Source: Buxus sempervirens | Taxonomy: Eukaryota > Streptophyta > Magnoliopsida > Buxales > Buxaceae | NCBI GenBank assembly: GCA_947561395.2 | Contig: OX387183.1 | Span: forward strand, 37,368,901 to 37,432,900 | DNA length: 64,000 nucleotides | Direction of reading: 5' to 3' | Shown: positions 1 to 64,000 of the stretch, in pieces | Layout: each line of letters starts with the position of its first letter | Position numbering within the stretch: position 1 is the first letter of the stretch | Notes under the pieces: model-generated | What the model saw: the letters and a program-made list of their open reading frames with translations, nothing else | Told to the model about the DNA's origin: nothing | Databases searched by the model: none | Position numbers and translations under genes: made by a program

Positions 1-1684
1 AAGTGTTCTGGGCATATTATTCGTGAAGTATTTTGAATGCATGTTTGCATTGTGAGTTTTCTGGGTTTTCAAAACTTGAAATAAAATGTGTTTAGATTAA
101 ATCCAAAATTAGTTGGGAGGTGTTTTGGGCATGTTGGGAGGCCAGTGGAACAGTTACAGACCGAAAAAAGTCGGCCAGAGTTGGAGATCTCAAAAAAACA
201 GAGAGTTGAAAATCGCAGCGAGCTGCCGCCCACCTGGCGCTCACCTGGCGCCTAGGAGGTGGGCGCCCCTTTCATCTCACTTCCCGCCGAGCTGGCGCCC
301 ACCTGGCGCTCAGCTCGCGCCTACTAAAAACCAAGCGAAATTCTGGCGCCCTTCTCGCGCCCATCTCGCGCTCACCTCCCGCCCAGCTCGCGCTCACCTG
401 GTATCGGGTGAGCGCCAGGTCAAAATTTCGCCAGGATTCTAGCGCCTATCTGGCGTGAGCGCCAGGTCCAAAACAGGCCGAATTGTTATTTTTTTTGAAA
501 ATTCCAAAAATACCCTTTACCATACCGCGGGGGCCTTCGCCCCCCGCACCCCCCACCCCTTTGTTCGCTGCGCATCCAACTCGTACCTTGGTACGGGGAG
601 GGCCCCCGGGTACCTCCCCTTGGACCCAGCACAAAGAGCCAGTTTTTTTTCTGACAAAGTGTCCATCTTGTGTTTTTTCCGTGATTATTGCTAGATTTGA
701 ATGCCATTTCCGAACCGGATAAACCAGTAGGGTTTCCGGGTCACCCGGAAACCCAATGTGGGACTTGGACCCCCGGTCCAACTTGACTTCCAGTGGGCCT
801 TCCAACGGGGCCCACCCAGCCCAATAAACACCAAAGCATGCCATTAAATAACTTAAGTAAAAACGAACAATTTGAACCGGGCGGGCCAAACCCAATACGG
901 CCCACCCGAGCCTTGTTATGTGAAATTGATGCATGAATTGCGTGGTTTGGCCGAGACCAAGGGCAAGGGCCTACCGGGCCCGCCAAAGCCCACCAACCGA
1001 ACCAAGGAAGGGTGCAAACCCTGATCTCTGGTAACTTGGGCTTACAAGCCCAAATTTGGACTACGGGCCCCAAGCCCAGTGTCCAACTCACTTTGGCAGA
1101 TTAAAAAGATAAATCCAATAAAAATACTTGGCCACCATGTGGGCCCACCTTAGGGGCCCACAAACCAGTCCGGCCCACTTGTGCATGAAAAACACTTAAT
1201 CTTCAAATCTGAACTTAAAGTAAAATCAATTGAACTAACCAAAGCCCAAAGGACCTCTCAGGCTAGACTGAGGTCCACAAGGGTACACGGGCTTCACTAA
1301 GCCCACCAAGGATACCGTGGGCCTTCCAACAGGGCCCACCCAACCAGACCCAGATCACCTAATTAAACAAGATAAAAGCAATTAAAGGGACCCACACCAC
1401 TCAGGTGGTCCCGCCAGACTTAACCAAACTGCATATCGGATTAGGAATCGGGTGAGACCAATGGAAGCTGACTCAAACCAGGGAACCCACGGGATCCGTC
1501 ATCCGACGGGGTGGACCGGGGTGTCTACGGACTTCCCCAGACCGCAACCGAGAACAGACTTAGAATCTCAAGCCGCAGACCAAAAGCCCTAATAGACAGG
1601 ATTAGGCACCCAGGTGTCCGCCTGCACCCCATCAGGCGGTGGCGACTCCGAATTACCCCGTGCCGTGTTTCCCACGCGCGCACA
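1..1684 (+). mobile_element. 3' part of an Ogre-like (family A) LTR, cut by window start
   Basis: The stretch is nearly the same as 57438-59050, the last 1.6 kb of the LTR of the family A element further right; by eye they differ at about 20 bases (98-99 % alike) plus one indel of about 71 bp. It ends in ...GCGCACA, as the family's LTRs do. Directly after it, integrase codons of another element begin (A-T-N-K-N), so this LTR was inserted into that integrase; GCTAC at 1685-1689 should be the target duplication, whose partner lies outside the window. It may be a solo LTR or the 3' LTR of a full element. High similarity to the second copy means a young insertion. Confidence 0.88.
225..470 (+). 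repeat. GC-rich 'GGCGC' word array inside the family A LTR
   Basis: Many copies of words such as CTGGCGCTCACC and GGCGCCCACC in both orientations, lying downstream of where the LTR promoter would be. The same array is at 57650-57915 in the second copy, and a related GC-rich word set lies just upstream of that copy's TATA box. Confidence 0.7.
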
Positions 1685-2219
1685 GCTACCAATAAGAATC
1701 TAAAGAAGATACTTGAAAAGATGGTAGTCACCTACAAAGACTAGCATGAGAAGTTGCCTTATGCACTGCACGCATACCGAACATTGACTGGGGCAACTCC
1801 CTTCTCCCTTGTGTACAGAATGGAAGCAGTCCTCCCTGTGGAAGTATAGATCCCCTCACTTAGAATTCTAAAAGAATCAGAGATTGATGACATCAAGTGG
1901 GAAGAATCGAGATTTGACCAATTATAGTTGTTGGATGAGAAGAGAATCAAGGCTTTGTGCCATGGCCAACTCTACTAGCAAAGAGTGGCGCGAGCCTACA
2001 ATAAGAAAGTAAAGCCACGGCTCTTCAAGGTGGGAGACCTTGTCCTAAAGAAGATATTCCCCCAAGAAGACAATAGAGGGAAATTAAAGCTGAATTATGA
2101 AGGGTCATTCATAATTCACAAAGTTCTGTCCAGAGGAGCCTTGATCCTATAAGAGATGGATGGAGCCATATTTCTTGAGCCGATGAAAGCAGATGCAATC
2201 AAACTGTATTACGCTTGAG
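1685..2219 (+). pseudogene. Integrase C-terminal fossil of an Ogre/Tat-type Gypsy element (B)
   Basis: Translation shows the end of a Gypsy pol: motifs MVVTYKD, HEKLPYALHAYRT, GATPFSLVY and MEAVLPVEV, then a basic tail with KVGDLVLKK and KADAIKLYYA. These are hallmarks of the integrase C-terminal half of the plant Tat/Ogre lineage. The enzyme would join retroelement DNA to the host chromosome. Upstream parts (reverse transcriptase, RNase H, catalytic integrase core) lie left of the inserted LTR and outside the window. The reading frame is broken, with several breaks. Its own 3' untranslated region and 3' LTR follow in order, so this is the tail of one element. Confidence 0.9.
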
Positions 2220-4618
2220 ATCATTCCAATTGGGAAATGAAGAGGAGCCGTCTTTGACTCTTCCTTAGACCGTAAATCCTTCCAAACACCCTTAAGTTCT
2301 CCCCTAGTTAGACAATTTTGAGCCTTTAATATTTCTTTTCAACCTAGTACATGTGTTCTACACATCAAACCGGGCATTCCTGGCCCCAAAAAGAATTGAA
2401 AAAGGAAAAGAAAAGAAGAAAAAGAAAAGAAGTTACCAAAGCAACTGCAAAAGAAAAAGCAAGAAGAAAAAGAGAAAAGACAAAAGACAAAAGAAGGGGG
2501 GAAGTGTGTACCCCACAAAAAGAAAAGTACAAAATAAGTCAGGATGTAAGCCCCAATAACAATGAGAATAGGACACTGTACCCAAAATGTTAAAGCCTTT
2601 TGAGCCACCTACCTTCTTTTCATAACCTAAACCAAACCTAGATTTCATCCTATTTTCAAGACCTCTCAGATCCCAGGAAGAATGATCGTAAGCAGAGCAG
2701 TCGAACTGGAATTCTTTGGTGATGACGGAATCCGGAATTTCCAAGAAGGCCAGGCATAGTGAAAACCTGAAAAAATGGCGTCGTGTGTAAAAAGGGTCAG
2801 TCATTAAAAAAAAAAAGAAGAAAGAGAGAGAAAAGAGAAAAAAAAAGAGAAAAAGGAAATGGTAGGGATGGTCATATCTCCATTGGGCGAAGCAGGCAGA
2901 AATAAGAAAAGACAGAAGCAGAAGTGAGTAATGCACTAGGAAGAGAAAAAAAATCGATCCAAAGGGCCTCAACTGGCAAGCTGCGTCTGAGTTAGGATTT
3001 CACAATGGCCTGTGATGATAATGTTGCGGAAAATACCAAGCATACCAAGTCCAGTTTGATCTAGGGACTAATCTTGTGATAGGTGCAAGCACAAGCACAC
3101 ACTAACACGTCTGTGTTTTTCTGTAATTATTCTGCTTAACTGTTTTGGATTCCCCAGAGGTGCTGCTAACCTTAGGAGATGAGTTCACCACCATAATAGG
3201 AGCCGTCTCTGACTGCGATGAGTAAAAGCTCAGAAAAGAAAAAAAAAAAAGAAAGATGAACTCTGCACATTCCCCAGCAAGTCGCTGACTAACGTCTTGT
3301 CCCTCTTCTCTTCACAGGTGTAGACAAAAAGTAGATCCCAAAGAAGAAAGCGGGTACCCTCTTCCCCAATCCCCAGTGGAGCCCATGTACTAATCGAAAG
3401 TGGTGTCCCTAAAAAGAACAAGAATTCCCAGAGGCATCCCGTGAACAATGGGAGCGGAACCCAAGAAAATGGGAGTCGACCAAGGCAACACCTGAAGCTC
3501 AAAGCAGGTGTATGGCACTCTTTCATTAATTCCCAGCGGAGCTTTGAAGATGGAGAGAAGTGTCCTAAGTACCACATCCCCAGGGAGTCACCTCGCTCAA
3601 CAAGAGCTCAAATCACAACCCTTAACATCCCTAGAGAGTCGCCTCGCTCAACAGAAGCCCAAACTGCAGCCCGTGACCAACCTGAAAGGATGGGCTAGAC
3701 AAAGAAAACAGGAATGGGAGAAGAACTCCCACTAATCCCCAACAAAGTTTCCCACCAATAGGAGCGCCGCATCATGAGGCCATAATAGATAGGAAAAGGC
3801 TTCTCAAATCCCCAGCGGAGTTTGCAACAGAAGCCCCAACAAGTGTGCTCAACTAGCACCCAACTTAAAAAAGCAAGTTGTGCGAAAAGGAAAATGATAA
3901 AGGCTCCCCATCAATTCCCAGTGGAGTCATTTTAAACCAGGAAACCTCTACCTCATCATACAGGAGCCGCCTGAAAAGCTCTCCAGGCAACGGCCCTTGT
4001 AGAAGCAGAAAGAAGCAGTGAACCCTACAAACCCTAAAGGGAAGAGCAAAATGAAAAACTGACAAGCAAATGCACCCCATTTTGTAATTTTTGATTCCCC
4101 ACTTTTGTAAATAGAGTAGGATAGGCGTGCGAGGTCCCCCAAGATGACGGACAGCAGCAACAGAGCCTCCTTCCATCCTTCTTTTTCCTCCCACCATTGT
4201 TTTCATTTCCATTCCACTACCAACTCTTTTGGCTGACCTAAAAAAAAACTCTAAAAGTCCTGAGTCTAAACAGAGTAGAAGAAGTCAAAACTGGAAAACT
4301 CCTCAAAGCTTTAATGGAACAAATAAGAAGAAAGAACATTGTTGAGCATCTTGCATTAACGCCGAAATAGGTTGGCAAGCTCAAGTCCAATCACATCTCT
4401 TTTCAAAAAACATAAACTAAAGGCCAAGGACCAGCTCCACATACCCAAGACACGAAGGGTAAGGAGGCTCCAAAGCCGGGAAGTGAGCATACCGATTGGC
4501 GCTTCCCCTTTCATTAGAATCATAAAAGGAATTGAGCTCGTCGACCATGTCAACAAAAATGCAAGGAGCAAAAATAAGATTCTTTCTCTTCTTTACCGTT
4601 TCTCCCCAAGGTGATTCC
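2220..4618 (+). mobile_element. 3' untranslated region of Ogre/Tat element B
   Basis: A 2.4-kb non-coding stretch between the integrase end and the polypurine tract. It is purine-rich (2395-2500 and 2800-2860 are almost pure A/G), which produces long spurious open frames on the opposite strand. A long, repeat-bearing 3' region is typical of the Tat/Ogre lineage. No protein family was recognised here. Confidence 0.75.
3145..3935 (+). repeat. Degenerate repeat module TCCCCAGCGGAG in the 3' region of B
   Basis: About ten copies of a core reading TCCCCAG(C/T)GGAG or close variants occur near 3150, 3268, 3366, 3425, 3530, 3587, 3642, 3735, 3812 and 3915, spaced 50-110 bp. The pair at 3587 and 3642 shares a longer block (AGTCGCCTCGCTCAACA-like). 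They look like a decayed tandem array. Confidence 0.65.
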
Positions 4619-4634
4619 GGCAAAGAGGGGCAGC
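4619..4634 (+). other. Polypurine tract of element B
   Basis: GGCAAAGAGGGGCAGC lies directly before the LTR start TGTCAACACCTC. Purine-rich tracts at this place prime plus-strand DNA synthesis in LTR retrotransposons. Confidence 0.8.
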
Positions 4635-6890
4635 TGTCAACACCTCATTTTTTCACCCCCAAAAATGAAAGAATGAAAATCCTAACTAGAACGGTCAAAC
4701 CCTGAGGAGTCGAAAGTTGACCTTTTGATCTGATGCAAATCAGCCCCCATGCTTCTTCCCTTTGAATAGAAAATTCCGATACAGTTCCAACGCAATTGAG
4801 TTTGCTGGAATCGGGGTCTTGGAGAAGAAGATATAAGCAAAGCCAGATTCCGGGACGTGGTTTTGCACTTTTGCCAAAAACCTAAATTTGCTGTCAAAAT
4901 TTAGCCCAGTGTATATGGAATCTCAACCTGATTCCAAAGCCACTGAACTTGCTAAAATCAGACATCAGATGGCGAGGTTATGACAAGTCAAAGTTTAAGA
5001 AAAATTGCCCACGTGGCAGGGGAGCAGAAAAGGACAAAACAAATAAAAATCGGTAATAAAATAATCATTTTTATAAAATATCTCGATTTTTACTTTTTAA
5101 ATAAATAAGAAAATTGGATAAAATTGGAAAAAGTTCATCAAAATGGGCAAAGATTTGAGTTCCGCGCAATTAAAACGTGCGCATCCGCATAGTATGTGCG
5201 GACATGCCTTGTCTGTACATACAATGCGGATCCGATCTTATCCATATCGCCACATGGCAGATTCGTTTGGATTGCACACATGCAAAATTTATCCGCACTT
5301 GGTATGCGGACAGGGCCAATCCACATACTAAGTGCGGATGAGGCTAGTCTGCATACTATCTGTGGATCTGGCCTGTTTTTCTCTATAAATAGGGCCCACA
5401 GCCCCCATTGTCCAAGGTTGTCCATCCCTTTCATCCCCACCTACCCTCCTATAACCAGTAAGCATCTATACCCTTTCTCACCCTTATACCTCTACCGAAT
5501 TCCTATTTTTACCCTTTTAATCACCCTTTTTATCCCCTTTTTCTTTCCTACTCCTTTGAAGACAAGAAGGAGGCCATATTTGGGAACCAAGGGAGGTTCC
5601 AAGGTGCTGTCCACATCTACCTGGAGGCCATCACACATCCAAATAGTAAAATAAGCCCAAGGTGAGAATCTTTTATAAACATGCTTCCTTTGGTTGCTTT
5701 CAACTTATTTTTTTTTTTTATGATATTATTTCTCACCATTATTTCTTCTTTTGCAAGATGTTGGAGTCCTCATGATAAGGAGGAAACTCCATACAAAGAT
5801 GGGAGGAGGGTTATCTTTATAGGGTAAAGAAAAGTATCATCCAAGCAAACTAGCATGTTATGTCTTTGCTATAATTTCTTTAGGAGGGCCTATCCTCCTT
5901 CATCTATCCATTGTACCCCTAACTTTCTCCCCCTCCTTCCTTTCAACTAGGAATAGTTGTTTTATTTATTTCATATGTTTGCTTGTTTTGCATATTTTTC
6001 ATTTACGTCTATAACCATACACAAGAGCACCTTACACTCACCTAATCATGCATTTCCATGCATTGTTCAGCATGCTATCTTTTTCTTATGAGTATCAAAA
6101 TAAGCATTATATACACACGCAAGTAGTATTTTTAGGGTAAGATTAGGTTCTCTTCCGATTAACTTTCTTTATCTTATATGAATAGTAGTAGGTATCATTT
6201 CCCTTAGCACGTCTTTACTATTGATTTGTGTGCATGATCACCTCACCCACCCACTATTTTCACATACTTTCCAAGCCACCTTCATGCATATGTGTCATTA
6301 TTAATTGCTTCATGCGCTAGTCCTTGTTGGCTTGAGTATACATAAGGATGGATTGGTCGAATGGAGTTTAATCTAGGCCTTTCAGGCCATCTACCTCATT
6401 CCGTCATGAAGGAAAGGGAGGGAGCATTTTTTATACCAAACAGGGACTTCTAGAGTCCTTGTTTTAAGGCTCTAATGGCTGCTCAAGAGCAAGGATCCTT
6501 TCCATTTTGGAAAACTTCATAAAAATAGTGCTTTTAGTCAAAAATGAGGCATTGAAACCACTGTGGGTCTGCTCAGAGACCCATAGCAGGTCGCGGAGAC
6601 CCCTAGGAAGGAGACAAGTGGAAGCCCCTGGCCACTTTGGCATTTCTGGGTTTTCGAGCCGGGTCCGCAGATACAGTATGGACCAGACCCAACCGCACTG
6701 TATGTGCGGATAGGTCTGGTCTGCCCAGGATATGCGGACAGACCTAGTGAACCCCCAATTTTCATTTCTTTGGGTCTTGGCCCACCCGGTTCAACCCAAA
6801 TCATGTTGATAAGACCCCCTAGGGTCCCTGGGTCAACCAAGACCCCCATTTTGGCACCCAATTTTGGTTTTATCAAAAATCCCCAAATTA
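4635..6890 (+). mobile_element. 3' LTR of Ogre/Tat element B, right part missing
   Basis: The LTR starts TGTCAACACCTCATTTTTTC next to the polypurine tract. It has the Ogre-like LTR plan: 5' module with 'CAGTTCCAACGCAATTGAGT' near 4793 and a second copy near 4930, a word array (5168-5375), TATA box, an AAGGTGAG motif near 5651, the conserved 'CTTTCAGGCC' segment near 6397 and a second word array (6655-6745). The usual LTR end (hairpin, PBS-like motif, ...GCACA) is absent before an inverted LTR fragment begins around 6890; the exact break is uncertain by tens of bases. Confidence 0.8.
5384..5391 (+). promoter_or_regulatory. TATA box of the B LTR
   Basis: CTCTATAAATAGGGC is a textbook plant TATA context, placed about 750 bp into the LTR directly after the word array. 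Confidence 0.7.
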
Positions 6891-7084
6891 CCCTTCGTAT
6901 CTGTTTGAGATTCAATTTGAGCATGGTTTGACACGTTAGAATCAACTCAGAATTCTTTTTATTATGGGCTTGTTATTTAAAAAATACTAGGACGCTATAA
7001 AACCCTAGTTTTTGTACCCACATATGTGCCAATTCAAGATATGCATCTTAGGCAATTCTATGGAGCAAAAATGGGGTGCTGACA
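6891..7084 (-). mobile_element. Inverted 5' end of an LTR, same family as the LTR at 16774
   Basis: Read on the minus strand from 7084 it begins TGTCAGCACCCCATTTTTGC and follows the LTR starting at 16774: '(T/C)CATAGAATTGCC(T/C)AAGATGC', the 'ACATATGTGGG' segment and 'TTAAATAACAAGCCCATAA'. Only about 190 bp are present. It separates the truncated B LTR from a second LTR fragment in plus orientation. Confidence 0.75.
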
Positions 7085-7942
7085 ACTATGGAGACTCTTC
7101 AAGAAGTTCAAACTGCCTCAAAAACTTTTCATTCTTTAAGGTAAGGATTTCACCTTGCATTATATATAACATAAGATCATTTTTGCTGCAATATGATGAC
7201 ACTTCTAGTGCCTTGAATTCTCTCCATCTTTCTTATATTCTTATGACCCCTCTTCTTCCACTCTACTTGGTGGGTTGATTTTGAGGGAGATCGCCAAAGG
7301 CCATGCCTTTCATGGCATGGCCATTCGCATAGTAAAGAGAGGACGAGACTCTTCGGTCTCTTGTATATCATGTTCAAGTGAGTTCTCAGCCATGGTGAAA
7401 GAAGGGTATGGATGAATGAGTCATGGAGAAAGGTTGTTCATAGATAGGATTTAATGCTTTATGTTCTTTTTTTTCTCCCCCATTCCGGATCCAATTTAAC
7501 CCCTTAACTCCTATTGTCCCTTCTTTAGCTTTCATTCTTTCCACTAACTAGTTTAAATAGGTTGATTTCGAACGATCAAGCATATGCACACCTTGCTTGC
7601 ACATACTTTTCACTAAAGCATGATTAAAACAAATTTGTCTAATGCATGTGTAAGCACATCATTTTTGTACCTCTTTGGAAGCCAGAAATCTCTAGGGAAC
7701 AGAAATTGACTTTCTGATCAAGCTTGAATTGGCTAACATACCCTATCCCAATGGATAAGAAATCCCAACACGGTTCCGACACAATTGAGTTTACGTAAAT
7801 CGGAGTCCGAATAAAGAAGTTATGGTCAAAACACTCTTAAGGGCAAAACTGTAATTAAATGCAAAAAACTGACCATGTGGCAAATGTGCAAACCACGTTT
7901 GCCAAGTAGCAAATTAAAGGAAAAACACAAATACCAATGGGA

Positions 7943-7994
7943 GATCTCTCATTAATGAGAGATCATGAATGAGATTTCTCTCATTAATGAGAGA
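7943..7994. promoter_or_regulatory. Two perfect palindromes just upstream of the LTR TATA region
   Basis: 7943-7964 is a perfect 22-bp palindrome (GATCTCTCATT and its complement) and 7977-7994 is a perfect 18-bp palindrome with the same core CTCTCATTAATGAGAG. A third, partial CTCTCATGA copy follows near 8011. They lie 50-100 bp before the TATA-like box, where other LTRs of this type carry different palindromic words. Confidence 0.8.
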
Positions 7995-8980
7995 ACATGA
8001 ATGGAGATTTCTCTCATGATATCCCCCTCCCCTAACCTCACTTTTAAATAGGCCTCCATCTCTACTTCACACAAGATTATTTTTTGGCCTCCCTATCCAT
8101 CTCCCAACACACACACACACATAGATCCCCCTCACTCCCTAAGACTTCTAACCCTCCAAACCCCCATAAACCCCTCCTAACCTCTCTCAAGCTTCTCCCA
8201 ATCATCACTTAAGCCCCAAGAGTGTCTTGGAAGGTCACTTGAAGTTGAAGGAGGGTGCCCAAGTTGCTGCTCAAGTCTCAAAGAGTCTCCAAACACCCCC
8301 TTAAGGTCCTTTCCTTTCAAGGTAAGCTTCCTTGTCATATTCTATTTAATATATATGTAATTTATGGTATTCTAAGCACGCTTCAAGAATTATGTATGTA
8401 CTTTTAGCATGAAATGTGTCCATCATGTACCCTTCCCTCTCATCTCAAGTCATCCTCATCAAGAAGAGGTTCCCATGGAAAGGGGAAGGAGTTAGGCTTA
8501 AATGGGAGGTAATGAGGGTCCTTATACTTACGAAATCATGTAAAAGTCTCATTTTTGTGCCTTTCCATGCATCCTTCTCTTCATTATTCAAAGGGAGAGC
8601 ATGTTCTCCCCTTTCCCCCATATCTAATGTACCCCCTTTAAAGCCCCCAATTCCCTTCTTTATTTGCTTTCCATATACTGTTTAAGAGCATGATTTGTGG
8701 TCTTTTAATGTGCAAAGTATGTCTTGTGTGTTTTTTTTTTTTTATCTCATGTACACCACCCTCCTAGGTAAAGCATGCATGTTTAGTTCCTTTATTAAAT
8801 GTCTTGCCTTCATGCACACTCTATGCCCTATCGACATACCACTCATCCATTTTAAGTATGTCCTAGGATGATTGTCTTTCTTTCTCAAGGCTTCTCATGT
8901 TTAGTTTGTTCATATTGTATGAATTGATCGGGTATTATCCATGGTTTGGTCGTGAATATCAAGCAAGTGGCCTCTCGGGC

Positions 8981-11900
8981 TGTAAGCACCTCATTTTTGC
9001 ACCCACAGGAGTGCCGAAAATGAAAACCCTAGATGAAAAAGTCAAACCCTAAGGGGCAAAATTTTGACTTTTTGATCAAGTGATAATTGGCCACCTTGCT
9101 TTATTTCAATGGATAGATAATCCCGGCACAGTTCCAATGCAACCGAGTTTGCGGAAATTGGAGCCCAGATGAAGGATTTATGCGCCGGTCAAACTTGAGG
9201 GGAAGCAAAAATGGACTTTCTGCTAAAACCCGAATCAGCAGCTTAGCCCTGCCCCATTAAATAGAGGACTCCGATACGGTTCTAACGCAACTGAGGCCCA
9301 AATCGGAGTTCGGATGAAGAAGATATGAGCAGTTGAAGTTCTAGGGCAGCAATGCCGGAAATTGCATACGTGGCAAAAGAACTGCACATGTGGCGGGAAA
9401 CGCAGATAAATATCTCAAGGATTAATCCGTAAATATCCAAAATATTCAAAATATCTCAGGGATTGAACTGAAAATGCGTAGGCGCAATCTGCGATTATCT
9501 TAGGTGTCAAATCGATCAAATCGGTCAAATCCGGGGGGCAATCTGTAAATATCAAAATTTCACCTTTTTGATCCGACAAAATATGCTGGATATAAACAAA
9601 TTTGTTCATATCCGACATAATATGCCAGATACAAAAAATCTTCACCTAAATCTTGTCAGATTTTCCAACAGATTTTCAGCGGCATTAAATTTTTGAAATC
9701 ATTGTGTTTTTATCCGACATTTTATGTCGGATACAAAGAAACTTCAGTGTATTTGGCCTCCATGGCCGGATACATGCAACTTATAGTGTATCCGGCCATC
9801 AAGGCCCGATACAAACTTGTGTCTATAAAAGGGCAACAGCTGCCCATTTCCAGGGTTGGCTGCCCATTTGCTGGTTTCCCCTCTTCTCCGCCTTTTTTCC
9901 TGCTTCAAAATCCTTCCCCTTCCTTGCCTCCCAAGTCCCTAAAACTCCACCTAGAGTCCATCCTACCCTTCTTTATCTTCTTCTTCTTCACTTGAGCTTG
10001 GAAGGAGAACAAAGGTTGGTGTTCTTGGTGCCAAAAGAGGGAGTTCCAGCTACTTCCTTGCTTTGAGGAGGTTCAACACATCATACTAGGGTTCATTAAC
10101 GCCAAGGTATTGTCCCTTACTACTAGTTGTTTCACATATATGAATATGAGTTGATTTCAAGCATGTTTTAGGATTCTTGTATTTCTTGTTTGGAAGGTAT
10201 CTTTTAACATGACTTATGTATCTTCTTCTCATTTCCTTCACATATGATTCTTCCCATGGTAAAGGGAGTGCGTATGGCTCCAAGGGAGGGGGTGGTCCCA
10301 TTTTCTTTAAGCATGGTTTAAAGGTCTTTATGGTGTCACATTGTTAGTGATTGCTCCATTCGAATGGGGGAGGGTTGTTCCCCCTTTGTTTGATCATCTA
10401 TTGTACCCCATCTTAACTATCCCCTCTTTCCCTTCTTCTAATAGCCTTGCTTGGGTGATTGTGGTTTTTTTTGAGCATGTAAATGGTGATAGGGTAGGTT
10501 GTTTTGTGCTAGATCATAGGGGTGTATGTATGGTGGATGTGTGCTCCTTAAGTGTCTTCATGTTAAGTCCCTTTAGCTATTTGTAAGTAGTATGCATGCT
10601 CTCCTTTACAACCATGTTCACACATGAAGCATGCTCACTTGCACACACACTTTTGTTTCATGCACAAAAATCTATAAAAATGCGTGTGTTTCTCATGGTT
10701 TAAGAATATGCATATTAGGTTTAGTTGCTTGGTTCCTTTTGTCCTGTGAGTGGGTTGATATGTAAGATGTGAAGAACCAAGACAGGGACAAGTAGTTCCC
10801 TGTCCCATTGTCGAGCCCTCCAAGAAGCCTAGAAGCTTGGCCCCCTTTGAAAGTCCGGAAAAACCTATTCTGTGTGTTGATCCGACAACTCAGGTCGGAT
10901 CAACAAGGCCTCGTTTGTAGCTTGCCAGGGATGTCGGCTACACTGATTTTTATGTGTAGCCGACATCACAAGTCGGCTACATATGCTCTAGTGTGTAGCC
11001 AACAACTCAGGTCGGCTACACTGTGAAATTCCAATTTTGTTCTTTTTTCTTAATTTTATGTTATTCTCATGTTTTTTTCTTTTGATCAAACAGATGAACC
11101 GGTTGGGTTTCCGGGTCGCCCGGAAACCCAAAATGGGACTGAGACCATTCCGGTCCAATTTGGTACGTGGTGGGCTTTCCAACGGGGCCCATCAAGCCCG
11201 ACCAACCCACTAGCATGTAAATAAGCTAACCAAATCAATTAAGTGGGCCAGACCTTTCGAGGCCCACCCAAAGCCCAAAAAGGAAGCATACAGGCTTAGT
11301 TTAAGTTGTGGTTTGGACGAGACAGCGGCCAGGGCCTACCAGGCTCGCCAAGCCCATTAACCAAATCTGAAGGGTCAAAACCCTAATTCCCTAGGCAAAG
11401 GGCCCCAAGCCCAAAGCCTAGCCCGTTTTGGCATGGATTAAGCAAGATAATTTAAAATACTTGGCATCCATTGTGAGGCCCGCCCAGGGGCCCACAAATC
11501 AATCCAAACCCGCTTTGCATGAAAATCAATTTAATCTTAAACTTGAACTTTCAATAAAACCAATTCATTGAACCAAAGCCCAAAGGGCCTCCTAGGCTTA
11601 GACTGAGGCCCAACCAGGGGACATGTGGGCTCAACCAAGCCCACCAAGGAATCCGTGGGCCTTCCAATGAGGCCCGCCCAACCAGACCCATCTCACTTTA
11701 AGCTAAAAGATAAAATCAACCAAAAGGGGGACCCACACCACTTTGGCGATCCCCAAAAAACTCAATAAAATGTGCATGTTGGAATAGGAATCGGGGTGAG
11801 TAGACTAGAGTTGACTCAAACCAGGAAACCCATGGGACCCGTTAATCGATGGGCGAACTGAGGTGTCTACGGACTTCCCCAGACTTTAACCGAGACCTTG

Positions 11901-12058
11901 CTTAAAATCTTTAGCCACAGCTTAATAGAAAAACTTAGGCACCTAGGTGTCTGCCTGCACCCCATCAGGCAGTGGCGACTCCAATTTCCCGAATTACCCA
12001 TCCGGAGGCACGCACTCTCACGTGCACCTCGTGGTGCAATGTTTCCAACATGTGCACA
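8981..12058 (+). mobile_element. Ogre-like solo LTR, perfect target duplication CGGGC
   Basis: It begins TGTAAGCACCTCATTTTTGC and ends ACATGTGCACA. CGGGC flanks both sides (8976-8980 and 12059-12063), and the interrupted LTR outside joins cleanly across it. Inside are two 148-bp-spaced 5' modules (9130 and 9278), a word array of the ATCCGACA/TGTCGGAT type (9565-9820), TATA box TCTATAAAAGGGC (9824), CCAAGGTATTG (10102), a second word array of the CGACAACTCAGGTCG type (10870-11025), a segment shared with family A (GGGTTTCCGGGTCGCCCGGA, 11105), and the end hairpin plus TGGCGACTCC (11975). At 3078 bp without an internal region it is a solo LTR. Confidence 0.93.
9824..9830 (+). promoter_or_regulatory. 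TATA box of the LTR at 8981
   Basis: TATAAAA in GTCTATAAAAGGGC, directly after the upstream word array. Confidence 0.7.
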
Positions 12059-15044
12059 CGGGCCTTGAGGTAGTTCCTTCATCAAGAAGGCTACTTCCTC
12101 TTGCTTAACAACCAGGGTGGGGAATCTCTTCCCTACCTAAGCACCCTTGAGTTCCAACTCAAAACAATGAGGGAGAGGCCCCAAACCTTCTCCCTCCTTT
12201 CCCTTTTGTTTACATTAAAAAATAGGTTCATTTTTGCTAAAAAAAACAAAGTTTGAAAGCCACTGTGGGTCAACAAAGTGACCCACAGGTGTATTCAAAC
12301 CCATATGGGGTGGGGGACCCTATCTCCCCCTTTGGAAAATTCAATTTTTGAAATTCCGTGTGCAAACTAATATTAATCAACTCATCTTAAGCCAATATCT
12401 TAGAGACCCCTTTTTGGGATTTGGGCCTACCCAAGGCCCAACAATGCCTCCTTGTGGGCCTTCCAACGGGGCGCACACCAATCTTTCTTAACATGAATCC
12501 ATCCCAATGGTGGATTCTAACCAACTTGGACATCCCATGGGCCTCCTCCAAGCTCAAAGTATCCTCTTTAAAAACCTAAACCAACCAAATAAATAATCTT
12601 GCATCCTTAAATCACACCCAAACTAAATAAACCAAATCCAAAAAGGGGTTATCCAATTTAACCCCCAAAAGGGACTTGGGCTTACTTTAAGCCCAAATTG
12701 GCATACTTGTGGGCCTTCCAATGGGGCTCACATATCAAACCCACATCATCTTTAAAATAATAAGATAAATTAAATAAAGGGATCCCCACCATAGATGATC
12801 CTACCATGGCTTAAAATTACAAATGCATATCGAATTAGGATTGGGTGAGATAAATCAAAATTGACTCTACCAAATTTTAACCAGGATAACCCATGGAATC
12901 TGTCACCCGACGGGCTAGACTAGGGTGCCTACGGATTTCCCCGGACCGTAACTAAAAATTTAGCCAAAATCTCAAGCTACAGACCACCAAAAGACAAACA
13001 CGAGACACCCAGGTGTTTGCCTGCACCCCATCAGGCAGTGGTGACTCCCATTCCCGAATTTCCCAAAAGGAGGTACGCACTTTTGTGCACCTTGTCATGC
13101 GGCCCGTGGATCAACGTGCATACAACATGAACACCCCCAGCTACACACACCAATCACAATGGCGTTTTAGAGGATTGTGTATGCCTTTTCGTGATTATTG
13201 ATTGCTTATATAATGCTCGTGGTTTGGCCGATCAGACTCCATTCAATAAGCCTTTCAGGCCTTTAATTTGGTCTCCCTCCAATAGGGGATTAAATCAGTT
13301 GCTTCAACAATGATGGGGGATCTCACCCCCACCCCAGAAATCCTGAGCTTGTAAGCTTAGGTGAAGGGAAAAAAGTCCCCATTCCTTTTGGTTTTCAAAT
13401 CGATTTAATCTTGTGTAAACAGCTAAAATTGAATTCAGAAGCCACTTCAGGTCCACTAAATGACCCCCAGTCATTATCAAACCCATGTGGGGGTCCACTG
13501 AGCGACCCCCAGTCATAAATCTCTCTAGAAATTCAGATTTGCATGCTCTCTATGCCAACTGTAAACTCAGAACAGTTTTGGATAAACCGTATGCTGTATA
13601 CGGTTTAGTACATAAAGCTTGCAAATTTGTATTTTTCGTGCTTAAACAAGTTAAAATCAATCTTCACAACAAGTCTTAAAGCCAAAATTTGGGGCCTACG
13701 CTTACTCTAAGCCCAACTTGGCATTCCGTGGACCTTCCAACGGGGTCCACCATTCAAACTCAAATCACTTAAGTTAAAGAAGATAAAATCAAAGCAAAAA
13801 GGAGACATATACCATGCATATGGTCCCCACAAAAAACCAAATCAAGTGAAGTATGCTTGCTTAGGATGGGTGAGGTAAAAATGAGTTGACTCACTAAAGG
13901 TTAGCCAAGGATAACCCATGGGACCCATCTTATGACGGGGCAGATCGAGGTGTCTACGAACTTCCCCAAACCGTAACCGGACCCTTTCCCAAAATCTTGA
14001 TGCGCAGACCACCTAATAGACATCATTTAGGCATCCAAGTGTCTGCCTGCACCCCATCAGGCAGTGGCAACTCCCAACCCTTTAATTCCTCAAATCCGAT
14101 ATCCCGGAGGAATGCCGATCCTTCATGCCTTCATGGGAGTGCGCCGGGCTTCCCCAAAAGAGGGACCAAAATTCCCTTTTGCATCCATGCACCACGGATC
14201 GACGTACGCACAACAGGTTTAACTATTAAACACATTGGTTCTTCAATCCTTCCTACCCCTTTATCTTTTCAACTAAAAAATTTGTTACATGTGCCTAACA
14301 TTCAAAACAACCTCTTGTGTATTAGTCAATTTATATCTCAAAATAATGTTTTCGTTGAATTTGATGCCAACTCAAATTTTTTTTTTTTTTGTTAAGGACA
14401 AAACTACGGACAGATCTTTCATTTGATTGATGGTTCCTTAATTCCAAAATCAAGGCACTTCAGATGGATTGGGGAGGGGAATTTCATTCTCTCAACCCAT
14501 TTTCTATCTCAAGGGATCCAGTATTGGTTATATTGTTCCCATACCCATGAGCAATAGGGTACAATTGAGAGAAAACACAGGCATCTTGTTGAAACTGGCA
14601 TTTCCCTCTTGCACCATTCCTCAGTTACTCTTCCCTGCTATCACCATATGATTACTTGACTCCAAAACCACATCACTAAACCTCGGCTGAACCATGATGG
14701 CTCAGTTAAATTTTCCCTACCTAGTGCTCTTCTAGCTGAATCAACTTGCATTCCTTCCGATTCCATTTGTTTTACAGAAGCTAGCATCAAAATGCAAGGA
14801 GCAGCGTGATGGTATGAACCTTGAATTTGATGCTCACTTGGCAAATAAAACTTGGACCTTTGTCCCATTTGATCTGTCCAAGAACTTACTTGGAAATAAA
14901 TGGATTTTTAGATCCTAAACAAGATCCGTTGGTTCTCTTGAGTACTATAAGGCCCGACTACCAAAGGATCTACTCAACAACCTGGAGGCTGAAGTTAACT
15001 ATGATCATATTATACCGTCATGATTGGCCCATTAATAATGCTTT

Positions 15045-15424
15045 CTCCATGGATATTTGCTCCGAAAGCCCCAAGGCTTATGGAGACTTTGTTAGTTAAG
15101 CATTTAACATCTGGGACCGTAACATTCCACCACGCTTCCGCAGCCGACATCCATGGCGACCCACTCTATCGACATTGACCCGATGGTAGCCCTTTCTCTT
15201 TTGGTGGCTCCACTCACCTATCAATATTCAATAACTTAACACCATGCCAATACATAATACCAAGGCATTTTAATCAAACCTATAGGTTGCCTCTTTCGAG
15301 ACTCTAACTCGGGACGTGGTGGTTGACTCTGATACCATTTATTATGTGCTTAACCATTGCTCCAAAAGCCCCAAAGCTTATGGAGACTTTGTTAGTTAAG
15401 CATTTAACATCTGGGACCGTAACA
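15045..15424 (-). mobile_element. TRIM (miniature terminal-repeat retrotransposon), minus strand
   Basis: About 70 bp at 15056-15124 recur at 15357-15424 as a direct repeat about 95 % alike. Read on the minus strand the repeat starts TGTTACGGTCCCAGATG and ends ...GGTTAAGCACA, and is followed within a few bases by TGGTATCAGAGTCAACC, which fits the initiator-Met tRNA primer site (TGGTATCAGAGC). The other side has a purine-rich GCGTGGTGGAA before the repeat. Terminal repeats, TG..CA ends, primer site and the total length of about 380 bp without coding capacity fit a TRIM. It sits in the reverse transcriptase of the Copia fossil. The left outer edge is uncertain by about 15 bp. Confidence 0.78.
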
Positions 15425-16221
15425 CAACCATCTGGCTTTACTCATCTTCAATACCCAGACCATGTGTGCAAATTGCATAAGGCTATGTATGGGCTCAAAC
15501 AGGCACCTCGACTTTGGTTCTCTCAGCTAAGCTCCAAACTAATTGAATTGGGCTTCTCCAACTCCCAATTTGATGCTTCACTGTTTATTTTTAAAGATTC
15601 AGGAATCACACTATCTATGTTTAAGTTTACATGGATGGATGACATTATCATTATCGGTTCTCCCAGCTAAGCTCCAAACTAATTGAATTGGGCTTCTCCA
15701 ACTCCCAATTTGGTGCTTCACTATTTATTTTTAAAGATTCAGGAATCATACTGTCTATGTTTAAGTTTATGTGGATGACATTATCATTACCGGTTCTAGC
15801 CTTCCAGTTGTGACTAAGCTGATTATCGCTCTTGGAGTTGATTTTCCTGTCAAGAACCTTGGGGATTTGCATTATTTACTTGGCGTTGAGGCTCGTAGAA
15901 CTTCTTCGTGTCTTTGCCTAAACCAATACGTTATTTTATCAACTTGTTGAAGAAAAACATAAATCATGCCATGCCCATTTCATCACCCATGGCATATGGT
16001 AAAATCTAATTTAAGTTTACCGGGCTCTCTTGTGCGGACCTAACACTAAATCGAAGCACACGACCTAATATCTATTATGTGGTCAATAAAGCCTGTTAGT
16101 TCATGGACAATCCAACTGATGCCCATTGGATAACCATCCAGCGCATTCTTCAATACCTCAAGTCTAAAGTAGACCACAACCTCTTCATTCGCCCCACCAA
16201 GCACTTTATCCATCATTCTAT

Positions 16222-16628
16222 TGCGGAATAACACCAATCAAGATAGCAAAATAATAGTAAAAGCATAATGAAAACAAGCGCAAGACAAAACGATTTACGT
16301 GGTTCGGCTTGAAAAGCCTATGTCTACGGGAGAAGAAGATGAGAAGATTCATTAGAATGTGGATTCAAGATAAAAAGCTGCCTCATAGCAGAAACCCTTG
16401 TTTCTCACAAACTTAACTTGCAACCCTAGAAACTCCACCTCCACTATAACTATTACCCCAACAAATTCGGGTCGGAGGCTTTGCCCCAATACCCCTAACG
16501 AGCCCTTCGTAACCCCACCAACGTACCTCCTAGGCAATAGATACTAGGTACTAGTGAAATATAAGATATATGCATTACCCATTTATATTATGATGCCTAG
16601 GTTGGTCACCTTTTGTGGCCAATGTACT
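16222..16628. mobile_element. Unclassified 0.4-kb insertion in the Copia fossil
   Basis: Copia RNase H homology stops near 16222 and resumes near 16630. The DNA between contains TTTACGTGGTTCGGC (about 16291), a motif resembling one common in dispersed plant repeats. I found no clear terminal repeats or target duplication, so the class is open; a short solo LTR is one option. Confidence 0.45.
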
Positions 16629-16773
16629 TTCTTGGAGCTAGCTACCTTGGTCTGATCTAGTGTAGAGGCCGGATTTTGGGCTTTGGCTCACACGAATGCT
16701 GAACTTACATGGCTTCAAACTCTTCTCAAAGAATTCGAAATCAATTTGTCATGTTCTCCAATTCTATGGTATG

Positions 16774-18054
16774 TGTAAACACCCTAATTTTGCACCATAG
16801 AATTGCCCAAGATGCGTACCATGAATCGGAACATATGTGGGCACGCAAATCGAGGTTTATATCTGATCCATATTTTTTAAATAACAAGCCCATAAAAAGT
16901 AAAATTCCAAGCCGATTCTAATGCACCAAACTGTGCTTAAATCAAAGACATCAAATGGTTGAGTTATGAATAAAAAAAATTTAAAAGAGCAGTTTAGCAA
17001 ATTTTGCAAGAATTAAAGGTTAAACTATTGAGTGCCACATGTGCGCCATGGTAGTTGCCATGTGACCAATGTGGCATTAAAACATTGGGCCCTTCCTATT
17101 AAAAGAAATTGAGTTTTCCAATATGGTTGTTGGACAATTTTTAAAAGAAATAATAAAAGTAAAAAAAAATTAAAAAATAAAAAAAGAAAAAAGAATGCCA
17201 AGAGGCAAGATGAGTTGGACGTATGGTCCAACTTATTGCCTCTTGGAAGCTGGGGCTCTCTTGGGACCCTTTGGGATTCTCTTGAGAATGTTGGAAAGAG
17301 AAGTTCCTCTTGGGAACTTACTAAGAAATGATACATAGGCTAAAAATAGTGGGTCTTTTCCAAGACCCAAGAGGGACTCCCTTGGGAGCTGGAGGAGTCT
17401 CTTAAGAGGGGGAGGTCCATGAGAAGAAGGAAAAGAGAATATTGAAAGAGAGGAGACTTAGGAAGAGAGGAGCTCCATTGAGACACCTTCGTAGAAGAGA
17501 ATTCTTAGAGAGGGAGGTTACCATTGGTTGAAGAAAGTGCCCAATTGTCAATAGCATCAGAGCCTAAAACCCCAAAAGTGAAGAGCAACCCATCGAGAGA
17601 GAGGACTGCTGTTCACAACACCAAAGCTCTAGAATCCGGTTTAACGGTAGAATCAGTAGGTATTTTCTTTGTTTTGTTATTGAATAAAGCCAACACTTGC
17701 TTCATTAAAGCTTCTATAAATAGTATACACATGATTGATTAAGGATGTTATATTAGTTTTGAAGTTACTTTCAAAGAGGAAACATGAGGAAGCACAGTCG
17801 ATTTGTGTTGTTTCCTCTTTGCATGATCACATAAAATAGCGAAATCCCATGCTTAATAATGATGTTTTCAAATCCATGTTATATTTCTGGACATTTAAAG
17901 CACTTATGCCATGGTTGTTGAAAGAAAGAGGGATTTAATCCCAGGATGCAAAACATTAAGAAACCAAAAAAAAAAAGAAAGTGTTCGGCAATGGCCGAAC
18001 ATGATTGTGTTCAGCCATTGCCGGACACAACTTAGCTCTTTTTGTTTGTGTTAT
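16774..18054 (+). mobile_element. Ogre-like LTR of a distinct family, 3' end not seen
   Basis: Starts TGTAAACACCCTAATTTTGC after Copia codons and shares its first 190 bp with the inverted piece at 6891-7084. Backbone features: a CCACATGTGCGCC-type segment (17035), a long inverted repeat (17198-17246), a purine-rich leader, GTAGGTATTTTC (17656) and a second word pair with GTGTTCGGCAATGGC (17981) and its near-complement GCCATTGCCGGACAC (18014). The usual Ogre-like end hairpin is absent; a Copia LTR begins at 18055. Confidence 0.7.
17198..17246. promoter_or_regulatory. Inverted repeat with 21-23 bp arms and a 5-bp loop
   Basis: The left arm 17198-17220 (CCAAGAGGCAA...GAGTTGGAC) and the right arm 17226-17246 (GTCCAAC...TTGCCTCTTGG) pair almost fully around GTATG. 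Strong hairpin or cruciform potential in the upstream half of the LTR. Confidence 0.8.
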
Positions 18055-18690
18055 TGTTGGAAATTTTGACAGAAAATGATGACAAAAGTAAATAGGCTGT
18101 GGAACTGATAATTCATTCATTCACTTATGAATGTATTTATACAGAAAAATGTAACAAACTCAACAGAAAAAATCCATAAAAAAAAAAAATTCAACAGAAA
18201 TTCAAATTTTCAGAAGCTTTTTTGCTTCTATTATTCCAGCAAATCTTCAACAGTTCAAACTGTTTTGACTTCTTCAACTTCTAATTTTCTGCAGCAAATT
18301 TAGCACATTTCAACACTCCTGCTTACTAATTTGGCTACATACTCCTTTTTTTTCTCTCTAAAATTCAAACCTTGCTTTTGACAAACCCTTTGTTAGAATG
18401 TCTGCAAGTTGAACACTAGTGCTACAATACACCAGCTTCAACTCACCATTTTTCTGCACTTCCCTGATAAAGTAGTACTTCACCTTGAAGTGCTTGGTTC
18501 TTCGATGAAACACTGGGTTCTATGAAATTGCTATTGCAGCCTGATTATCAACAAATAATTCAGTTGCTTCTTCTTGTGTCAGTCTTAGATCAATCAGGAT
18601 CTTTCTTAACCATATAGCTTGGTTAACTGTAGTAGCTGCTGACACATACTCATCTTCTGCAGTTGACTAAGCAACAACTTCCTGCATTTA
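18055..18690 (-). mobile_element. Copia fragment: RNase H end plus 3' LTR, minus strand
   Basis: On the minus strand 18690-18340 encodes the end of Copia RNase H (AEDEYVSAATTVNQAIWLRK, FVDNQAAIAI, FHRRTKHFKVKYYFIRE, STSVQLADILTKGL). Next to it lies a 261-bp LTR, 18315 to 18055, starting TGTTGAAATG and ending TTTCCAACA. The rest of the element is missing. The coding part has about two breaks. It belongs to a Copia family different from the one at 14213. Confidence 0.85.
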
Positions 18691-18781
18691 AAATTTAGAC
18701 CAAATAGGTTTGCCTTCGGTAGGAAATTTTCCTACTTGGGAACGAGCTTTTACAGGCAGCCAAAGTCAGACAAGTTTTCAG
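18691..18781. other. Short unassigned flank with target duplication TTCAG
   Basis: Nothing recognised except TTCAG at 18777-18781, which matches 45418-45422 and bounds the large Copia element. Confidence 0.6.
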
Positions 18782-19353
18782 TGTTATGTGATTCTTGCCT
18801 ATGTAAAGGTAGGAGACCAACATATTTATGTTTGTCTTTACTTGTCTTGTTGGATAGGAGACTTTGCATCTCCACCCATGTAAAGAATTAATGATGGAAG
18901 CCTTCTGTGACACAGTTGTTAGAAAAGAAGGTGGTAGCGAATTCGGCTATGACGTAGAATTTGTAATAGTGCCACACATTGGAAACGAGTCTTGGCCTTG
19001 CCTATAAATAGAAGGCAAGGCATAAGGTTGAGGACACACAAGAGAGTGCGGGATCTCTTGATAGGTAGAGAGAGAAACAAAAGGGTAGAGAACAAGTATA
19101 AGCTCTTGGGGATTAGGAATAGGGTGTATGAAGGTTCTGAGTTTGGATTTAAACTTGGGGTGATTTTGTTTCTGGTAGAGGTATTATTCTCAAAAAGTGC
19201 AGGTTATTTTCTCCATGGACGTAGGCAGGTTTTTCCCAAACCACGTATATTTTGTCTTCATTACTCTTGCTGTTTTTCTAGTGGGTGTGCGTGTTACTAT
19301 AAATTTGATTACTATATCCATATTTACAGGTGATCTTAGGCACAAATCCAACA
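18782..19353 (+). repeat. 5' LTR of the Copia element
   Basis: 572 bp, TG...CA; homologous to the pieces of the 3' LTR. It contains the TATA box CCTATAAATAGAAGG at 19001-19015 and ends CACAAATCCAACA. A weak primer-site resemblance (ATATTAGAGCTTAAG against TGGTATCAGAGC) follows it. Confidence 0.9.
19003..19010 (+). promoter_or_regulatory. TATA box in the Copia 5' LTR
   Basis: TATAAATA within CCTATAAATAGAAGGCAAGG; the same box is kept in the 3' LTR piece at 26514. Confidence 0.75.
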
Positions 19354-19552
19354 AGAAATATTAGAGCTTAAGATTATTTAAGTGGCTAGTTTTACTGCTT
19401 GAGTGTGTTATCTTAATCAAGTGGCTGGTTTTACCACCCATGGCTGGTTCTACCGCTAGTTTTATTTATAGTGGCCGGTTCTACCACCAATTTATTGATT
19501 AAGTGGTTAGTAATCCGCCCAGACTAATTACTATTCACAGGTATTGTTACCA

Positions 19553-20370
19553 TGTCAGTGAATATCAACAAACAATTTTCTATTGAGCAATTCAATGGAA
19601 ATGACAGTTTTACTCTTTGGCAAAGAAGAGTGGAAGACACCGTTGTTCAATAGGGTCTGGGTAAAGTGTTGAAGGGTTGAGATTCCAAACCAGAAAAAAA
19701 AATGAGTACGGAAGAGTGGGAAGAATTGGAATCAAGTTAGAATTCGCCTCTACATCGCTCATAACATTGTAAATAATGTTATGGATGAAGATTTTGCATC
19801 TGCCTTATGGATCAAGTTAGAATAGCTCTACCTAATCAAGAGCTTGGCCAACAAACTCCATCTGAAGCAAGCAATTATATTGACTGAAGATGGAGGAAGC
19901 CCAGAATCTGATGGAGCACTTGAACTTGTTTAATGGTGTGCTAGATCAAATGTGCAAGGTTGATGTAAAGATCGAGGAAGAAGATAAGGCTCTTTTATTT
20001 CTTACCTCACTTCCAGATTCATATGACAATTTGGTCACCACTTTACTGTATGGTAAAGATACAGTAACTCTAAAATAGATACAAGCAGTGTTATTGTCCC
20101 ATAATACTCATAAAAAATCCATTTATGAGAATGGGCAAGAGTCTACTTTAACTGTTCAGGGGGTGAATCGGAAAAGAAGGCATCAGAAGGTAGATCTGAA
20201 GGAGGCAAGTCAAGATCTTAGGTTAGATGGAGAGACATCCAGTACTACAACTGCAAGGAGTTTAGCCATGTTAAGTGGGATTGTCCTTGGGGAAATTGAA
20301 AAGAGGATAATATCATTGATGGCAATACTGCAATAGTGGTGGGCGTATCTGATGTAGATGTGCTGTAAAG
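19553..20370 (+). pseudogene. Copia gag fossil
   Basis: Encodes a Ty1/Copia-type Gag: start MSVNINKQFSIEQFNGNDSF, the FTLWQRRVED core of the N-terminal domain, a central segment with MEEAQNLMEHLNLFNGV and FLTSLPDSYDNLVTTLLYG typical of the plant UBN2-type Gag, and a zinc-knuckle remnant (NCKEFSHVKWDC) near 20245-20285. Gag would form the shell of the retroelement particle and hold its RNA. The frame has several breaks. No pol follows; the polypurine tract and 3' LTR come within 400 bp. Confidence 0.87.
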
Positions 20371-20642
20371 TCCTGGTTTGTATCATCTGGAAGACCTCGA
20401 TGGATTTTTTGGAAATGAAGTACGCGTAGTTTCTAAGGCTTAGATGATGTTATTCCTGCTGAGGGGGAGGATGAACGAGGTCCCTCTCCAGAATCAAGGG
20501 TTGAAGTTGACTCAGGTGCAACTACACAAGTTCATTGGTTGTATTTGAATTAGGGTAGTCAAGACTGTACTGATTCAGTTTATGTGTAGTTGGTCTATGT
20601 GTAATAACCAATGCTTTTCTTTTGTTTTGTATCCCTACACAG

Positions 20643-20657
20643 GCGAGAGGGGGAGAT
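20643..20657 (+). other. Polypurine tract of the Copia element
   Basis: GCGAGAGGGGGAGAT lies directly before the 3' LTR start TGTTAAATGGG. Confidence 0.8.
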
Positions 20658-20810
20658 TGTTAAATGGGTCCCACCTATGTAAAGGTAATAGACCCACATA
20701 TTTATGTTTGTCTTTACTTGTCCTATTGGGTGGGAGACTTTGTGTCTCCACCCCTGTGAAGAATTAATGATGGAAGCCTTCTCTAAAACACACTACAAAA
20801 ATATGCATTT

Positions 20811-21025
20811 TTACCGCTAAATACTAAATTACCGTTGTTAATACATTCAACGACGGTAATTCATCCCGTCACTATATACCTTGCCGATAAATGAATAACT
20901 AAAAATCCTAACTGCGGTAAGTCAATTCCCGTCACTATATCAGATTTATAGACAATAAGTTTGGCGACAACAATTCCACCACCAAAGGAGTTTATTAGTG
21001 GCGGTAGGTGCCACCATTCAATATT
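20811..21025. repeat. Left subterminal repeats of the CACTA element
   Basis: Copies of TTACCG(C/T), GACGGTAAT, CTGCGGTAAG and CCCGTCACTATA in both orientations; continues after the MITE at 21573-21725 (TAGCGGCAGTAA, ACTACCGC, TAGCGGCGGTAG). CACTA transposases are known to bind short subterminal repeats of this sort. Confidence 0.8.
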
Positions 21026-21030
21026 ATAAA

Positions 21031-21563
21031 GGGCTTTTTGCATCTATACCCCTACATTATGATGTATTTGCATCTATATCCGCTTTTTTTAAGTATTTAT
21101 ATTTATACCCCTCCATTTAGCATATTGTTGCAGATGTACCCCTAATGTCAAATTCCATTAACTTTTGTTGTTTATTTTTATTAAATGACTAAATTAACCT
21201 TCTATGAGATGAAAAGTTTATTACATAGGCAAATGAATATGGGTCTAGGTGGAATTCATATGAAAATTTATTAATTAAACAAATTAATATCAATGATTTA
21301 AAGTATATATGCAATAAATATAATAATGTAAGTACATAAATGAATTTATAAGAATATAAGAAGATAAATGCAAAATATTCTTACTTTATCAAAGGTTACT
21401 TAGGTCATTTAATAAAAAAAAATAATAAAAGTTAACGGAATTTAATGTCAGGTATATGATTGAAACGGTTATATTAAATAGAGGCATATAAATACAAATA
21501 TTGAAAATAAGATGGTATACATGCAAATATAATATAATGTAAGGACATGGACGCAAAAAACCC
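21031..21563. mobile_element. Foldback MITE, 533 bp, 9-bp duplication TATTATAAA (Mutator-like)
   Basis: Ends are GGGCTTTTTGCATCTATA and, inverted, GGGTTTTTTGCGTCCATG. The arms pair for roughly 190 bp at about 80 %, including matched inner blocks (AATTCC(A/G)TTAACTTTT and TTATTAAATGAC). TATTATAAA stands on both sides (21022-21030 and 21564-21572). A 9-bp duplication and long arms fit a Mutator-type non-autonomous element. No coding capacity. It sits between subterminal repeats of the CACTA element, which therefore predates it. Confidence 0.92.
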
Positions 21564-22279
21564 TATTATAAATTAGCGGTGGGAAAACTAACTACCGCTA
21601 ATATTCCTAATAGCGGCAGTAAATATTGCCGCAAATTACATATCACGTGTACTTGGCTACTATTTGAAGCGGCGGCCGCTAATAACATTTATACATTTAG
21701 CGGCGGTAGCTATCGCCGCTAAATATTTTGACCTACAAAATCAAAAAGTTGTCATTAGCACACTGTGTTATCCTCCAAATCAAAATCCCTGTAAAATACC
21801 TATTTGACTGTCAAATTTTATAATGAATAGTACTATAGAATTACAAAAAACTTAAAATTAAAGGAGATTCAATAGAATTAAAGTACTGCAAACATCCATC
21901 ATGTTATAAAAAACTAAGTAAAAGGAAATTGGTTTCCATTAACAAGTGACATTGTAACTCGTATCAATCTAATCTCCCTACATGAAAATAGCAATTAATC
22001 ATCAGTATTATCATAATTTTGAATTCTAAAATTATAAGTAGACAAATCAAATTAGATAAAAAAAAAAAGATCACAAAAGTTATCTTGTGTTACTTACCTT
22101 AAATAGTAGAGTGTCTAACTAGAATCCGGAGGATTGTCATTTGCACATGTTTCGCTAGAATCCCATACATCGTGACAAAGATTATTAAGTGTGGCATTTA
22201 AATATATAGTTGATATAATCATATGCTACATATATTTTTGGAGGCATTTGCATAATACCTGTCTTTAAAGTGAACTAAT

Positions 22280-22835
22280 TAAGCTTTTAAGCTTTTAAGC
22301 TTTGAATATTCTTTGGCATGCTGTGCAGCAGTTGCTTCAATTGCTTCTCGTTGTCACCTCTCCTCATCTAGTCGCTCTTCTTTTCGTTGCAATTGTTCCT
22401 GAATTCTATTAAATTCCTACATATCAACATAACGAGATGAAGTATTGCTCGAAGATGCACCACCCCGCATCCTAATGGGAGTGTGACCTAGCCCACAACA
22501 CCGCACTTTGCCATCTGTGTCACGCCCCATGACTTGAGTATATACATCATCTCGGGCCGTCCCATCTAGCGTGCCTTGTTCCATAATAGTTCGTATCTGA
22601 TCCTCGAAAAAATATTTATGCAATCATTTAATTATCAAATATCCGCCAATAAAATTAAATATATTGCACCATCACAACACCTACAATAGGATGAAATATT
22701 TGCAATATAAGTGCATAGGTAATCATAAATTTCATATAACTTACTATCTTCTCAACTGCTTAATCATTTATTGGAATGCCATATTTTCGAGTATGCGTTC
22801 TAATAAACGTCTTAGCATGGCCCAATAATGCCTAA
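22280..22835 (-). pseudogene. CACTA transposase remnant (plant Ptta/En/Spm family)
   Basis: On the minus strand, one block (about 22832-22744) encodes LGHAKTFIRTHTRKYGIPIN, matching the 'K.HTRKDG' region of plant Ptta/En/Spm proteins. After a likely intron a second block (22623-22287) encodes DQIRTIMEQGTLDGTARDDV, then YTQVMGRDTDGKVRCCGLG and PIRM, the family's signature 'DDVYTQVMG...GRVRGYG', followed by a Glu/Arg-rich coiled coil (QEQLQRKEERLDEER). An in-frame stop lies at the junction of the signature block and the coiled coil (near 22416). The family partners the TNPD-type transposase; no TNPD domain is visible in the element, so this is a remnant. Confidence 0.8.
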
Positions 22836-24810
22836 TGAAAGAGAATGCTGTTAGTCCATCATAAATTATTCAAACATCAATGCAATTAATTCAAATAAAA
22901 GAGGAAGAAATATAAAATAATGAACTTAAAGAGATAAAGAAAGAAAAAATAAAAGAAATATCAGTAGCATCTCCCCTAAAAATAGAGCATTGTCTAGACC
23001 AAATTGGTCTAAAATAAATCATGGAACCTGGAAACAAAAAAAAGAGTAGAAACATTGCATTCATATACAATCCAAGTTGTGCATCCACATCCATATCCAC
23101 TCCACAAACCGTAACATCCAAACTGATAGCTATGCTAGTAATCATACGGAGGTTTGATTTTTAACAGAGAGAGCTTTTTATTAATTAGCACAGTTTGTTA
23201 AATGAAAGATAATTTGTGATTATCTTTGATCCTTGTCCTTGTACCACTCTACACTTTCTTAAAAAGATGCATTTATCGATTCAATCTCGCTTATCATGGT
23301 TTCATATGTTTTGAAATTTTTTAAAAGAGTCTCAACCCTTACTGCATGTCCTAAGATGGGTTGGGCATTAAGCTGCTTAGTCTAAGCCCAAATTAGTAAT
23401 TTCAAAACTGGGCCAAGCCTAGATGCCGGCGCCATCGCCATTGTTAGATTGCTTCGGGCCTCTGGCAATCACAATGTCCTCTCTCTCTCAATTTAGTTCT
23501 CTATCTCTGAGACATGATCTACCATATTTCATTGTGGCCCTATCGACTAGCAAAAGAGCCCTAAAAAAAAAATGAAAGGCATAACATCTAATTTGCGCTT
23601 TTCTTTCATGGTTACATCAATTGATCATGAGAAGTAGAGATTAAAAACGATCGATATTAAACTCTCAATGCCCTAAATCTTTCTCTATCAAGGATTTTTG
23701 GTTTTTTTTTTTCCTTTTTTTAATTTTTCTTAATAAATGTGTTAAAAAGAATTCTTTTTTATTGTTTAATTTTCAATTACAGGTAGAAGACGTGAAGGGA
23801 GTGGGTGCAAGCATAAGAAGTAGAATGGGAATTCCTCCAAGAGAAGCCAATTGAAAATATAATTACATTAATTTTCTTTTCATCATTTTAGAGTTGCCTG
23901 TAATTTCACAAAATTTATGGTCGGGATCTTTTATTTATCTTGAACAAAGAGAGAAGAAAAAAAATCTTACTTTTTGTTCCGTGAATTATGCTTGCATTGA
24001 ATAACCAAAATAAAATGCCCATAAATCTGAGATAAAGATGATAAAACACTTGTATAAACTGAAGCATGATAGGGAATTAAAAAAATTATGATAAGTAAAT
24101 AATGAATGATATGATTAGGGATAAAAAGGAATTGAAAATCCTGTATACAACCCATGTATATTGCAAAACAGGAGCAAGATCATTTACAATGAGCCATAAA
24201 AATCCTGCAAACAATTCATACCCATATATACCTAAAACAAATAGCAAGCAACCCTAAGGATATTTGAACAATAATGCATACAAATTAAAATCAGACATCA
24301 AGGAAGCCCCAAAAGATACATACGAATCGTTTACACAAGTTGAACAAATGAATATCTTAAAACTATTTCACGTGAAGGTCTACACAAACTCAGAAATTAA
24401 CAAAAGAAAAGTATAGAGAGAGGATCCTAAAACAACCTATTAAATACCAAATAAGGGACATGAAAAATCAAAGAAAATCTGGTTAAAATTTTATGTAAAT
24501 CAAAATCCAGCTGCAATACCTGAGTAAGAATCTTAAAAAAATACAAAATACATAATTATACCACAAAAAACACTAACAGGTAAGCTTTCCATTATAAACC
24601 AAAATTAGGGATACCTGAGAAAGAATGATTAAACATTATTACAAATCAAAACCCAGGAGCATGAAAATCCAGAAACATTTCAGTTACAGTCCATATTAAT
24701 CAAACTTAATAGCATATAAGCCATTTAGGCGAAACCTATTCAACCTAGAAATCAGCAAAGTAAAACTATATCATCTAAATTCCAAATGTAGGCATGCTAA
24801 ACTTTCCGTG
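22836..24810. other. CACTA interior without recognisable genes
   Basis: About 2 kb of AT-rich DNA with poly-A/T runs. No protein domain, RNA gene or terminal repeats seen. A GC-richer patch at 23420-23470 (GATGCCGGCGCCATCGCC) stands out but reads as nothing known. Confidence 0.5.
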
Positions 24811-24820
24811 TCCTTCAGCA

Positions 24821-25476
24821 TCTTGAGCTCCAAGTGGTAAAGATAGGAGGGGAGCACCGCAGTTAAAAGGAGCCAGATGGTTCTCTTATAATGAACTCAA
24901 AAGGTGCACCAATAATTTCTCAGGAAGCAATGAAATTGGATCTTGGGCTACGGAAAGGTGACATAGCTGGCCTAAGGAACTCTTCAATTTTATTTTTCAT
25001 AACCTTCCTTCCAGCAGTAATGATTCTAGTATTGTGGACTTTTGCACGCATTATATTTAGGTTTATAGGGGAATGATCACTAGTGGACAAGTGGTGGAAA
25101 TCAAAAGAGCACAGCAAGGATCCATGCAGGGTGGGCTTGAGTTTAAGACCGAAATTGAGTTGCTTTCACGTGTTCATCACAAAAACCTTGTTGGCCTTGT
25201 GGGGTTCTGTTTTGAGCAAGGAGAACAGATGCTGATTTATGAATTTATTCCTAATGGGACACTTAGGGAGAGCTTATCTGGTAAGTTCTCCACTTTCATT
25301 TGAAACAGAGCCTTACCTTTTTCCCTTTCAACTTGGTGCAGGCCAAACCCTTATGGTACTCTAAAATTCATTGGCAATTATCAATTGTAGGGAGATCAGG
25401 CATTTATCTGGATTGGAAGAGAAGACTTCGGATTGCTTTAGGCTCAGCTAGAGGATTATCATATTCTCATGAGCAA
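24821..25476 (+). pseudogene. Captured host gene fragment: LRR receptor-like kinase, subfamily VIII-1-like
   Basis: Three exon pieces with two introns. Exon piece 1 (to 24957) reads GAPQLKGARWFSYNELKRCT then NNFSGSNEIG, the juxtamembrane start of the kinase. An intron 24958-25060 (GTGACA...TTTAG) precedes exon 2 (25061-25280): [20 protein letters not shown] then [20 protein letters not shown] and [20 protein letters not shown]. Intron 25281-25390 (GTAAGT...TGTAG) precedes RSGIYLDWKRRLRIALGSAR, GLSYSHE. This covers the glycine loop, the beta-3 lysine (VEIK; family VAIK), helix C glutamate and the hinge. It stops before the HRD and DFG motifs. One base seems lost in the glycine loop (GSGGYGK expected; GSWATE read), so it is not functional. 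Retained introns mean it was taken as genomic DNA, not from mRNA. The closest family by recall is the HPCA1/At5g49760 group. Confidence 0.9.
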
Positions 25477-25779
25477 ATGTATAAACTGAAATTCGGCAAT
25501 CAGAAAATTTAAGAAGAAACAATGTTTAAAAACCAAATGAAAGGCAATTAAAATCCTGATTTGCTTTCCATAGAGGGAAATTCAGACAGAAACCACCATA
25601 AGTTCGAAGAATAAACAGCACGACAAAAAAAATAACAAGAATAAACAAAAGAATCTCGTCGTGACTTGTTTGGGGGCATAATAGCAAGATTGAACTGTAA
25701 AATAATATGTTTTGCAAGAACATTTTAATCCTCAAAGAACATCACTACGACAGGTCATCTACAGGTGTTTTGTCATGTC

Positions 25780-26060
25780 AAATTGATTTTTGAACTTACC
25801 CCAGAACGGCGATGGCGGCGAGCGGCTACTGCGGCAAGCGGCGACGAACCCAACGGCGACAGCGCGAACCACAGTCGACGGAAATGGGAGCTTACAAGCA
25901 ACGACTAGCCTCAGAACGGTGATTTTGGCGACGGCCGACGGCGGCGATGGCAGCAACGGTCGACGGCAGCTATGGCAGTGACAGCGAGGGTGACGATAGA
26001 CGCTGACGGCGACAGCAGAGAAAACGTCGGCAAAAACACGAAAAACAGCTAAGAGAAGGG
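25780..26060. other. GC-rich (GGCGAC)-type low-complexity patch in the CACTA element
   Basis: Repeated GGCGACGGC, GGCGGCGAG and GACGGCGAC words in otherwise AT-rich DNA. The position near the right end and its composition suggest an untranslated leader or a first exon of the original minus-strand transposase gene; nothing in it can be identified. Confidence 0.4.
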
Positions 26061-26099
26061 CACGGGGCTTCTCTGCCAGATTTGGGTTTTACACCCCTT

Positions 26100-26400
26100 T
26101 AGCGGCGGTAATTCGCTTATACTCAATATACCGGTGGAATTTACCGCCGTACAAAATAGACATTTTAATGACGGTAGATTTACCACCGTTAAGAAAACCA
26201 TTCATGTATTTTTACGGGTAATACCGCCGCAAAAAATGTTAACAAGGGCGGTAATTTCCGCCGTACAATATGATAAATATTATTATGGGCGGCAATATCG
26301 CCGGTATAACAACGCGCCAATAACTCGCGCCAAAACCATAGTTCCGTGTCATTTATTTTAGCGGCAGGAGCATTTTACTGCTGCTAAAAGTTCGACGTTA
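26100..26400. repeat. Right subterminal repeats of the CACTA element
   Basis: At least ten copies of GCGGTAAT, TACCGCCG, GACGGTAGA, ACCACCGTTA and GGCGGCAAT in alternating orientation. Confidence 0.85.
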
Positions 26401-26680
26401 AGACTCATCATTTTTGTAGTGACAATTGTTATAAAAAGAAGGTGGCAGCGAATTCAACTACAATGCCGAATTCGTAACAGTACCACACGTTTGAAAAGTG
26501 TCCTGGCTTTACCTATAAATAGAAGGCAAAGCATCAGGCTCAGGACACACAAGAGAATTTAGGAGCCCTTGAAAGGTAGAGACTAGTAAAGAGAGACAAA
26601 AGGGGAGAGAAAAAGTATAGACTCTTAGGTATTAAAAATAGAGTATACAAGGGTTCTGGGTTTGAGTTTAAATTCAGGGT

Positions 26681-26990
26681 TGAAAATTTTGGGTTTAAAC
26701 TTCAAATACACCTAGGGGGTGAATAGGTGTTGCATAGCGGAAATTAAAATTTTCTATTTAACTAAAGACAAGTCCTTAATTAAATAGGCATGCACAAGTC
26801 CTCAAAGTAATTCCAGAAAATAATAGCCAAGTAACAGACCACTCAGATTGCAAAACAATCAATGCATATAAAGCAATAAACAAAACAAGCAATTTGGTGA
26901 TGAAGGGAAAACTCTATGAGAACTGTCACTAGAGAAAAACCCTCCGGGCTATGCAGGAGCCACCTAAAGATCTACTACTAGATGCTAGGA
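26681..26990 (-). repeat. 3' LTR piece of the SIRE-like element
   Basis: Matches 35843-36137 over about 300 bp (GGTGAATAGGTGTTGCA, CAATTTGGTGATGAAGGG, GAGAAAAACCCTC blocks). The remaining LTR sequence present in the 5' copy is not found here. Confidence 0.85.
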
Positions 26991-27655
26991 CCTCAAATTT
27001 TGCAATATTTGTAGATTTTTGCTCCCCCTTAATTTGTTAGCATCTTCCTTTTTCAATAAAGATATGCAATTAAGTATGGAAGGGATCTTTATTGATCTTT
27101 TTCAATATTTTTCTTTTCTTTTGCACTTTTTGAGAATTTTTCTTTTCTTTTGTACTTTTGGGGTATTTAGTCCAAGTCACTAGCATAAGGTCAATTTAAC
27201 TCAAGGTTGACATGAACAAACCCATGATTGCCTATCCACACACTCACATGAATATATGATTAAGCATTCTCAAATTGTATTTGGGGTGTAAGTGTAAAAT
27301 GCAAATAACACACTAAGAGCCCAATCAACCTATTGTGCCTTTATATGAGAAAATTGAAATAAATTTTGTAAAACAATCCTTTTAAGCAATTAGTTCTCTC
27401 AATATAAAAATTTATTATTTTCACAAAACATGCTCATAACACAAATCATCAAAAACAAGGAAAAAAAAATAGAAAATCTTTTTGTATTTTTCTGAAAAAG
27501 TTAAAACCAAAAACAATTAAACAAAAACCAAAACCAGAAAAATAAAAACAAAAAGAAAATATGCATGCAAAAAATAAGATGAGCATGAAGCAAGGCTAAT
27601 GCATGAATTTCTAATCCTACTCAACTTCACCCAAACTCGTCAGATAAAAGAGGAT
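26991..27655 (-). other. Non-coding stretch of the SIRE-like element
   Basis: AT-rich, with TTTTCTTTTCTTTTG-type runs. The minus-strand polypurine tract AATTAAGGGGGAGC lies at about 27024-27040. No pol domain is visible where it would be expected. Confidence 0.6.
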
Positions 27656-27659
27656 TTCT

Positions 27660-30600
27660 TGTTCAAGGAAACTAGTTGTCCAAAAAGAAGCCTAATTTGT
27701 TAAGCTAAGACCATGACTTGATTAGATAAATCCAAATTGGATTTTCTAGGATGAGAATACGAAGATTGACTAAGATTTTCTCCTAATCTCTAGCAATTAG
27801 GTCTAATATGACCTAGAACACCATGGTTGTGACATGTGGGAATAAATTTCTGAAATTGAAATTCCCTAGGAAGAGATGCCGTAGGTTGAGAACTTTTGAA
27901 CTGCTGGGTAAGCCTTTTTGCCTTTTATGGCCTTTCCCTTTGACACACCAGATTTCTTCATGCCTTTAGAAGAAGAAGAAGAAGGAGTCTTAGAGGAGGA
28001 AGGAACATCCTGAAATCCTAAACCTCTTTTATTGATCACTGTTTGACACACACCAAGCATATGGTCAAGCTTTTGAGAACCAGAAGGGAAGTTTTGCAAT
28101 TGAGACTTGGACTTCTCTAATTCAGATTTTAGTGACTTGTTTTCAGACTCAAGAGATTCAATTTTCAACTTCAACTCACCCGCTTGAGAAGTAGACTCAT
28201 CCAATTTAAGATGAAGAGATTCATTGACAAGTTCTACTTCATTGAGCTTCTTAAGAAAAGCCTTGTTTTGTTTCTTGATTTTTAGGCTTTCATTAAAAAG
28301 CTTTTCAGAAGCATCTTTAATGCTTTCCTCATCTTTAGACTCACTTTGAGAACCAATATCATTCTCAAGTAGTTTTGAGTCTTGAAGAATGTTTCCCCCA
28401 TCACTTCCTAGAGTAAAAGTGAAAGCCATGTAATTTTGACCCTCTTTAGATAAAGAATCATTCTCATGTTCAAATTCAGTCTCAATATCAGAAAGGGTAG
28501 CATTCATTGCTTTCCCACTGCCCTTATCTTTTAATTTCTTGTAGGTAAGACACTCAGCTCTTATGTGGCAAAACCCTTGGCAACAATGGCACTTTACTTG
28601 CTGAGTTTTGTTTTCTAGGGTGTCCTTGTGATCTCTACCTTCTTTCCTAAACTTTCTATCATTACTAGAAATCACCCTAGACCATTCTTTGCCCTTTTTT
28701 TTTGCTGATTTTAAAAATCTTTCTAAAACTCTTAACAAATTGGGCAATCTCTTCATCATCAGACTCATTAAAAGTCTTTCCTTTGATGACTCTAAGAGCA
28801 ATAGATTTGCTCTTATTGGTTTGAGGTAAGGTAAGCTCATAGGTCTGAATTGATCATATTAGGTCTTCAATCCTAATATTGTAAATGTCTTTGCTCTCCT
28901 CTATGGCTGTTATCTTAGGTCTAAATCTCTCAGGTAAGGATCTCAAAATTTTCCTAACCACCCTATTTAGAGGAATTCTCTTTCCTAGGTTAAAACTTGA
29001 GTTGACAATGCCACTCAATTTGACATAGAACTCATCAAAAGACTCATCTTCTTGCATCTTGAGTTCTTCAAACCTAGTTATCAACATCTGTAATTTGGAA
29101 TTCTTCACAAGGATAGTTCCCTCATGAGTGGTTTCTAGATTATCCCAAATTTCTTTACTAGTGTAATGCCCTGGATCCGTGTTGTTCATTAAAGATATAA
29201 CACATCTAACGGAGTGTTATGTATGGGCCCAAGTTGCTCATATATACCAACTCAAAATCATAACCATGAGTCATATATATCAGAGTACGCAAAGTTAGAA
29301 TTTCTATTAAAGCGTGGAAACTAAACCAATCCATGAAATGTATATCACTATTCAAGTCTGATACCAATGCAAACCCCAATCGAATACAAGTTGTCAATAG
29401 TGCTATCAAGTTCTACAATATAGCCTACGATATCTCAGGAAATTAATAATCCTCCTCCTTATAAGAATCCTCTGGCTCTACCCCTACTGTCATGCCCTCT
29501 CCAAGAGTGTCTGAAAACAAAACAAAACAAAACGGAATAAGATAAAAATATCCTAGCAAGTAGCACATGCATGCTAAAACATTTTACCACATTTCCAAAA
29601 TAATGCCACAATGACGAATTATAATAAAGTCAATAATGCAAATAGAATTCTGATAAACCGATACGATCCCAATAACACTGATAATCAAGTAACAAAAAAA
29701 AGTATCATGAATCAAGTATCACCATAGGCGAATGTTACGTAGTTCACTTTAATTGGGTAATTTAACATGCCGGAGTGACATCCACATGCACCTCCATGTA
29801 CACAATCTGAACTACTCATGATTTCAGATTTTGAAATGAGGGCCTACTTAGGGTTTCATCATCCAATGACGGCCTACTCAGGGTTTCGTCATCCAATGCT
29901 GGCCTACTTTGGGCTTCGGCATTGGCAACACCGGCCTACTCAAGGTTTCGGGTTGCTCTACACCGGTCATGACAACACTCATGGCCATGCAATTAAATCA
30001 ATGAAGTCAACACATTACATTACTAAGCTTAAGTCATGGATCCAAGGCAAGCTAGACCAAAATAGCTTGTAACCAAATCAGCATTTAATCAAATGTGTTA
30101 AATCTAAAATCATGGGTCAATCATGACCAAACTACTCTGTCATGGAGGATCTCAAGTCCATGCCCTTCAAGGCTAATAACAATATCCAAACCAAATCTTA
30201 TATCCAATCATTCATAAGACAAAACCAATAATCCAAATCTATAGAAGTAACTCACTGTAAAACAAATCTAATGCAAGTTCCAATCAAATCCGATATAAAC
30301 CAAAGTAATTCAAAATAGAACTCAAACACCGATTTCTCAAATTTGACCAAAAATGTGTTCTCAGAGAGTTATTTACTTTCAACTTGTTTAGATATGAGAG
30401 TTACATAAGTAGAAGTCCATAAAATCCTTACAAGTTATATTAAAAAACATAATATCCTTTTAGAGCCCAAAATGAACTAATTTAGAGGAATAAGTGGACA
30501 AATTGGTATGATCTCTTTCCTACAATTGGCCTTTAGAAATACCTTATAAATGATCTCAGAAAGATGTTACAAGTGGTGGAATCAAAACAAACACATTCTA

Positions 30601-32277
30601 TAATGATTTGGAATCAAAAGTCTCCCAAGAACCTAGTTTAGTAGAATGTGCACAAACTCTTCGTTAAGTTGTAATTTTACATAATTCATGTGTAAGCACT
30701 TCCTAAATACCTAAATCTTATTTTTATATAAGTTAGATTTGATTAAAAACATTTCCATGGTTGAAATCACCTCAAATTGGAAAATTAAGATTTTCTGTGA
30801 TGGGCCCTCAACATGGCACTCGAGTGTCCAAGAAGGCGTTGAAGAGATTCAATTCTGTAAAAGGGACACCCGGCATAGCGCTCAAGCGTCATTGTAGGCG
30901 CTCGGCTTAACTGAGTTTTAAAACTTTCGGGTTTTGAGATTTTTCAAAATTCACAGGCTAGGCGCCTGGGATCACGCTCGAGCTCAATTGCAGGTGCCAA
31001 GCCAAATTTTCAGGTCAGGAACAGAATTGTGAAATTCTAAGTTTTCAAAAATTGAACAACTAAAACCTAATTTAATCACTTTAAAATCATGCAAACATCT
31101 TCTAAATCATTAATAGAGACTTTCTAATTGATTCAACAACAATTAATCATGTTTTTTAAATCAGATATATGATTTCTCTTCAAATAACTCAAAAATACCC
31201 AAATCTGAGTTTCAAACATTCAAATCTCAAATTCCACGCATTAACTTCATGAACTCTAGCACGAATTGGTTTAGAAGGGTGCTACTTACCTCTAGGAAGC
31301 TCGAATCAATCTCAATTCTAAGTCCTAAGATCTCAAAAGCTTCAAATCTCACTATTCTCCACTGTTTCATACAAAAACATTCCAAATCTGTTCTACTTCT
31401 TAAAATTTTCTTACAATAGACCATGAAATTGAAATCAGAAACACACTCACCAGTAGATACTTTGATCTAACCATAATGCTTCAATGATCTCAGCTTCTAA
31501 ATTGGATTCCTTCTTCAAACTTCAAAACAACAACCATCAACTAAGTTGATTCTCTTTGTTTCCTTCTCTCTAGATCTATCGACCAGATCAGAATTCCCTT
31601 TCTTCCTTTTGTTTCTCCTCTCCAGAACCTTCTTAGCTAACTAACAACCAAACTCTCTAACTAACTTCTTCTCCTTTTGATACCCATGCTCTAGCCGCCC
31701 AACCTCTTTTAAAACACCAAGTTATTTGCTGTTTGTCACTCCCAAGGACACCTACACTAACACTAAGGTTAGTTCATTTAATTGAATTATACTATCTCGT
31801 GTATGCTCATATTACAAATTTACATAACAACCACTTATCATAATTAATATTTCAGCTCTTCAATTAATCTCTGAAAAATTCCCAAAATAGCCTTGCTCTC
31901 CATTTCCCAAGATTTCTACCAATAAAAATAATTAATATTACTAAAATAAATTCCAAATTTATTAGTAAAAAATTTGAGGTTTTACAACTAGATTGACACG
32001 TGGACACCATTTAATCTCATTAGCTGATATAGCACTAAAAATAGCATTCACACCCTTGCTATTAAAATTTGATTCAGTCAACTCATCTTTGGTCCACTAT
32101 TGTGAATCCTGTGGTGTAGGAACATCATTGACAGTGACAGTGGAAGGTGTCCAACCTCTTTCTAAATATATCCCCATACCTTCTCATTGATGGCTTTTAG
32201 ATAGGTTCTCATAAGAACCTTTCAATAGGCATAATTACTGCCATGAAAGAAAGCTAGGGCAGTAGAAGACTTGTCCA
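27660..32277 (-). pseudogene. SIRE-like gag fossil, split by a solo LTR
   Basis: Start MDKSSTALAFFHGSNYAY at 32277, then MRTYLKAINEKVWGYI and NAIFSAISANEI before the inserted LTR (29162-31986). After it come EIWDNLETTHEGT, LQMLITRFEELKMQEDESFD and ILRSLPERFRPKITAIEESK, the UBN2-type core of plant Copia Gag. A zinc knuckle (CHCCQGFCHIRAEC, about 28560-28600), a long acidic coiled coil (28100-28400), and a second knuckle-like CHNHGVLGHIRPNC (about 27790-27830) follow. Two knuckles around a long spacer are typical of the SIRE lineage. The protein would package the element's RNA. It is broken in several places but long stretches are open (27866-28840 and 28854-29189), so it is only moderately old. 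Confidence 0.88.
29162..31986 (-). mobile_element. Family D (Gypsy-like) solo LTR, perfect duplication ACTAG
   Basis: Minus-strand start TGTAAAACCTCAAATTTTTT at 31986 and end GGGCATTACA at 29162. ACTAG flanks both sides (29157-29161, 31987-31991) and the surrounding gag frame joins across it. The 2825-bp LTR contains the family's CTGAGATAT..GTAGC-type middle section and a word array (30815-31010) with GGCGCTCGGC and CACGCTCGAGCTC. No internal region. Confidence 0.9.
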
Positions 32278-32308
32278 TGACACAAGGAGCCAAGGAACTG
32301 GTAAAACC

Positions 32309-32319
32309 TCTCTGATACC
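32309..32319 (-). other. Primer-binding site of the SIRE-like element
   Basis: Minus strand GGTATCAGAGAGG; with the bases beyond the later LTR insertion (35840-35842) it reads TTGGTATCAGAG, complementary to the 3' end of initiator-Met tRNA, three bases from the LTR end. Confidence 0.85.
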
Positions 32320-33080
32320 TGTAAGCACCTCATTTTTGCGTCTCCCAAAATGTAGAAAATGAAATTTTAATTGAAAAGTCAAACTTGAGAAAAGTCAAAC
32401 TTGAGAAAGTCAAAAAGTTGACTTTTTATCTGGTGCAAATCAGTTGCCATGCTTCCCACCATTGGAAAGAGGATTCCTATACGATTCTAATGGAATAGAG
32501 TTTGCTCAAATCGGAGTCCAGATGAAGTAGTTATGGACTAGTCAAATCTGAGAAAAGTAGAAATGGACTTTCTGCTAAACCCCAAATCAGCTACCTCATT
32601 TGATACCAGCAAAAAGAGCATCTTGACACGATTCCAACGCAACTGAGTTTGCTGGAATCGGAGTCCCGGATAAGGAAATATGAGCAAAATCGGCTCCCGG
32701 ACGCGGCCCGGCACTTCTGCTAAAAAACTCGAATTTGCTGCTAAACTGAAATTCAGTGGATAGGGAATCTCGTAGTGATTCCAACGCCACTAAGTTTGCT
32801 AAAATCGGATATCAGACGAGTGAGTTGTGAGCAGTTGAAGTTTCTGAAAATCTGCACACGTGACAAACAGTGAAGAAAGAGCAGCAAAATGAAAAGTTTT
32901 GAATTAAAAAATAATATTGTTTGCTAAAAATCTAATTAAAGTATTTAAAATAAAAGAAAAAGAAAAAAAATTAAAAGATGCATGTGCATCCAAAACTTAA
33001 AACAAAAAATCCCAATATAATAATAATAAAAAGTACATAAAGAAAAATAGAAAATAAAAAAGAAAATAAAAAATATGTGG

Positions 33081-33114
33081 TTGGACGAATTCTCCATGTG
33101 GAGAATTCGTCCAA
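33081..33114. promoter_or_regulatory. Perfect 16-bp inverted repeat with a 2-bp loop
   Basis: TTGGACGAATTCTCCA, TG, then its exact complement. It lies about 75 bp before the TATA box of the LTR at 32320, the place of palindromic words in related LTRs. Confidence 0.9.
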
Positions 33115-33189
33115 GCCTTTCCAAGCAAACTTAGAAAGGGTTAAGGTTTTGGTTGTGAAAGGGAAAAGTAATTGGCTTTTAGTCAAGGC

Positions 33190-33197
33190 TTATAAAA
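33190..33197 (+). promoter_or_regulatory. TATA box of the LTR at 32320
   Basis: TTATAAAAAG in AAGGCTTATAAAAAG. Confidence 0.6.
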
Positions 33198-36100
33198 AGA
33201 AAAAACCTAGCACAAAGAGAGGTCGATTGATTTTTTTGGGAGATCTCTCCCACCTCTCTCACTCTCTCCCATCTCTCCCAAGCTCTCCCATGGCTGCCCC
33301 CTCTTGTGCACCTCCATTTTGTCACCTCCACTCACCCAAATTGATCTCAAGGCCTCCTACCCTCTTCACCCTTGGTTCTCAACCCAAGAAACATACTTGA
33401 AGCTCCTTGGTGCTAGGAGAAGAAGAGCTTGAAGTGCTGCTCCAGCCAAAAGGAGGTGCTACCACTCCACTCAAGGGTTCAAAAACCCCAAGGTGATGTT
33501 CCCTATGGCCTTTTGTTCTTGATATATGAAAATGAGCTCCATATGAGCATGTGTTTTCACCATGTGTTTCTTACCATTTCAAGCATGCCATCCTCTCCCA
33601 TTTTGTTCCCCATGTGCATGTCCTCTTGATGTTGTTGTTGTCACCTTCTCATGCTCATTTGATGGGTGGTCAGCCCCACATGGCAAGAAAGGTAAGATGC
33701 CGGTAGAATAAAGAGAGGCTAGGGAGTAGTTTGGTGGGTTAGAGAGACCTTGCAACCACCATTCGGCTACTATTTTGGCTTTCGTCATGGAGGTCTATTC
33801 TTCAAAGAGTGGAGCATGTTCCATTCATGTGTGCCATCTAATGTAACCCTAAAGTAACCCCCCCTTCTATTCCCTTCTTTATGTGAGTCTTCTCTTAGAA
33901 CAAAAGCATGATCTAGATTGATATTGTCATGGTAAAGATCATGAGATGCATGCTGGAGTTTATGTCTTATGTTTGGTCATACATAGTCTAGTTGCTGTCT
34001 TGTGCATGCCTAGTCGTTATCATGTGAATGCATAATACCCTCTTGATTGTTCTTTAGAATTTCAAGCATACGTGCCATGATTTGTAGGGTTATAAAATTG
34101 CCTCATTTTGCAACTATTTTCACATGTTCTCATGTAGGTTTCTATCATTTTTTTATCATTGTTTTGTGATCATGAGGAGCCAACGCCTTTGCTTGTGCAT
34201 CCCTATGTGCTTGCATGGATTTTCATTTGCTGGAAGCATGCTTAGTTGATATGAGTAGGTCACTGTTTGGGTGAAGTATGCATGCGATGAAAACAAGATA
34301 TTTTTTGCTCTTAGGTGGCCCACTTTCTCGTATAATCCAACCATGCTTTGAAACATGTGTTTTATCTTGGTTTGATGTCCTCCTATGTGCACGCATGTTT
34401 GCTCATTTTTCCGAAAGCCAAAGACCGAAATAGGGATGCTTGATCCCTGTTCAAGTTCTGTCCCTTGCAAGAGAGAGGAGAAAGGGAACCCCCACCCATC
34501 CCCTTGTTGTTTTGATTTTGAAAACCCCAAAAGAAAAGCCAAATGGCTTCATCTGGACCATTGTGGGCCCCCACAGGGGCCCACACAACTACTGAGACAC
34601 CCTAAGAACCCAAGAAACCAACCACATTGGAAAAATCCAAAAAAATGGATTCTGTATGTTGATCCGGCAACTCAGGCCGGATCAATAGAGATCCGTTTGT
34701 AACTGGCGAAGAATGCCGGATACACTGTCCTGTGTGCGTAGCCGGCATCTCAGGCCGGCTACACTGCCAGAATTCATTTTTTTGCCATTTTTGCTGATCT
34801 TGTGTGATTTTTAGGTGTGTTTGATCAAATACGGGCGAACCAGAAGGGTTTTCGGGTCAACCGGAGACCCAAGATGGGCCTTGGACACCCGGTCCAAATT
34901 GATTCCCGGTGGGCCTTACAACGGGGCCCACCAAGCCCGACAAACTCCTTTTGTTAAATAAAGATAAAATCAATCCATTTGAGTGGGCCACATCATTGGA
35001 GGCCCGCCCAAGCCAAATTTTGAAGCATGTTGATCTAGACTTAGGCATGGTGTGGCCGAGACCATGGGCAGGGCCTGTCGGGCCCACTAAGCCCATTAAA
35101 CCAAACAAGTGTAGGGTTTCAAAACCCTAACTCAAGAAGCCTTGGGCTTTCAAGCCCAAGCCCAGGTAAAGGGCCCCAAGCCCAAATCCTGGCCCACTTT
35201 GGAAACTTAAGCAAGATGAATCTCAAATCACTTGGCAAACAATTGTGGGGCCCACTCAAGGGCCCACAAAGCAATCCCGGCCTACTTTTGGCATGAAATC
35301 CATTTAAATAATCCAACTTAAACCTTAAAGTAAAATCAATTCATTTGAACCAAAGCCCAAAGGGCCTCTTAGGCTAGACTGAGGCCCACAAGGGACACGT
35401 GGGCTCAACCAAGCCCACCAAGGAATCCGCGAGCCTTCCAACGGGGCCCGCCCATGCAGACTCATCTCACTTTAAGCTAAAGAAGATAAAATCAAATAAA
35501 GGGACCCACACCACTTTGGCGGTCCCGCCAGACTTAACTAAATTGAATGCTGGATTAGGAATCGGGTGAGTGAGAGACCAACTAAGTTGACTCAAACCAG
35601 GGAAACTTATGGGACCCGTCACTTGATGGGGTGGACTGGGGTGTCTACGGACTTCCCCAGACCGCAACCGAGAACCTACTTAGAATCTCAAACCGCAGAC
35701 CAAGCCTTAGTAGAAGAACTTAGGCACCCAGATGTCTGCCTGCACCCCATCAGGCAGTGGCGACTCCGAACAAATCCCGAGGCACGCATCATTTTGCGTG
35801 CACCTCGTCGTGCGACCGAAATCGAGTGCGCACAATACCAATTGAAAATTTTGATACACCTAGAAGGGGGTGAATAGGTGTTGCACAGTGGAAATTAAAA
35901 TTTTCTATTTAACTAAAGACAAGTCCTTAATTAAATAGGCATGCACAAGTCCTCAAAGTAATTCTAGAAAATAATAGCCAAGTAACAGGCTACCCAAATT
36001 GCAAAATAATCAAAGCATATAAAGCAATAAACAAGACAAGCAATTTGGTGATGAAGGGAAAACTTTATGAGAACTCTCACTAGAGAAAAACCCTCTGAGC

Positions 36101-37463
36101 TATGCAAGAGCCACCTAAAGATCCACTATGAGAAGAAGGCTTACAATGTAATTCAAACAACTCAACAAACCTCCTAGACTCTGAAACTCACTAACTTTTT
36201 GTAACGCCCCATTTCCAGGTCCAATTCCCAAACCCGAGGTGTTATGGTAAGTAACAAAAGCAACTAAAATATGGAATAATTTAAAACTTTTTCTAACTTT
36301 ATAATCAGAGTAAATGCGGAAACTTGAATTCCAATTCTCTTTATTAATCAACAATTATGATATACAAGGATTTCAATTACATGAACAATCCTACATCTAT
36401 ATAGACTACCCAGCTACAACTAGCCCAATGATGTCGTCCTCTCCAGGAATACCTGAAAAATGGGAGAAACCGGAGTGAGAATAAATCTCAACAAATAGCA
36501 AGGTGCATGCATGAAATCAATCCATGTTTATATAAAATAAGTCATGAGGTGTACGATTAAACCAACAACAACATCAATAAGAAAAACGATAATATAGAGA
36601 AATCACGGCACATAGCATACCACGTTTGTGACATCAGAGGACTAATGGAATCGTAAACAGAGTCCTACAGACATGTGCCAATATGCTACATTCTGAATTA
36701 CAAATGGACCAGCCGCCCTGTAGTTTGGCTATTCAACACCGACAGAAGAACCCACCAACAACCAAAAATCCAACCAAATGGGTTAGCATGTATGGCCCAA
36801 CCAATACAGGAGTGGGTAATGTAGCGATCGACCAATCCAGGAGCAGTACCATCCTTGAGATGATGGAATGCCTATGACACAGAATAAGAAACTCCAGAAA
36901 ACAATTTCATTTACTAGCTACTCTAATGGATCCATGTAAGAGCTAAGCCTGCTAGACACAACTCAAAATCAAAAACTCTAAATAACTTAATAACATATCA
37001 ATTAATAATGTAATAGCGAAACGCACACGATTGTGGAAAATCAAACCAGGGAATGGACATACTTCTCAATAGCACCCACCAAATACAATGTATAACAATA
37101 ACCAAATCCGCCCCGCAGAACCAATAAACCAGGCACCTGCCTTGTCACAACTATGACCCAAAAACCAACACAAGATGTACCAAGTCATATGCCCAAACTC
37201 CAGGTTTCAACAGAAAAATAATCCAAGTATATACATAAATCATTTGGAGCTCAAAGCATACTCAGATAGTTCAAATACAAGTGCAAGAACTCCCAAAATA
37301 AAGTTTTGTTTAAAAGGCAATAAATCAATACATTAACAATGTTCCTAACTCTTCATTAAAACTTCTCTATTTTTACTATCTATTAATATCTAACTTTCCC
37401 TCATTTAGAACCTAAGGTGTCAAAACGTATTAACTCTGTTATTTAGTACTTTCAGAAGGTATC

Positions 37464-39991
37464 TGTGCGCACCTAAAAATGACTAGATCGCACACGAGGC
37501 GCACGTGTAAGTGCATACCTCGAGACTTTCGGAGTCGCCACTGCCTGAGAGGTGTAGGCAGACACAGGAATTGCCTATCCGGGTCTAAGTCTGGTCTGCG
37601 GCTTATTAGAGATCTAGCTAAGTCCTCGGTTACGTCCGGGGAAGTCCGAAGACACCCCAGCTCGCCCCGTAGTTTTGACGGGTCCCTCGGGTCTCCCTAG
37701 TTTTTGAGTCAATTTTCACCCTTTCCTAGACTAGCCTGCCTCTTTTTAGTCTGTTGGGGGCCCTCTGGAGGTGTGGGTCCCTTTTATTTTATTTTATTTT
37801 TTTATTTAAGTGAGGTGGGTTTTATACGGGCTCCGTTGGAAGGTCCGTGGATTGCCAAGTTTGGGCTTTGGCCTAGTAGGGTTATTGGGTAACCCTATTT
37901 TGGTTTATTTATTTATTAAACAGGCTAAAAGGGTCTACTGGGCTTGGTTTTGGCCCAGAGACAATTAAGGAGGTGGCCTTGGGCCTGTTTGTTGAAAATG
38001 GGCCTAGTTTAGGCCAGTCAGAATGTGGGCCCAGGGTGTCTTGGTGGGCCCATCTAGGCCCATGGTCTATAAATGGGCTAAAAATAGCCCAAACAGCAAA
38101 AAGGGTGGGTCAAGCCGGTTCGGGTCAGAACAAATCCAACCGAGCCAAAAAATTAGATTTTTTAAGCTACTTTAAAAACTGCCCGTATTTACTATACGGG
38201 CTGACCTAGACCGTAAATACAATACAGTTCAGGCTTAACCGTATAGTAAATACAGGCACACCCAGACTGCACTACATCTACGGGCATCTGCTCGATTTCC
38301 AATTTTCATAGCAATTTTCATGGGAGCCGATTTTTTTGTTCTTTTCTTGCATTTTCCAGCCATTGTTAGAGATTTATGGCATCTTCATGGTGATGTAGCT
38401 TCTTCACTTGGCCTCAAATTGTTTTCTTTCCATCTTTTGTGCAATTTTTCAAGAAGTAAAGATGCCTTTTGATCATCCACATCCGCTTTCAAGAAGAGAA
38501 AGAGAAGGAGAGAGTGAGGGATACATTTATGATGGGGAGACGATGGGGCCTTCACCTTTCTTTTGGAAATCAAGTGAGCAAAAATCATCACAAAACGTTA
38601 GTTAAATGAGTGATGCATCTTATTTTCTCCATCTTTTGATACGTGAGCTTTTCTTATCATGGGAACTCAAAGGTCATGCATAATAAACAAAACATGGTTA
38701 GAAAAGACATAATACTGACAAATGGTAAATGAAAAAAATGAAAACTAATAGAATAGCTTGATTTTTCTGTATGTTAAATAAAAGGTGGTAAGAAAGCTTA
38801 CTACACTGATATTCTCCTACTTTGATGTGTTGTGATTCTCCGGGAAATTTTGGCAGTGCTTCCGCACTCCTGTTGGTTTTCCAAAATGAATTTGAAAAGG
38901 GGTTCACTAGGTTTTTATGCTAAAAGGGTGAAAAAGGGAAGCTTAGGCAGGGTCTAGGGGCAAAATGAACATTTAGGTTGAGGTTGGCAAAGTGGGGGCA
39001 GGGTTTGGACATGGAAAAGCTAAAAAAGGAGAGGAAGAGAGCTAAAGGGGGGCCAACCTCTCTTGAGTGGAAATCAAGGAAGAAGGGAGAAGGGGGGGGG
39101 GGGGGGGGCAGCCTTTTATAGTTGAAAAAGTGACCTAAAAAAGAATTTTAATCACTTTTTTCAACTGAATTTTAATTTTATATTTAACGTAACTAAAACT
39201 TAAATATTTTTTATTCTTATCTTTCCAACTCATGGTTATCATTCGAATGTGGTTGATATTTTTTTGTTTATTTTTTATTTATCTTAATTTTTAGATTCTT
39301 TAAGATTTATTATTATTTTATTCTTAAGATTTTTTTTGTCAAAAATGCATGTGCATTTTCTATTTTCCATTTTATTTTTGATTTAATTTAATTGTTAGAT
39401 ATTTACAAAATATTATTATTTTATTCGTAGATTTTAATTTTTTATCCTTTCTTCAATCTTGCCACATGTGCAGATTTTCCAAGATTTTTGACTGCTCATA
39501 ACTTTCTCATTTGATATCCGATTTTAGCAAACTTAGTGGCGTTGGAATCAGGTTGAGATTCCCTATCCACTAAGCTAGAGTTTAGCAGCAAATTCGGGCT
39601 TTTTAGCAGAAGTGCAAAGTCGCGTCCCGGAGCCAGTTTTGCTCATATCTCCTTATCCGGGACTCCGATTCCAGCAAACTCAGTTGAGTTAGAATCGTGT
39701 CGATGCGCTCTTTCTGCTAATTTCCAATTGAGCAGCTAATTTGGAGTTTTGCAGAAAGCCGATTTCTGCTATTTCCAGATTTGACCAGCCCATAACTTCT
39801 TTATTCGAACTCCGATTTGAGCAAACTCAGTGGCGTTAGAACCGTATCAGAATCCTCTTTCCAATGGTATGAAGTTTGGTGGTCAATTCTCCTTAGATGA
39901 AAAAGTCAACTTTTGACCCCCTCAAGGTTTGACTTTTTAGTTTGACTTTTTATTTTCTTCATTTTAGGGGTGTAAAAATCAGGTGTCTACA
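37464..39991 (-). mobile_element. Ogre-like solo LTR, minus strand, duplication GTATC/GTATT
   Basis: Minus-strand start TGTAGACACCTGATTTTTAC at 39991 and end GGTGCGCACA at 37464; flanks GTATC (37459-37463) and GTATT (39992-39996) match 4/5. Three 5' modules spaced exactly 147 bp (39541, 39688, 39835), minus-strand TATA ACTATAAAAGG (39112-39122), downstream word copies CCGTATAGTAAATACAG (about 38190-38270), and the end hairpin with GGAGTCGCCACTGCC (37529). This is the fourth nesting level. Confidence 0.9.
39092..39108 (+). repeat. Run of 17 G
   Basis: G-only run beside AAGGGAGAAGG, just on the transcript side of the minus-strand TATA box of the LTR at 37464. The length is likely to vary and to be read poorly by sequencing. 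Confidence 0.8.
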
Positions 39992-42278
39992 GTATTTTAG
40001 GTCTATATTGAAGTTTAAGAATAGGTTAGGTTACCCAAAATCATATCTAAATAGGTTGTGACCTCTTTTTACTTAAAATATCTCTAAAAATTTCATATTT
40101 ACAATCATCGTCCCAAATTACTATTCTTTAATTCAAATTTAATTCCGCCACTTCTTACATCTCAAATTAACCTAATTACAGGTGTTACAACTTTAGAATT
40201 TATAGAAAAATCATTAAAAATTAAATCTGGGCACAAATCCTAAAATCTGGAATTTCTGACATAGGTCACTCGAAGAGGCGCTCGAGCGACTGTTCTAGCG
40301 GCTATAATTTTAGGTTCTGTTTTAGATACACAGGCAAGTCGCCCGTGTCTGCGCTCGAACGATGTATCAAGCGACTTGTTTCCAATGTTCTGGTTTAAGG
40401 TATACAGATAGGGCACTCGAGCGATTGTTCTAGCACTCTGCCCAAAACTCCGTTTTTCTGGGTTTTTCATAATTTCCGAAACTTCTCAAATTCCTATGGC
40501 TTTAAATTGTTTCTAAACATCTAAATTTCATTCCAAATTACTTCTAAGATAATCATAATCAAATCTTGGTGATTAAAATTTATCTAAGATTTCTTTCTAA
40601 ATTAAACCACTCATGAGCAACACTTTTCTTGATTCTTAAAGAGAGATTTTAAATCACCAAATCAAAACTTTTATAATCATCCGACTTTTTCAATGAAATC
40701 CAACTTAAAAACCAATACGATCAAACATCAAAATCACAAGAAAACATGTTGTTCCTCCAGTTTCAAGTGTTTGCTACTTGCCTTTTTGATGAACCCAGAT
40801 TTGTTGAAAACTCCTTTTGTGCCCATTTTATGATCTCGATAACACCCCTATATACTTCTCCAATTCAGATCTCCACCATTCAATGTGAAGTCCTCCATGA
40901 GTAGATCATCACCCTAAAATTTCAACCCATTCCAACAGTTGGATCTTCCTATCTCGTCGTTCGAAGTTGGCTAGTCGACTATCTCTGCAACTCCCTTTTC
41001 TTTCTAAATATGATTTTCCACCAACTTCTGGGTTAGTTCGCACCACCTTAGACTCCTCCAAATCCGATCTCTACTGTTCAGATTAAAGTATCTCATGTAT
41101 AGATCATAACCTCAAAATTGCATGACGATCCAACAACTGGATCTCCGGGGATCGTCGTTCAAAGTCTACTGGTTGGACCCTGCAGCACCTCCCTTTCTCT
41201 TTCCTCTCTTTTCTCTCATTCTCTTCTTCCTCTTATTTTTCTCCAAGCCTTAGCACGAATTTCCCTCTCTTTTCTCCTTATTTTTGACTTGCTGAAAACT
41301 CTAAATCTTTCCTAGACCTCCCCTTTTATAAGCTCTCTTAATTAGAAGTTCACTAGGTTTAGGAGACCTTCTAAATAAGATTCCCACTCTTAATTGGAAA
41401 CCTTCTTATCTTAACCCTCTTTCTAATTCATCTTTTAAGTATCTTATACAAAAGAAGGATTTATTTTAATTTATTTTCGTGGTAATTTAATTTCTTATTT
41501 TAAAATATTACTAAAACACCCCAAGGCTCCTCTTATCTTTAAATTTAAGGCTCCTTATCAACCATAATCATCAATATACCATTTTTCCTACTTTTAAGCC
41601 ATAATTTGTTATTTAAATTCAAACTTAACCCAAATTAAGTCTAGTTAAATATTTCAAGTCTAATAATTATTTACTTACTCAATATATTAATTTGACTAAT
41701 TGGAAAATGACTAAAATACCCTTTCCTTGAAATTCCATATTTAAGCTTTGGATCTTTTTCAAAAAATTCTCCTCTTTATTTCTCACATCAATCTTAACCA
41801 TATAACGCACTTGGATTAATACCTATCTTCACCAATCCTTTATATTTAAATCACTCTCCCAATTTATCTAAATAAACCTTGCTCTTTCCTATTTAAATGA
41901 AGCCACTATTTAAATTCCTAATTACTCAAAATTATTGTTTATTTATTTAGTTACTAATATCTCTTTGGATCATAATATTATTTCTCCAATACCTAAATTA
42001 AATCTTAACTTCTCAATATTTAGGCTTATTTAATTTAGCTTTTTTTAGGAAAATCCAGGGTTTTACACTTTTCAAGCTTTTGAAGAACCCTTCAGATTTG
42101 CAACCCGCGACATTCTAAAACTCCGAAGATCTCCTCAAACGATCACAACAAATGACCATGTTTGGTACTATGGGAACTCCAACGTGCAATTCTTCCCAAC
42201 CCGGGACTCCAAGGATTTGAACAAGGAAGAATAGAAGAAAGAGATGGCTCAAAGAAAGAAAATAAGTATGGAGATTTT

Positions 42279-44648
42279 TGTAATGCCCCGAACCCGGGTC
42301 AGTGCAGACCGGCACCCGACCCGAACCCGGTTCGCTACCGTAACAACCCGAATTTAGTTCAACAACCAAATCCGAGGTGTTACTGGCCCATATCAAAAAC
42401 AACATCAATAACATACCAGACCAAAGAAATCAAAATCCAATCAATATATTAAACTATCAGAGTTGCGGAAACAAGTATGTGCGGAATTGTAGTTCAAAAT
42501 CCTCAACTAAGCATAAAGCTTGACCATCAGTCAGTAATATCAAAGTCTGGTAAAATGAACTGGTTACTAGCTCCCTCTCATTTCTCTCATACATCAAATC
42601 CAAATAAATGATAATAAACCAATCAAAAATGCTAAGTCTATAACATCAATCCACCTCAGACAAGATCCGGATAATAGTAATCCTCCGGCGAATACTCGGC
42701 TACCTCTCCCTGGAAGTCTAAGAGATCCCCCTCTCGCGTATCAGCTGAAAAATGGAATAGAAGTAGGGTGAGATACGAATATCTCAGTAGGTAACACATG
42801 CATGACTAAACAGTTAATATAAGCAAAGTAACATTTCATGCACGATTAAGCAACATCGATAAATCAGGCTCGCATAATCATTTATACCATTCATGAACAC
42901 AAAACAGTTTGATAAACAGTTCTAGAAATGAATTTCAGCAAGTTTTAATATAAGAACCCAATAGTCAAATCAGTAACATAATCCACACATTGCCAGGATG
43001 TACTAAGCAGTCACATCCAACCAATATCACATTCACATGCATCCCGCACGTGCACAATAATAATAATAATAATATCAAGTGTTGTGTTTTCAGTGTCATT
43101 GTAGGACTCACAAAGATAGATAAACCTTTTGAGATGATTCTCAACCAATTGCTATACCACCGTGCGACTTAGGAGCGATGCTACTAATGATACTCAAGCC
43201 CCATGCAGCGCAGCTTAGACAAGAGCCGTAGTCACCGACTTATTGCACACGTACCCATCAGAGTTGGCATGTACCACCAGCATGCAGCACCAGAATCAAT
43301 ACATGGAGATGGTCGCTTATCCACATGTACAGGGAATCACTAGCGGCTCACCGGGGTGTCCCTCCAGACATAGGACCTTCCCAAACAAACTAACTTGCAA
43401 AGGAAGCGCGTCGCATATAGGAGTAACTTAACTCAAATGACATATCCCTCAGCTATCTAGCTACGACTATGGATCCATAACCAGCTATGCCCACTAGACT
43501 CCAAAATTCCCTAAAGTATCATAATTCTATAAGGGTTGGTGCCTAGCGGCATATAATGGTTATATCTGTACCTTTACTTCATTATTCAGTCATTTGAATT
43601 CTGGATTCTCTTTATAATGTCTTCTGATTTATAATGCCATTTAGAAGTGTTTAGATAATCAAATGGTAGTTAGGCTTTTCCAAAATCACATTTCTCATTT
43701 GCCTTCAAAACTTGGCAACTAATGTCCTAAATATCTCCCTAATTTGTTTTTCTGTAAAACAGGGAATTAGATAGTTTATTTTGGTCTTAAAAGACCTTAA
43801 TTAATCATTAAAATTGTCTAAAAATAGTTTAGAGTTGAATTAGGTTCGAAATTATGAAAATCTGGAATTTCTGCTTAGAGCGCCTGGGATCACTCAGGAT
43901 CGCTCCGGGCGGTCTCCAGTCGGCGGTAGTTCAATTTCGAGCGCCAACGGTCCGTCATCCCGCGGTCCACGGCGTCCTCAATTTTATAACCAGCGCCTAG
44001 GATCGCCGATGAGCGCCGAGTACAGTCGAGGTCGGCGGTCATACAAAATCGAGCAGAAACAGTTCTAAATCATGATTTTTCTCGTCTAAACTCATTCTAA
44101 TGTATTTATAACATGCTTAGCTAACTAAATACAACATTACATATCATAGAAACATGCATTTGCTATTAAACAAGGGTAAATCCAATTTTAAAACCAAAAC
44201 GATGTCACCTACCTCTATACGTTGATTTCTCCTTCTCTATTCTGAACAATGGCGAAACTCTTGCACTGAGAAACTCTCTGGACGATGAACGCACGCCCAG
44301 CCCTTCCTTCTTCTTCTTCTTCTTCTTCTCTTGGTCGTTAAAACAGGTTTCGTCGCTTGCGGCTCTTCAATACGAGCGACAATACAAGTATAAAATTTAG
44401 GTTTATTTTATACATATATATATACCCCCTGATCCTATGCATCTCCCATGCAACTCTTCTATACACCTTGCCCAATTAGAATACATACCTCGATATCTCA
44501 CGATCGGACGGTCAGATCTGCGTCTAATTCTGGATCCCCGCTAAGTTGATCACCCCCTAAAATATTAAAATGTTTCTATCAATCATAACTCTCGGTAATA
44601 TTATTCACTAATTTAATTTATTATTTAAGGAAAATTCGGGGTTTTACA
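42279..44648 (-). mobile_element. Family D solo LTR, perfect duplication ATTTT
   Basis: Plus-strand ends TGTAATGCCCC and GGGTTTTACA; ATTTT at 42274-42278 and 44649-44653. Minus-strand TATA region at 44396-44425 (TATATATATATG). A word array at 43875-44045 carries GCGCCTGGGATCAC, GGATCGCTCCGGGCGG and GGATCGCCGATGAGCGCC. 2370 bp, no internal region; close to the copy at 53787. Confidence 0.9.
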
Positions 44649-45422
44649 ATTTTCTCTGGAAGAATAGGACATCTAGTGTTTCTAAAGTATCTACAATATG
44701 TTTTAGAAACATCCTTTACTCCTATTTATTGGTTTTGCAAGGAGTTATAGCTAAGATAGAATTCAAATAGGAAATAAAAATCTGGGTCTTTAAATTTTCT
44801 GAACTTTTCAGGCTCGAGCCTGGATCGAGTGTGAGACTGGCCTAAAGGCTTATTTCCCAGATTTTTATTCGACTAATGCCAAGCTAGAGCTCTAGTCGGG
44901 CGTGGCTCTCTTGTTGAACTTCATGCTCAAACAACAGATCAAACCTTCTCTAACGCCACTCTCGGGTTTCTCTATCTGAGATTTATTTTGTCCTCACGCT
45001 AAATCTAGGCTCGAGCTTGGGTCATGCTCGACTCTAGAACTTAACCTTTTACGTTAGACTAGAGCCAAGCTCGAGCCACCCTCTGGCCCGAAATTCAAAT
45101 TGCTTATTTTCACTCTTGTTTTCAACCTGGTTTGAACCACAACTCCTAGTACCTATCCTAAACACTATAAATCACCTTTTGGCACAGAATTAAGCCAACT
45201 TAAAACTCTTAAACCTAACAAGGGTGATCTTGTTTCTTGTACGGGTATTATTCTAAAAAAGAGCGGGTTATTTTCTCTGTGAACATAGGCTGGTTTTTCC
45301 CGAACCACATGTATTTTGTGTTGATTAATCTTGCTATTTTCTGGTGGATATGGGTGTTACTGTAAATTGGATTTCTGTGTCCATATTTACAGGTGATCCT
45401 AGGCACAAATCCTAACATTCAG

Positions 45423-45689
45423 TTGGGATTTTCTAGCCTCAAACAAAGCCATTTAGTGGTGATCTTTAATTTTACTGCCTTTAAAAAGTGAAAAACTAGT
45501 TGAACAAAAAAAAACACTAATATTCCCATCTTTTGACCTTTTACCAACGACAAATTATTGTCGGTAAAAGACAATTCAAAAAAAATGTAAAAACTTTTTT
45601 TTTTACCCACGGGTAAATTACTAGACAAAAAAGCTGCTTTTTAATTTCTCAGCCAATTCCTTCTCTAGATCCTTTTTTTCTTCAAAAAT
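45423..45689. other. Unassigned AT-rich stretch with a palindrome
   Basis: No gene seen. 45535-45567 is an inverted repeat (CTTTTACCAACGACAA and TTGTCGGTAAAAG) with a 3-4 base centre. Confidence 0.5.
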
Positions 45690-46905
45690 TTATTTCCTTT
45701 TCAATCTTAGAGACATGCATAGGACCACTCCATCAATCTAGCACAAAGCCCCATGGTGGCTAGTGTGAGTAGTTCGAGGAAATCATCATGTGCATCTGGG
45801 ATCATAATCCCCTATACCTCTCTGAACTACCTAAGTACTTTCAATGGAAGATAGAGTATGGCAACCTTCAAGCCAACAAGTACCAGAAAGTTCTCTCTAA
45901 AACTGATCACAAGCTCAGCACTCGGCTGATAAGTGCCCGGCCATCTCACCTAATTGTCCTGAAGAGTACCCAAGAAGACAAACCAGCCTCTCTTGCCACC
46001 TTGGATGCTCGGACATCCCCGATTGTTCATTAAAGAAAAAACATCAATATTCTGGGTAAAGCATTGATCGATCTCCTCAATCTAAGAAAGGTGGTCAAGT
46101 AACCAAAGCAGCAAAAAAGGGAAGTATTTCAATTTGAATTCAAATAATTCAAATTCTCAAGTAAATGGCAATTAAAATAAAGGAAAGGGAATTTTACCTA
46201 AAGAATTGCGGCACAAGCTAAAAAGCTCTTCTTTCGCTTGTAGTAGCAATTGGTTAGGGCCTAGTATATCTCTACCAGGATCATAGGGACTAACCTTTCA
46301 CGCTCCCTAACCTGACATATGACCGAGATGAGGGCCAAGTCCACCTCATCATCCTCTCATGGAAAAATTAGCTGGTTGACCACTATCAAGATCAAAGCAT
46401 TGAACCAGGCTTGCCGGTTCTGGCTTCTAATAAGCTTCTTGGTAAAAAAAGACTTTGATGGTGTCAACAATGCCACTGAATCCCCCAATTCTTTCTTCCC
46501 AATGCTTAAAAAAAGTAGAAGCCTCTTTTTTGTAGCTTGGTTTAAGAGGCAGATTTACTACTTTGTGGGAAACATCAAATTCAGAATTGTTTCAATCTCT
46601 TCAATTGTGGGAGTCATCTCTTTATCATCAAATCTAAAGAGGTTTAATTGGAGTTACCAATGCCCAATCAAAGCTTCAATTATCTCCCATTTAAGCTAAA
46701 TTTTGGGGATTGAAAGAATGTGCCCCAAATTAGTAAAGTCCCATTGAATGCTATCTTCGTTGGTCATTGAGCTAACCCATCTCTCATAAAATGAATCAAC
46801 AATGCCATACCTAGTTAGATTGGGTGGTTTTGATCTTGTTTGTTGAGTTGCAGGAGGATCAATGTTTGCTTGCGTAGGAGGCGCAAAGGATGATCCAGAA
46901 GCCAT
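45690..46905 (-). pseudogene. ORF1-type (DUF7745-like) fossil, minus strand
   Basis: Begins MASGSSFAPPTQAN at 46905 and contains SFYERWVSSM, MTPTIEEIETIL, QAWFNALILIVVNQLIF and, near 45850, LPLKVLR-FRE-GI. These match in order the ORF1 of the family A element at 60572 (MASSSSS, APTIEELDLFL, RAWFDTFTLVVLSQIFF, YPIRVLRQFGKPQGI). The family is the uncharacterised plant 'DUF7745' protein found as an extra ORF upstream of gag in Ogre/Tat-like elements; its role is unknown. Similarity is low, so it is a distant family member, and it is broken in several places. No LTR of its own was found next to it. Confidence 0.75.
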
Positions 46906-46987
46906 TAGAGGGTGATTTAAGCTTGATTGGAGCAAGAAGCAAAGAAGGGTGAGAATAAGTGTTTGTTGAACTCAAACAGCTGTCACA

Positions 46988-47165
46988 ATGACGCACTGGC
47001 CATAATTCGCGGCTTTTATAAAAAATCATGTTAAAACCGTATACACAGAGCAATTTGGGCAAAATCGTATATATTATACAGTTGAAATTTTGCGGAGTTT
47101 TAAAATCCGCATAATATATACGGTTGGAACATAACCATATTATATATATGGTTTTAATCTAAAAA
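46988..47165 (-). promoter_or_regulatory. LTR-like promoter region ahead of the minus-strand ORF1 fossil
   Basis: Minus strand: words of the CCGTATATATT/AATATATACGG type at 47030-47160, then a TATA box TTTTTTATAAAAGCCGC (about 46990-47008), then about 85 bp to the ATG at 46905. This repeats the word-then-TATA order seen in Ogre-like LTRs. Confidence 0.5.
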
Positions 47166-47361
47166 AATGAAAAAAGAGCAAATAAAAATAAGGACTTATG
47201 AATTTAACCTGTTCTTATATAAACAGAATAATATAGAAAAAAAAAGAAAAAGAAAAAAATAAAAAGGAAAAGACAAAGAAAAATGAATCAAGTTATATAT
47301 ATAACAGATACAAGTTGTTACAAAATACGAAAAACAAAAGACCTAACATGACTCTAACTCC

Positions 47362-48022
47362 CTGCAGGTCCCCTCCTACGACCTCTACTTCTACCACTGC
47401 TACCCAATCTACGCCCAAATACATGGGTAACTAGATGCTCAGCTGTGTGGCCTGGCATGGAACCCAATACTAATTATGCTACAATAGGGATGTCTACTAT
47501 GACCATGGAGTCAGGAGGAATAGAAGGAAGAGGTGTAGGACTAGCTAAAGCTCCATGATCATCCTTAGAGTCGTCGTGGGTGAGGTCCATGATCACGCTA
47601 TCATCCGGAGCTAATGCAGGGATGTCCAGAACTGTAGAGGCCTCCGCCGCAAGAGAAGATGGAATATCAATCAGATCAACAGCTGCAGGCTCGGCTGGTG
47701 CAGGGTCAACAGGTAATCGGGTTCATCAGCAGTAACAAGGGCTCCACCTTTACCTCCACAGCCTCAGTAGGAGTATCCCCAGCCTCAAAATCCTCAAGAA
47801 AAATTGCAATAGGGATAGGAGAAGAGGTAGGGGCAGGAGAAGAGGGTGCCCCAAAATCTGGGGCAAGAACATGATCTCCATCCACATCCATAGCGTCACC
47901 CTCAGCTGCAACATCCTTAGCCTCGATACCAGCATCCACCCCCTCATCACCAGTAGCTACAACATCCTCAACACTGGTTGTGACAGGATCCTCAGCCTCA
48001 ATACCAGCATCTGCGCCTACAA
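47362..48022 (-). pseudogene. Unrecognised acidic, Ala/Asp-rich coding tail, minus strand
   Basis: Minus-strand reading gives GADAGIEAEDPVTTSVEDVV, then ATGDEGVDAGIEAKDVAAEG, MDVDGDHVLAPDFGAPSSPA, a low-complexity acidic region with two copies of DAGIEA. It ends in a basic tail HVFGRRLGSSGRSRGRRRGP and a stop at 47362. The 5' part is removed by the LTR inserted at 48023. It may be the C-terminal end of a transposon-borne protein like its neighbour, but I do not recognise the family. At least one break. Confidence 0.5.
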
Positions 48023-51000
48023 TGTAACACCCCGGATCCAGTTCAACAACCAAACTCAGAGTTTTAGTATGAATTTCGGGTCAGAACAAACTAAAATTTA
48101 TGCAGAATTTAAAACTTTTAATTATATCAGAGTAAAATTGGAAGCATATATTTAATTCAATTTAATTGTGAGCACGATGATTCGTGGTGCATGCGATGTG
48201 ACGAGGAGAGTGGAAGTCACCACTGCCTAATGGGGTGTAGGCAGACACCTGGATGCCTAAAGGATGTCTATTAAGTAGTCTGCGCATTGAGATTCTGGGA
48301 AAGTGTCTAGTTACGGTTCGGGAAAGTCCGTAGACAACCCGGTCTGTCCCGTCAAAAACATGGGTCTCACAGGTTATCCCTGGTTAGCTTTTAGTAAATC
48401 AACCCATTTTTTACCTCACCCATCCTAAGCCAGCATGCTTGCTTGATTTGCTCTTTGGTGGAGACCACATGCATGGTGTAGGTTCCATTTATTTATTTTT
48501 TTAGACCATGTGATCTGAGTCTAAGTGGTGGGCCCCATTGGAAGGCCCACAGAATGCCAAGTGAGACTAGAAATAGCCTAGGTCCCCTTAGGGTTGCTGT
48601 TGGGGTAGAACCCCTTCTGGTTTAAGCTTATTTGGGTTAAGGATGTAATTTAAGGGGGAAGAGGATTGGTTCTTCTTAGACTTTTTAAATGATTGTGGGC
48701 TCGGGAGTGGCCCACAGAGCAGTCCATTTAGTCAAGGATCCATTTACTAATGGATCTTAGGTGAGGCAAAAGGGCGGGCCCCGTTGGAAGGTCCGTGGGA
48801 AACCAGGATGGGCTTGGAGTGAGCCCAAAGACCCAATTTGGGTCTGGGGACCCTATTGGTATTTAGGTTTGCTTTAAGGATTGATTTTAAACCAATTCAG
48901 TGCCAAAAATACGAATTTGCAAACTTTTTGTACACAACCGTAAAATTCATGCGGTTCTAGCAAAACAGTATAGATCATACAGTCCTAGCGAAACCATATA
49001 GATCATACGGTCCGGCCAAAACCGGCCTAAGTTTACGGTTTACACAAGAATTAAGCAAATTTGATTTTTTTAGGGGGAGTTTTGGAGTCCCCTTTTCAGG
49101 TGAGACTGATGGCATGTGTGAGTCACGCGTCTGGCCCACAGAAGGCTTCAAATTGATTTTTAACCTTATCTAGCTCATTATTCTTGGTGATTAAGCCAAA
49201 TGATGTAGGGAGAAGGGCTTGGAACTCCTTCTTCCTCTTCTGAGAATGTGTCTTAGGTGCTTTGGAGTGGGGAAGAGATTCCCTCACTTCTGTTTCAAGC
49301 AAAGGACATAGCCTCTTATAGAGGTAGGCTAGTCAAGAGGCCCGAAAGGCCTTGTGCTTGGATCAACGGCCAAACCATGATGCATTCCCAATCAACAAGC
49401 CAACCATGACATCAAAATGCAAACATAAAAACATCCAGCACATGCTTATAATCCATGATGTGTGCACTATATATGGCTGTGTACACAAGACAAAGAAGAC
49501 TTAGTATCATGCATTGAATGATAAAAAGGGACTTGCTTCTATGTGTGTTAACATAAATGTGCACTGTGATGTGTTCTTAGAGTGTGAAGGCATGCCTGAA
49601 ATCGAGATAATGCATACAATAGATCCTCAAAACAGTGATTGAAAAGCACACTTCTACACGTCTACCTAAACCAACGAAACCAAGAATTAAAGCATGCACA
49701 CCAATGGAAATGACATCCAATAAAAGGAACAAAATAAGCTAACTAGAGAAAGGAGACAGGGGGATTAAGGTTACATTCGTCCAGATCTGGGGGAAGAGAA
49801 TTAATGGCACTTTCTTAGTGCTTAAGTGACCTTAAATAGCCTTGAAACATCTCAAAAACACCTCACCCTCTTGTACGACAATCATGGCATCTCTTACCTT
49901 ATATGAGCCATCTACTTGAGGGAGAAAGTCACCATAACAAAGGGGATATAAAAAAAAGCAATCCAAAGATGTGGAGACCAAAACATGCTTCTCATTTAGA
50001 TAAAATCAAATATGTTGCATTATGATCATGAGATAAAGGTTACCTTGATGGAGGGGAGTACTTGGTGGTGATTTAAACTCCTTGGAAGCCTTGGCAGCAA
50101 AGTGAGTCCTTCCTTTTCCCCCAAGAGAGATCCTTCTTAGTTAGGATGAAGAAGGAGTAAGAGTTGGTGGAGTTTGGAGTGATTTAAAAATGGTTTTGAT
50201 GTGTTTAAGGGTTTGAAGAAGGAGAACAATGTGATTCAGAGGTGGGAGCTTCAGAGAAGAAGGAGAAAAAGTAGTATAAAATCACCAACCTTAGCTTCTG
50301 TTTTAGGGTTTGCAATTTATAGTGCACAGATAAAAAACCATATGTACTGTACGGTTTGGTCAAAACCGTATAGTCCATACGGTTTTGCCGTGTCCGTATA
50401 TATCATACGAACGCGTGCGGTTTTTTCAACATTAATTAGGGGACAAACTCTTACGCGTGCAGCGTGTCAATCAGTGTGCTAAAGGCGTCCGTACTGTACA
50501 GTACGGACGCTTTAAATCCCACTGAGCGTCACGATTGACTGCTTGGGTGACGCGCCGCAAATATCGACCGTATACTACATACAGTTGCGAATTCTCTCCT
50601 TGGTTGGCTTGACTTGACGGCTGAGGTGACTTAGCTGCCCACTCCGGATGAATCGGGTTTTTTCGATTCTTTATTTCATATTTATCTTAATTAATTTAAT
50701 TAAGATAGTTAAAGCTTTTAATGATATGTCCTTTGTTCTGTATTTTCCCTGTTTTTGCTTTTTAGCACTTAAATTTGTCATTTATTAGGTAAGGCTCGCA
50801 CACTTGCCAAGTGATGGGTCCTCTATGCTTAATTACCATTTTGCCCTTGGGGTTGTTTTGCTCAATTCTTCTCCATCCGAACTCCGATTCATGCAAACTT
50901 AATTGCGTTGGAACCGTGCCAGGATTCTCTATCCATTAGGATATGGTATGGCAATCAATTCCAGCTCAGGTAGAAAGTCACTTTTCGCTCCTTAGGGTTT

Positions 51001-53732
51001 CGACCTATCTTTTATGGTTTTGCTTTCTGGCTTTTTAGAGGGGTGCAAAAATGATGTGCTTACATTAATCAAATTAATTTATAATAAGAATCTCTTTATT
51101 CTAAGTGTAGTCTATGGTAATTACCACAATTCTACCCATGAGTACACTATCCCAAATTTAACGATCTCTCCAAGCATACCTAAAAAAAATAGGGGAAAAC
51201 AAAGTGAGATATAAATCTCAACAAGTATCAAGGTGCATGCAATTGAACAGTCTATTTTATGAAATAGTCATGAGGTATAACAATAAATCAAAGCAAAAGC
51301 AATAATTCAAGTCCATGAATACAAATTCAATATAAACGATAAAATATACACAAAACCACATGTGACATCACAGGACTCATGAAGCAAGATAAGTCTTTGA
51401 ATAGACACTCTTCATTGCTATGCCACCATGCATCTTATGAGTGAAACTAGTAAATCCTCAAACCCGAATCTTAGTCTAACAGTAAGAGGCCTAAACATTG
51501 ACTTATTGCGCACGAAACTCATAGAGTTCGACACATACCACCAGTATGCAACACCTGAATCAATTCATGGAGATGGCTGCTTATCCTCACATACAAGGTA
51601 CTCACCAGCAACATAAAAACTGGAAATGAGACCTTACCCCCAATGCAAACTAACTTGTAAAGAAAGCGCAAGCGCAAATTGGGAGTAATCAACCCAAATA
51701 AATACCCCTCCACTATCTAGCTTAGCCTATGGATCCATATACAGCTATGCCCGCTAGACACAACTTACACTTATTACAATTTATTCTATTTACAATTGAT
51801 TACCAATTCTTATGCATATTTCCGTAAACCATGATCTCCACTATAATAATTCAAATCAATTATCGTAACTCATTTTCAAGTGATATACATGTCTCAAATC
51901 TTTTTAACCCAAAATCAATCCCGTTGAGAAATGACAATCAAAACCACGAATAAATCTCCAAACCAGATTCTATAAATATTGAGACACCCAAAACATAATT
52001 ATTAAAAGTTTAGACAAGTTATAGTTCACATTCATGAGCAAAATAAGATTTCAATGACTTGACTATAACTTCCCCAATTAACTACTTATTAAGATCCAAA
52101 ATTTCTATAATTATAACCTAAGGTGTTAAGTTTTATAATTTCTGTTATCTTTCAATTTCAGTAGATCACACAGACCCATATTGAAGCTTAAGAGTTGGTA
52201 CAAATCCCCAAGTTTATGTTTAACTTAATCTGATACACTATTTCCACAACCTTGTCCTTTAAGACACCCATTGGCATTCATTGTTCCAAATTATTAGTTT
52301 TAATACCTAATTAAATTTCGTAAGTTCCTAAACCTCAATTTAACTCCTTTACAGGTGTTACAATAATTAAATTACTAGGAAAAATTATGAAACATTAATC
52401 TAGACCTAAAATCCCCAAATTCTCAAATTCTGACATAGGTCGCTTGGCATGGTCGCTCAGGCGATCGTAATGAGTGCCCATTTTAATTTCGTCAAATTTC
52501 CCAGTTTTTACGATTTTCTAATTTTTGGGTTATTTCATTGATTTTAATCGTTCTAAATTTATTTGTTATTGACCTAAATCACACCTATAACACTCTAGAC
52601 TTATTTGTATCAATTAATTGCAATTCCTTGGTCATCTAAAAAGATCAAACCTATATTCTTTAATACTTTTATACTTTTCTTTCAAGAACATGTAAACTCA
52701 TCGATGAAAACCAAATGTGTCCATGAAATCTATTTTCGTCTAATCAAATCAATCCGGAATAAATCAAAAACACAGAAATCATGCAGTTCCTCTAATTTTC
52801 AAGTGATTGCTACTTGCCTTATCATGCAAAAATCCATCTTCTCTTGAATCCGATATTGAATCTGAACTTCTGTTATTTTTCGCAACAATCTAAGGTTCTC
52901 CAAACAAGATCTCCACCGTTCAAATTGTAGTCCTACTAGTCATGAACAAAACCTCCAAATTTGAGGTCGATCCAACAGTTGGATTTCTCCTGATCTAATT
53001 TTGATGGCTGCTGGTTGGGGGTTTCTGCAACAGCTCCTTTCTCTTGTGACCTTTCTATTTTTCTCTTCCTCTCTCTCTTCACTCTCCAAATGTAGGAGTT
53101 ACCTTTTTCTCCTCTTGTTCCCCTATATAACTTGACTAAGAGAAACCCTAAACTTGCTTTAATGACTTGCTTAAATAGACCAACCTTAGAGAAGTTCAAT
53201 TAGGATTAGGAAACCTTCTAATTAATTCCTACTTTCTCTCCTCCTTCTAATTCTCTTTAGTACTTTACCTTTTAAGTCCCTTACTAACTAAACTCCTTCC
53301 TTTATCAAATTTTCGTTCATATTTTATATCTATTTCTAAATATTACCTAAACACCCTATTTAGTCACTTTTTCTCCAAATTAAGACCACTAATTAAGTAT
53401 AATTACCCAATTGCCCTTTTTCCCTTCTTTTATGCTATAATTATTACTACTTAACTTCAAACTTAACCCAATAAGTTTTAAACTTATATTCTCCAATTCT
53501 ATTACTTATTTAATAATTTAATTCATCAATTGCCCATTTGGAATTTACTAAAATACCCTTTTCTTCTCCTAGATTGATTTCCTTTGAAAATTATCTTTTA
53601 TTTACAAATTATTAATTTTATTTGAATTATCAATCCTCTAAATTTTTATTCTTTTATATCCACAATACTCAAACCCTATTTTCTTTTATTTATTTATGCC
53701 TTAATTATTATCCAAAATTTCGGGGTTTTACA
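48023..53732 (-). mobile_element. Family D LTR, interrupted by an Ogre-like solo LTR
   Basis: Plus-strand ends TGTAACACCCCGG (48023) and CGGGGTTTTACA (53732). Pieces 48023-48176 and 51065-53732 total about 2.8 kb, the family length. The minus-strand TATA box TTATATAGGGG is at about 53125-53136, and a small word array GGTCGCTTGGCATGGTCGCT at 52438-52490. The flanking pentamers (TACAA, CCGGA) do not match, so it is either part of a larger element or a recombined junction. Confidence 0.8.
48177..51064 (-). mobile_element. Ogre-like solo LTR, minus strand, perfect duplication TTAAT
   Basis: Minus-strand start TGTAAGCACATCATTTTTGC at 51064 and end CATCGTGCTCACA at 48177; TTAAT at 48172-48176 and 51065-51069. 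One 5' module (about 50910), upstream word array CCGTATAGTCCATACGG and CGTACTGTACAGTACG (50340-50590), a minus-strand TATA-like CTATAAATTGC (50312-50322), downstream word array with CCATATAGATCATACGG (48940-49045), conserved 'CGAAAGGCC' segment (49342) and the end hairpin (48218-48240). 2888 bp, no internal region. Confidence 0.92.
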
Positions 53733-53786
53733 CCGGATCCGGTTTAAATAACCAAACCCGAAGTGTTAGTAAAAATGGGCCATAAC
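53733..53786 (-). mobile_element. Terminal scrap of another family D LTR
   Basis: CCGGATCCGGTTTAAATAAC and CCAAACCCGAAGTGTTAG match the plus-strand left ends of family D LTRs minus the first nine or so bases. It abuts the previous LTR directly. Confidence 0.65.
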
Positions 53787-55217
53787 TGTAAGACCCCGAA
53801 TTTTCCTAAATATAAAAGTAAATTAATAATTAATATTATTGAGGGTTTTAATTGATAGAAATATTTTATTAATGTAGGTGATATCGTAATTAGTGGAGAT
53901 CCAGAGTTGGGCACAGATCCGATTGTCTGATCGTGAGATATCAAGGTATGACTAATATTTTATTTCTGAGGAGATATGATTGGGCGTGTGTGTGGAGTCT
54001 AATGCATGTGAGATGCGTGGGATTGAGGATATATATAAATAAGTTAGAATACCTAATAGCATACGAGTGGAATACCTCAAGTCGTATTTTGCTTGTATTC
54101 GTCAGCCGCAAGAGAGAAAGAGAGAAAGAGAGACCGTGAGCGACTGAGAACGACCGAAGAAGAAAGGAAGAAGAAGAAGAAGGAAAAGGGAGAGTGTTGC
54201 CTTGATTTTCATCTCTTGAGCATTGCCTAGTATCAGTGAAGAAGAGTGATCATTGCTGGTAAGAGGAAACAATCGAACAGAGGTAGGTAGCACAGATTTA
54301 ACGTCTGATTTGTTTAATCTCTATGCATGTTTTTGTGTTGTATATACATGTATTTAGCTTGATATCAATCTTATAAATATGTTAGAATCATCTTGGACAT
54401 GAAAAATCGGATTCTGAAACACTGTATGTTCGTTTTTGGGAGACCACCGAGCTTACTGTGCTCAGCGATCCTCGGCGCTCCTAGGCGCTCGTTGAAAAAT
54501 GTTGACCGCCCAAGACAGCTTACTGACTTATCGTCGGCACTCTGTTTTGAACTACCGCCTACCTTAGACCGCTTGAGCGATCCTGAGCGCTCTAACCAGA
54601 AAATGCAATTTTTCGTATTTTTAACCCCTGATTCAATTCTAAACTATTTTTAACCAATTTTAATCTTTAAGTAAGATGTTTTAAGACCAAATTAACTTAC
54701 CAAATACCTGATTTACAAAGAAATAAAAATAGGGAGGTATTTAGGGTATGAGTTGCCGAGTTTTACAAATAATGGAAAAACCTAAGTTTTGTGAGAACCA
54801 GACTTATAATTTGAGATAATTAACTACGAGACATGTAAATTTATATTGATAACTAGAATATGATATACAGGATTTCCAGATTAGATTTTGAACCCAGTTA
54901 ACCCGATAATGAAAGAAATTACAGATTTAACCATTATATGTCGTTAGGCACAATTACATACAGAAATATTAGTTCTTAGGGATTTTTGGTGTTTAGTGGC
55001 CATAACTGATTATGGATCCATAGTTTTGGCTAGATAGCTAAGGCATATTTCATTTGGATTGAGTTACTCCCTAGTGCGAACGTGTCTCATTTGCAAGTTG
55101 GTTTGCTTTGGAGGATCCTATGTCTAGAGGGACACCCCGGTGCTCCGCTGGTGATTCCCTGTACATGTGGATAAGCGACCATATCCATATATTGATTTTG
55201 ATGCTGCTTGCTGGTGG
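53787..55217 (+). mobile_element. Family D LTR, plus strand, cut by the family A element
   Basis: Starts TGTAAGACCCCGAATTTTCC and is the reverse-complement counterpart of 42279-44648 throughout (for example CCGATTGTCTGATCGTGAGA and ACCCCGGTGCTCC). TATA box ATATATATAAATAAG (54028-54042), a GA-rich leader (54110-54190), AGGTAGGTAGCAC (54281), word array with CGATCCTCGGCGCTCC (54440-54600). Its right part would continue beyond the family A insertion. Confidence 0.85.
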
Positions 55218-55399
55218 TGTAAGCACCTCATTTTTGCGCTCCCAGAAAAAAAAAAACAAAAAATGCAAACCCTGGACAGAAAGTCAAACCCTAAGGGGTG
55301 TGTAAGCACCTCATTTTTGCGCTCCCACAAAAAAACCAAAAATACAAACCCTGGACAGAAAGTCAAACCCTAAGGGGTTAAAAGTTGACTTTTTGATCA

Positions 55400-56095
55400 A
55401 GTGAAAATTGGCCACCCCGCTTTATGCCATTGGATAGAGAATCTCGACACGGTTCCAACGCAACTGAGTTTGCAGGAATCGGGGTCCGGATAAAGGTTCA
55501 GCGGGCGGTCAAACTTAAGGAAAAGCCAAGAGTTGACTTTTCCTCGAATTCCGTGCCAAGTACCTTGCTTTATGCCATTGGATAGAGAATCTCGACACGG
55601 TTCCAACGCAACTGAGTTTGCAGGAATCGGGGTTCGGACCAAGGTTCGGCGGGCGGTCAAACTTAAGGAAAAGCCAAGAGTTGACTTTTCCTCGATTTCC
55701 GTGCCAAGTACCTTGCTTTATGCCATTGGATAGAGAATCTCGACACGGTTCCAACGCAACTGAGTTTGCAGGAATCGGGGTCCGGATGAAGGTTCTGCGG
55801 GCGGTCAAACTTGAGCAGAGCCAAAAGTTGACTTTCTGCTAAAATCCGATCCAGAGACCTACCCCTAGGTCATTGGATAGAGAATCTCGACACGATCCCA
55901 ACGCAACTGAGTTTGCAGGAATCGGGGTCCGGATGAAGGTTCTACGGGCGGTCAAACTTGAGCAGAGCCAAAAGTTGACTTTCTGCTAAAATCCGATCCG
56001 GAGGCCTACCCCTAGGTCATGGGATGGAGGGCTTCGATACGATTCTAATGAAACTAAGTTTGCCCAGATCGGAGTCCGGATGAAGGAAATATGAG
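55400..56095 (+). repeat. Five tandem 147/148-bp modules in the LTR
   Basis: The core GGTTCCAACGCAACTGAGTT or a variant begins at 55451, 55599, 55747, 55894 and 56041, spacing 148, 148, 147, 147. Each module also has ATTGGATAGAGAATCTCGAC, AATCGGGGTCCGGATGAAGG and GTCAAACTT(A/G)AG blocks. The first three are close to identical, the last two more diverged. Confidence 0.92.
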
Positions 56096-56428
56096 CTGAC
56101 GAAATTCCCGGGCAGCAAAACCGGCAATCTGCGCACGTGGCAAAAAGCTGCACACGTGGCGAGTTGCGCAGGAAAATATCTCAGGGATTAAATCCGTAAA
56201 TATCCAAACATACGAAATATCCCAGGGACTAAATCCGCGAAAATCCGAGAATATCGGATTAAATCAAAAATTGCTAGGGACTAAATCCGAATTTTTAGAT
56301 TTTTACGTCCGGCGAGCGGCGGCATTAAATGATTTTCATCATTACGCCGCTCGCGCGGACGTGGCGAGCGGGTTTGCGCCCACCTTGAGCTGGGCGCCAA
56401 GGTGAGCGGCACCCCCTTTTTTCTCTCT

Positions 56429-56436
56429 TATATAAG
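56429..56436 (+). promoter_or_regulatory. TATA box of the family A LTR
   Basis: TATATAAG in CTCTCTTATATAAGCC, directly after the upstream word pair. Confidence 0.7.
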
Positions 56437-59053
56437 CCACGCGGCATTTCGCGCAGAGGGGTTGGAAAATTTCGAAAAAAAAGCTAAGTGTTGGAAGATT
56501 TTTTTGGTTAAAAAGTTTTGGCTGTCAAGACTTCTGTTGGCCTTCCCTCTTTCGTCCGAGCTCCCTCTGGGCTCATCCCTCATTGACTCCTGAGCTCCCA
56601 GAACACCCCACCCGCCTGATCACCCCTTTTCCCCTTTGTCTTCTCCACTGTCGCACGAAGCCTAAAAAAGGGGAGGTTGCTGTTGGAGGTAAGGAAGGAA
56701 GCTCCAGCACTTTCGTCTCAAGGAGGATTCGTCTCAAGGAGGAGCCTCCACCCTGCACGTGAGCTTACAGAACCTCAGGTATTGTTCCCCATCTATTTTT
56801 ATTTCACATATATCAAGATGGGAGTTATCTAAGCATGCTATCGGGCTTGTTCTTTCTCTTTACTGTAACATGCATGTTCTTGTATTTTCGGTGACACGGA
56901 GGTCTCCGAGGGTAAGGGAGACCCATGAGGATGTAGGAAGCTTGGCCATCCCACTTTAGACCACCCTGGCCACTATTCGGAGAGTTATTTTTTTTTTTTT
57001 TGGTTGATCATTCAGTAAAGTAAAGGGAGTCTGTTCCCTCGCTTCAAACACGTCTTTTGTATCCCTGTAACCCCCCTTCGACTTCCCTTCTTCGGATGTT
57101 AGCGTGCCTTCGGATATTAGTGTGCATGCTTGAGGTCCAGCCGGTTGGAGGAAAATGCATGTAATGTCTGCATGCTGTTTTTTTTTGTTTTTATTGTGCT
57201 GTACTTGCTAACATGCCCCCCAACCCCCTGCCTATGCTGCTTGCTCCTTGTGGTGCCCCTGTAAGCATGCTCCCATCACCCCCCTTTTTTTTTAAGATAT
57301 TAATGCATCTGTACCAGTTTTTTATCGGGTTTGTTTTCTTTTAAGAGGTTTTGGGTTGTAGGATGAAGCATGAAGCATGTTTAGATTAATTTGAACGCAA
57401 GTCTAGGTGCCTTCTGGGGAGTGGTCGAAGCCCGGGGAAGTGTTCTGGGCATATTATTCGTGAAGTATTTTGAATGCATGTTTGCATTGTGAGTTTTCTG
57501 GGTTTTCAAAACTTGAAATAAAATGTGTTTAGATTAAATCCAAAATTAGTTGGGAGGTGTTTTGGGCATGTTGGGAGGCCAGTGGAACAGTTACAGACCG
57601 AAAAAAGTCGGCCAGAGTTGGAGATCTCAAAAAAACAGAGAGTTGAAAATCGCAGCGAGCTGCCGCCCACCTGGCGCTCACCTGGCGCTCACCTAGGAGG
57701 TGGGCGCCCCTTTCATCTCACTTCCCGCCGAGCTGGCGCCCACCTGGCGCTCAGCTCGCGCCTACTAAAAACCAAGCGAAATTCTGGCGCCCTTCTCGCG
57801 CCCATCTCGCGCTCATTTCCCGCCCAGCTCGCGCTCACCTGGTATCGGGTGAGCGCCAGGTCAAAATTTCGCCCGGATTCTGGCGCCCATCTGGCGTGAG
57901 CGCCAGGTCCAAAACATGCCGAATTGTTATTTTTTTTGAAAATTCCAAAAATACCCTTTACCATACCGCCCCCGGGTACCTCCCCTTGGACCCAGCACAA
58001 TGAGCTAGTTTTTTTTCTGACAAAGTGTCCATCTTGTGTTTTTTTCTGTGATTATTGCTAGATTTGAATGCCATTTCCGAACCGGATAAACCAGTAGGGT
58101 TTCCGGGTCACCCGGAAACCCAATGTGGGACTTGGACCCCCGGTCCAACTTGACTTCCAGTGGCCCTTCCAACAGGGCCCACCCAGCCCAATAAACACCA
58201 AAGCATGCCATTAAATAACTTAAGTAAAAACGAACAATTTGAACCGGGCGGGCCAAACCCAATACGGCCCACCCGAGCCTTGTTATGTGAAATTGATGCA
58301 TGAATTGCGTGGTTTGGCCGAGACCAAGGGCAAGGGCCTACCGGGCCCGCCAAAGCCCACCAACCGAACCAAGGAAGGGTGCAAACCCTGATCTCTGGTA
58401 ACTTGGGCTTACAAGCCCAGATTTGGACTACGGGCCCCAAGCCCAGTGTCCAACTCACTTTGGCAGATTAAAAAGATAAATCCAATAAAAATACTTGGCC
58501 ACCATGTGGGCCCACCTTAGGGGCCCACAAACCAGTCCGGCCCACTTGTGCATGAAAAACACTTAATCTTCAAATCTGAACTTAAAGTAAAATCAATTGA
58601 ACTAACCAAAGCCCAAAGGACCTCTTAGGCTAGACTGAGGTCCACAAGGGTACACGGGCTTCACTAAGCCCACCAAGGATACCGTGGGCCTTCCAACAGG
58701 GCCCACCCAACCAGACCCAGATCTCCTAATTAAACAAGATAAAAGCAATTAAAGGGACCCACACCACTCAGGTGGTCCCGCCAGACTTAACCAAACTGCA
58801 TATCGGATTAGGAATCGGGTGAGACCAATGGAAGCTGACTCAAACCAGGGAACCCACGGGACCCGTCATCCGACGGGTGGACCGGGGTGTCTACGGACTT
58901 CCCCAGACCGCAACCGAGAACAGACTTAGAATCTCAAGCCGCAGACCAAAAGCCCTAATAGACAGGATTAGGCACCCAGGTATCCGCCTGCACCCCATCA
59001 GGCGGTGGCGACTCCGAATTACCCCGTGCCGCGTTTCCCACGCGCGCACAGCC

Positions 59054-59071
59054 TGGCGACTCCACTGGGGA
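59054..59071 (+). other. Primer-binding site, tRNA-Arg type
   Basis: TGGCGACTCCACTGGGGA begins three bases after the LTR end. From recall, Ogre/Tat elements prime from tRNA-Arg with a site of this form. Confidence 0.75.
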
Positions 59072-60571
59072 CTTTTCAGCCCAGTTGGACCCTAGTTAGA
59101 TGAGTCAGCATAAAGAGAGATTTAGTTGACGTTTAGGGTTTCTTACTACCTCGTTTAGTAAGATACAGAATACGCGTAATTACGCGTTCTGGGGAGTCCT
59201 GTCAAAGGGACGCGATAATTGCCTAAGGCAAGTGGGATTTAAGCAGTCCCTTGTGACCCCCCACTTACCTGGGGACTCTCCCGGGACCTCGTATTACGTG
59301 CCAATTCTGCACCTTACTATACGAGACGGTAAAAACTCCTTTGTCAACAAAATCCAGTCAAATCTCACCCGGTTAGACACCGCACTCAGCCCAACTGCAC
59401 ACAAGGGCACTCCACCACACCGTGGATTGATTTAATTTTCAATTTCGTGATAAACTGCGTGGGGTGACACGCACGAGGGAGGATGCGTGGATGATCCGAC
59501 CTTTGATAGATGAGTGAATCGGATACTGCTACTTCTTTACCAAAACTTAGACCTCTCTAGCAGCCCACCCTTCTTCTTACTATGAACTGATCTTTGGGAT
59601 GGTATTAGCACCTACGCTCCCGTGGCTTGCCAGGGAAAGCAGGGTAAACCCATCCCCCCAGTTTTCTGGAGTCCATTAGCACCACTGGTTTCTTGCCGTG
59701 GCACGCGAGGATCCAGTACTGGTCCAGACCCTTGTAGGCTTATGTCTCGGGCTGGGTATCCTCCCCCACCTAACGTTTCTGAATAAACATTGCGTTGAGC
59801 ATGAGAGGGTGAGTAGGATGTGAATGATGAATAAAATCATAATAAAATTCAGAGTCCATTAGGGGCAGCAACCCCCGCTTTTTGCATCAAATTGAGTAAA
59901 CCCTAGATCATGGGCGACCTCAGCCCTAATTTAGGAAGCTCACCTAATTTTGATCAGGGGAACCACCCCAGATCCATGCATGGAGTCCTGTATGCTATGG
60001 GTCTTGACCCATTACAGTCCGCTGGGAGCACTTTAAGTCCAGATTGGTCTTTTAGAGCAGACGAAAGCCGGCCAGATCAGACAAACAGATGAAAGCATGC
60101 CAGATCAGAACATGGGCACTAAACCCTAGATCTAGGAATTTTTAGCCTACCCGCTTGAAAAGCAATTTGTATCCTCCCTTCGGGCTCCCGACAGCCTTAA
60201 GGATGAATTCTTTGAAATTTTTGTAGATATCTTGTAAAAATTCGCCCTCGATGGCAAGTTGTAATTTTTGCCGTGGTCCGACACCGGAAGCAGATGAAAG
60301 AACAGATGAAAGACAGAAAGACTGATCAGGACTTGAATGTGCTCCTCTACACAAGTATGTCTAGGAGTCGCGCCTCCATTGGCGCCAACCCTTAGGACCA
60401 CACACCATGTGTGCCTGAGTTAAATTCCGCACTGTTTCTTGCTTTATTTTGTGAAGCATGTTAGAACTACTAGTGATTAGTTTTTTGCTTGAAATTTTGC
60501 ATGTCTTAGGACTGATTAAGAGTTTGGTGTGGAACCTTAAACTGATTTGGAATTTCGATCGGATAGTTGGC
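59072..60571 (+). other. Leader of the family A element
   Basis: 1.5 kb between primer site and ORF1 with no protein domain recognised. A long leader is usual in this lineage. Confidence 0.55.
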
Positions 60572-62004
60572 ATGGCATCTTCATCCTCATCTGAGAGAAC
60601 CCGTTTCCCTAGGGTAGAAAAGTGTGCCTGGGATACCCCCTGGATCCGTTCTTGGACAAAGCAGCTCCAAGGAAGTGAGCAGATTGAATGGGAGCACAAA
60701 TACCACATGGGACAGACTTTGTCCCTGTTAAACGTGCCGATTAACTGGGATATGATCCAAGCAGCATTGCTTTTCTGGGATCCCCAGCTTTTAGTGTTTC
60801 GATTCGGGTCAATGAGTTGGCTCCCACAATTGAGGAACTTGACCTGTTCCTCCGATTTCGCGACTTAGGAGAACCCGTTAGGCCAAGTCTCAAAGAAAGC
60901 TACAAGAATGAAGCTTGCGCTTTCTTTGGCCTCTCAAGGGGAGAATTCCAGACCTTAGGAGGTGACAAATCATTCACTAGGGTCTCCAAAACATTCCTTG
61001 CTGAAAAGATAAGAAACAAAAAGCAGGAAAGACCCCGGGCTTGGTTTGACACCTTCACCCTTGTGGTTCTGTCGCAAATCTTCTTTCCAACTGGGGGAGA
61101 CACCATTAATTTGGCCCTCATGGAAATTGTGGATCAACTCAGGGCAGGGTACCGAATCATGCCACTGATCCTAGGTCAATTGTTCCATTCCCTGACTTTG
61201 TCCAAAAAGGGAACCCGGAGGTTTCAAGGGTGCGCTCCCCTTCTCCACCTTTGGCTGCAAGACCACCTGATGGTGTCATCACCAGTCAGTGCATATTACA
61301 AAGCAACCGGCGACAACATCCATTGGTTGGCTCAAAGAGAGATCAAACCAGACCTACCCACTCGTGAGGATTGGTTTAACCACTTTCTCCACCTGAAAGG
61401 AGAAACGGACATCAGATGGTGGGGTACATACAACATCCCCTACACCCCCATCATAGCTTTCAAGAAAAGAGAGGGACTTGCCTTGATAGGCCTCACCCAT
61501 GCCATGCCGTACTATCCGATTCGGGTTCTGAGACAGTTTGGGAAACCGCAGGGAATCCCAGTCAAGGACGACATGAGCAGTTTGATTGGTCCACTCACTA
61601 AAGGACTAAGGACCCAACTGTTGACAGAGTGGAAGATGGTGTGCGTGTGTCGGGAAGACGTCTTCACCGAATTACACTTTCAAGATTACGAGCAGTGGAT
61701 AGCTCGGGAATTTGGCCACGATGGCCCCCCACCTCTACAGCCTGTCGCATCAGGCAACATTCCAGTTCCGCCCCCTAACACATATAGGGACAGGGTGGCC
61801 GAACTGCAGGAGACCCACTCCCGTATCCATTCAGCTTATGTGGATTCGGAACGGGAGAGTAGGCAGGCCAATACGGCCTTGCAACATGAAATGGAATTAG
61901 TGCGTAAGCGCGCTGAGGAGGACCGACGTCTGTGGAACAAGCTTCTGCGAGCCTTGAGGAGGCAAGACGTGTCCTCCCACTATGATGATGACCAACCTAG
62001 CTAG
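60572..62004 (+). CDS. ORF1 of the Ogre-like element (DUF7745-like protein), about one break
   Basis: Starts MASSSSSERTRFPRVEKCAW. The long open part 60817-62004 (395 codons) shows APTIEELDLFLRFRDLGEP, ACAFFGLSRGEFQ, RAWFDTFTLVVLSQIFFPTG, NLALMEIVDQLRAGYRIMPL and LFHSLTLSKKGTRRFQGCAP, a largely helical, hydrophobic-patterned domain of the plant DUF7745 type, then YYPIRVLRQFGKPQGIPVKD. The last 65 residues (RDRVAELQETHSRIHSAY to RRLWNKLLRALRRQD) form a coiled coil. Function is unknown; it stands ahead of gag as the extra ORF of Ogre-like elements. A distant homologue lies on the minus strand at 45690-46905. It looks nearly whole. Confidence 0.85.
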
Positions 62005-62347
62005 ACTTTGGCTTTGTTGTATTTTGATAAGCATGATGATGTACTTTGTGCCGCGGCGGCACTTTTTGATTGAAGCATGAATTTATTTTCGCTATGCTAT
62101 GTTGTTCAAACTTAACAAAACAAGAACAAGAAATGAAAGAATTAATTCCCTCCAATAGGGCAACTCGGTCTCCGACAGACCACCTCTTCTCAGATAACTG
62201 CAATATTCCTGGTCGCTGCGACCACCTAATTTCCATTAACTGCATCTCTCTCATTGAGATCGCAAAACCCAGCAACTGTTAAAAAACACCCAAGACCTTG
62301 AGCTCAGATCACACCCGTCTGTATCTTTTCGAGATCATTCGGTCCAA
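62005..62347 (+). other. Spacer between ORF1 and the tandem array
   Basis: No gene seen; 62330-62347 leads directly into the first repeat unit. Confidence 0.5.
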
Positions 62348-63640
62348 CCTTTGGGGCACTGAAGCCGCCGGTGATTAAACCGTTTGGTGGATGAACGTCC
62401 TGGTATAGCCTTCCCCTTTGTGAGGCGCCGAAGTCAATGGTGATTAAACCAACGACTAGCTAAGGCACGCCCGGGAACTACTAGCCGAAACCTTTGGGGC
62501 ATTGAAGCCGCCGGTGATTGAGCTGTTTGGTGGATGAACGTCCTGGTATAGCCTTCCCCTTGTGAGGGGCCGAAGTCAATGGTGATTAAACCAACGACTA
62601 GCTAAGGCACGCCCGGGAACTACAAGCCGAAATCTTGGGGCACTGAAGCCGCCGGTGATTGAGCCGTTTGGTGGATGAACGTCCTGGTATAGCCTTCCCC
62701 TTGTGAGGCGCCGAAGTCAATGGTGATTAAACCAACGACTAGCTAAGGCACGCCCGGGAACTACTAGCCGAAATCTTGGGGCACTGAAGCCGCCGGTGAT
62801 TAAACCGTTTGGCGGATGAACGTCCTGGTATAGCCTTCCCCTTTGTGAGGCGCCGAAGTCAATGGTGATTAAACCAACGACTAGCTAAGGCACGCCCGGG
62901 AACTACTAGCCGAAACCTTTGGGACACTGAAGCCGCCGGTGATTGAGCCGTTTGGTGGATGAACGTCCTGGTATAGCCTTCCCCTTGTGAGGCACCGAAG
63001 TCAATGGTGATTAAACCAACGACTAGCTAAGGCACGCCCGGGAACTACTAGCCGAAACCTTTGGGGCACTGAAGCCGCCGGTGATTGAGCCGTTTGGTGG
63101 ATGAACGTCCTGGTATAGCCTTCCCCTTGTGAGGCGCCGAAGTCAATGGTGATTAAACCAACGACTAGCTAAGGCACGCCCGGGAACTACTAGCCAAAAT
63201 CTTGGGGCACTGAGGCCGCCGGTGATTGAGCCGTTTGGTGGATGAACGTCCTGGTATAGCCTTCCCCTTGTGAGGCGCCGAAGTCAATGGTGATTAAACC
63301 AACGACTAGCTAAGGCACGCCCGGGAACTACTTGCCGAAATCTTGGGGCACTGAAGCCGCCGGTGATTAAACCGTTTGGCGGATGAACGTCCTGGTATAG
63401 CCTTCCCCTTTGTGAGGCGCCGAAGTCAATGGTGATTAAACCAACGACTAGCTAAGGCACGCCCGGGAACTACTAGCCGAAACCTTTGGGGCACTGAAGC
63501 CGCCGGTGATTGAGCCGTTTGGTGGATGAACGTCCTGGTATAGCCTTCCCCTTTGTGAGGCGCCGAAGTCAATGGTGATTAAATCAACGACTAGCTAAGG
63601 CACGCCCGGGAACTACTAGCCGAAATTAGGCGCCGACGCC
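62348..63640 (+). repeat. Tandem array, nine units of 141-143 bp, each a dimer of about 70-bp halves
   Basis: The marker GAAGCCGCCGGTGATT recurs at 62361, 62504, 62645, 62786, 62929, 63071, 63212, 63353 and 63496 (spacing 143, 141, 141, 143, 142, 141, 141, 143); a diverged tenth start is at about 63622. Units are more than 95 % alike. Each has two related halves: GAAGCCGCCGGTGATTGAGC and GAAGTCAATGGTGATTAAAC. The 141/143 difference comes from AAATCTTGGGG against AAACCTTTGGGG. Confidence 0.95.
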
Positions 63641-63767
63641 GCCAGTGAACGAACTGGAGATTGGTTGAGGTACGCCTGGGTGCTGCTTTTCAGCTCACCC
63701 CCTGCGGAGACCCTACATTGGTCCAACCCTATGATTCTGAGCTCAAACAAAACCCCTTTAAATTAAA

Positions 63768-64000
63768 GGTTCTCTTCCCTTGTTACCTACGGGTAGCTAA
63801 AATAGATCAGCTAATTCATTTAGGGTTCTCTCTCCCAGTTACCTACGGGTAGCTAAAATAGATTCGGTCACTAGGGTTCTCTTCCCCGGTCGTCTTAGGA
63901 CAGCCAAAATAGATCAACCTTCAAAATTCATTAAGGGTTCTCTTCCCCGGTTACCTACGGGTAGCTAAAATAGATCAGTTGATTCAAAATTAAAGGTTCT
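63768..64000 (+). repeat. Second tandem array, units of about 50-68 bp
   Basis: AGGGTTCTCTTCCCCGGTTA and CCTACGGGTAGCTAAAATAG blocks recur with starts near 63768, 63822, 63873, 63926 and 63991. Units vary more in length and sequence than in the first array. The array runs out of the window. Confidence 0.85.

Follow-up and report, generated by a model that had tools for sequence, protein, structure and literature searches.

Paired arrays of 17-bp CCG..CGG dyads in a superfamily of long terminal repeats in Buxus sempervirens

Long terminal repeats (LTRs) of one superfamily in the Buxus sempervirens genome carry arrays of 17-bp dyads of the form CCG-xy-N7-y'x'-CGG, in which letters 4 and 5 and their mirror images vary, and several of these LTRs hold such arrays at two sites, one before the TATA box (upstream, U) and one after it (downstream, D when used of a site). 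The window, which is the whole stretch of 64,000 nucleotides analysed, was placed at C3:37368901-37432900 within the 676.5-Mb genome and contains six LTRs of the superfamily (A to F, Table 1). Their opening few hundred bases share about 68-77% pairwise identity, and the last kilobase is common to A, C and F at 71-76%. The words of B, C, D, E and F follow the dyad frame, with inner letters AC (and GC) in C, CA in B, TA in D and E, and GC in F. The original prediction placed palindromic words before the TATA box of C and about 1 kb after it, and saw the same plan in A, B and the LTR at 48177 (D); U and D words were located in all four, and the observation is real and more extensive than first noted.

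Table 1. Positions of the LTRs and their features, numbered from the first letter of the window
Feature	Position	Strand	Details
LTR A	55301-59052
LTR B	from 4634		only start fixed
LTR C	8981-12058	+	start TGTAAGCACC
LTR D	48177-51064	minus
LTR E	about 37488-39992	minus
LTR F	32319-35815
C upstream array (U)	9573-9808		CCGRC-N7-GYCGG dyads at 9573, 9612, 9714, 9753 (degenerate), 9792; steps 39, 102, 39, 39
TATA box of LTR C (TATAAA)	9824-9829	+
C downstream array (D)	10877-11020		10-base arms TTGATCCGAC / TGTAGCCGAC, N7 between arms, N12 between words; words at 10882, 10960; degenerate at 10921, 10999
B upstream array	5185-5370		CCGCA-N7-TGCGG, 28-bp register
B downstream array	6655-6740		CCGCA/TGCGG half-sites
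D upstream array	50330-50590		CCGTA-N7-TACGG, 28-bp register
D downstream array	48930-49050		CCGTA-N7-TAYGG type
A upstream words	56300-56412		GCGCYCASCT type, outside the CCG-N11-CGG frame
A downstream words	57640-57915		GCGCYCASCT type; partner copy 237-390
E downstream array	38181-38288		CCGTA-N7-TACGG
F downstream array	34653-34768		CCGGC-N7-GCCGG
Extra ORF of the A element	60745-62004	+	plant mobile domain (PF10536) overlapping DUF7745
29-bp palindrome TTGGGTTTCCGGG..CCCGGAAACCCAA (GGGTTTCCGGGT..ACCCGGAAACCC)	11103-11131 (C)		shortly past the D array; also A 58097-58121; weaker in F, about 34846-34870

The words had been taken as unrelated among families, a view that has to be given up, since B, C, D, E and F use one CCG-N11-CGG frame and differ in the inner letters. 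Six letter classes occur in this frame, namely AC, GC, CA, TA and AA in the loci read and GT in the genome list, and the first D word of F differs from that of C by one letter pair (CCGGC-aactcag-GCCGG versus CCGAC-aactcag-GTCGG). The spacing is exact: 30 C-type loci contain 75 copies of CCG-N11-CGG and 30 B-type loci contain 46, while each of the other spacings between 5 and 19 gives 0-17 and 0-5 copies, respectively (the window LTRs are included in both sets). Genome-wide, with LTR and non-LTR DNA pooled, TCCG-N11-CGGA was counted 53,779 times and TCCG-N12-CGGA 2,683 times. The backward controls of these patterns (6,718 and 16,416, respectively) are other sequences and thus a poor yardstick, for which reason the changed spacing is the better control. 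With inner letters specified, ATCCGAC-N7-GTCGGAT occurs 6,445 times versus once for the backward pattern, and TCCGAA-N7-TTCGGA 630 times versus 140. The constancy of CCG in these counts is partly by construction, because the counts demand it; the CCG..CGG dyads of B, C, E and F had already been recovered by a palindrome scan that did not require CCG. Pattern counts covered the genome whole, and DNA searches of the genome scored the best 40 candidates.

The arrays also keep a register. The C register has 10-base arms separated by N7 and N12 by turns, with a period of 39, and that of B, D and E has 7-base arms separated by N7 and N7 by turns, with a period of 28. Among the first 50 genome places listed for the AC word, 18 of the 20 neighbour gaps below 300 bp equal 39 (10 times), 78 (3 times) or 117 bp (5 times), the remaining two being 72 and 103 bp; three more gaps, of 731, 1,625 and 2,216 bp, would be consistent with LTRs bearing two arrays each. 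The degenerate words of C at 9753, 10921 and 10999 were identified by eye.

Dyads were called with at most one mismatch in CCG..CGG and at least five of eight mirror pairs, and were compared with 1000 dinucleotide shuffles per zone in twelve zones that were picked after the words had already been seen. The U zone of C holds 4 dyads against a shuffle mean of 0.03, a count reached in none of the 1000 shuffles, as is also the case for the D zone of C (2 dyads), the U zone of B (2), the U and D zones of LTR D (3 and 2), and the D zones of E (2) and F (3). The single dyad in the D zone of B is weak alone, as 78 of 1000 shuffles reach this count, and by the same criteria the A-U, A-D, E-U and F-U zones contain no CCG..CGG dyad. 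Palindrome enrichment over shuffled sequence, a point on which the original prediction was to be judged, is present without any choice of zones: the whole window has 38 dyads, whereas 20 shuffles average 10.05 and never exceed 16. Eleven of the 15 exact CCG..CGG dyads of the window lie inside the twelve zones, which make up 2,244 bp or 3.5% of it. U arrays lie immediately 5' of the TATA box in A (with other words), B, C and D. With both strands counted, the window has 14 copies of the A word GCGCYCASCT; 2 fall in the U zone of A, 6 in its D zone and the other 6 in the D zone belonging to the partner A LTR, with none elsewhere. The observed/expected ratio of CpG is 0.75-1.72 in the ten U and D zones tested versus 0.32-0.69 in the remainder of the six LTRs, and each of the ten zones exceeds the rest of its own LTR.

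The two-site plan of A, B, C and D is absent from the window copies of E and F, which have kept their D dyads and lack U dyads. The verdict on E and F concerns the window copy of each; their 5' ends match 39 further places each, at 90-94% for E and 93-97% for F, among the best 40 scored. As E and F are without U dyads and A has another word type, the plan is common and not universal. LTR F has a 34-bp palindrome (TTGGACGAATTCTCC..GGAGAATTCGTCCAA, 33081-33114) before its TATA box, in place of CCG dyads. In a survey of 61 LTRs, where the hits of LTR A represent its backbone and not its words, U hits are present in 56 and hits at both sites in 37. A D dyad lies at most about 200 bp before a conserved post-D block in all nine LTRs fetched through that block, which were chosen from 40 places as likely intact and so do not provide an estimate for LTRs generally. 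The first 540 bp of C (8981-9520) are common to 26 further LTRs at 81-87%; the middle part of C has no match in 20 of these 26 C-type LTRs, a result in which absence, truncation and insertion of the D array are indistinguishable. The C-type LTRs are mosaic, with an unusually conserved 5' end (8981-9520).

We give about an even chance to the explanation that the arrays are control dyads read by a dimeric sequence-specific protein and subject to concerted turnover. Each array would be a run of recognition dyads by which a putative dimeric protein, either a host factor or one encoded by the element, controls the LTR promoter, acting on transcription or on silencing. The geometry of this protein would fix the frame (CCG and CGG 11 bp apart, with a repeat period of 39 or 28 bp), and letters 4 and 5 would give specificity and turn over together at both sites as the specificity shifts, concerted turnover then reflecting a changed reader. 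What argues for DNA dyads read by a dimer is that frame and register are exact, that arrays stand before the TATA box and that separately descended arrays have letters in common. Against this stand the E and F copies without U dyads, a modest concordance within the C backbone and letter exceptions in B and D.

The original prediction also held that the words change together at both sites, an interpretation that is partly supported. The regularity of the frame exceeds what chance would give. Letter vectors of U and D agree at 0.484 within LTRs versus 0.177 between LTRs, a difference reached in 0 of 20,000 permutations (n=35 LTRs; likewise 0 of 20,000 with two nested LTRs included, n=37), and words are in this respect more alike within an LTR, as had been proposed. 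Much of this agreement is descent, because B has almost exclusively CA and D exclusively TA before the TATA box. Within the C backbone only (n=20), the values are 0.484 and 0.326, with 198 of 20,000 permutations (P=0.01); the count is 121 with nested LTRs added (n=22), 985 when the LTRs obtained by way of the D side are left out (n=13, P=0.05) and 61 with stricter words (n=16). The permutation share thus varies from 0.003 to 0.05 with the rows kept, and concordance in this backbone is modest and has exceptions. AA stands at both sites in L032, L034, L037 (one half AC) and, mainly, L022, while U is mainly AC or an AC/GC mix and D mainly AC in C, L027, L030, L129, L131, L132 and L135, and L130 has AC, GC and AA at U and AC, with one half AA, at D. 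Joint change does not extend to L015 and L133 (GC at U, AC at D), to L017, L025 and L134 (mostly AC at U, AA at D) or to L024 (AA at U, mixed at D); in L014 and L026 the hits after the TATA box are stray only.

Among B-type LTRs with both kinds of hit, CA follows the TATA box in 8 of 11 and other letters only in 3 (L045, L046, L047); among the corresponding D-type LTRs the window copy agrees and L105 and L106 disagree (two of three with other letters only). The B and D families, with 12,652 and 20,000 of 20,000 permutations, respectively, are uninformative on concordance within a backbone, because their letters vary too little. A cluster in the genome list, C1:3.386-3.457 Mb, has arrays of a GT/GA class about 3.6 kb apart, which may correspond to U and D. 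The rows comprise 30 C-type loci, one of them the window (L028, L031 and L033 left unextended), 30 B-type loci, one of them the window (14 left unextended), and 5 D-type LTRs fetched of 40 places; L136 and L137 are without a U part, and L011 and L038, with a second LTR start inside, are nested and were left out of the counts that exclude nested LTRs. Sharing of 7/8-mers between U and downstream parts was tried as another measure and was clearly best on the diagonal for A only; at k=7, the diagonal also came first, though less clearly, for B, D and E, C tied with F, and F failed. This generic test was rejected because A+T-rich matches swamp it and the best window of E is not its D array.

The U and D words are separate in ancestry, and the D array is not a recent copy of U. 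Only 2 spacers are common to U (51 kinds) and D (38 kinds) in the C-type LTRs, and the spacer AACTCAG, allowing one mismatch, is present in 13 of 93 D words versus 0 of 192 U words, in which ATAATAT, ATTCAAT and ATTTTAT are commonest. The D words with AACTCAG carry AC in 11 cases and GC in 2, as well as GT in the genome list. Around the kept spacer the C-type LTRs have AC/GT arms, F has GC/GC arms and the genome list shows GT/AC. The letters have switched on both arms of a word with the spacer stable. These results bear on a purely mutational origin, in which tandem duplication and hairpin template switching during reverse transcription would produce the pattern without function. Tandem arrays with letters alike inside many of them would be expected from it, as would arms that match word by word regardless of sequence, and we nevertheless give it a small probability: against it stand one frame across six letter classes, letters shared between U and D despite different spacers and outer arms, and the position of U arrays before the TATA box and of a dyad just before the conserved post-D block in 9/9 LTRs fetched through that block.

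The matching of arms was measured on the four bases flanking the 17-mer, which had not been used in finding the words; 5-base cores were dropped for this purpose because the word filter biases them. The outer arms of C-type D words vary among words (TTGAT, CTGAT, TGTAG, TGTAT, CTTAA and TATAA, given with one extra base) and match within their own word at 0.815 versus 0.535 for others in the array (0 of 5,000 permutations). The same holds for D-type U words (0.724 versus 0.367, 0 of 5,000) and C-type U words (0.874 versus 0.841, 4 of 5,000), whereas matching was not significant in B-type U, B-type D and D-type D words (299, 387 and 2,543 of 5,000, respectively). Adjacent arms of successive words also match, at 0.908 in C-type U and 0.764 in C-type D. 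Complementarity is thus kept beyond a fixed half-site, and arms that vary between words yet match within a word are not predicted by one protein of one specificity. This matching is the chief argument in favour of hairpins or of mutation that repairs palindromes, and it speaks against a plain single-protein site.

Hairpins in the element RNA are a serious rival, although we consider them rather unlikely to be the explanation. The words would form stem-loops, with U in the portion of the transcript that comes from the 3' LTR and D in the 5' leader, and could act as silencing triggers, as packaging signals or, being self-complementary, in the pairing of RNA ends (cyclisation, strand transfer). 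Folding is strong in all six pieces folded (z of -8.8 for C-U, -8.1 for C-D, -4.0 for B-U, -3.6 for D-U, -4.7 for D-D and -5.5 for F-D), the D zones of A, B and D form their strongest duplex with their own U zone among the four tried, and in maize Sireviruses the palindrome clusters are places where small RNAs concentrate, according to excerpts of PMC5311732 and PMC10760457. The D zone of C reaches -82.1 with the U zone of B versus -81.3 with its own, and, with the U zones taken as the starting point, those of B and D form stronger duplexes with the long G+C-rich D zone of A than with their own D zones. Moreover, hairpins need neither the exact half-site distance nor the array period, and the commonest U spacers are partly self-complementary, so that stem and loop lengths vary while the 17-bp frame is constant. 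Mismatches of the A4/C14 type (18) exceed those of the G4/T14 type (6) in C words, the opposite of what G-U tolerance in the sense RNA would lead one to expect, though shared ancestry confounds this comparison.

Under the reading that a dimeric protein recognises the dyads, the reader could have been supplied by the host or by the element. CCGAC is the DRE/CRT core, and DREB-type AP2/ERF or LBD proteins are examples of CCG-core binders among host factors. That the arrays are captured host transcription factor sites, their letter classes corresponding to different host factors, would agree with this core and with the mainly stress-related sites matched by Sirevirus RM boxes in PLACE (excerpts of PMC2829016); six letter classes together with exact 39/28-bp registers would exceed the needs of a standard host site, and we find this origin improbable. 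A self-encoded recognition code, in which a protein of the element would read the dyads at both sites and lineages would switch their pair of inner letters at both and so avoid being cross-activated or silenced, appears unlikely as well; if true, some 50,000 copies of the history of the code would be kept in one genome. One candidate for its reader is the ORF of the A element, which matches the plant mobile domain (PMD) PF10536 (E=5.5e-15), a domain reported for 57% of Ogre elements in excerpts of PMC6317226. In Arabidopsis, a gene set enriched in the promoter motif 'DOWN' depends on the PMD proteins MAIN and MAIL1, and their binding to this motif is left open in the excerpted text (PMC7156037). 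With this precedent the PMD ORF is a candidate reader and no more, and the words of A itself lie outside the CCG frame though A carries the ORF. No relative of the ORF was found in the PDB, and the attempt at a reverse transcriptase-based classification identified no reverse transcriptase of these elements; for the A element, 7 of 16 ORF pieces of at least 60 aa were scanned, over 2 kb, with no Pfam match.

Some further repeats were noticed in and around these elements. The 5' part of LTR A (55419-56086) consists of tandem repeats of about 148 bp with a TGGATAGAGAATCTCGACACG segment in each, and a tandem array of units of about 143 bp with about 95% identity lies past the PMD ORF (62346-63679). 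The motif TGGCGACTCC opens the likely primer binding site after LTR A (59054) and is also present inside LTRs near their 3' ends (1640, 11973, 35758, 37540 on the minus strand, and 59006).

The nearest precedent for the arrays is found in the RM boxes of Sireviruses (Ty1/copia), which are described in excerpts of PMC2829016 as element-specific, CpG-rich palindromes on CGG and CCG before the TATA box, with a second cluster before env in Sireviruses that have env; the initial impression that no LTR part like this had been described is thus corrected. As in the RM boxes so described, multicopy palindromes containing CGG and CCG stand shortly before the TATA box and their letters differ among elements, and the Citrus Sirevirus RM AATCCGGCTWRCCGGATT resembles the GC class. 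The raised CpG observed/expected ratio of the zones agrees with the CpG richness of RM clusters, which form CpG islands. However, the order here is CCG..CGG with a fixed N11 and a 39/28-bp register, whereas the RM boxes of that text are CGG..CCG with short gaps, and the second cluster lies inside the LTR, 0.9-2.1 kb past the TATA box in the LTRs read, and not before env. Both triplets are present in this order in the palindromes of B, C, D, E and F, though not in A, and CGG..CCG pairs occur between the words of the 28-bp arrays. Maize Sirevirus palindromes likewise lie in the regulatory region of the LTR and evolve fast, and they have small RNAs mapped, as excerpted from PMC5311732 and PMC10760457, whereas the arrays described here are known from DNA sequence. 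The element group probably differs from Sirevirus, as far as seen in the A element, which has the PMD extra ORF that is a trait of Ogre (Ty3/gypsy OTA/Tat).

VANDAL elements, which are Mutator-like DNA transposons, offer a functional analogue through their VANC proteins, where the reader is encoded by the element; the dyad reader here is only putative. The VANC target motifs are also short, tandem, non-coding and different among relatives, they evolve with their reader, and binding was shown (excerpts of PMC5735166, in whose main text the word 'palindrom' is absent). In the open-licence PMC literature we found no description of palindrome arrays of this kind in Ogre LTRs, and the excerpted text of the Retand paper (PMC11963269) describes none. 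As far as this literature was searched, the fixed N11 frame with its 39/28-bp registers, the second array within the LTR and the matching of arms word by word are new, as probably is the element group. Tens of thousands of copies in one frame make the evolution of control sites traceable within a single genome, and the letter classes allow asking whether the reader changes with the letters and controls transcription or silencing. The comparison with Sireviruses suggests that their RM-box plan is a recurrent solution in LTR retrotransposons.
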